A stretch of 33,883 nucleotides of DNA from a virus: positions 1 to 33,883 of IMG/VR virus record IMGVR_UViG_3300036719_003046, one strand, 5' to 3'. The notes beneath the pieces are model-generated. The model saw nothing but the letters and a program-made list of their open reading frames with translations, was not told the origin of the DNA and did not search any database. Positions 1 through 33,883 of the stretch are shown piece by piece. Each line of letters starts with the position of its first letter. The first letter of the stretch is position 1. The position numbers and the translations under genes are program-made.

Positions 1-24
1 ATTGGCGTTTAACTTTACTATCAT
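1..24 (-). CDS. Start of a gene leaving the window (partial)
   Basis: An ATG at 24-22 on the minus strand opens a frame reading MIVKLNAN that runs off the left edge without a stop. A good candidate -7 promoter box (TAGATTTG) lies about 20 nt upstream and there is an A-rich leader, as is common in Bacteroidota. Eight codons are too few to identify a product. It is called a gene only because of the promoter-like context and because the next gene is expected here in a tightly packed minus-strand array. Confidence 0.4.
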
Positions 25-42
25 TTATTGTTTGTTTGTAAG

Positions 43-73
43 CAAATCTACACAAGGATTAAAGATATTCCAA
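43..73 (-). promoter_or_regulatory. Candidate Bacteroidota-type promoter
   Basis: On the minus strand TTG (73-71) is followed after 20 nt by TAGATTTG (50-43), an exact match to the Bacteroidota -7 box TAnnTTTG with a -33-like TTG at near-normal spacing. It sits between the HExxH gene and the ATG at 24. It could start a new transcript for the genes beyond the window. The short boxes make a chance match possible. Confidence 0.45.
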
Positions 74-88
74 GCGTACTTTTATACA

Positions 89-343
89 TCACTTACCGCT
101 ATCGGTCAAGTGGTAGCCTATCTTCCATAGTATCTCTGCCGTCTCCTTTGAGTACCTAAGTACCGCCTCTTCGGATAGGTCTGGTTGCTGAATGTGAAGT
201 ATCTCGTGTAGTATTGTTTCCAGTAGCTCAACGCCCGTCAGCCTGCTATCGATAATGATTTTCCTCTTATCGGCGTATGCTAACCCATCGGCCTTGTATT
301 TACCGAGCTTGCCAAACTTAACTGTTATCGGTTTCTTCGTCAT
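89..343 (-). CDS. Small HExxH putative metallopeptidase-like protein
   Basis: This is an 84-aa protein whose centre carries HEILH (His46, Glu47, His50), the zinc-binding motif of gluzincin/SprT/ImmA-like metallopeptidases, followed by acidic residues at 58-59 that could supply a third ligand. The N-terminal part is basic and beta-like, the C-terminal part helical. It is far shorter than full proteases, so it may be a minimal zinc domain rather than an active enzyme. Its start overlaps the preceding gene by 26 nt, so the two are probably co-translated. It lies after the lysis genes at the end of the operon. The motif is seen directly; the function is inferred from it. Substrate unknown. Confidence 0.6.
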   Translation of the reverse strand: MTKKPITVKFGKLGKYKADGLAYADKRKIIIDSRLTGVELLETILHEILHIQQPDLSEEAVLRYSKETAEILWKIGYHLTDSGK

Positions 344-545
344 AACAATTAGTTTCGTATATCTCCTTGATGCCCGTGTGTATAATCTTTAGCGACATTT
401 GGCGGATCTCCCTGATTAGCTCTTTCTCATCTTCCCCTAACATAACATAATCAAAATCTTCTAACGCAGACAAGGCACTAAAACAGGCTGTTATATCTTC
501 GTGGGGGGAAAGGTTGATAGGCATATCGTCAAAGAGGTCTTCCAT
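318..545 (-). CDS. Small acidic protein, unknown function
   Basis: This 75-aa protein is strongly acidic and appears alpha-helical in its second half. I do not recognise a family. Its ATG shares one base with the stop of the phosphoesterase gene (TAATG junction), indicating translational coupling, and its 3' end overlaps the HExxH gene by 26 nt. Codons 35-38 (MLGED) are written over a perfect copy of the dispersed motif TCTTCCCCTAACA (430-442 on the plus strand). Its place suggests a late accessory gene made with the phosphoesterase and the HExxH protein. Confidence 0.65.
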   Translation of the reverse strand: MEDLFDDMPINLSPHEDITACFSALSALEDFDYVMLGEDEKELIREIRQMSLKIIHTGIKEIYETNCYDEETDNS

Positions 546-1528
546 TAGTGCAATTTACCATTTATTATCGAATAATTTTTCACCGAAAAATCGCCATTTG
601 GTTCTACCAATACGTGGGCGAACCCGTGTTGTGAGTTGGAAATCAACGGACTATAATCGGGGCGCAATTCGCACAAACAACCTAGCGACCAACTCGCTGT
701 GGTCTCGCCATTTATATCCGTCTCGACGTGGTGTGAGCTTCTGTGCAAGTGGCCTACAATTATGTTTTGCTTTGCCTTTACCCAAGCTCCGCGGGCTGGG
801 GAGACTGGGGTAAAGATGCCCTTAAAAATGTGATGGCCGTGTGTAATATTCAATTTGCCAGCCTTGACTAACACCTTATCGTCAACAAGATGTATTCTTT
901 CTTCGTTTAACCGAAGCCTCTCTTCTAAGTGAAAATAAGGATCGTCCCATATCTCTTGCGCCTTTTGTAGTAAGTACTTTTCCATACGGGAGCAATGATT
1001 ACCTTTTATCCAATATATTTCTACATTGGGAAATAGCTGCCTTAACACCCTTAAAAATTGCTTGGTAGCATCAAACTCATGCTTTATGCTTCTCTTATTT
1101 GGGTCGGATTGAAACCTACTAATTTTATGTAGATCCAGCAAATCGCCATTAATTACAATAGTGTTAATTTTATTATTTACCCCGTATTCTAGGGCTATGG
1201 TTACGGCATCTATGTCGTGGTAGGGTATGTGGAGGTCGGATATTAGGAGGATGTTATTGCATGTCGTGGGAAGTCGTAGTGGTTCCCGCTTCTCCTGATA
1301 GCTCTCAGGCAGATTGTAGGGGTTTTTAGGGCGTTCTGGGAAGATGTGGGTCTCTCTGTACCCCGCATCCTTTTTCTTGCCTTCTATGCCCCTTAAAGAG
1401 TCTCTACAGTCCTCCACGTCCTTAAAGGTCAGGCTCTCTTTTTTGTACATTATCCGTGCCAGTTTAAGGGTTGGCATTTCCATACCGTATTCGTTGCGGT
1501 ATTTGCGGGCAATATCAGCTTTTGTCAT
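545..1528 (-). CDS. Calcineurin-like metallophosphoesterase
   Basis: This 327-aa protein has the full set of metallophosphatase motifs: D98-x-H100 (SDLH), G128-D129 with D132 (NGDLLD), G176-N177-H178 (KGNH), the ITHGHH stretch near 228-233, and G259-H260-x-H262 (GHLH). These residues hold two metal ions in calcineurin-like hydrolases of phosphomono- or diesters. The first 90 residues are a Lys/Arg-rich helical extension with no catalytic motif, perhaps for nucleic-acid or partner binding. Phages carry such enzymes with various roles (nuclease, protein or nucleotide phosphatase); the sequence does not decide. Its start overlaps the end of the spanin gene by 14 nt, so it is expressed late, with lysis genes. 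The enzyme class is well supported, the substrate unknown. Confidence 0.9.
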   Translation of the reverse strand: MTKADIARKYRNEYGMEMPTLKLARIMYKKESLTFKDVEDCRDSLRGIEGKKKDAGYRETHIFPERPKNPYNLPESYQEKREPLRLPTTCNNILLISDLHIPYHDIDAVTIALEYGVNNKINTIVINGDLLDLHKISRFQSDPNKRSIKHEFDATKQFLRVLRQLFPNVEIYWIKGNHCSRMEKYLLQKAQEIWDDPYFHLEERLRLNEERIHLVDDKVLVKAGKLNITHGHHIFKGIFTPVSPARGAWVKAKQNIIVGHLHRSSHHVETDINGETTASWSLGCLCELRPDYSPLISNSQHGFAHVLVEPNGDFSVKNYSIINGKLH

Positions 1529-2045
1529 TGCTTAGTTTTTTGCCGAGTTGTTTAGCGAGGGCTGCCCAGAAAGGCTGCTTGGTGAAGTAGCCGATAACGG
1601 CTCCGAGGGCTACGAATAGAACCCACCAGAATCTTGTTCTCCAGTCCTTTCGCTGCTTTTCGGACTGCTCCCATTTGAGGTATAGTTTTTGATACCTTTC
1701 TTCGCAGGCTAGGTAGAGCTGCCTTTGTTCTTCGGTCTTGGCGGGATCTGTTTTTACTACTTCCTTGTATTGTATCTTGGTTTGGGTTATTATCTTGCTG
1801 GGGGAAGTCTTGGTAATGACTATCGTATCTTCCCTCCGCACCGTATCCACCTGCAAAAGCCCCACATACATTGTATCCAACTTGATAGTATCACGATATA
1901 CTACCGAGTCTCTGTTTGGGAATCTATCACCACAAAAACGACCCGCCTCAAGCGGATTATCGCCGAGGCGGTCTTTTGCCTTTTGCAACTGCTTTTGTGA
2001 ATTACAGGCTATCGCCAGTAGCGACAGCAAAACAATATAACGCAT
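1515..2045 (-). CDS. Probable unimolecular spanin (lipoprotein with C-terminal TM)
   Basis: This 176-aa protein begins with a short hydrophobic signal and a lipobox-like LLAIAC with Cys14, so the mature N-terminus should be lipidated. Residues 45-100 are rich in alternating Thr/Val/Asp (beta-like), 105-135 are helical and charged, and 139-155 (FWWVLFVALGAVIGYFT) form one clear transmembrane segment followed by a basic tail. Lipid anchor at one end and inner-membrane helix at the other is the layout of u-spanins such as phage T1 gp11, which fuse outer and inner membranes in the last lysis step. It lies directly after the holin candidate. The topology is read from sequence; the spanin role is inferred. 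An ordinary lipoprotein is the main alternative. Confidence 0.7.
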   Translation of the reverse strand: MRYIVLLSLLAIACNSQKQLQKAKDRLGDNPLEAGRFCGDRFPNRDSVVYRDTIKLDTMYVGLLQVDTVRREDTIVITKTSPSKIITQTKIQYKEVVKTDPAKTEEQRQLYLACEERYQKLYLKWEQSEKQRKDWRTRFWWVLFVALGAVIGYFTKQPFWAALAKQLGKKLSNDKS

Positions 2046-2053
2046 AAAAAATG

Positions 2054-2284
2054 TTATGCCTCTTTCTTCATCAGCTCGTCTTGGCTATTGGTCAGCAAGT
2101 TTTTGAGCAAGTAAGAAAGTCCGGCGGTGAGTCCTACGATACCCGCTTGCTTCAGCTCTGCAAGTGTTGGAAGGGTGCCTGAGTCAAGGGTTGTGATAAG
2201 CCCAGTCAAGGCAGCCGAAAGGAAAGCCACTACAAAGCCTTTTACAAGGTCTTGGGTATTGAGGTTCAGAAAACTTGATTTCAT
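2054..2284 (-). CDS. Holin candidate (two TM segments)
   Basis: This 76-aa protein has two hydrophobic segments, about residues 12-32 (VKGFVVAFLSAALTGLITTL) and 46-64 (AGIVGLTAGLSYLLKNLL), joined by a short loop and followed by a charged tail (DELMKKEA). Size, two helices and a charged C-terminus fit class II holins, which permeabilise the inner membrane at lysis onset. It sits 8 nt from the spanin gene and 4 nt from another small membrane protein, so the context supports a lysis cassette. Holins lack a diagnostic motif, so the call rests on topology and neighbours. No endolysin gene is visible in the window. Confidence 0.7.
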   Translation of the reverse strand: MKSSFLNLNTQDLVKGFVVAFLSAALTGLITTLDSGTLPTLAELKQAGIVGLTAGLSYLLKNLLTNSQDELMKKEA

Positions 2285-2288
2285 AAGG

Positions 2289-2498
2289 TTACTTTTTACT
2301 TAGTTCTAAATAGAGTTCGTGTATTTGTTCTGCTATGTTATCTAATTTCTTGAAGATAACACTATCTTTCTCCTCGTTTTGCTGGATACGGAGTTCGAGT
2401 TCTCTCATCTTTACCGTAACCTGAACATAAATCTTGAATAAGGCGACTACAAAAGCTACTGTTTGGGTAATGAGGAATATGATAACTCCGTCTGTCAT
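2289..2498 (-). CDS. Small membrane protein with coiled coil, lysis cassette
   Basis: This 69-aa protein has one N-terminal transmembrane helix (about residues 4-25) followed by a heptad-rich charged coil (ELELRIQQNEEKDSVIFKKL and onward). A single helix plus a cytoplasmic or periplasmic coil resembles XhlA-type haemolysin/holin-associated proteins and some antiholins. It lies 4 nt before the holin candidate, so it may modulate holin timing. No enzyme motif is seen. The role is inferred from topology and position. Confidence 0.65.
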   Translation of the reverse strand: MTDGVIIFLITQTVAFVVALFKIYVQVTVKMRELELRIQQNEEKDSVIFKKLDNIAEQIHELYLELSKK

Positions 2499-2504
2499 TT
2501 GCTG

Positions 2505-2762
2505 TTATTTTTTGGGTGTTTGGGAAGATGTGCTATCAAGAAGTGCCGAGGCTTGAATATCTTTCTGAAGAGAATCTACTGACTGAATGATAAATACTAC
2601 CTGATTGTGTGGAAGTGCAGATTGATTCACCAAATTTTTAACAGCGTTTAGATTCTGCCAATGGTAATTGATTTGCTCTTCCTTGAACTTTACAACGATG
2701 AACTTTTCTGCTGCAAAGGAGACAAGTGTAACGGCCAAGAGAATAACTAATAGTTTTTTCAT
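2505..2762 (-). CDS. Small exported or membrane-anchored protein, first gene of lysis cassette
   Basis: This 85-aa protein starts with MKK and a hydrophobic stretch at about residues 4-19 (LLVILLAVTLVSFAAE), either a cleavable signal (after SFA) or an uncleaved anchor, followed by a helical region and a Ser/Thr-rich tail. Unlike the two exported proteins upstream it does not leave Gln at +1, which slightly favours an anchor. It follows the longest intergenic space of the window (134 nt), which holds a TAnnTTTG box and a palindrome, so it probably opens the lysis transcript. No family recognised; it could be an i-spanin-like or regulatory lysis protein. Confidence 0.6.
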   Translation of the reverse strand: MKKLLVILLAVTLVSFAAEKFIVVKFKEEQINYHWQNLNAVKNLVNQSALPHNQVVFIIQSVDSLQKDIQASALLDSTSSQTPKK

Positions 2763-2800
2763 AAAGGTTTTTTGTTTTTTTTGTTTGTTGTTTTGGTATA

Positions 2801-2808
2801 CAAATTTA
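2801..2808 (-). promoter_or_regulatory. Candidate -7 promoter box before lysis cassette
   Basis: On the minus strand TAAATTTG matches TAnnTTTG exactly and lies about 39 nt upstream of the ATG at 2762. I see no good TTTG at -33; that region is taken by a palindrome (2830-2846), which could mean regulated use. The site is in the largest spacer of the window. Confidence 0.35.
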
Positions 2809-2829
2809 CGTTATTTTTTATGTAGCGGG

Positions 2830-2846
2830 AAATAATGGCATTATTT
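2830..2846. promoter_or_regulatory. 17-bp palindrome, possible operator
   Basis: AAATAATG-G-CATTATTT is a perfect inverted repeat with 8-bp arms and a single central base. It lies about 21 nt upstream of the TAAATTTG box, where a -33 element would be, so a dimeric regulator bound here could control the lysis genes. As RNA it could form only a weak AU-rich hairpin without a loop, so a DNA operator is more likely than a terminator. Confidence 0.35.
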
Positions 2847-2856
2847 TTTTACCAGA

Positions 2857-2869
2857 ACTTCCCCCAACA
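2857..2869 (+). repeat. Intergenic copy of dispersed motif WCTTCCCNNRRCA
   Basis: ACTTCCCCCAACA lies in the 134-nt spacer between the 131-aa exported protein and the lysis cassette, where no coding constraint can explain it. The same 13-mer recurs inside the fibre gene at 5890-5902. Confidence 0.7.
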
Positions 2870-2896
2870 AAATGTTACTATTTTATCGTATTTATA

Positions 2897-3292
2897 CTAT
2901 TTGTTATTCTTTTTTATGACTACAAATTTATAGTAATTAATCATAAAATTATCTATGATTTCATCGCTTGTGCCCCAGTTTTTGATGATTTCTTTAGGGA
3001 TATATACTGAGGTTTGGTAGATGCCTCTGCCCTTTCTGTCAAAGAGGTTTACATAAGCTCCAGCCCCTTGTGAGGTGTCTCGGCTAATGTTCTGCACATT
3101 CCAGATAAACTGATAGGCAGTGTCCTTGGTTAAGGCATTGATGAGAATAGGCTGGATTAGGATAGCATTTTTTACTGGCATTAGTGTATCTACTGTGGGG
3201 GAAGATGTGCCAGCAATAGTGCTTGAGATAGTGCCTTGTGAATAGGATGTCAGGGAAGTGGCAATAGCCAGAATCAATAGTAAGTGTTTCAT
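2897..3292 (-). CDS. Small exported protein paired with the fibre gene
   Basis: This 131-aa protein has a clear Sec signal peptide (MKHLLLILAIATSLTSYS) with a predicted cleavage before QG. Gln at +1 follows the Bacteroidetes Q-rule for signal peptidase I substrates, so the mature protein should be periplasmic or surface exposed. The mature part is about 113 residues, beta-rich with a basic C-terminus; no cysteines, enzyme motif or known domain is apparent. Its ATG overlaps the stop of the 1836-aa fibre-like gene (ATGA), and both products carry the same type of signal, so they probably act together outside the cytoplasm. A chaperone or surface partner of the fibre is possible but unproven. Confidence 0.75.
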   Translation of the reverse strand: MKHLLLILAIATSLTSYSQGTISSTIAGTSSPTVDTLMPVKNAILIQPILINALTKDTAYQFIWNVQNISRDTSQGAGAYVNLFDRKGRGIYQTSVYIPKEIIKNWGTSDEIIDNFMINYYKFVVIKKNNK

Positions 3293-6200
3293 TTTATTTT
3301 AGATTTAATTAATTCTTTTAGTTGAGCTATTTCGTTTTCTAAATCCTTAATCTTCTGGTTATCGGATTTTATTTTTATAGTAGGTTGCTCAAATTTCGCC
3401 TTATAACCAATAGAAGGACCACTCATTGCCTCTGGCTCAGGCTCAGGTGGATATCCTGTCAATAAGTAGTATGTAGTGCCATCAATATCTACTAAAACTG
3501 ATAGCCCATCTGCTCCACCAACTGAAACCCCTCCTTGTTTCAAATTCCACGCATTACCAGCAGTGGTTTTGATTGTGCCGGTTTGTACTGAGTTACCTGC
3601 TTTATCAACTTTATACTGACTTGTTCCCCCTACCTGCAAATCCATAAGGTTAGAGGTAGAACCCGAAGCTGTGTTGGTAATGTTTAACTTAATAGCCGTA
3701 GGATTTCCCGATGTATTCCAAGTTCCAGCTAAATCAATTAAAGATTGTGCATTTGAACCAGTTAAAGAATATCCAGTTGCTGCAAATGAAGCAGTATTTG
3801 CTACACCGCCTGTAATGTAGTTTGTTGCTGTTACATTACTTGAGAATGTAGCTGCTCCATCACCTCTTACAAAAAATTTTAAATCATTAAAATCATTTGC
3901 ATAAGCTGCTATTAAATTGAAAGCACTACTTGATGTTCTTGTTGAACCTATTGCTAATACATTATTATCAAAACTTGCATTTGTAGCAGATACTACTACC
4001 GAAGCAGTACTTTGTGCAGATTGTCTTAATTCGTGATATGCACCTGTTGAATTTAAATAACTACCATCGTTACTTGCTTTTAAATAACCCCCACTTGTTA
4101 TTCTCATTCGCTCGGTGTTACTTGTACCGAAAACCATTGGGTCACTTCCTATTGCAACTAACGCTAATGAACTTGCCCAAGATGAAGCACTTGCATTTGC
4201 CCAAGCTATTAACCCTTTATCTGTTAAAGATGAGTTTTTAAGTAATATACCAGAATAAGCATTTGCACTTGTGTTTGCCATAGTCATTAAAACATCTCCA
4301 GCAGGAGAACTTTGTCTAACATCTAATATGGTTGCTGGGCTTTGTGTTCCTATTCCTACGTTGCCCCCATTGGGTTGTAATGCTAAAATGCCATCATTGC
4401 TACTATTAACCGTCATTGCTTGTATATAAGCTATTCTTGAACTTGAAGTAGAATTTCCCTTTAATCCAAATTCAAAACCAAATGGATTAGAAGCCCAAGC
4501 CTCGTTTGTTGTAATATAGAATGGGTATTCCTGTGTAGTACTTGTCTTTGATGAAGGAGCTACTAATCTGGCTACTGCATTTGTACTTGTTCCCTGAACA
4601 ACCTCTAATTTTGCTCCTGAACCTGTGCCGGGGTTAGTTGTACCTATACCTACGTTGCCACCACTTGTTATTCTCATTCGCTCGGTATTGTTCGTACCCA
4701 ATATCAATGCCGTATTTGACCTATTGTACAAATAAGCAGTTGCGTCTGTTGAATGGCCTACAAAAAACTCACCACTTCCCGAAACACCATTACCCCAATA
4801 TGTTGTGGCTGCACCTACTCCTGAACCCGCTGCAATAGTTAATTTATCGTTAGGGGAAGTTGTACCTATACCTACGTTGCCGCCATTAGGGTTTAAGGCT
4901 AAAGGGTAGTAAACTCCTAAATTACCTACATCAGCAACCTGTATCCATTGAGCATAAGAACCGCTATAACTTCCCCCGAAATACATACCTATACCTCTAT
5001 TATTAGTAAGGTTTAACATTGCATTTACTGGGGTTGTTCCAGATGATGCAGGAGCATTTCCAGCAGTTATATCTCCTATATATGAATGTAATTTACCTGT
5101 CGGGGAAGTTGTACCTATACCTACGTTGCCACCTGATGTGATTGTCATTCTAATTGCTGGATTACCGCTGTTTGCCGTATAAAATTGCAAATATCCACTA
5201 TTAGCATCTGCCCCTCTAACACCATCAATTATTACTAATCTTTGTGCAGTATTTGTAGTTGCAGTATTTGTAAATGATAATCTTCCCAATATCTCATCAG
5301 CAGTTGTATTTGTTCCAGCTAATGATAAAACCGCTCTACCAGTTGTGCCTTGATAAATAGAAATACCTTTTGCACCATCAATCCAAGAAGAAGGCGAAGT
5401 GTTCCCTACACCAAGATTTCCCGAAGCATCCAAGGTCATAGCTTGTGTAAAGGTTATGGCATTACCTGCCGTGCCACTTGCTGCTTGATACCAAATGTGT
5501 TGCTCATCTGCTATTCTATATCTTCCCGCAGCACCATTATTTAAATATATATCTGTTCCGCTTGAATTTACATAGTTGTTGTTTTCAAGATAAGTATTAG
5601 CAGAATTTGTAAATGACCTTACTGCACCATAACCTAATTGAAAAGCGCGTGTTGTAGATAACCACGCACTTGGTGTTACTCCTAAGCCTAAGTTGCCAGC
5701 ATTTGTTAATGTTAATATATCATATTGGTCTGCATTATCTGTAATTCTTAAACTATTACTATTTGCCCCTAACTTAATATATGAATTTGAAGCACCTGAA
5801 GAATATCTACCAATTTCTAATTTTGCATTATTATCATCTTTAATTGATATACCACCAAAAACAGATAGTTTACCATAAGTTCCAGATGGACTTCCCCCAA
5901 CACCTATATTGCTACTACTTTCCTGCATTACACTATTTCCTATTGCACTTGAACTTGTAAACTTAGGTATGTAGTTTGTAGTGCCACTTCCCGTAACAGT
6001 ACCAGCCGCAGCCCTAATAGCAGCAGCCGAATCAGCTAAAACTGTTCTGGTTACATATCCAAGTAAGTTAGTAGAGGTTAAAGAGTCCTTTCTGCGCAAG
6101 TAGTAAGCCGACAAGGTAGCCGAGTCAACAAGTAACGTACCCGACCCAGTAATAGCCCCACCTGATAAGCCATAACCACTACCCACAGAGGTTACTGTAC

Positions 6201-8799
6201 CCCCAGAAGAGGGAGAGCTATTTGTAATGGTAAAGCTGGGATAAGTGCCAGAGATACTAATGCCAGTACCCGAATTTAACACTACTGTCTGATCGGGAGC
6301 GGTATTGGTAACAGTCATTGACCCCGACCCAGTAACAGGACTTCCCGATACACTTATGCCAGTACCAGCCGTTAAGCCCACTGATGTAACCGTACCTACT
6401 GAAAAAGTCCTATTGGCTGACAAATCTTGTAAAGTGCCATTGATAGTAATGGTTCGTGATTGCGGCACATAGGTTGCAGAGGCTACATTAGACCTTAAAT
6501 AAGGAGACAGCATTGAAGCTGTGTCGCTGATGTTCAATTTTAAGTTAATACGATTACTAAGGCTGGCTGTGTCAATCTTACGCAAATAAGGACTGAGCAT
6601 ACTACTTGTATCTGAAATGTTTAGTTTTGTAGCTAGTCCACTTGTTAAATTAGCTTGAACACTATCAATTCCCTTTTGTCTCCATGCCCTTGTAGCAATT
6701 AACAATGTATCTATCGCTAATGTTCCGCTTGTAGTAATCGTTCCCCCGGTTATACCTGTGCTATTATTTGTAGCCACAGAGGTAACAGTTCCCCCAGCAT
6801 CTATTAACGTATCTGCAATAGATATTGTACCTGAAGCATTAATTCTTAAAGCCTTTGTTCCGGGTGCAGAGGGAAGTGCTGACATTCGCACCCCTCTTTG
6901 TAAATGTGTTCCATTAAGAACGGTCAATGAAGAATCTGGTGTGGTAAGTACACCGAGACCAGTAGCACTAATTCTTGCATATTCTGCAGTAGCATTTGGG
7001 TTAGCAATTATTACACCTCCTGAGCCAGCAGATATTTGTCTCAAAGAAAACCCACCTACAAAGTTTGTGGTAGCAACAAAATGATCATCAGCTATCCATT
7101 TTCTTGCGTAACCATCATTGCTCGATGTTAAGTCTAATTTATACGCAGGGGAAGTTGTTCCTATGCCAATCAAACCAGCATTTTGGAAAATTTGAGAAGT
7201 ATCAACTGTACTGGTACCCGTCCAGCGAGTCATATAGTTAGCAATACCAGTTCCTCCAACCTTTGTATTGGCTAAAGCCGCTACCGAGTCTATGCCCTTC
7301 TGTCTCCAAGCTCTTGTACTTATTAAAGCCGTATCAATAGCTAATGTTCCCGAAGTAGTGATTGTGCCGCCTGTGATACCTGTTCCGTCGTTGGTGGCTA
7401 CTGAGGTAACCGTTCCCCCTGCATCGATAAGAGTATCGGCGTATGATATTGTTCCAGAAGCGTCTATGCGAAGGGCTTTTGTTCCGGGTGCTTGGGGAAG
7501 TCCTGACGCACGAATTCCCCGACCAAATAAAGCTCCATTGACAACAGTAAGGTTAGAGTCTGGAGTAGATGTTCCTAGACCCATATTGCCGTTCCCTAAC
7601 CAATAATAAGGGGTCGTTTGAACGCCATTATCCCAAAGCCTAAATTCAGCTCTGCTCGTATAGGTTGCTGCCGCTGGGTTGGTACCCCTAATGATAAACC
7701 TGTTTAATTTTCTATTATTGGCATCATCCCTTGTTCCAAAATCCATCCCCGTTCCCATATTGGCTTGGGGAGTCCCCGTAGTCAATGAGCTTTCTATCAA
7801 TAGCGGTAACTGCGCTCCCGTATTGTTAGTAGTCTTTTCGTTAAAGATGGCCACGTAAGAGCTTAGCCCGTTATTTTCAGCATAGATAGCGGCATTGCTA
7901 TCTGATACGTTTGAGGCTGAATTATAGTTAATTTTAAGGGCAAACCCTCCTGTATCTACAATAGCCAATCGCCCGTTAGGGGTGGTAGTGCCGAGGCCAA
8001 TGTTTTGACCATCTTGAAATAGCTGCGAGGTGTCGATTGTATTTGTGCCGCTAAATTTAGGTACATAGCCAGCAATTCCCGAAACATTATTATTTATTAA
8101 AGCCGCTACGCTGTCTATTCCTTTTTGTCTCCAGAGGCGAGTAGAAATAAGTGCGGTGTCTATGGCAAGAGTTCCCGTAGACGTAATAGTACCACCAGTA
8201 ATTCCCGTAGCATTATTAGTAGCTATTGAGGTTACTGTTCCTGCGGGGGAAGATGAGACAACGCTATCTACATACCCTTTATCAACTAACGTAAATTGTT
8301 TGTAATCTGAGTGATAGTTTCCAGCGTAAGATATTTTTTTTGAAATAGAAGCACTATCCGTTTTCAGCAATAAATTTAAGTCCCCTGTTGTAAATCGAAT
8401 ACTATCCGCACTAACCACAAACTTGTCAAGACCCGTAAAGGTGAGAGGGTAGCCGCCACCTGTTAAGGTTCTAACCCCCGTTAGCGTACCATCAATTGAA
8501 TATATGTTATTCCCCGATCCCGTATTAATAGGTATCCAAGCAGTAGCAGTCTGGTTGCGAAGCCAAAGCTTAATACCGCCGCCATTGGTGGCAATCTGCG
8601 CTCCGGGGTAGCTTTTAATGCGTTGGTTGTTTGCCGCGGTCGTGTCGACAAATACAATGTTGACAAAGCGGGATTGGGTGGCTCCCTTGGAAACTACAAT
8701 AGTGCTGTCACTTCCCAATACTTGGGTGATGGGGTAACCCTGTGAAAATGAAGCAGTTACACAAATTAAGGCTAAAACTAAGGCAAATATTTTCTTCAT
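3289..8799 (-). CDS. Giant fibre-like protein with Sec signal peptide
   Basis: This 1836-aa protein is a repetitive, Gly/Ser/Thr-rich, beta-structured fibre. It has two ~100-aa repeats plus a partial third (TVTSVATN...GITGGTIT...RQKGIDSV; residues about 185-235, 460-510 and 670-715) and about ten GIGTTSPxxKL units from residue ~265 to ~1490, a pattern common in phage fibres and Bacteroidota surface proteins. The last 25 residues form a coiled coil (trimer seed); no S74 autoprotease/chaperone domain is visible. Oddly, it begins with a textbook signal peptide (MKKIFALVLALICVTASFS, then QG), which cytoplasmically assembled tail fibres lack. Either it is exported to the host surface, or a host secreted gene was recruited. 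It overlaps endonuclease 1 and the 131-aa exported gene by 4 nt each. Confidence 0.8.
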   Translation of the reverse strand: MKKIFALVLALICVTASFSQGYPITQVLGSDSTIVVSKGATQSRFVNIVFVDTTAANNQRIKSYPGAQIATNGGGIKLWLRNQTATAWIPINTGSGNNIYSIDGTLTGVRTLTGGGYPLTFTGLDKFVVSADSIRFTTGDLNLLLKTDSASISKKISYAGNYHSDYKQFTLVDKGYVDSVVSSSPAGTVTSIATNNATGITGGTITSTGTLAIDTALISTRLWRQKGIDSVAALINNNVSGIAGYVPKFSGTNTIDTSQLFQDGQNIGLGTTTPNGRLAIVDTGGFALKINYNSASNVSDSNAAIYAENNGLSSYVAIFNEKTTNNTGAQLPLLIESSLTTGTPQANMGTGMDFGTRDDANNRKLNRFIIRGTNPAAATYTSRAEFRLWDNGVQTTPYYWLGNGNMGLGTSTPDSNLTVVNGALFGRGIRASGLPQAPGTKALRIDASGTISYADTLIDAGGTVTSVATNDGTGITGGTITTSGTLAIDTALISTRAWRQKGIDSVAALANTKVGGTGIANYMTRWTGTSTVDTSQIFQNAGLIGIGTTSPAYKLDLTSSNDGYARKWIADDHFVATTNFVGGFSLRQISAGSGGVIIANPNATAEYARISATGLGVLTTPDSSLTVLNGTHLQRGVRMSALPSAPGTKALRINASGTISIADTLIDAGGTVTSVATNNSTGITGGTITTSGTLAIDTLLIATRAWRQKGIDSVQANLTSGLATKLNISDTSSMLSPYLRKIDTASLSNRINLKLNISDTASMLSPYLRSNVASATYVPQSRTITINGTLQDLSANRTFSVGTVTSVGLTAGTGISVSGSPVTGSGSMTVTNTAPDQTVVLNSGTGISISGTYPSFTITNSSPSSGGTVTSVGSGYGLSGGAITGSGTLLVDSATLSAYYLRRKDSLTSTNLLGYVTRTVLADSAAAIRAAAGTVTGSGTTNYIPKFTSSSAIGNSVMQESSSNIGVGGSPSGTYGKLSVFGGISIKDDNNAKLEIGRYSSGASNSYIKLGANSNSLRITDNADQYDILTLTNAGNLGLGVTPSAWLSTTRAFQLGYGAVRSFTNSANTYLENNNYVNSSGTDIYLNNGAAGRYRIADEQHIWYQAASGTAGNAITFTQAMTLDASGNLGVGNTSPSSWIDGAKGISIYQGTTGRAVLSLAGTNTTADEILGRLSFTNTATTNTAQRLVIIDGVRGADANSGYLQFYTANSGNPAIRMTITSGGNVGIGTTSPTGKLHSYIGDITAGNAPASSGTTPVNAMLNLTNNRGIGMYFGGSYSGSYAQWIQVADVGNLGVYYPLALNPNGGNVGIGTTSPNDKLTIAAGSGVGAATTYWGNGVSGSGEFFVGHSTDATAYLYNRSNTALILGTNNTERMRITSGGNVGIGTTNPGTGSGAKLEVVQGTSTNAVARLVAPSSKTSTTQEYPFYITTNEAWASNPFGFEFGLKGNSTSSSRIAYIQAMTVNSSNDGILALQPNGGNVGIGTQSPATILDVRQSSPAGDVLMTMANTSANAYSGILLKNSSLTDKGLIAWANASASSWASSLALVAIGSDPMVFGTSNTERMRITSGGYLKASNDGSYLNSTGAYHELRQSAQSTASVVVSATNASFDNNVLAIGSTRTSSSAFNLIAAYANDFNDLKFFVRGDGAATFSSNVTATNYITGGVANTASFAATGYSLTGSNAQSLIDLAGTWNTSGNPTAIKLNITNTASGSTSNLMDLQVGGTSQYKVDKAGNSVQTGTIKTTAGNAWNLKQGGVSVGGADGLSVLVDIDGTTYYLLTGYPPEPEPEAMSGPSIGYKAKFEQPTIKIKSDNQKIKDLENEIAQLKELIKSKIK
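6657..6960 (-). repeat. Repeat copy 3 within fibre gene
   Basis: This segment encodes SLTVLNG...PGTKALRINASGTIS...TVTSVATN...RQKGIDSV and is a diverged DNA copy of 7271-7584. The similarity continues across about 300 nt, with most changes at third codon positions. It is part of the internal repeat architecture of the fibre and a possible site of unequal recombination. Confidence 0.65.
7271..7584 (-). repeat. Repeat copy 2 within fibre gene
   Basis: This is the second copy of the ~100-aa fibre repeat (NLTVVNG...PGTKALRIDASGTIS...TVTSVATN...RQKGIDSV). It is nearest to copy 3 at 6657-6960; its gene-distal part also matches the shorter copy at 8098-8240. Confidence 0.65.
8098..8240 (-). repeat. 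Repeat copy 1 (partial) within fibre gene
   Basis: This is a shorter copy of the repeat, covering only TVTSIATN...GITGGTIT...LISTRLWRQKGIDSVAAL. It lacks the preceding PGTKALRI part found in copies 2 and 3. It lies nearest to the N-terminal, signal-bearing end of the fibre protein. Confidence 0.6.
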
Positions 8800-9551
8800 T
8801 GTTCTTTATATTTAAAAATATATTTTCTTCTACTATCAATTTTTTTCAATAATCCTCTTGCTGAATGATTTATCACATTTCTTGCTATTCCTGTAATTTT
8901 TGAAGCTTGTCTAACCCCTTCAAATTCGGCTACTAAATTCCCCTCTAAATCAAATTGTAAAATAGCCTTCTTTTCTTTCTTTGCAAACAATCTATCTTTT
9001 TGCTCTTGAGTCCATTTAGTTCCTAAATTATACCGCTTGCCAATTTTTGATAAGCCTATCTGTCTTTTTCTTTCTTCAGATAATTTCTTGCCTTTGTTTG
9101 GGTGTGGCATCCCGTTTTTGTAGGCTTGTATTCTTGATTCAGAAAGCTTTCTCTTAGTCTCCTCGGATAAAGGCCTTCCTCTTAAAGCATATTTTGGCCC
9201 ATTTTTACCAACAGGTCCAGTTTCTCCCCCATCTGTACAATTTAAGCCTTTATCATATTTATATTCACTTGTAGACCATTTTTTATTGTAACTCATATAG
9301 GATCTAATCCAAAACATTTCCTTACCATCACAATAATTAACATCTCCATCAAATTCATCAATAACTTCAAACTTATGATTTTCTATTCCGTATTTTTTTA
9401 TGGAAGAATGTATGAGAGTTTGATCTTTCCTAACCCTTGAGTAGGATTGCTTTCTTTTTTTAAAATTAGTAGTTTTACCGATATAGATTCTATCTGTCGG
9501 GCTTGTTATCCTGTAGATATACCAATGTCTTATTTCTTGATTTTCAATCAT
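8796..9551 (-). CDS. GIY-YIG homing endonuclease 1 (NUMOD-type)
   Basis: This 251-aa protein has an N-terminal GIY-YIG nuclease fold: YIYRI (11-15), RIYIGKT (21-27), Arg33 and Glu78 before WIRSY, matching the catalytic Tyr/Arg/Glu set. Residues about 120-175 contain GRPLSEETKRKLSES and GKKLSEERKRQIGLSKIG, two NUMOD3-like DNA-binding elements, and 195-245 a NUMOD1/IENR-like helix-turn-helix (ASKITGIARNVINHSARG). It is a free-standing homing endonuclease expected to cut a related phage lacking the gene. Its base use is AT-richer than its neighbours and it has no copy of the dispersed motif. Both ends form ATGA overlaps with the flanking tail genes, so the element fits the operon without breaking coupling. 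Confidence 0.93.
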   Translation of the reverse strand: MIENQEIRHWYIYRITSPTDRIYIGKTTNFKKRKQSYSRVRKDQTLIHSSIKKYGIENHKFEVIDEFDGDVNYCDGKEMFWIRSYMSYNKKWSTSEYKYDKGLNCTDGGETGPVGKNGPKYALRGRPLSEETKRKLSESRIQAYKNGMPHPNKGKKLSEERKRQIGLSKIGKRYNLGTKWTQEQKDRLFAKKEKKAILQFDLEGNLVAEFEGVRQASKITGIARNVINHSARGLLKKIDSRRKYIFKYKEQ

Positions 9552-10069
9552 ATAGGATATATCTGGAATATTTCTCCTCCGACCGCCGCAGGGTGTATAG
9601 TAAACAAACCTAAGTTCTTATTCCAAGAGAAGTAGCTATCCCCATTTAGGTTAAGCGTAGACTGGGGTATTCCATTTCTTACAAAGAGAACATTAAAGCC
9701 TATGAAGGCGGTAAGGGTTGCCGATGTAGCCCCTGTAGGTACGATAGAGGATGCACTAACCTCAAAGATGTAGGGGTTAGGAATCTGCGTGGGGTTAACA
9801 GGGGTGATGGTACCGCCTGTTCCTGAGATTTGCTGGGCTTGCAGGTTGTAACCACGACAAAGGGCGTAGAGGTAGTTAGATGTTTCTGTTAGGGTTGAAT
9901 CGGAAGGGTCTAGGTTGTACCAGTATTCTACCGCTTTTCTTTCGTTATAAAGTATTTGGGGTGTCTCGGGAACAACTCGCTGTCCGAACAGAGAACCTTT
10001 TTCAACATCAAGCGTAGCTAAATATTGGCTGATTTTCGCAACGTCTAAAATTTGTGCCACCGTCAACAT
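9548..10069 (-). CDS. Tail-associated structural protein, 173 aa
   Basis: This 173-aa protein has a helical N-terminal half (AQILDVAKISQYLATLD to YLYALCRGYNLQAQQI) and, after a Gly/Thr/Pro linker near residue 105, a beta-rich C-terminal domain (VSASSIVPTGATSATLTAFIG onward). A helical anchor plus a small beta domain fits an adaptor between tail stump and fibre. It lies between the ejection proteins and the fibre-like gene, separated from the latter only by endonuclease 1. No family recognised. The spacer before it (36 nt) carries a dispersed motif copy. Confidence 0.6.
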   Translation of the reverse strand: MLTVAQILDVAKISQYLATLDVEKGSLFGQRVVPETPQILYNERKAVEYWYNLDPSDSTLTETSNYLYALCRGYNLQAQQISGTGGTITPVNPTQIPNPYIFEVSASSIVPTGATSATLTAFIGFNVLFVRNGIPQSTLNLNGDSYFSWNKNLGLFTIHPAAVGGEIFQIYPI

Positions 10070-10090
10070 AAATATATATTTTGTGTCAGG

Positions 10091-10103
10091 ACTTCCCCTA
10101 ACA
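10091..10103 (+). repeat. Intergenic copy of dispersed motif WCTTCCCNNRRCA
   Basis: ACTTCCCCTAACA occupies a third of the 36-nt spacer between the 175-aa and 173-aa genes, about 22 nt upstream of the latter's ATG. No protein constrains it. Confidence 0.7.
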
Positions 10104-10105
10104 TC

Positions 10106-10633
10106 TTAGAAAAATAAATTTTGATTGCTTACCATTGCTGTTGCCAAATCATAGCAAATCTGTGCTGACGTAATATCATACCCAAGTGTTATACTTTGGT
10201 TTCCGCTATCTATAAGGCAGCGAAGCTTACTCTTGTTGCTAAAATAAGTTGTATCTTGTAGGATGTAGGATGGCTGGGAAATCGCGGCTTGCCCTTGCGT
10301 TAAAGAATAATAAAATGTTTCATTATACAGTGTGAAGCCTGCGAGGGAAGTCTTGGTATAGAGCGTCACTCCGCCAGCATCAACCCAGTTAACGGTGATT
10401 TGAACAGCGGTGTCGGCTGATAGGCAATCGATAGATATTGAGCTTTGTGCTAAAGGCCATACGGTATAATTAGTGGTAGTTCCATCGGCTACCAGATATT
10501 CCCCGGCATAATTAACTAAAAAAACCCTACGGCTTACTATAGCCACATCTGACCCCGTAGAGGCATCTGTTATAATCACATTAGAGGGTAAACCCGCTTG
10601 TTGTGACGTTGTAAAATTAGGAGTTAGCGGCAT
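10106..10633 (-). CDS. Tail or fibre-associated structural protein, 175 aa
   Basis: This 175-aa protein is beta-rich throughout, with many Ser/Thr and no charged low-complexity part, no signal and no transmembrane helix. It starts MPLTPNFTTSQQAGLPSNVI and has one Cys pair-like set (Cys94, Cys139, Cys160) that need not form disulfides. A compact beta sandwich between ejection and fibre genes suggests a fibre adaptor or decoration protein. I do not recognise a family. A TAnnTTTG box lies 25 nt upstream of the start, so it may open the tail-fibre transcript. Confidence 0.6.
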   Translation of the reverse strand: MPLTPNFTTSQQAGLPSNVIITDASTGSDVAIVSRRVFLVNYAGEYLVADGTTTNYTVWPLAQSSISIDCLSADTAVQITVNWVDAGGVTLYTKTSLAGFTLYNETFYYSLTQGQAAISQPSYILQDTTYFSNKSKLRCLIDSGNQSITLGYDITSAQICYDLATAMVSNQNLFF

Positions 10634-10657
10634 CTTTTATTGTATTAAATTGTTTAT

Positions 10658-10665
10658 CAAAGTTA
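10658..10665 (-). promoter_or_regulatory. Candidate -7 promoter box before fibre genes
   Basis: On the minus strand TAACTTTG matches TAnnTTTG and lies 24 nt upstream of the ATG at 10633, in a 38-nt spacer after the giant ejection gene. No clear TTG is visible at -33. The position at a module boundary supports it; the short match weakens it. Confidence 0.35.
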
Positions 10666-10671
10666 CTAAAA

Positions 10672-13600
10672 TTACTTGAGCTTTTTCTTCACCTTTTCCT
10701 TAGTCTCTTCTTGTTCTTTTTCTTGTATGGGGAATTGGCGAAAGAGTTTTATATATCGTTTTTCTAAAATTTCTTGAGCATCTTTTTTGGCCTGATCAAT
10801 AGCCATTTTATCGTATTCAGCCCGCTTGGTACCTGATTTTTCTTTCTTAACAATTGGTGCTATCTTGGCTAATTCAATCTTTGCTCGTTCTTTTACTATG
10901 TTTTGAAATTCCTCCTTTTGGGCATCGGTCAATTTTACTACCCTTTTAACCTCTTTCTTATTAATTTTTTCCTTAAAAATAATTTGGTCTTGCACTTGTT
11001 TCATATCAACCTTTCGGATATTGGCTCCTATTATTGCCAACATATTGAACATGGCTGTTACGGCTATAGGGTCTTCTTTATAAAGCTCATTGGCGTCCTG
11101 AATCCACATTGGCACTACCAAGTTTTGCAATATTTCATCGTCATTTTCGTAGTTCGGATTTTTATCTAAATAATCCCTTATTGCTCCCGTTCCGGGAGAA
11201 GCTTTACCTAACAAGAATTGGGTGGTTAAATCTAATTTGGTATCTATTTTTTTGCCGTATCTTTCTCCAAATTTGGTTGTAATTCCGTATTGGTCTACGA
11301 AATCTTGCCCAAAAAGACGAGACATAAAAACAATAGTTGATTTTATACCTCCCAAAAAACTAATACGTTTATCTCCAATCTTAAATGCCAAGAAATTAGG
11401 GCTATCCGAGTTCCAAAAATCTTCATAATCCTCTTCGTCGCCCCCATAGGTATCTATTGCGGCTTTTACTAATGCGTGAGTAACAAGAACCGAGGCTGAA
11501 AATTTTGCAAAATCTATTAATGCCCTTTTCCTTACTGGGGCTGGCATATAACCATAGTATAAAAAAGCAAGAGGCGAATATAGCTTAAGCTCAGAAGCTA
11601 CCTTTCTTGGGGCAAACATAATAACACTCAACCACTTAGATGAAGCTTCAAGAGGCCCCATATTAGCTCTTCCCGTAGCAGTATTAACAAAGTCGGCAGC
11701 GGATTTGTAAACTTCTGGGTTTGAGTCTGGGGTGTAGCCCATATTTTTTAGAGCTGCCATTTCTGCCTCAAAGGAAGAGATTCGTATATAGTTCATATAC
11801 CCATCAAAAGCTCGTTGAGAAGCCTTTAGGGGGTTAATGCGTTTAATAAACTCAGCCGAAGGTTTATGGCCAAGGGTTATAACGCTGGCAATCAAATCAT
11901 AAATGGTATTTGCCCATTGAACAACGAAAATTTGCTCTTTAGCCGAAAGCGTTCCATCTACATCGCTGATAGCCAACCCAGAGTTTCTGGCTACGGAATA
12001 GTTATACGTTCCCTTGTAGCGTTGCATAAAACGCTCCATTCTGGTTGGTGAAGCAAATTGTCTAAGCCCTTCAGCAAATGCCTTGGCAGACATTACAGGA
12101 TTAGTGAAGACCCTACGGGTTCCCTGAACAAAGGCGGCACTAAGATCGAGTCCAGCTACCAAGGCTCTAGAGATACCAGAAAATATCTCTAATGCAATAT
12201 CCTCAATACGCTGACCTAAGGTTCTATTTTTTAACTCAGCTTTCTTTTTTTCTTCCTCGAACTTGTCCTGTAGGGCTTGTTTTTTGCCAAGCAAGATTTC
12301 AAGTTCGGCGTCGGCTTTAACTAAAGGCTTGGGGCGCGACGCATAATCCTTTTCTTTTAGTCTTCTTTGTAGTTCCTCTATCCTCTTTTTTGCAGATTCC
12401 TTTGCTTGTGAAAGAACTTGGGCATCGGTTTTTAAATCTCTAGCAAGGCTATTGATTTGTTTTTTTAAATTCTTTTCTGCCTCAGTTATCTTCGATGGTG
12501 TTGGTTTTTTGAAATACTTGAGTGCAAATTCCGTCTTACTCATTGATTTCAAGTCCTCAAGCTCAGATATCAACCTGCCTAATCTCTTAGCGGCTGCTAG
12601 TTGTTGTCTTACTTCGTCTTGGCTTGGGTTAACTGTTTTCCCATACTGGGTGATGGCATCTCTTACTTGTCTTTTTGTAAGCCCGGGAAGTTGTGACTCA
12701 AGCTCCTTAAAGGCGGCATCCGTTAAACCATCAATCGTATTTATTCCTTTTCTTACAAGGTCTCTGAGGAATTTTTCTGGTATAGTTATTGTGCCGTCTT
12801 CGTTAATAGTAGGTGTTTCGGGAACCTCTTTTTCTGTTTTTACTCCTTCGGCTTTAAATCCGTCTAATAAATCTTTTCTAAACTTATCTTCGTTATTGAA
12901 GGGCTTACCCTTTAATGCATCTTTTATTTTATCAATACCAAGTTCAATGGCTTTTTCAATAGCCACTCCAGCTTTGAGAGCCTTTTTAATGGTGGTAATA
13001 CCCATATCAATGATTGCAACAGGTATACCAATACTTGCATCGTATGTTCTACTTCTAAGTCTTTTTTGTATTCTTTCAAGGGCGGCGATAGCCTGATCTG
13101 CACGGCTTTTTCTTTTTGCAGGTAGCTGCTCGTAAATTTTATTGATTTCCTCCTGTACTCCTTTTTGAACCTTGGCATCTATTTCCTCATCCGTTAGCGT
13201 TCTCGCGTCTTCCCTTTTTACATCTTCAATAATGTTTTCAACAGCCACTTGACCCTCTTGGTCAACTTTCCTTTCTTCCGCTTCTTTAATTTGTTTTTTA
13301 AGTTCTTGGATTTCGGCATCCATTTTTTCAAATTGCTCTAATACCTCTGGAGATATAACACCTCCATTCGCCTTCTTGTATTGGGCAATTTGCTGTTGTA
13401 GGGAATAAGTTCTGTCAAGCATCCATCGGCGAAGCCTAAAGGACATTGATTGCTGCTGAGCGGTAATGACTGCTGCGATTTCAAAATTCCGCTGCTCTAC
13501 TTGCAGGTTTTTTAATTCTACCCCTTTTGTGCCTATTTCTTGCCCAGAAGCTTCTAGCTGTTCAATTTCGGCGGTTAAGTCCTCGATTTTAGTATCGAGG

Positions 13601-16600
13601 TCTGCCTTGTAAGTAATTAAGGCTACCACTTCAGCGGGGCTTAATACACCTCGCCCTTCATCAATAATCTTATCTATCAATAGTTTTGGCTCGACTTCCC
13701 CGGACTCAATAATCTGTTTCCCAGCCATTAAAAGCTGCTTATCTCCTGTCCTATCAAGGTCTACATTCTCAAGAACTTCCTTTGAAACAAGACCCTTTTT
13801 TATCCCTGAGAGGCGCCTTGGCTCCCCTTCTTCTGTGGGCGTAGGTTTCGGGCCACCCTCTGTTGGAGGAGCGCCCCTTCCAGCCTCTCCAGCAGGTTTT
13901 GCTGCTGTTGGTCGGACAGGTTTTGGAACTTCTTTTTTAACCTCGGGTTTGACTCCACCCTCTGGGAGAGCTTCTGGCGTAATTGGTTCTTCATATATTT
14001 CACTTTCAAATTGTTGTTCAGCTTCCATTTCCTCAAACCATTTGACTAAGTCTGTCTCGGGAAGTGTTTCCACTTCTTCCCCTAACACCCTGTCAATATC
14101 CCCCTCTGCCACTCTTTCTAATTCTTTAAAAAATTCATCAATAGGGAGGCCTATTAAGTTTTGACCATCCCTAACTTCTATAACCCCGCTTTCAGCCATT
14201 GCCTCAAGATCATTAAGGATAAGGTTAGCCCCCTTGCTTGGAATACCATTTTCTAAGTCTTTAAGGGCGTTAGCAATTTGCTTGTTATTCATCTTTTTGC
14301 CGTCCGCCCCGACAATTACATTGGGCATAAAGGATTGAAAATCCCACCCATACTTTTGAGAAAGGCCTTGTATTTTATTATACAAATTCCTCAGCTTTTC
14401 GCTTCTTTTTTCAAGCGGCACAAACTTGCTATCAATAGCCATATTACTATTGCTCTTATCTACCGCTCTTGCTTTTTTAACATAAATCCTACCTTCTCTA
14501 TCAACCTTTGTTTCAAAGCCTAATCTCTTGGCCTCAATTAAAAGCTCGTTTCTTTTTTTAAGACTCTCTATTGTCTTTAATCCAAGACGGCCTCTTTTTT
14601 GCTGGTTGAATTTATATAGTTCCCCTACTAGCTTATTGACCTCTAATTGTCTTCCCTCTGGAGGAGCGTAGGTCTTTTCTCTTTTAGCTATTTCTTTTTT
14701 CGCAGCTTCAACTTTACCTTCTTGGGCAGCCGCAATCCTTTCGACTGGCGATTCCACTCCTCTACGTTCACCCCCTTCTTCTCCAATTCTTTCTTGTTCA
14801 GGTTGAAGTACGCCCTCTGGGCTTGGCTCTGGTATGGCATATTCTTCTGTTTTAATTTCTTCTTTTGTTATGGGTGCTGCGGGAACTTGTGGTGCCGCCT
14901 CTTCCCCGACAATCTGTTCCTTATATTTACCGGCCTTAATATTTTCAACTACTTTATCAAGTAAAACAGCCTCTGGAACTCCTTGAGGGTAAAGACTGTT
15001 TAATGCTTTTGCAACAAAAACCGCTTCTTCAGGAGTGTTAAACTCTAAATTAGCTATCACTCCTATGTCACCAGTTCCCTGAACATTTAATAAAGTTTTG
15101 TCTTTATAATCATTGACCCTATATCTATCATTTTCAAAATACACATTAGACCCTGTGCCTAATTGTCTAATAGGCTCAACTTTGGGTGCTGCGGGAACTT
15201 GTGGTGCAGCTTCAGGTGCTTCCACTACTTCTCCGGCTCTTACAGCTTCTTCTTTAACAGGCGCGACTTCCCCCAACTTGGCTATACGCTCTTGCGTACT
15301 ACCAATCTTAGTTTTAATATTTTGTACTTGCTCATCAGTTTCAACATCTTCAATACCTTGTTCTGTTAATTCTTTTCTACGCTCCGCTAGTTGTCTTCTA
15401 TAAGTTGATAAATATCTATTTAGTGTTTCTTCTGTCTGGGGAACTTGTGGCGTTTCGATAACCCTATCTACAATAGCTTCTTGCTCCGCTATCTGCGCAT
15501 CTATCTTTTTAGCAAATACGGGGTCTAATCCTTTCTTCTGCTGCTCTAATTCTTTTTTCTTTTGCAGAGCCTCTATTACTTCGGCGTTCTTTTTATATTG
15601 TTCAGGAACAACTGATCTTACTTCTTGGACTTTTGCGTACTCGTTCTTTATCTCATCGGCTTGTGCGTCGGTAAGTTCTCCAGTTGCCTCAGAGACGTCA
15701 AGCATATCCTGCAAATCCTCTGGCTTAATATCTAATTGAGCAACTTCTTTTATTGTAGGCTTACCCTGTTTTTTACTTTCAATAGCCGTCCCCACAATGA
15801 TATCAGGTGCGCCGCCGCCTGTTTCTCCAATCATTTCAGCAAAAATTGCTGTAGGATTAAACTTCTGCCCTGAAACTTTCTGTGCCGTTGCTTCCCCCGC
15901 ACCCGCAAGACCAGCCTGAATACCTACTTCTGCCGCACCTCTTCCTACCTTTTGCAACATTGTTTTTGCAGGCTTACCTAATAATTTACCACCCATACCT
16001 GCGGAGAACATATCAAATAGGGCAATAGGGACAGCTCTTTTATTGGCAAATTCTCTGGCCTTTCTTAATGTTTCTGGGTTGTCAAATCCTTTTTGTAAAG
16101 ATTTTTCATCTGTAATATCAACTCCAGCTTCTCTAAAAGAATCTAAAATAGAGGAAGCCATTTCAAGATTGTATCCAGCAACACCCATCCCTGCCATAAA
16201 CCCATACCCAGCACCAGCAACAGTACCGCCTCCGGGTATAACGCTACCAGCTAAAGCACCAGTTGTGGCACCAGCTACCGCTCTTGAAGCACCGTGTCTT
16301 ACTTGCGCAGAAAGGCTTTCTGCAATTAATTGAGACCCTATTTCAAAGGGATTTTTAATAAATTCTTTCGCCGCTGTAGAAAAATCTGGCGCACTATTAA
16401 ATCTTTCGTATGCTCCAGAAGAAGGAATAGCTTGCTGCTCCCTTGTTAATCTTGCAATTTCTTTCAAGTCTTCTCGGCTTGGCATTTGCCCTAAAGCCAT
16501 CATATCTGCAATAGCACCCTGTCTTTTACCTCTTTCTATAGCATTTAAGAAAGCATCAATTTCACCTACTTCTCTTTCTGTCTCGGGAAGTTTTGGAGCA

Positions 16601-17052
16601 AGTGCTTTTTCGACCGCTCTTTCTTCTGCAATTACTTTTGGTGCTGCGGGAAGTTGTACTTGAGTACTTACTGGTGCAGCTTTTTGTTCTTTTGCAATTT
16701 TTCTTGCAAGTAGCGTATCTTCCCCGACAACCTTGGGTTCTTTAATTACTTCAGCGGGTTGCCTTTTTGCTGGCTTCAGTTCTCCAAAACCCTTACCTGA
16801 ATCCGATGGGGGAGCGGAAGTACCAGCTTCGCCACCATCTTCTGAAACCTTCTCTGAAATTTTTTTTTTTAAACCCGTAGCATTTTCAAAATCATCATAA
16901 TCAATAAACAAGCCAGATGTTTGTTTCTCTTTTGAAACAACATTAAATACCTCTTTTGGACTTTTATTTAACTGTTGCCTAAAATCATTTTCATCCAAGA
17001 ACAATTTGGTTGATTTTAGGGAATTGTATAAGTCTTTAATTGGATCTGGCAT
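10672..17052 (-). CDS. Giant internal virion (ejection) protein with LPD38-like domain
   Basis: This 2126-aa protein begins with a small motif (FLDENDFRQQLNKSPKEVF; FIDYDDFENATGL) seen in large internal proteins of Bacteroidota phages. Residues ~250-420 are Gly/Ala-rich and hydrophobic (AGATTGALAGSVIPGGGTVA), suited to membrane insertion. Residues ~500-800 hold repeated Ala/Pro linkers (PQVPAAPKV), followed by long acidic and coiled-coil stretches (near 1220-1265 and 1567-1605). Residues ~1635-1990 resemble the LPD38 region of phage polyvalent proteins (FVNTATGRANMGPLE; IMFAPRKVAS). No lysozyme or transglycosylase motif was found. Size and place after two other internal proteins suggest it is injected with the DNA to build a trans-envelope channel. 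LPD38 assignment is from memory of the motif. Confidence 0.7.
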   Translation of the reverse strand: MPDPIKDLYNSLKSTKLFLDENDFRQQLNKSPKEVFNVVSKEKQTSGLFIDYDDFENATGLKKKISEKVSEDGGEAGTSAPPSDSGKGFGELKPAKRQPAEVIKEPKVVGEDTLLARKIAKEQKAAPVSTQVQLPAAPKVIAEERAVEKALAPKLPETEREVGEIDAFLNAIERGKRQGAIADMMALGQMPSREDLKEIARLTREQQAIPSSGAYERFNSAPDFSTAAKEFIKNPFEIGSQLIAESLSAQVRHGASRAVAGATTGALAGSVIPGGGTVAGAGYGFMAGMGVAGYNLEMASSILDSFREAGVDITDEKSLQKGFDNPETLRKAREFANKRAVPIALFDMFSAGMGGKLLGKPAKTMLQKVGRGAAEVGIQAGLAGAGEATAQKVSGQKFNPTAIFAEMIGETGGGAPDIIVGTAIESKKQGKPTIKEVAQLDIKPEDLQDMLDVSEATGELTDAQADEIKNEYAKVQEVRSVVPEQYKKNAEVIEALQKKKELEQQKKGLDPVFAKKIDAQIAEQEAIVDRVIETPQVPQTEETLNRYLSTYRRQLAERRKELTEQGIEDVETDEQVQNIKTKIGSTQERIAKLGEVAPVKEEAVRAGEVVEAPEAAPQVPAAPKVEPIRQLGTGSNVYFENDRYRVNDYKDKTLLNVQGTGDIGVIANLEFNTPEEAVFVAKALNSLYPQGVPEAVLLDKVVENIKAGKYKEQIVGEEAAPQVPAAPITKEEIKTEEYAIPEPSPEGVLQPEQERIGEEGGERRGVESPVERIAAAQEGKVEAAKKEIAKREKTYAPPEGRQLEVNKLVGELYKFNQQKRGRLGLKTIESLKKRNELLIEAKRLGFETKVDREGRIYVKKARAVDKSNSNMAIDSKFVPLEKRSEKLRNLYNKIQGLSQKYGWDFQSFMPNVIVGADGKKMNNKQIANALKDLENGIPSKGANLILNDLEAMAESGVIEVRDGQNLIGLPIDEFFKELERVAEGDIDRVLGEEVETLPETDLVKWFEEMEAEQQFESEIYEEPITPEALPEGGVKPEVKKEVPKPVRPTAAKPAGEAGRGAPPTEGGPKPTPTEEGEPRRLSGIKKGLVSKEVLENVDLDRTGDKQLLMAGKQIIESGEVEPKLLIDKIIDEGRGVLSPAEVVALITYKADLDTKIEDLTAEIEQLEASGQEIGTKGVELKNLQVEQRNFEIAAVITAQQQSMSFRLRRWMLDRTYSLQQQIAQYKKANGGVISPEVLEQFEKMDAEIQELKKQIKEAEERKVDQEGQVAVENIIEDVKREDARTLTDEEIDAKVQKGVQEEINKIYEQLPAKRKSRADQAIAALERIQKRLRSRTYDASIGIPVAIIDMGITTIKKALKAGVAIEKAIELGIDKIKDALKGKPFNNEDKFRKDLLDGFKAEGVKTEKEVPETPTINEDGTITIPEKFLRDLVRKGINTIDGLTDAAFKELESQLPGLTKRQVRDAITQYGKTVNPSQDEVRQQLAAAKRLGRLISELEDLKSMSKTEFALKYFKKPTPSKITEAEKNLKKQINSLARDLKTDAQVLSQAKESAKKRIEELQRRLKEKDYASRPKPLVKADAELEILLGKKQALQDKFEEEKKKAELKNRTLGQRIEDIALEIFSGISRALVAGLDLSAAFVQGTRRVFTNPVMSAKAFAEGLRQFASPTRMERFMQRYKGTYNYSVARNSGLAISDVDGTLSAKEQIFVVQWANTIYDLIASVITLGHKPSAEFIKRINPLKASQRAFDGYMNYIRISSFEAEMAALKNMGYTPDSNPEVYKSAADFVNTATGRANMGPLEASSKWLSVIMFAPRKVASELKLYSPLAFLYYGYMPAPVRKRALIDFAKFSASVLVTHALVKAAIDTYGGDEEDYEDFWNSDSPNFLAFKIGDKRISFLGGIKSTIVFMSRLFGQDFVDQYGITTKFGERYGKKIDTKLDLTTQFLLGKASPGTGAIRDYLDKNPNYENDDEILQNLVVPMWIQDANELYKEDPIAVTAMFNMLAIIGANIRKVDMKQVQDQIIFKEKINKKEVKRVVKLTDAQKEEFQNIVKERAKIELAKIAPIVKKEKSGTKRAEYDKMAIDQAKKDAQEILEKRYIKLFRQFPIQEKEQEETKEKVKKKLK

Positions 17053-17058
17053 ATTACT

Positions 17059-18414
17059 TTATTTTACAACTACACCACCCTTGTCTAAAAATTCTTTTCT
17101 TTTTGGAATAGATAAATTTTTAAACTCACTTTCTTTCATAGTAGGCTTGTTTTCTTTTTTTAGTGCTTGGGGAACTGGTACTTGTCCCGTTAATGCACCT
17201 CTTCTTCCCTTAACATCAACTTGAACACCTATATTTATGTCTTCTTTTGTAAAGGGAACTAATGGCTCATTTGTATCAAAATCAACAATATAGTTTTTGC
17301 CGTCAGAGAATTTTTTTACATAAATGTTTGCTTGGCTATAATCATCTCTTCCCGTAACATCATTAGCTAATTTAATAAGAGCATTTTGGGCAGCTCCGCT
17401 AAGTATGTTAACTGGCGCCCCTGTCCCACGTTTTAATCTATCGGGGGCTGATGTAGCTAAGTTAATCTCTTTGTAAATATCTCTTGTTGGGCCTTGAGTA
17501 GTCGCCTCACCCGTTGAAACAGATATCTTAGGAGCATTTTCAAATTTTTGCGATTTTCTTCCTTCTGCCTCTATGATAGCTTCTGCTAATGCTATGCTTA
17601 ATGGATCTTCGTCATCTACTGTAATGTCGGGGAAGTATTGCTTCACCTTTTTATCGTAATCAGCTAACTTTTGAGCTGGATAAATTTGAGGGTCTTTTGC
17701 TCTAATTGTGTAATAATTTTTTTTATCTTCATCAATGTCAACCAATTTTACAAAATTGGAAGCAATTGATCTTATTGCTGGCTCACCAAAACCTTCTGTT
17801 ATTGTCTTATTTTTACCATCTGAAGAAACGGAAAGTTCTGATACCTTAATCCCCGGGCCAGTTGCTGCTTCTTTAAATGTTTTTATGAAGTCAAATGGCG
17901 TTTCTTTGTAATAAGAAGCGTTAGGGTTTATGTCTCTGCGTGAGGGAATACCTAATTCTGAAACGCCTTGAAAATCTAATGGCAAGTCGTGGATAGCCAA
18001 GTCTTGCATCATTTTTTCAGTATTCAGTTTTTTTCTATTTTCTGGATTCTTTAAGGCCTCTCTTGTGGGCTTCGCTAATTCATCCGCTTGCTTACTTTTT
18101 TGAATAAACAAAAACATCTCATCACCCTTTTTTTGCAGTTCTAGTCTTTTGTAAGGGTTTTTTGTGCTTTTATACTGATTGGAAAGTTGCCTAAAATCAT
18201 TTTGCATTTTCAAGAAGTTGGGAACATCTTGTGCCCTCATCCCCGTTGTGGTAAGCTTTTTACTTGCATCATCTATATACTTGTCAATAGCTTCTTGCTC
18301 CGCAGCTTCCCTCTTAGCTCTCCTGTCTTCAATTTTTTGCATATAATCAAAGAGGGAGCGGTTATCCATTACAACCGCTGCACTACTATATATATTAGGC
18401 GAAATTGGAACCAT
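17059..18414 (-). CDS. Internal virion protein, 451 aa
   Basis: This 451-aa protein is mainly helical and highly charged at its N-terminus (MQKIEDRRAKREAAEQEAID, residues ~25-45), with a more mixed middle and a basic C-terminus ending GGVVVK. No enzyme motif or signal is seen. It sits 5-6 nt from both neighbours, between a small glycine/arginine-rich protein and the giant LPD38-type protein, the order typical of three-gene ejection modules (P22 gp7/gp20/gp16, T7 gp14/15/16). That comparison is by size and order only; no sequence similarity is claimed. Confidence 0.6.
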   Translation of the reverse strand: MVPISPNIYSSAAVVMDNRSLFDYMQKIEDRRAKREAAEQEAIDKYIDDASKKLTTTGMRAQDVPNFLKMQNDFRQLSNQYKSTKNPYKRLELQKKGDEMFLFIQKSKQADELAKPTREALKNPENRKKLNTEKMMQDLAIHDLPLDFQGVSELGIPSRRDINPNASYYKETPFDFIKTFKEAATGPGIKVSELSVSSDGKNKTITEGFGEPAIRSIASNFVKLVDIDEDKKNYYTIRAKDPQIYPAQKLADYDKKVKQYFPDITVDDEDPLSIALAEAIIEAEGRKSQKFENAPKISVSTGEATTQGPTRDIYKEINLATSAPDRLKRGTGAPVNILSGAAQNALIKLANDVTGRDDYSQANIYVKKFSDGKNYIVDFDTNEPLVPFTKEDINIGVQVDVKGRRGALTGQVPVPQALKKENKPTMKESEFKNLSIPKRKEFLDKGGVVVK

Positions 18415-18419
18415 TTTTA

Positions 18420-19082
18420 TTAAAATCTAAGATTAGCAAGTGCGCTTAATTGCTCAGCCGTTAAATTTGATCCAGTTGGTTTAGTTACAGCCGCTTTTCC
18501 AATATCGGTTAACCCGCCAAATATGTTTGTGATACCAGCTCTTTTGACAGCGGCTCTTCCTTCGGCCTTAGCGGCCGCTTGTCTAATTCTTTGCTCTTGC
18601 TTCATCAAGTCTCTTTGTTGCTTCATCACATCTTCCCCGCGCATCATTTGAGCAGCAGCACCAAGTTGACCAAAACGGCGATTTTGTTCTTGTTCGGCAG
18701 CTACATTAGCTCCAAGTTTCGCCCTTAAAAGTGAATTTAAAATAGTCGAAGTGCCACCAAGTCTTTCTCTTGAACCCCTTAGTTGAGAAACGGCTCCAGC
18801 ACCAGTTCTTTCAATATCTTGCATTTGCTGCCTATACATTGCCGTTTGCGTGGGAGAAACGCCGTAACGCTGACGAGCTTGCTCGTAATATTCTAAAATA
18901 CTTGGGCTTTTAGTATACTCGGGAATGGCTTCAATTTGTTTTGTCAAATCCCTTTCCGCTCTTCTTTGTCCGCTAAAAGCAGTTTGTCCGACACCGCTGA
19001 GAGTTTTAGCCGTTCCTGCCGCTAACCCAATTTTTGTTAATAATGGTAATGCTTTAAAGGCTGCTATTATTGGTAGTCCCAT
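18420..19082 (-). CDS. Small ejection protein candidate, 220 aa
   Basis: This 220-aa protein has an amphipathic, membrane-seeking N-terminus (PIIAAFKALPLLTKIGLAAG, residues 4-23) and then long Arg/Gln/Ala-rich helices (QRRAERDLTKQIEAI; EQEQNRRFGQLGAAAQMMRG). Small, hydrophobic at one end and helical elsewhere, it matches the profile of T7 gp14-like and P22 gp7-like ejection proteins that enter the outer membrane first. It is the first of three probable internal proteins, 5 nt before the 451-aa gene. Function is inferred from composition and order. Confidence 0.65.
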   Translation of the reverse strand: MGLPIIAAFKALPLLTKIGLAAGTAKTLSGVGQTAFSGQRRAERDLTKQIEAIPEYTKSPSILEYYEQARQRYGVSPTQTAMYRQQMQDIERTGAGAVSQLRGSRERLGGTSTILNSLLRAKLGANVAAEQEQNRRFGQLGAAAQMMRGEDVMKQQRDLMKQEQRIRQAAAKAEGRAAVKRAGITNIFGGLTDIGKAAVTKPTGSNLTAEQLSALANLRF

Positions 19083-19087
19083 AGTTT

Positions 19088-22000
19088 CTATTTTACTGTC
19101 AGAGGGCTATCGGTAAACCTCGCCGAAACCTCTGCCAAATTTACTAAATTATTTGCACCTGATTTCTGAAATTTTACAACTAAATAATTTCCTTTCATAA
19201 AGTTACCGTTAATCTTCCCCCCGCTGGAGTTGGCATCCCTTTTGATGGCCGCGGAGGGGTTGCCCTCCAGTAGCTGGAACTCGGCTTCAACGAGGTTACT
19301 GACCTGCTTGGTAGTCCCGTAGGAGTAGGTATTGGTGTACATTGTTGGCACCGTCCAGATGGTATTGGCTATTTCCATAAGGCTGTTCCAAGACTTCTTG
19401 GTATGTATGTTTTGATTAAACACTATTGTAATATAGGCATCTTCTTGGACTCCGTAGAACTTGCAATAGTCTGTTGTATTATCGTGCTTGTATAGCTGAC
19501 CGCTTAACCAAGTGTATACTATGTCTTGGGCGTTATCCATCCATTCTGGGTAGTAGTCGAAGAAGGATGTGTAGCCGTTTCTCATTTCATTGAAGGAGAA
19601 GGTGTAGGGGGAAATCGAGCCTGTTGATTCAATATCAAGAGTTGTGCTTCCGTATATGTAAACGCTCGTTAATTTGCGAACCGTTATCCCGGGCTTTCCG
19701 TTGTAGGTTACCGAAGTTGCGGTAAAGTTTCCCCCAGCATTAATCTGAGAAACAAGAGATGATATCATGCCAGATATTGTGCCTCCCGACCCAAAGGTAT
19801 ATGTGAATTGTGTATAGGGAAGTGGTGGCGATGGCGGGTCTGCTGATACGCTAATGGTTACCACATCACCAGCTTGAGGGGTGCCAGTAAAGGTTGCGAT
19901 AAGGGCGGGGAACTCAACATACGAATCACCTGTAATAATATTTCCCGGAACATCGCTACCAAATTGAATGGCAGGATTTCCCCCAAACGTAGTAGATACA
20001 GCACTAAACTGACCAGAAGGATTGATGGCTGCTACAGCCGCATTAATAATATTGGTAATAGTCCATCCCGCCAATACCAAGATGGGGTAATCAATAGCTG
20101 GGCCGTAGTTTTCACGAAGAACAAAGTGAACTACATCACCAGCGATAGGGGTTCCCGAGAACGAAACAATATAGGTAAACGGCCCCGTGTTCCCCTCAAA
20201 CGGCAATACCAATGTTGATGGGGTGTTTATGTCTCCATCTGGAATAACCCCATTATCTACCGTCTGAAGATAATTTTCTGGGTATATCGAACCCCCTTGC
20301 AATCCACAAATATATTCTTCATCAAAATAATTATAGGTGCCGATTATTTTTGATTTTACAAGGGTTGGCCCTAATATGTTTTTATTATAAGGGGTAATCA
20401 AGTTACGAATATAAAACTGCCCTTTGTAAAGCTCGGAAATAGGCGTAAGCCCATCAGAGGCTCTTCTGACCTGATATCCCCTTACGGGGTCAACAAAATA
20501 GTGCGACCCCTTGCTTCTTACAAGGCTTGTTGGCTGATCTCCAAGACCATACATACCAACTAGATATCTGACGTTATTTACGGTAATAATAGCATTGGTG
20601 GTAGTGACAACTGCCTGACCAGCATTATCTTGAAGATATTTAGCATAGATACCATATACCCCTACGCCTCTTTCTTGGTACAAATACAAGTTTCTGTCCT
20701 CTACCATCAGCCTTCGTATCGCACCCCTTGCCCTATCTACCTCATCAAAATCGGCTGGTCTAAATATGTTTAAATTATTTATATCTGTCCCTTGTTCGTA
20801 CTGGCCTCCCCATCTAACCATCGCTTGGTTGTAAATAGTTTGAGCGTCTGGATTGATAGTCCACGCTCTTCCGTTTGAATTTACTGCGCTGGGGAAGTAG
20901 TCGTTGTAGTTGGGGTCGATAAAAAATTCAGAAGTAGTAGATGCGGCTGGGGAGCTAATATACCAAGCTCTGCCGTGAAAATAAACATCGCCGTCAAACC
21001 ATTGAAAGGTAGCAGGATTGGCAGAGGTTTGATCCCCCGTTTGCCCCCTATGATACCTAACTCCTCCTTGTGTGTAAATATCGTATTTCTGCCCCCATTC
21101 GTAGAAGAATTGTCCTTGATCCGACACAACTGGTTTGGGGGTGTAAATTTCGATTAACATATTAATCGAATAGGCAACAGTTGGAAGTGTAGATGGCTTG
21201 GTAACTTTTAAAAAAGTACCACTACCCGTATTTGGCGGGTTTGTCATTGCCTTGCTTACCGTTCCTAAAATTTCAAAATCAAGCTGACGTGGCGCTCCAG
21301 TAGATGCTACATAAGGCACAAAATTACCCCCTGTGTAAGCCGCAATAACCCTAACTCTATCCCCTTTGCTAAATTCGTAAGAAGGCACAAACCCCGTGTT
21401 TTGTGTTTGCTGGTAGGTTAGGTTTTCTATACAGAAATATAAAAAGCCATCCCCGGGATCAAGATAATCGTTGGTTACCCAGTAGAGAAAATTATTTGGC
21501 TTCAGGTCAGCTCTAACCCATTGGTAGGCAACTGCCCAGTCTGGTGGGGTATGATCAATTGAGGCTGCCACAAAAGGAACCTGAGCGATATTAGATGCTA
21601 CGGAAAAAGGGGGTGTTGTAACGGCAAAGTCTGTTGTATCGACATCGGAATCGGATACAAACGAAACGACTCCATTTGTTTTTCCGTGTTCGTCAAAGTA
21701 AACAAGCCCTAGTCTCTGAGGGCAGCTCCACTTCCAAGCGGCTTGGGCCACCTCACTACCAACAGCAGAAGTGCTGACGGATACATTTGTAATTGTACCT
21801 GCAAAGGTGGATGTGAAAACGCGGAATACCCCTGATGTTCCAAAGTCGTCTACTGAGATATTATTGCCCTGAATAGAGGCTTTGAGTCCCGCCACAACAT
21901 CGTCAATGGCGTCCCCAGCCAATGTAGTATATGTTCCTGTCTTGGGGGAAGTGTCGCCGGGGGAACCTGAGTTGTAGTTAAAGGTAACCGTATAAACAAC

Positions 22001-23146
22001 GCCCGTGGCTATTGTGCTTCCGATTACAACATTAAAAGAGTTTGGTCCCGTATAAGAAAAAGATATGTTTGGAACACCCGGAGCAGCCACCCCTGTAGTT
22101 ACAGTTACATCCATTTCACTTCTGGTTAGTGCATCGTATCCTTCGGTGATACCCCCGTAGATTAATGTGTTGCCATTTAATAGCTCAAGGGTGTTAGCCA
22201 AGTCTGGTAAATAGCTGAAATAAAGGTCACTTTCTTCTACTGGGATAGTTACATATGCCCCGTTATTGTAAAAGTCGTAATCGTAAGAGGAATTAGTAGG
22301 GATATTGTACTCAGATAAAACAAGTGTATCAATGGCAAAAAAATCGCTCCAAGTATTGTTTACATTAACTTGGCCAGCAATCTCAATAGATTTACAGTCT
22401 GCTCCTCCAGAATAAACCCTTACTGCGATATAATTATTTTGTGTTGGGTCGTTAGAGGTGTTAGGGTTATACGCATCAATGGGCAATGGAACATCGGAAA
22501 TCGGTGAAAAAGTTGACTTTTCTCCGTTTTCGTATACCCATCTGTAAGAAAACCTAAAAAGCTTTTTTCGTAGGTTGTTGGTTTGCACGTTTGTATTGCT
22601 TCCGTAAATTCCATCTGGAGGTGTAAGCGGAGCGTTCTTGGCGGCCGTTAACATATCAGATGTGAAGGGTGCGAGGGAAGATACAGTATCGACATTGATA
22701 TACTTGGGTGAATTTATTTCGTCCGTCCAGTATAGAAGATTGCCTTGCCCTTCATCGCGATAAACCAGCGCTACCGAGTGAACGGGATAGCTGGCATCAA
22801 AATTTAGCACGTCGCCAATGCTATCGGTATTGCAAACAAATACCTTGGTGATAGTTTCGGTATTGACAGCTAATTGATAGATGCCGTGATTTCCCTGACT
22901 ATTGTAATTAAAAAAGTAAATAAGTTGATTGACCTGATCAAAGTATGAACCGATGCAGATATTGTCTCCTGCTGTGGGAAGTGATGAGTTAGGAATAAGA
23001 TAATTTCCCTTCACATTCTCCGCAGTTAACCCATTTTGACCTCCGTAAAAGCGCAAGTTCTTAGCGTCGATATGCTGAGGGGCGAGAATGTTCTCGGGCT
23101 TGTCATCTAAATTCATTACCCCTGAAAATCTTTTTACGTCAATCAT
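19088..23146 (-). CDS. Large tail-stump/stabilisation-like protein, 1352 aa
   Basis: This 1352-aa protein starts MIDVKRFSGVMNLDDKPENI, with repeated blade-like segments (NQLIYFFNYN...GIYQL; GNLLYWTDEINSPKYIN), suggesting a beta-propeller, and has a long beta-rich middle with fibronectin-like repeats (FTYTFGSGGTI; FTYIVSFSGTPIAGDVV) near residues 380-470 and 1000-1190. N-terminal style and size recall P22 gp10-like tail stabilisation proteins and tail hubs of Bacteroidota podoviruses. It follows the 256-aa connector by 6 nt and precedes the ejection genes, where a tail-nozzle component belongs. No signal or TM. The structural role is likely; the exact homology needs a profile search. Confidence 0.65.
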   Translation of the reverse strand: MIDVKRFSGVMNLDDKPENILAPQHIDAKNLRFYGGQNGLTAENVKGNYLIPNSSLPTAGDNICIGSYFDQVNQLIYFFNYNSQGNHGIYQLAVNTETITKVFVCNTDSIGDVLNFDASYPVHSVALVYRDEGQGNLLYWTDEINSPKYINVDTVSSLAPFTSDMLTAAKNAPLTPPDGIYGSNTNVQTNNLRKKLFRFSYRWVYENGEKSTFSPISDVPLPIDAYNPNTSNDPTQNNYIAVRVYSGGADCKSIEIAGQVNVNNTWSDFFAIDTLVLSEYNIPTNSSYDYDFYNNGAYVTIPVEESDLYFSYLPDLANTLELLNGNTLIYGGITEGYDALTRSEMDVTVTTGVAAPGVPNISFSYTGPNSFNVVIGSTIATGVVYTVTFNYNSGSPGDTSPKTGTYTTLAGDAIDDVVAGLKASIQGNNISVDDFGTSGVFRVFTSTFAGTITNVSVSTSAVGSEVAQAAWKWSCPQRLGLVYFDEHGKTNGVVSFVSDSDVDTTDFAVTTPPFSVASNIAQVPFVAASIDHTPPDWAVAYQWVRADLKPNNFLYWVTNDYLDPGDGFLYFCIENLTYQQTQNTGFVPSYEFSKGDRVRVIAAYTGGNFVPYVASTGAPRQLDFEILGTVSKAMTNPPNTGSGTFLKVTKPSTLPTVAYSINMLIEIYTPKPVVSDQGQFFYEWGQKYDIYTQGGVRYHRGQTGDQTSANPATFQWFDGDVYFHGRAWYISSPAASTTSEFFIDPNYNDYFPSAVNSNGRAWTINPDAQTIYNQAMVRWGGQYEQGTDINNLNIFRPADFDEVDRARGAIRRLMVEDRNLYLYQERGVGVYGIYAKYLQDNAGQAVVTTTNAIITVNNVRYLVGMYGLGDQPTSLVRSKGSHYFVDPVRGYQVRRASDGLTPISELYKGQFYIRNLITPYNKNILGPTLVKSKIIGTYNYFDEEYICGLQGGSIYPENYLQTVDNGVIPDGDINTPSTLVLPFEGNTGPFTYIVSFSGTPIAGDVVHFVLRENYGPAIDYPILVLAGWTITNIINAAVAAINPSGQFSAVSTTFGGNPAIQFGSDVPGNIITGDSYVEFPALIATFTGTPQAGDVVTISVSADPPSPPLPYTQFTYTFGSGGTISGMISSLVSQINAGGNFTATSVTYNGKPGITVRKLTSVYIYGSTTLDIESTGSISPYTFSFNEMRNGYTSFFDYYPEWMDNAQDIVYTWLSGQLYKHDNTTDYCKFYGVQEDAYITIVFNQNIHTKKSWNSLMEIANTIWTVPTMYTNTYSYGTTKQVSNLVEAEFQLLEGNPSAAIKRDANSSGGKINGNFMKGNYLVVKFQKSGANNLVNLAEVSARFTDSPLTVK

Positions 23147-23152
23147 TTCTTA

Positions 23153-23923
23153 TTAAGATTTTACTGCCATTCTTTGCGATACAAGGTTCCACTCATAGAG
23201 GTCGGAAAGCTTCACTGCATCGTATCTAGCGATAGCAATTCTTCTTTCGTTGTAATACTCTGCTCTTCTGTCTCTTTTATCGCCAAGACTTCCCCTGCGA
23301 GAGGGTGGTAAGCTGATTAGGTCTTTCCATCTTAGATAGGCGATAACCGCCTCCTTGAACTGGATGGGTACAAAGTATTCTCCACCAGAAACGGGTGAGG
23401 CTATATACTCCAGCATCACATATTCAAATTCGTAGTATTCGTCTAGTACGATAACTCCATTTTTGTTGTCAATCTTGAACGACCCGACGAAGGGTGAGCC
23501 GCTGGGCAGTCCGTATAGGTTGCTTAGCCCGTAGCCGTTCCAGAAGTTCCACCAGACAATTCCTTGTGGGCTATAGCCTGTTACGATGGACGGGTCTTGT
23601 GTTTGGGCAAGGCGATTGGGTTGCATATCAAAGGCGGTAGTCAGGTTATTGTTAACCTGCAAGGGGATGATAGCACCTTCGTTGTTTAGGATGCCTACCT
23701 TGGTGTAGTTTAGGTAGTCTTCGGGAAGTGTTACCGTAAGGTTGGCGTTGACGGGGAGCTTGACTGACTTAACGCTATAAAAGAAGTCAAGGCCCATTTC
23801 GGTCATGGCTCTAAAAGCAAGATTCCAGCACTTAAAGTACTTGTGGTTGCCCTGCTCGGACTCTGTGAGGTAATCGGTGATTGCCTCATCTATTGTTACC
23901 CATTGTCTATTTTGTGTTGCCAT
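23153..23923 (-). CDS. Head-tail connector/tail protein, 256 aa
   Basis: This 256-aa protein has a helical N-terminus (TIDEAITDYLTESEQGNHKYF), a beta stretch with LTVTLPEDYLNYTKVGILN (~residues 58-77) and a helical, Arg-rich C-terminus (PSRRGSLGDKRDRRAEYYNE). This arrangement, with the PEDYLNYTKVG element, is familiar from connector or tail-tube-like proteins of short-tailed phages. It lies between the GroES gene and the tail-stump protein. The start is ATG at 23923; a copy of the dispersed motif fills the spacer immediately upstream and puts GGGGAAG 5 nt or less from the ATG, where it might also act as a purine-rich ribosome site. Confidence 0.6.
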   Translation of the reverse strand: MATQNRQWVTIDEAITDYLTESEQGNHKYFKCWNLAFRAMTEMGLDFFYSVKSVKLPVNANLTVTLPEDYLNYTKVGILNNEGAIIPLQVNNNLTTAFDMQPNRLAQTQDPSIVTGYSPQGIVWWNFWNGYGLSNLYGLPSGSPFVGSFKIDNKNGVIVLDEYYEFEYVMLEYIASPVSGGEYFVPIQFKEAVIAYLRWKDLISLPPSRRGSLGDKRDRRAEYYNERRIAIARYDAVKLSDLYEWNLVSQRMAVKS

Positions 23924-23924
23924 A

Positions 23925-23937
23925 TCTTCCCCTTACA
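23925..23937 (+). repeat. Intergenic copy of dispersed motif, abutting a start codon
   Basis: TCTTCCCCTTACA fills most of the 17-nt spacer between the GroES and the 256-aa genes. Read on the gene strand it gives TGTAAGGGGAAGATATGG, so the motif is next to the ATG at 23923 and may double as a purine-rich translation signal. Confidence 0.65.
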
Positions 23938-23940
23938 TTT

Positions 23941-24204
23941 TTATTCAGTCGCCAGTATTGCAGCGTCTTCCAACAAATAATGCCTTTCCCCTTCTACATC
24001 TACAGGTGTTCCCCAATCCTTAATTCGGTACGCCACTTGTCCGGGCTTAAGCTTCATCTTCTTTTCTCTACTACCTCTTCCCACAGCAATAATAGTAACC
24101 TTATTGCTTTCTTTTCTTGCTGATTCAGGTACAAATATGCCCCCCTCAGACAAAATATCTGGCGGGAAAGGCTTGATGAGTATTTGGTTACGTATTGGCT
24201 GCAT
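23941..24204 (-). CDS. groES: GroES-like co-chaperonin
   Basis: This 87-aa protein aligns with GroES: N-terminal IRNQILIKPF (beta strand), a mobile loop with SEGGIFVPESARKES (residues 19-33, compare SAGGIVLT in E. coli GroES), the IIAVGRG strand, KLKPGQVAYRIKDWGTPVDV (roof/core) and C-terminal YLLEDAAILA. GroES caps the host GroEL ring; phages such as T4 (gp31) supply their own to fold capsid protein. It lies inside the virion gene array and no GroEL is seen, so it presumably works with host GroEL. It is slightly shorter than the usual ~95 aa. The spacing to the 210-aa gene is 6 nt. Confidence 0.92.
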   Translation of the reverse strand: MQPIRNQILIKPFPPDILSEGGIFVPESARKESNKVTIIAVGRGSREKKMKLKPGQVAYRIKDWGTPVDVEGERHYLLEDAAILATE

Positions 24205-24210
24205 ATATAA

Positions 24211-24843
24211 TTAGTTTACTGCTAAATCTTGACCATCGTTAGCTAAATCTTTTGGAGTCTGTTTCATAAGCAACAACTGCTGTTGCACATACTGAATGAT
24301 AACAGGCATATAGTCGGAGGGAACGGTTAGTACACTATTTAGGCTTGAAGATAGTCCACCGCTCACCATTGTTACGCTGGCAGTATAGTTGCTCAAGATT
24401 AGATTGCTAATAACAAATACCTTGTCTCCCTCGCTATAGAATAAGGTCTTGCTTGGGATATGAGGCATGCTCTGAAAATACGTTTTTTGATTTTGTGTAA
24501 GGGGAATACACGGCTGTGATATCACGCCTTGGTCGTCCTTAAACTGAACGGTAGATATTCCCTCACTATATCCTATCCCTACGGGAACTTGGGGGAGGGT
24601 TATCTTCCAGAGGTTTCTTTCGTCTCTGACTGCAACCAAGTTCTTAAAAGTAGTATAAAAGCTATTGTTAACAAAGCTTATACCCTCCAGTTTTAGATTG
24701 TCTGTATAGTTTGTTCTTGCCGCTACGGCTATGCCCTGATCAATATACTGATTGACAAGCATCGGAGTAATAGAAGAATCCTCTTGGACGTATCCTCCGT
24801 AGACTTGTCTTAGAATTTGCTCTATTAGTTGCGCCCTTGTCAT
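24211..24843 (-). CDS. Head completion/connector protein, 210 aa
   Basis: This 210-aa protein begins MTRAQLIEQILRQVYGGYVQ, then helices and a beta-rich middle (LWKITLPQVPVGIGYSEGIS; GDKVFVISNLILSNYTASVT), and ends with a helix (YVQQQLLLMKQTPKDLANDG). Helical ends around a small beta core are usual for gateway/adaptor proteins that join portal and tail. It is set 13 nt after the 553-aa virion protein and 6 nt before GroES. No family is named with certainty. Confidence 0.55.
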   Translation of the reverse strand: MTRAQLIEQILRQVYGGYVQEDSSITPMLVNQYIDQGIAVAARTNYTDNLKLEGISFVNNSFYTTFKNLVAVRDERNLWKITLPQVPVGIGYSEGISTVQFKDDQGVISQPCIPLTQNQKTYFQSMPHIPSKTLFYSEGDKVFVISNLILSNYTASVTMVSGGLSSSLNSVLTVPSDYMPVIIQYVQQQLLLMKQTPKDLANDGQDLAVN

Positions 24844-24856
24844 TTTTTAATTTATT

Positions 24857-26518
24857 TTATCTACTTATTTCTTCCCAGTCTATAGAAGCAAATGCGCCTT
24901 CACCTCCAGATGTTGTGCCTACAGCTACTTCAAATGTAAGCTCAAAAGCCACTCCAGTTAGCGCGTTTCTTTCTAACTGATTAGAAAACAAAGCTTCTTT
25001 GAGAATATTAAGTGAAGGAGAACCTTGGTTAGAAGAATTTACAAATCCGCTAGCCAAAATCCTACCACCAGTTGCACTACTTCCTGTAAGGTTATATTCT
25101 ACAGAAGAATCGCCCGGAGCATTTAGCCAACTACCTCCAGTAGTTATAGCACCATTAACTATTCTCCATTGGTAGTTTTTACCATTACCTATTCCTAGAA
25201 AAGAAATAGCTGTTGCAATTACAATAGCATCAAGTCTTGTAGATTGAAGTCTTATACTCACAATTGGGTAATAAGTACCAGCTACAGCAAAAGTTCTTGC
25301 AGTAGTGATAGGTGTACTAATTGCTTGCTGCGATCCACGAAGTTCATATCCGCCCTCAGATATGACAGTAGAACAAATTTGTTTTAACGTGCTAGCTCCA
25401 GATGTCGCAGTTGTATTAAATACTTCACAACGAAGCGGCAATGATGCGCTTGTAATGTATGTGCTAGTGATAAGATTTGCGTGGTTAAATGTATGGCAAG
25501 TAATAAACTGCCCGTTAATAATGAATCCCATACGAACAGAACCAACACCTAGCCATTCAACGTCCATCCAATAAATCTGAGCCTTTGTCAAATCAAGCGT
25601 ATATCCAGAAGCGCCTGTACCATCTAACTTATCTCCGTTCCAATTAGCTTGTAAAACAGGAGTATTTACTAAAGAGCCAGTAACGATACTTCTTTCTACA
25701 AAAGATATACTACTATTTGCTTGTTCTAAATAAAAACCATTACTGGCTCCATAATACCCAACACGCTGAGTAAGTCCTGCCTTAGGGGCATTCATTACAA
25801 ATGTGTTCATTACAAGAAGCGACTTTCCCGGCTGATAAGAAAAAACTTTTATTGTTTCTCTTGTAACAGAAGATCCAGATGCTGCCGTAACATTTATATC
25901 AACAAGGCCCTGATTTGAATTAAATACGGCTGTACCGCCAGTAGCTGTTGCCGTAGACCACAAGTCATTGTCATCAAATCTATGGCTAGAATCAAATAAT
26001 GTAAATGGATTAGAAACCCTTAGTCGCCCAAAAGCATCTAATTGCGTTGGGGGTATAGTCACTTCAACTGGGCTACTAATGTTAGAAGCAGCCACCAAGC
26101 TGGATATAGTTTCTGCCACGGAATATGTTTTATTTTTATATTGGATATTTGAATTCACTCCAGCGGCAATATCTATGTATTCCCAGATAGCTATATTATT
26201 TACTGGGAAGGTGTATTGTACGCCTGCGGGAATTTGTGGGTCTTTATCTATTTCAATAACAGTTGCCTGCACTTGGCTAGTTGAACCAACATTTGCTGCT
26301 GTTAATAAATCGGTAAGTGTTTCGGATACGTAAAAAACTTGAGCCTGCAACTTATTGCTTGTAACTGGGTAGTAAAAAATAGCCGCATTTACGCTTGCAA
26401 AAAGAGGAAGTGTAGCTTCTTTAATCAAGAGATCACTTGTAAGAAAAGAAACCTGAATTGGATCAACCAATGGACTTCCATCTATTTGGTAAGCAGTTGC
26501 CTGAATTTGACTTGCCAT
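24857..26518 (-). CDS. Large virion protein with duplicated N-terminal domain
   Basis: This 553-aa protein carries two tandem ~70-aa domains: residues 1-72 (IQATAYQIDGSPLV...FYVSETLTDLLTAANVG) and ~80-148 (VQATVIEIDKDPQIP...YSVAETISSLVAASNI), evidently a duplication. Then RLRVSNPFTLFDSSHRFDDN (~165) leads into a long Ser/Thr/Gly-rich beta domain, probably a concanavalin/laminin-like jelly roll, up to the C-terminus (FASIDWEEISR). Virion surface or neck-fibre role is likely; the C-terminal beta domain could bind glycans. It has no signal peptide. The gene is poor in the dispersed motif, with one core only at its 3' end. Function is inferred from composition and place among connector genes. Confidence 0.6.
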   Translation of the reverse strand: MASQIQATAYQIDGSPLVDPIQVSFLTSDLLIKEATLPLFASVNAAIFYYPVTSNKLQAQVFYVSETLTDLLTAANVGSTSQVQATVIEIDKDPQIPAGVQYTFPVNNIAIWEYIDIAAGVNSNIQYKNKTYSVAETISSLVAASNISSPVEVTIPPTQLDAFGRLRVSNPFTLFDSSHRFDDNDLWSTATATGGTAVFNSNQGLVDINVTAASGSSVTRETIKVFSYQPGKSLLVMNTFVMNAPKAGLTQRVGYYGASNGFYLEQANSSISFVERSIVTGSLVNTPVLQANWNGDKLDGTGASGYTLDLTKAQIYWMDVEWLGVGSVRMGFIINGQFITCHTFNHANLITSTYITSASLPLRCEVFNTTATSGASTLKQICSTVISEGGYELRGSQQAISTPITTARTFAVAGTYYPIVSIRLQSTRLDAIVIATAISFLGIGNGKNYQWRIVNGAITTGGSWLNAPGDSSVEYNLTGSSATGGRILASGFVNSSNQGSPSLNILKEALFSNQLERNALTGVAFELTFEVAVGTTSGGEGAFASIDWEEISR

Positions 26519-26531
26519 TTTCTATCCTTTA

Positions 26532-27236
26532 TTACTGCCCTTGAAACTGAATTTGATTAGCGTATGCCGCCACATCATTGTACTGTAAATTTACGCCAAT
26601 TAATCGTAATGCGCGAGCAATAATTTCCATGATTGACACATCGTCCCAGACAGGCTGCACACTATTGGCTGCGCTATAAACAGGAACGCCGTTTCCGTCA
26701 AGCGTATAGCCCCACACCATATTGGGTGGTTCTATGATATAGCTTATTCTCGCTTGACCAATGCCGAAGGGTGCAAACTGAAAGCCGTTGTTTCTCAACA
26801 TATAAACAGGCCAGCTATCTATCGGGTCAATTACGCTATTGTAAATTGAGTAGAAATAGTGCTGCTGTACTTCTCTAATTCTTTCGTACCCGTAGGCACT
26901 CCACATTGCATCTGTTTGCATATAGGCCCCACCGCTTGGTAGCTGAGAGGCTGCGCTTGGGTAGGGGGAATATCCGCTACCGTCAACAGAAAGCCATGTT
27001 TCGTAAATAATCGGGGTGAGCCTCTGCCGCACCACTGCATTTTGGCCAAACTCAATGCGTGCGACAGGGCGTCCCGGTTGATACTGCTGAAAATTACCTA
27101 AAAGATAGGCGACATAGCTTTTTTGAGCTATATTAATAGAGTTGTTAAAGTCCTCTGGGCTAACGTAACCTTGTTGTAGGTTCTTGCTTACGGCATAAAG
27201 GACTATCTTGTATACATCATTAATATTGTACGCCAT
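26532..27236 (-). CDS. Head-tail connector/head completion protein, 234 aa
   Basis: This 234-aa protein starts MAYNINDVYKIVLYAVSKNL and has a helical N-terminus with QQGYVSPEDFNNSINIAQKS (~residues 21-41), an aromatic middle (YSPYPSAASQLPSGGAYMQT; YGYERIREVQQHYFYSIYNS) and a helical C-terminus (DVSIMEIIARALRLIGVNLQ) ending FQGQ. No signal or catalytic motif. Position after the capsid gene and tight spacing (11-13 nt) support a structural adaptor. I do not recognise a named family. Confidence 0.55.
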   Translation of the reverse strand: MAYNINDVYKIVLYAVSKNLQQGYVSPEDFNNSINIAQKSYVAYLLGNFQQYQPGRPVARIEFGQNAVVRQRLTPIIYETWLSVDGSGYSPYPSAASQLPSGGAYMQTDAMWSAYGYERIREVQQHYFYSIYNSVIDPIDSWPVYMLRNNGFQFAPFGIGQARISYIIEPPNMVWGYTLDGNGVPVYSAANSVQPVWDDVSIMEIIARALRLIGVNLQYNDVAAYANQIQFQGQ

Positions 27237-27247
27237 CTTTTATTTTT

Positions 27248-28138
27248 TTATGCGGTCTTTTGTAACTGATCTCTGAACGCCTCTCCGTCCTGAGAATTTG
27301 TCAGCGCCAAGTTCAGAAGATACTTTTCAGGGGTGTCCTGCTTTGACATAACGCCAATCAGACCGCCGCCGTTTGACCAGTATATCTTCCCCGGCTCCCG
27401 ACCAATCTCAATCTTAGAATCAAGAATTGCTCTTTTAATCAGCCACATAATATCAATTTCTCTCGAATCTTTTGTCTTTTGGAAATAGTCTGGGTTACGT
27501 TTTGCGTATACCATATATTCCCTGCGCAGTCCATCATCAGTCTTAGGCATACCGAGGTCATCAATCAATCGTAAACCCAAGAAAGCGGAATGCTTACGCA
27601 TTTTATCGGAAGGCATTTCTTTTGCAAGTATCGCCATCTCAAGCTCAAGGGCTTCTCTCTTAAAGAGTTCTTCTTGCTCTCTTGCTGGATCGTACTCGTA
27701 AAACTCAAACTGGCTTCCTGTTTTATTACTTGCACTACCTACATTATGCCTTGTAATGCGAGCAAACTCAAGGGCTGTCGTGTCCCATTCTGGGATACGC
27801 AGTATCTTGGTACCTCTCACAAACTGAAGGCTACGCAGGTTGTTTCTTACATACTCGGGTGTAATATCCTTTTGCTCTTTTACCCAAATAGTATCAACTC
27901 CTGAAAGCAGTCTGACGCGCTCCATTTTACTTGTCGCTGGATTGATAACGTCATCAATTCCCGGAACATGCACACCACCTCTTCTTGTTCTATTAATCAA
28001 CTTAAAGATGTGGTACTTCACCCCTCCCTCACTTTGCTGTCTTAATTCCGTTACCAATTCTTGTTCCCCTAAAGAAAGAGCTTCTGTGTTTTTCTGTTCG
28101 CCTCTAAGCGAAAACTGAACATCTGATAATTTTGCCAT
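27248..28138 (-). CDS. Conserved-looking structural protein after capsid gene, 296 aa
   Basis: This 296-aa protein has a helical, charged N-terminus (SLGEQELVTELRQQSEGGVK), a beta-like centre (LLSGVDTIWVKEQKDITPEY; FVRGTKILRIPEWD) and a helical second half (EEELFKREALELEMAILAKEM-like region near residues 165-185; YMVYAKRNPDYFQKTKDS). It ends DGEAFRDQLQKTA. It lacks membrane segments and recognisable catalytic residues. In order it is the first backbone gene after the capsid protein, separated from it only by endonuclease 2, so a head-associated function is likely. Family not recognised. Confidence 0.55.
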   Translation of the reverse strand: MAKLSDVQFSLRGEQKNTEALSLGEQELVTELRQQSEGGVKYHIFKLINRTRRGGVHVPGIDDVINPATSKMERVRLLSGVDTIWVKEQKDITPEYVRNNLRSLQFVRGTKILRIPEWDTTALEFARITRHNVGSASNKTGSQFEFYEYDPAREQEELFKREALELEMAILAKEMPSDKMRKHSAFLGLRLIDDLGMPKTDDGLRREYMVYAKRNPDYFQKTKDSREIDIMWLIKRAILDSKIEIGREPGKIYWSNGGGLIGVMSKQDTPEKYLLNLALTNSQDGEAFRDQLQKTA

Positions 28139-28165
28139 TTTAATTTTAATTTAATTGTTTACCAT

Positions 28166-29071
28166 TTAAGCTGCACGCCCCGCAATATGCGGGCGGTTTT
28201 GATTTAGAGAATCTTTGTAATAAAATTGATGGCCAGTCCTTATGGGCTTGCCGTTGTTGTACATTGCTGCACGATTGATAGTGGTTTTTGGGATAAGGAA
28301 ATACTCGGATGCTTCTTGTGCTGAGGGATGCTCCCACATCTTCCCCGACACTACGGTAATAATTGCACGTTTTACGGTTTGCTGCTTTACCTCAACCTCT
28401 ATTTTTAAGGGGTAATTTTCTGTTTTATTTCTAAATACATAACCTTTTGCATGGGTACGTTTTCCCGAAACAGAATTGTAAATATCCCTTGAAGAGCATT
28501 TGGTAAATTTAGTCGCTTCCGCGTAAGATTCAAATTCTCTTAAAAAAATTCCTTTATTATCGTAAACTAAAACAGGTTTAATTTTTTGAAGTCTACTTTT
28601 TTGAATACCCCATTCCGGAACCTTAATTCCATTTTGTTTATTGTATTCAGAAACTTCTTTAGATTTTCTGGCCTTAAATTCTTCAGTATGATGTTTCCCG
28701 TAAAAAGGATTACCATTTCCAGTAAACCTTTTAGCTTGCTTTTCCCTTCTTTTAATATCGTGCATCCAAGAACCATTGTTTCCATCGCCACCTTTTGTCA
28801 TATTCAATCCTCTTGGATATTCATAACAATAGGTTTTATAAAAGGCAATCCAGTAAATTTCCCTTTCATCCAATAAGCAATCCTCAACCTTTTCAATCAC
28901 TTCTAAAATGTGAGCATCCCAACTATACTTTCTTAAGCTATTGTGCAGCTTAATCTCCTTTCTGTTCTTCTTTATATCACACTTATAGGAATTAATTCTC
29001 TTGCGCAAATTTTGCGTTTGACCTATATAAAGGCGGCCAGAAGGACTTGATATTTTATAGATTACTCCCAT
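28166..29071 (-). CDS. GIY-YIG homing endonuclease 2 (NUMOD-type)
   Basis: This 301-aa protein has the GIY-YIG core VIYKI (3-7), LYIGQT (14-19), Arg25 and Glu71 in DEREIYWI. Residues ~95-135 resemble NUMOD3 (GNGNPFYGKHHTEEFKARKS), and two NUMOD1/IENR-like segments follow, ~170-210 (FLREFESYAEATKFTKCSSR) and ~245-290 (HPSAQEASEYFLIPKTTINR). It is AT-rich relative to the capsid gene and lies just after it, a frequent site for homing endonucleases because capsid genes are conserved. A 10-bp GNRA hairpin separates it from the capsid gene. Expected activity is site-specific double-strand cutting of endonuclease-free relatives. Confidence 0.92.
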   Translation of the reverse strand: MGVIYKISSPSGRLYIGQTQNLRKRINSYKCDIKKNRKEIKLHNSLRKYSWDAHILEVIEKVEDCLLDEREIYWIAFYKTYCYEYPRGLNMTKGGDGNNGSWMHDIKRREKQAKRFTGNGNPFYGKHHTEEFKARKSKEVSEYNKQNGIKVPEWGIQKSRLQKIKPVLVYDNKGIFLREFESYAEATKFTKCSSRDIYNSVSGKRTHAKGYVFRNKTENYPLKIEVEVKQQTVKRAIITVVSGKMWEHPSAQEASEYFLIPKTTINRAAMYNNGKPIRTGHQFYYKDSLNQNRPHIAGRAA

Positions 29072-29083
29072 TTTTTTTAAAGA

Positions 29084-29107
29084 GGGAGGCAGGTTTCCCT
29101 ACCTCCC
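29084..29107 (-). terminator. GNRA-capped hairpin after capsid gene
   Basis: On the minus strand GGGAGGTAGG-GAAA-CCTGCCTCCC forms a 10-bp stem with one G-U pair and a GAAA tetraloop. It lies between the capsid stop (29143) and the endonuclease 2 start (29071). It is followed by TCTTT then A-rich sequence, a weak U-tract, so it may be a leaky terminator or a stabiliser of the capsid mRNA 3' end. On the plus strand it is followed by TTTTTT, but no plus-strand gene is seen. Confidence 0.6.
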
Positions 29108-29142
29108 CTTTTTGTTTAAGTATCGCTTCTAACTAATTGAAA

Positions 29143-30579
29143 TTAAGAAGCTTGTACGATGACGAACTGGTTCGCGGCTGCAACTCTTGAGCCCCGATAG
29201 GTGATCATCTCCACGTTATCGTTCATCTGGCCAGTGGTTGGATTCTGAGAACCACCACCCCATTGCCAAACACGAATACCGTTACCAATAGTACCACCCT
29301 TAGGGGGTTGTTGGTACATGATTGTAATGTTCTTGTAGAGCTTGCTCGCGTCTTTAGCGTCGCGAGTTTCTCCTTGAGGACAGATCATTCCGAAGTTACG
29401 GAAGAAGTCTGTGTTAGGAGTTACTCCAGTCAAGAATTCGGTATTGAATGGACGATACTTCTTCACTTTGAAGTGGTAGCCATCGATTTGGATTGATTTA
29501 CAACCGTAGTTGATAGCGGCCTCTTCAGACTTTTCGTTGCTACCCCATACCCAAGCACCAGCAGGGTAAGCGGCGAACAATCCGTCAGAGAAGTTTTGGT
29601 TTTGGAAGATATCTTGCAACCAGAGGTTTTCAGATACGCAACCATTTACGTCCATGATACGAGTGATTTCGTGGATCTTGGCGATATCCAAGTTTCCGGG
29701 GGTGTAACCAACTGTTTCTCCGTCAGCGAGTACTTTGGGGATGATACCCTCAGAGCCTACTGAAGTAGAGGTGCTAAGACCTGAGTTGTTTACGATGTTA
29801 CCACGCATCAACTTCATCTCTACGTCGTCCTTGAAACGGATGTTTGACTTAACAAGTCCTTTCAGGGTGAAGAGGGAAGTCCCGGCTTGAGCTCCACCAG
29901 CAGGAACATCACCAGAGAAACCACCTGTGTAGTACACTTCGGTCATTTCGGCGAGGTCAGTTGCTGAGAAAGTCTCACGCATTTCGGTAATGGTGTTGGT
30001 GTACTTCTCGTCCAACTGAATCATAGGCTGATTAGTGTTAGAAGCCTCACCAGCATCCATGATACCACCGAAGATCAGGGTATCAGTAGCAAGGAAACTT
30101 CCGCTACCAGCAGAAGCCAGAGATTCGGTAGAGATCTTGGGACGAACGGTGAAGGTAAAGGCATTAGGAGTAGTTCCTGTGATTGCCAAGATTTGACCTT
30201 CTACGTTAGTTGAAGCTACACGAACAGTTTCACCGGGGCGCAGAGGAGCCTGAGTTCCGCTGTTGTAGTGATAACCAGCAGCCAGCGTAAGGGTGATAGT
30301 TGCACCAGCAGAAGCAGCTACGTTAGCAGCTGATTGGATACCAGTGATCAATTTACCACGGTTTTCAAACCAGAAGTAGTCACGGTTTTTAACCTCTTCC
30401 ATGCCAGCATAGGTAGAAAGCCACCAAGTGAAGTCTTCGCTACCATATTTTTCAACGTAGTTTTTGTAGTACTGTGGTGTCAATAGTTGAAGGTCGGACA
30501 CCAGTTGTCTCGTTACGCCACCCGCGATACTAATATTACCGGGTTGGAGTATATTCGAGGTAGGGATTCCAAGAGCCAT
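29143..30579 (-). CDS. Major capsid protein (probable)
   Basis: This 478-aa protein begins MALGIPTSNILQPGNISIAG and is rich in Gly/Ala/Thr with mixed alpha/beta character and no low-complexity parts, as expected for an HK97-fold capsid. Segments such as LRPGETVRVASTNVEGQILA (beta insertion, ~115-135), RGNIVNNSGLSTSTSVGSEG (~258-278) and the C-terminal NDNVEMITYRGSRVAAANQF fit a shell protein. It lies 33 nt downstream of a scaffold-like gene, and codon use looks the most even and GC-rich of the window, as in highly expressed genes. No prohead protease is seen. Identification rests on size, neighbours and general character; a structure prediction would settle it. Confidence 0.75.
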   Translation of the reverse strand: MALGIPTSNILQPGNISIAGGVTRQLVSDLQLLTPQYYKNYVEKYGSEDFTWWLSTYAGMEEVKNRDYFWFENRGKLITGIQSAANVAASAGATITLTLAAGYHYNSGTQAPLRPGETVRVASTNVEGQILAITGTTPNAFTFTVRPKISTESLASAGSGSFLATDTLIFGGIMDAGEASNTNQPMIQLDEKYTNTITEMRETFSATDLAEMTEVYYTGGFSGDVPAGGAQAGTSLFTLKGLVKSNIRFKDDVEMKLMRGNIVNNSGLSTSTSVGSEGIIPKVLADGETVGYTPGNLDIAKIHEITRIMDVNGCVSENLWLQDIFQNQNFSDGLFAAYPAGAWVWGSNEKSEEAAINYGCKSIQIDGYHFKVKKYRPFNTEFLTGVTPNTDFFRNFGMICPQGETRDAKDASKLYKNITIMYQQPPKGGTIGNGIRVWQWGGGSQNPTTGQMNDNVEMITYRGSRVAAANQFVIVQAS

Positions 30580-30612
30580 TGTCTTAAAATTTAATTGTTA
30601 ATGTTAATTGTT

Positions 30613-31836
30613 CTACGAGTTCTTCCAGATGTATTCGATTTGCTTATCCATTTCTGATTTAGTGGATGGATTGAAGGTTGATTGGGATGTCTGGGAATTC
30701 ACGCTTACGTTACTTGTCTTTTTGATGTACTCGGTCAATCGCTTGGATGCCGCATCATTGACAAACTTCTGGTTCATTTTACCATCACTTTGTAATAAAG
30801 TTAAGTCGCGGATAATTTGATTGGTATTTAATTGATACCCACCTTTCCCATCTTCTTTTAGCCACCTTTCAGCCAATACCACATTAGCGTCAAAGTTTGC
30901 ATCTGCAAATCGGTCCAACTGCGAAGCGACTGCGTTTTTCTCTTCATCCGAAACGGCATAAGATAGCGGTATTTCAACTTCTTCGTCTTTTACCGATACA
31001 TTAAAGCCATCAAAGGAAGATAGCGCAGCTTTCGCGGACTCTTTGAATTGATTCATCAGTTCTGCTTGGGCCTCCAATTCCTCTTGGGTCGGCTCGTAGT
31101 CCTTAGATTCATTTTCAAATTGTACGTCAGGAAGAACCAGCTCGTTTTTGAACTTCTCTAGTTCGGGCTTGGCAAGCTTAGCCTCGATGAACATTTCTGT
31201 TTCAATGTCCTTGGCTTTTGCCTCCCAGTTCTGGAGTCGTTCTTGATATTCTTCGTCTGTTTCCATATCGCCCTGATTGGGTTTGCTGGGAACAGAAAAT
31301 TGTTTGTTAAACTTGTACTCAATTTCGGAAGGGGTTAAGTCCTTGTACTTCTGCTGCATATTGAGCTTGATAATCTCGGCAGCCGATCTTGAGTCTAAGT
31401 CTGTGATAGACGAAAGTCTGTCAAATTTCTTTTTGTTTTCTAGGAATGAATAAATGTCATCCTCTTTCCCCTCTTGTAAAAGCTTAAAAAACTTGGCGCT
31501 TTGTTCGTTGGCGAATTCTATTTCTGCTTGGGAAGATGCGCCTTCGCGAAGCTTACGGAGTTCTTCTATTTCTGCTTTGGCGGTATCTGCGTTCTCCCAT
31601 CCAAATTGTGTTTTTAGCCACTCGTCTGCATCGACAATTTCTTCTTCGTATTCTTCTTGTGTGTCGGGGGAAGATGTGGCACCCTCTTGCTGCTGCACCT
31701 GCTCGGGAGCAGGGTTGTTAGCAAAGTCGGGAGTAGGCGACCAAGAGCTGTCTGAAAAAGGGTTAAATGTCTGTACGTTTTGCTGTACAGATTCTTGTAC
31801 ATTTTCTTGCGGTGTGTTTGTTGTTGTTTCTGACAT
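30613..31836 (-). CDS. Scaffolding-like protein, 407 aa
   Basis: This 407-aa protein is acidic. Residues 1-70 are disordered and Gln/Pro/Ser/Thr-rich (ENVQESVQQNVQTFNPFSDS), then come acidic helices (EEYEEEIVDADEWLKTQFGW; TAKAEIEELRKLREG), a long helical centre (QEELEAQAELMNQFKESAK) and a C-terminus ending IEYIWKNS. Acidic, helical proteins coded just before the capsid gene are usually scaffolds that guide procapsid assembly and are then lost. Two dispersed motif copies (31530 and 31668) fall in its N-terminal part. The nuclease-XRE gene lies 34 nt upstream. Confidence 0.7.
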   Translation of the reverse strand: MSETTTNTPQENVQESVQQNVQTFNPFSDSSWSPTPDFANNPAPEQVQQQEGATSSPDTQEEYEEEIVDADEWLKTQFGWENADTAKAEIEELRKLREGASSQAEIEFANEQSAKFFKLLQEGKEDDIYSFLENKKKFDRLSSITDLDSRSAAEIIKLNMQQKYKDLTPSEIEYKFNKQFSVPSKPNQGDMETDEEYQERLQNWEAKAKDIETEMFIEAKLAKPELEKFKNELVLPDVQFENESKDYEPTQEELEAQAELMNQFKESAKAALSSFDGFNVSVKDEEVEIPLSYAVSDEEKNAVASQLDRFADANFDANVVLAERWLKEDGKGGYQLNTNQIIRDLTLLQSDGKMNQKFVNDAASKRLTEYIKKTSNVSVNSQTSQSTFNPSTKSEMDKQIEYIWKNS

Positions 31837-31870
31837 ATATATATGTTAGGTTAATGTTATATATTTTTGT

Positions 31871-32356
31871 TTAATCAAATTTTAATTCTTTTGCTCTTAT
31901 TCCTAATTTATAATTCATTGTTTCTAATGCTTTGGATAAAGCTTTTACCGTAATTGAACCTGTAATTTCTCTTTGCTCCATATCCCTTATAGCTTGTTTG
32001 CTTACTCCTAACATTTTACCTAAATCTGACATTGCGAGGTTTCTTTCTAGTCTACATTTTTTAATTAAACCTATTGGATTTGTAGGATGATCAATAAAAC
32101 CATGAAACCATAATAAATCTTTATCAATAGTTTCTATAAATTTAATTAATTCATCGCAATATTGAAACCATTCTCCATTAACTGACAAATGTTTAAACAT
32201 TTTATGCATTTTTTCTTCATCACTAATAGTTCCGTCCATCAGGGCTAATACCTTTAATTTAATTGGGCTTGATACTTGTAAACTCGATAATCTTGATTTA
32301 ATATCTCTAGTGTAACCAATCTTAATAAATTGATCTTGTTGAATAAAGTACAACAT
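31871..32356 (-). CDS. T5orf172/GIY-YIG nuclease fused to XRE DNA-binding domain
   Basis: This 161-aa protein has two parts. Residues 1-75 match the T5orf172/MUG113 branch of GIY-YIG nucleases: LYFIQ, FIKIGYT (10-16), Arg22 (SRLSSLQ), His51 and Glu62 in GEWF. Residues ~96-150 are an XRE helix-turn-helix (MSDLGKMLGVSKQAIRDMEQ) with a GSIT element (133-136) that recalls mobile mystery protein A. The gene is strongly AT-rich and lies between backbone genes in its own 85-nt leader with an inverted repeat, unlike the overlapping genes around it, so it looks acquired. It could be a homing nuclease that represses itself, or a nuclease directed by the XRE domain. Domains are clear; biology is inferred. 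Confidence 0.85.
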   Translation of the reverse strand: MLYFIQQDQFIKIGYTRDIKSRLSSLQVSSPIKLKVLALMDGTISDEEKMHKMFKHLSVNGEWFQYCDELIKFIETIDKDLLWFHGFIDHPTNPIGLIKKCRLERNLAMSDLGKMLGVSKQAIRDMEQREITGSITVKALSKALETMNYKLGIRAKELKFD

Positions 32357-32360
32357 ATAA

Positions 32361-32395
32361 CTTTACTTTTTTCACTAAAATACGAAAAAGTAAAG
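32361..32395. promoter_or_regulatory. Inverted repeat, candidate operator of nuclease-XRE gene
   Basis: CTTTACTTTTTTC (32361-32373) and GAAAAAGTAAAG (32384-32395) are inverted copies of a 12-bp sequence with one extra T in one arm, around a 10-nt centre. The repeat ends 4 nt before the start codon of the nuclease-XRE gene. A third half-site CTTTAC occurs at 32424-32429. Such a layout suits binding of an XRE dimer and autoregulation. As RNA the same repeat would form a hairpin just before the start codon. Confidence 0.5.
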
Positions 32396-32441
32396 ATATA
32401 ACCAAATAAATGTAAACTTTTAGCTTTACTCATAATATAAA

Positions 32442-32873
32442 TTAACTTAAAGTCAAGCGATAGATTGTCTTTGCAGCAAGACCAGAAAGCTCTTGAGACC
32501 TATTTTCTATGTCAAGCAATTTTTTCTCACAAGCAAATTCGTATAGGTCATAAGAAAAATCCATTAACTCTTTAACGAGCTTTACGGATGATTCGTGACC
32601 ACCATATTTAGGAGTGGCAATTCTGTTCAGCGGCCCAAGACGCTTTCCATCCATATAGCCCATCATTTTTTCTGGGATATCGTCAGAAAAGTCCTCTAAG
32701 CCTTCATACAGCTTACCGAGAGCGTCGTGTTCCCACCCGCCTTTTGTTTGCTGATGAAATTCGTGTGCTGCGTCGTGAAAGTAAAAGAGTCTATCACGGA
32801 TTTCTTCGGGTGTGAGGGAAGTCTTGGCTTTCGCCTCTTCCCCAGACATTCTGATTTTAGCTGTAATTGCCAT
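32442..32873 (-). CDS. Helical protein, possibly Dps/ferritin-like, 143 aa
   Basis: This 143-aa protein is mostly helical. Residues 28-60 (FYFHDAAHEFHQQTKGGWEH, then LGKLYEGLEDFSDDI) resemble the His/Asp/Glu-bearing helices of Dps and related ferritin-like proteins, where such residues bind iron, and similar small proteins recur in Bacteroidota phages. The C-terminal half has two further helices (KLVKELMDFSYDLYEFACEK; IENRSQELSGLAAKTIYRLT). With four helices and ~143 aa the size suits the fold, but the match is short and the metal site may not be complete. It is separated from the preceding small gene by one base. Role in DNA packing or protection is speculative. Confidence 0.55.
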   Translation of the reverse strand: MAITAKIRMSGEEAKAKTSLTPEEIRDRLFYFHDAAHEFHQQTKGGWEHDALGKLYEGLEDFSDDIPEKMMGYMDGKRLGPLNRIATPKYGGHESSVKLVKELMDFSYDLYEFACEKKLLDIENRSQELSGLAAKTIYRLTLS

Positions 32874-32874
32874 T

Positions 32875-33135
32875 TTATTTAGATTTTTTAATTCTTAATT
32901 TAACAGAAGCAATAGAATCTTTCTTTGCTTCATCTTTAGCTTTCCCAGCTATTTTAAGACGCTCGGAAGCGGTAGGAGTAGTTGTTCCTTTTAAATCAAG
33001 GACTTTAACTTGGTTAGCTTTACCAGCTTTAATAGCAGCATTAGCAATTTTTTCTTGTTGATTAGCAAAAGCTATTTTTCTTCTATATTCATTCATTAAA
33101 GAATCAGAAATAGGCTTTTTTATATCGTTTTTCAT
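32875..33135 (-). CDS. Small basic protein, 86 aa
   Basis: This 86-aa protein is Lys/Ala-rich and probably helical at both ends (SDSLMNEYRRKIAFANQQEK; SERLKIAGKAKDEAKKDSIA) with a short Thr/Pro linker between (GTTTPTA). It ends RIKKSK. Strong positive charge suggests DNA contact or assembly as a minor virion part. Its ATG overlaps the stop of the 50-aa gene (ATGA) and it stops 1 nt before the next gene, so it is part of a coupled string. No family recognised. Confidence 0.6.
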   Translation of the reverse strand: MKNDIKKPISDSLMNEYRRKIAFANQQEKIANAAIKAGKANQVKVLDLKGTTTPTASERLKIAGKAKDEAKKDSIASVKLRIKKSK

Positions 33136-33284
33136 TTCTTCTTTTTAGTTCTTAATTTAATCTTTTTCTCTTGCTTAAGCATCTCCTTGGTTGGTGCTTT
33201 ACCACTTCCTTTGTTCGCACGAATGTTATCCCAGAGACCTCTCTGAGAATAGCTTCCGTCCGCTCTTTTAATCATTTCTTTCAT
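33132..33284 (-). CDS. Tiny basic protein, 50 aa
   Basis: An ATG at 33284 opens a 50-codon frame ending TGA at 33132. The product starts MKEMIKRADGSYSQRGLWDN and is rich in Lys at the C-terminus (EKKIKLRTKKKK). Both ends form ATGA overlaps, with the 111-aa gene upstream and the 86-aa gene downstream, which is strong support that it is translated even though it is short. Similar RADGSYSQRGLWD-type small proteins occur near portal/capsid genes of Bacteroidota phages as I recall them. Probably a minor structural or DNA-binding protein. Confidence 0.75.
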   Translation of the reverse strand: MKEMIKRADGSYSQRGLWDNIRANKGSGKAPTKEMLKQEKKIKLRTKKKK

Positions 33285-33616
33285 TTCTGTTCTTTTTTAT
33301 AATCCTTATAATCTTTCATTGCATCTTTTTTAGCCTCCCCCTTTTTCCAACTACCAAAAGAAAACTTCTCCGCCTTCTTCTTATTTTTAAACTCAAAAAC
33401 CTCATTTCTCTTATACGCCTCTTCAATGCTTTGCGGAACATAGCTACCCTCTTTGTTTATTGGCCTAATTGTTGGCGCAACAAGATATTTGGGCTTCCCT
33501 TTTTTATCTTCAGATTCCCACAGGCCCATAAGGTGCGTTTCCCTGTTTTCGGTTGGCGCATAACCCTCCCTAATCTCGCGGGCCCTTTTTTTATTATTTT
33601 TTATTTTGAGCTTCAC
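33281..33616 (-). CDS. Small basic protein with phage-internal-protein-like domain, 111 aa
   Basis: This 111-aa protein has a basic N-terminus, then ETHLMGLWESEDKKGKPKYL and VAPTIRPINKEGSYVPQSIE (~residues 26-64), followed by YKRNEVFEFKNKKKAEKFSF and a Lys-rich tail (KKDAMKDYKDYKKEQK). The pattern of a short beta unit with APT and then an FEF-x-A-x-F-x-GSWK helix is seen as a small module inside internal or lysozyme-like phage proteins. Here it stands alone. It overlaps both neighbours by ATGA. Function unknown; nucleic-acid contact is plausible from charge. Confidence 0.6.
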   Translation of the reverse strand: MKLKIKNNKKRAREIREGYAPTENRETHLMGLWESEDKKGKPKYLVAPTIRPINKEGSYVPQSIEEAYKRNEVFEFKNKKKAEKFSFGSWKKGEAKKDAMKDYKDYKKEQK

Positions 33617-33822
33617 TTCTTCCCCGTTAATACGTTTTTCTTAAATAAGGCACGCTTTTTAGCCAAAGGGCCCATCTTTCCCTCTTCCGCTGCCTTCATC
33701 TTACCAGCAGGGATTTTCTCATCCTTCTTGACCCCAAGTTGAGCGCGAAGTGCGCCTGCCTTGAACTCAATAGGTTTTTGGCCTTTCTTTTTTACCTTGA
33801 GTTTTACAATTTTCCTTTTCAT
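33613..33822 (-). CDS. Small basic protein, 69 aa
   Basis: This 69-aa protein is Lys-rich with a beta-like start (KRKIVKLKVKKKGQKPIEFK) and a helical second half (GALRAQLGVKKDEKIPAGKM; GPLAKKRALFKKNVLTGKK). It has no acidic cluster, signal or TM. It lies 3 nt after the stop of the truncated upstream gene and overlaps the 111-aa gene by ATGA. Proteins with this LRAQLGVKKDEKIP...KRALFKKNVLTG plan recur in Bacteroidota phage structural operons in my recollection; role unknown, perhaps virion DNA binding. Confidence 0.65.
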   Translation of the reverse strand: MKRKIVKLKVKKKGQKPIEFKAGALRAQLGVKKDEKIPAGKMKAAEEGKMGPLAKKRALFKKNVLTGKK

Positions 33823-33825
33823 CTT

Positions 33826-33882
33826 TTAACAGATTTTGTAGAGTCGTACAAGCGCTTTTGTAACGGTTACAGAGGTTCCAGA
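33826..33882 (-). CDS. C-terminal end of an upstream gene (partial)
   Basis: A frame open from the right edge reads SGTSVTVTKALVRLYKIC and stops with TAA at 33828-33826, 3 nt before the next ATG. The other two frames either stop early or run into the next gene out of frame. In this gene order the portal protein would be expected nearby, but 18 residues cannot identify it. Confidence 0.45.
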   Translation of the reverse strand, partial: SGTSVTVTKALVRLYKIC

Positions 33883-33883
33883 A

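Follow-up and report, generated by a model that had tools for sequence, protein, structure and literature searches.

A conserved Q-rule signal peptide on a tail-fibre-like protein of Bacteroidota phages, and its possible maturation in the periplasm

In a group of tailed phages, the gene for a very large fibre-like protein opens with a Sec signal peptide that obeys the Bacteroidetes Q-rule. The signal was found at every related locus recovered and, as judged by this conservation, it is genuine rather than a chance match. Export of the fibre, by the predicted signal peptide, is likely. A more tentative proposal is that this phage clade builds its fibre beyond the inner membrane, with Sec export, a pyroglutamate cap, and periplasmic folding, such that the fibre would join the virion only at lysis. 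The textbook view is that the fibres of tailed phages are assembled in the cytoplasm, and passage of fibres through the periplasm is not known to us in any tailed phage.

The fibre gene and its signal peptide

The window analysed is the whole 33,883-nucleotide stretch of IMG/VR virus record IMGVR_UViG_3300036719_003046. An earlier note on this DNA placed a fibre-like open reading frame (ORF) at positions 3289-8799, naming no strand. The coordinates hold and the strand is minus; across the same interval, the plus strand is full of stops. Features of the gene are as follows.

3289..8799, minus strand: tail-fibre-like protein, predicted to be exported, 1836 aa; ATG-start ORF with PHROG tail fibre matches
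8743..8799, minus strand: predicted Q-rule Sec signal peptide MKKIFALVLALICVTASFS, with predicted cleavage before Q20; kept in 22/22 related loci
8509..8742, minus strand: mature N-terminal domain, residues 20-97, motif DTxxAN...GAxI...(W/Y)xR...W; from alignment A3 and profile matches to distant members
4636..5976, minus strand: body segment, residues 942-1388, homologous to fibres of a signal-less sister group (34% identity to that of L151, E 5e-32)
3292..3360, minus strand: C-terminal predicted coiled coil (NQKIKDLENEIAQLKELIKSKIK), from sequence; the L003 fibre ends similarly

The product matches two PHROG tail fibre families (phrog_9942, E 8e-11; phrog_18345, E 1e-5) and is homologous to fibres that have no signal. 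Furthermore, the gene is placed in the virion gene cluster, and the orthologous locus in sister phages encodes a fibre. The best explanation of these sequences is a tail-fibre, or receptor-binding-protein, gene of its lineage. That lineage comprises tailed phages of Bacteroidota, with Cellulophaga phi38:1 as a distant relative. Note that fibres usually, though not by strict definition, have no export signal and assemble in the cytoplasm; the window fibre departs from this in having a conserved signal.

The N-terminus of the fibre is MKKIFALVLALICVTASFS followed by QGYPITQ, with a KK n-region, a hydrophobic core, and an FS/QG cleavage site. We applied a rule-based test, requiring an n-region with K/R and no D/E, an 8-residue core with a mean Kyte-Doolittle score of at least 2.0, and [small]-x-[AGSC] immediately before Q. 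The window fibre passed, as did, at the homologous locus, 19/19 further fibre ORFs (20/20 in all). Decoys, consisting of internal Met ‘starts’ of window proteins, never did so (0/136). Note that 0.6-2% of sequences with the shuffled composition of residues 2-60 also pass. Hence, a single signal-peptide sequence is modest evidence, and the real proof comes from conservation.

The large fibre ORF opens with a Q-rule signal peptide in all 22 of the related phage contigs recovered, most of which were located via the capsid gene or a neighbouring gene, not via the signal. Downstream of the signal peptide, fibre sequences fall to 22-27% identity among relatives. Differences within the signal peptide are synonymous or conservative; despite sequence change, the KK n-region, the core, and the exact [AGSC]-Q site are present in every member, with Q invariant throughout the signal group. 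This comparison of N-termini in related phages, and the rule-based test, bear out the earlier proposal that a phage protein resembling a fibre carries a Q-rule Sec signal. Translation from a later in-frame codon, a check suggested at the same time, is unlikely. Among the first 150 fibre codons, ATG, GTG, or TTG occur only at positions 1, 28 (TTG), 128 (GTG), and 144 (TTG), leaving TTG28 as the sole candidate between codons 1 and 128.

A signal peptide on a phage fibre had been called unusual, and this agrees with isolated Bacteroidota phages. Large virion or fibre ORFs had none in the stretches read of seven such phages (phi38:1, elemo, phi14:2, crAss001, B124-14, P12002L, and P12024S). The tail fibre genes of the nearest isolates, phi38:1 gp85/gp87 and elemo gp33/gp34, differ in starting MARIK or similar, with no signal peptide, and in lying upstream of terminase. 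Within the literature collection searched, there was no exported tail fibre in Bacteroidota phages. Phage proteins that conform to the Bacteroidetes Sec/SPI Q-rule are known from Porphyromonas gingivalis, but these are described as genes of unknown function, not as fibres (PMC10367356).

Other export routes were also considered. The window fibre has Q, and not the Cys of an Llp-type lipobox, at +1. Neither this fibre nor its relatives match a T9SS C-terminal domain in Pfam or NCBIfam, and no lipoprotein or outer-membrane family matched the fibre. Given the absence of a T9SS family match and of a lipobox, we reject T9SS cargo and a lipoprotein. Disulfide enrichment, as a mark of periplasmic folding, gave no general signal; the mature window fibre contains no Cys, and Cys pairs occur in the N-terminal domain of some members (L112-L114).

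A phage-specific domain and a signal-less sister group

The signal peptide is followed by a previously unnamed domain of ~75 aa, characterised by the DTxxAN motif. By sequence search, it is absent from Pfam, PHROGs, and the PDB. The A3 profile matched 2/395 Bacteroidia genomes, in both cases within phage DNA adjoining the same two phage genes, and the domain was not found in five further named genomes. Since it was found only in phage contexts, recruitment of a host secreted gene, as the earlier note had envisaged, is not supported for the N-terminus, and we reject a host origin for this part of the gene. On these searches, the domain appears phage-specific. Secreted VGIGT-repeat proteins of Flavobacteriia (Chryseobacterium and kin) resemble the window fibre in having a Q-rule signal peptide and the motifs NIY..DGTLTGNRT and VGIGT. 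However, these shared body motifs are generic, and such proteins lack both the DTxxAN domain and a phage neighbourhood. The AlphaFold model of the mature domain had a moderate mean pLDDT of 70, with about 87 over residues 30-70; that of fibre residues 1-200, at a pLDDT of 41, was unusable. Foldseek returned no significant match for the domain model, the top PDB entry being a collagen XV trimerisation domain (E 0.96), which is a hint only.

The genes flanking the fibre, some of which recur in its relatives, are listed below.

10106..10633, minus strand: 175-aa conserved neighbour without a signal peptide; anchor for searches
9548..10069, minus strand: 173-aa conserved neighbour without a signal peptide; precedes the fibre in signal-bearing and signal-less groups alike
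8796..9551, minus strand: GIY-YIG/NUMOD homing endonuclease (Pfam GIY-YIG, NUMOD1, and NUMOD3)
2897..3292, minus strand: second predicted Q-rule exported protein, 131 aa (MKHLLLILAIATSLTSYS followed by QG), from sequence and the rule-based test
2505..2762, minus strand: small 85-aa protein with an N-terminal signal or anchor, from sequence; conserved in L003, L005, and L006
1515..2045, minus strand: unimolecular-spanin-like protein with lipobox LAIAC and a C-terminal membrane segment, from sequence; a similar ORF occurs in relatives

The homing endonuclease gene is an insertion that separates the 173-aa gene from the fibre gene; its stop overlaps the fibre ATG, and it is missing from the corresponding spot in the close relative L002. 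At the other end, the fibre stop is overlapped by the gene for the 131-aa protein; L006, L047, L048, and L049 also have a small exported ORF in this position. The lysis region starts at the unimolecular-spanin-like gene.

Searches anchored on the 175-aa neighbour were unbiased by the signal peptide. Besides the signal group, there is a sister group of 28 contigs (within L140-L171, from IMG/VR), in which the ORF at the same locus follows the same two ~175-aa genes and has homologous body modules, but no signal peptide. Instead of the signal and DTxxAN domain, sister fibres start (M/V/L)AIQNLISGDLK.R..NG.L.A..GIV, and in most a collagen-like GTSGTSG stretch comes next. The shared locus, upstream genes, and body identify a fibre locus with an exchanged N-terminus. 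Hence, on sequence comparison, the export signal and ~75-aa domain of the signal-bearing lineage stand in place of an ordinary fibre start. In a tree of the two neighbour proteins, the distribution of the signal needs two changes; the AU test does not reject a tree with the signal in one clade (p-AU 0.10), and the tree has several long branches. Note that the relatives are metagenomic contigs, except for two phage stretches inside Bacteroidia assemblies.

Within the signal group, the N-terminal domain is constant and the bodies vary. Those of the window and L003 contain VGIGT/tail-fibre PHROG modules, that of L116 is pectin-lyase-like (phrog_32881, E 3e-22), and that of L052 resembles an SGNH hydrolase (PF13472, E 9e-7, just under the curated cut-off). 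A constant N-terminal domain with swapped bodies is, at the sequence level, the architecture of receptor-binding proteins.

Destination of the exported fibre

We favour, with some hesitation, a receptor-binding fibre that is exported, matures in the periplasm, and meets virions at lysis. This preference stems from the signal at 22/22 loci, the exchange in the sister group, the receptor-binding architecture, the absence of anchor families, and the phage-specific N-terminal domain. Judging from gene order, the fibre would be made late, being encoded between virion and lysis genes. From its sequence and the known Q-rule, Sec would export the protein, signal peptidase I would cut before Q20, and glutaminyl cyclase would cap Q20 as pyroglutamate. 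As it has neither a lipobox nor a T9SS C-terminal domain, and no outer-membrane anchor was recognised, the fibre would presumably stay, and fold, in the periplasm. At lysis it would meet virions made in the cytoplasm and dock as their receptor-binding fibre, most likely via the conserved N-terminal domain. Any fibre left unbound could, in addition, block receptors on debris.

The earlier note had suggested coating of the infected cell, exclusion of other phages, or a decoy. The locus and gene content agree at least equally well with an option not listed there, a virion protein matured in the periplasm. Its close rival is that the fibre blocks receptors or coats the surface. The protein would then go to the infected-cell envelope, be released at lysis, and occupy receptors there and on debris, the virion using another receptor-binding protein. 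By analogy with Llp of T5, which has a different fold, it would exclude superinfecting phages and spare progeny. We consider this somewhat unlikely, even with a genuine signal in all signal-group members, bodies of receptor-binding type, and a gene that lies beside both the lysis genes and the gene for another exported protein. There is precedent in Llp of T5 and BF23, receptor-blocking lipoproteins exported in the infected cell and encoded beside the receptor-binding gene (PMC4728585), but these are small lipoproteins and the window protein is a very large fibre. The gene also occupies the virion-fibre locus and, with no lipid, T9SS, or outer-membrane anchor, arrival at the surface before lysis would be unexplained. 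Other phages in the group bear on what the virion could use. G012, G025, and L113/L114 carry other, signal-less, fibre-like proteins, so virions there could use those. Conversely, in the nearly or fully read G029, G015, and G004 no large fibre-like product was found apart from the signal-bearing fibre and the capsid, leaving few other virion candidates, although this was judged by composition and the receptor-binding proteins could be among the small structural proteins.

An exported adhesin or polysaccharide-degrading enzyme, acting on the envelope or matrix to aid spread or release, and neither virion part nor receptor mask, seems improbable. The hydrolase- and lyase-like bodies of L052 and L116, and the body motifs common to secreted Flavobacteriia proteins, would suit such a role; however, hydrolase and lyase domains are equally typical of tailspikes, and both the locus and the existence of sister fibres without a signal indicate a virion fibre. 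Phage tail proteins can work at the cell surface, as PblA/PblB of Streptococcus phage SM1 do (PMC2920869), but these get there by holin/lysin permeabilisation in a Gram-positive host, not by a Sec signal. We think it quite improbable that the hydrophobic segment stays uncleaved, with no export, and serves the virion as an anchor or a helix for docking. The segment is always N-terminal, where fibres attach to virions, and cleavage is a prediction; yet the KK n-region, core, and [AGSC]-Q site are kept in every member, and Q would be superfluous after an uncleaved anchor. A misassigned start or chance resemblance is very improbable. About 1-2% of composition shuffles pass the rule and TTG28 is in frame, but the signal recurs at 22/22 loci, is absent from the sister group, and no other candidate start precedes codon 128.

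Q-rule signals thus reach a phage fibre gene, and the phage-specific N-terminal domain can be used to find further cases. A signal-bearing clade beside a signal-less sister clade is a ready-made control for periplasmic fibre maturation. The pair makes this idea directly testable, and likewise the alternative that phages mask receptors by exporting receptor-binding proteins that they themselves encode. With the signal retained in all close relatives found, and missing from a sister group that has the gene at the same locus, the place and time at which these phages complete their tails come into question.

Fibre gene and its predicted signal peptide

The window, a 33,883-base IMG/VR virus record, is probably a fragment of a virus genome. 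The features that concern us are:

1515-2045: unimolecular-spanin-like protein, with an N-terminal lipobox (LAIAC) and a C-terminal membrane segment
2897-3292: 131-aa protein, the second with a Q-rule export signal; it overlaps the fibre stop
3289-8799, minus strand: fibre ORF, 1836 aa, ATG start
8796-9551, minus strand: homing endonuclease of the GIY-YIG type (Pfam), immediately preceding the fibre
28166-29071: second GIY-YIG-like ORF, adjoining the capsid gene (by sequence reading)
31871-32356: third GIY-YIG-like ORF (by sequence reading)

The minus-strand order runs from the capsid through tail/neck genes and a pair of large structural proteins to a 175-aa protein, a 173-aa protein, the homing endonuclease, the fibre, the 131-aa exported protein, an 85-aa small protein and the spanin-like protein. 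Compared with its counterpart in Cellulophaga phage phi38:1, the capsid protein (29143-30579) shows 23% identity; with that of Flavobacterium elemo phages it shows 26% over half its length. Note that the homing endonuclease is missing from the corresponding spot in a close relative, L002. At the site of the 131-aa gene, a small ORF for an exported protein is found in several relatives, and L003 has a signal-less 114-aa ORF.

The fibre matches two tail-fibre PHROG families. Its N-terminus, MKKIFALVLALICVTASFS and then, past the predicted cleavage point, QGYPITQ, satisfies all parts of the Bacteroidetes Q-rule (PMC5837995), as the earlier note had proposed. Signal peptides were judged by a rule-based test, positive for 20/20 family fibre ORFs and 0/136 internal-Met decoys. 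Composition shuffles pass at 0.6-2%, so the argument rests on conservation. Between relatives, substitutions in the signal codons are synonymous or conservative. As for the later in-frame start that the earlier note had considered, nothing further into the ORF is plausible, except a TTG at codon 28.

Relatives were gathered via the capsid gene, then via the 175-aa and 173-aa neighbours. Behind these neighbours, a Q-rule signal peptide opens the large ORF in L047-L052, L111-L116 and L172 (contig ends cut this ORF in L112 and L172). N-terminal identity among these loci falls as low as 22-27%; the signal is nonetheless kept. In L113 and L114, a fibre-like gene without a signal has been inserted ahead of the signal-bearing ORF, and a small ORF lies there too. 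The N-terminal alignment retrieved a further case, L098, and two phage stretches within Bacteroidia assemblies (L124/L128 and L125/L129) add to these. Counting the window and L002-L006, the signal is present at 22/22 loci, five of which (L002-L006) were retrieved with a signal-containing query and are not independent of it. Separately, L114 has a tandem pair of signal-peptide fibre-like genes (12803-16660) behind a signal-less 443-aa one, and in L005 (8001-13658) the fibre frame is broken into several ORFs by assembly error or decay.

An exchanged N-terminus

Directly after the signal lies a domain of ~75 aa with the pattern DTxxAN...GAxI...(W/Y)xR...W. A profile built on close relatives of the window detects it in the distant L098, L112, L114, L111 and L113 (E 8e-20 to 8e-3; best shuffled decoy 0.077), and misses L052 and L116. 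Pfam, PHROGs and PDB gave no sequence match. AlphaFold predicts a confident core at residues 30-70, for which no significant structural match was found. The domain is phage-specific, because both of its occurrences in 395 Bacteroidia genomes follow the same pair of phage genes. What the fibres have in common with secreted proteins of Chryseobacterium, Tenacibaculum and others, most of them likewise with signal peptides, is limited to generic body motifs.

A scan that took its neighbour protein from the most divergent signal-bearing members reached a sister group. It contributed 28 contigs in which the fibre start can be read (L140-L158, L161-L167, L169, L171); in these the same-place ORF lacks a signal peptide. 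It begins (M/V/L)AIQNLISGDLKLRNENGILVAVNGIV, followed in most by a collagen-like stretch. Window residues 942-1388 align with L151 748-1205 (34% identity, E 5e-32), so the bodies are homologous. Therefore this is a fibre gene with an exchanged N-terminus: a conventional start versus a signal peptide and new domain. The tree of the two neighbour proteins requires at least two changes of signal state; a single origin is not rejected (p-AU 0.10), and because of long branches the precise course of these changes is uncertain.

Bodies vary across the family in a manner resembling receptor-binding proteins. The window and L003 have VGIGT repeats and tail-fibre modules, L052 an SGNH hydrolase (E 9e-7, slightly short of the curated cut-off), L116 a pectin-lyase-like helix and L113, from record names under the match, a putative C1q-like stretch. 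The fibres examined showed no recognisable T9SS, lipoprotein or outer-membrane anchor.

Destination of the fibre

Sequence comparison establishes a conserved predicted signal, a fibre locus, exchanged N-termini and bodies of receptor-binding type. According to PMC10653852, the majority of the phylum's Sec/SPI substrates expose a Gln that is converted to pyroglutamate. The fibre would be exported from the cytoplasm of the infected cell, cleaved, given an N-terminal pyroglutamate and folded in the periplasm; that the signal stays uncleaved is improbable. Lysis would then open the cell, and the fibre would join the virion. Such docking is our leading, still tentative, explanation. In G029, G015 and G004, related genomes nearly or fully read, the fibre is the only large fibre-like protein apart from the capsid; this speaks for its being the fibre of the virion itself, which must then join the particle once lysis opens the cell. 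P22 tailspikes can join particles outside the intact cell, as in vitro complementation of extracts established. The same is established for T4 fibres by the work of Edgar and Wood, mentioned in PMC9576892.

Other signal-less fibre-like proteins are present in G012, G025, L113 and L114, leaving room for a different role. The exported fibre could mask receptors, a proposed likeness to the receptor-masking phage protein Llp (PMC4728585); we consider this possible, if less probable than docking. The same proteins leave room for a surface role, the proposed likeness being to PblA/PblB (PMC2920869), and this or another exported role is unlikely.

Predicted exported proteins in other phages

The expectation that fibres normally lack a signal held: in seven isolated phages of Bacteroidota, for which the large ORFs of complete or partial genomes were checked, no fibre or virion protein has a Q-rule signal. 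Fibres of phi38:1 and elemo begin MARIK or similar and differ from the window fibre in genomic place. The sole positive is gp002, an OmpA-domain protein of the isolated Cellulophaga phage phi14:2 (L120 283-1278). Two bacterial assemblies have signal-peptide fibre-like proteins beside phage-type genes (L092 4979-9989; L091 914-4213), unrelated to the window's clade by the N-terminal domain alignment; among Bacteroidota prophages, export of fibre-like proteins may be more common.

Q-rule signal-peptide proteins of unknown function were already known from P. gingivalis phages (PMC10367356). In the literature searched, no exported tail fibre was described, which does not prove absence. What appears new here is a tail fibre or receptor-binding protein bearing a predicted export signal.
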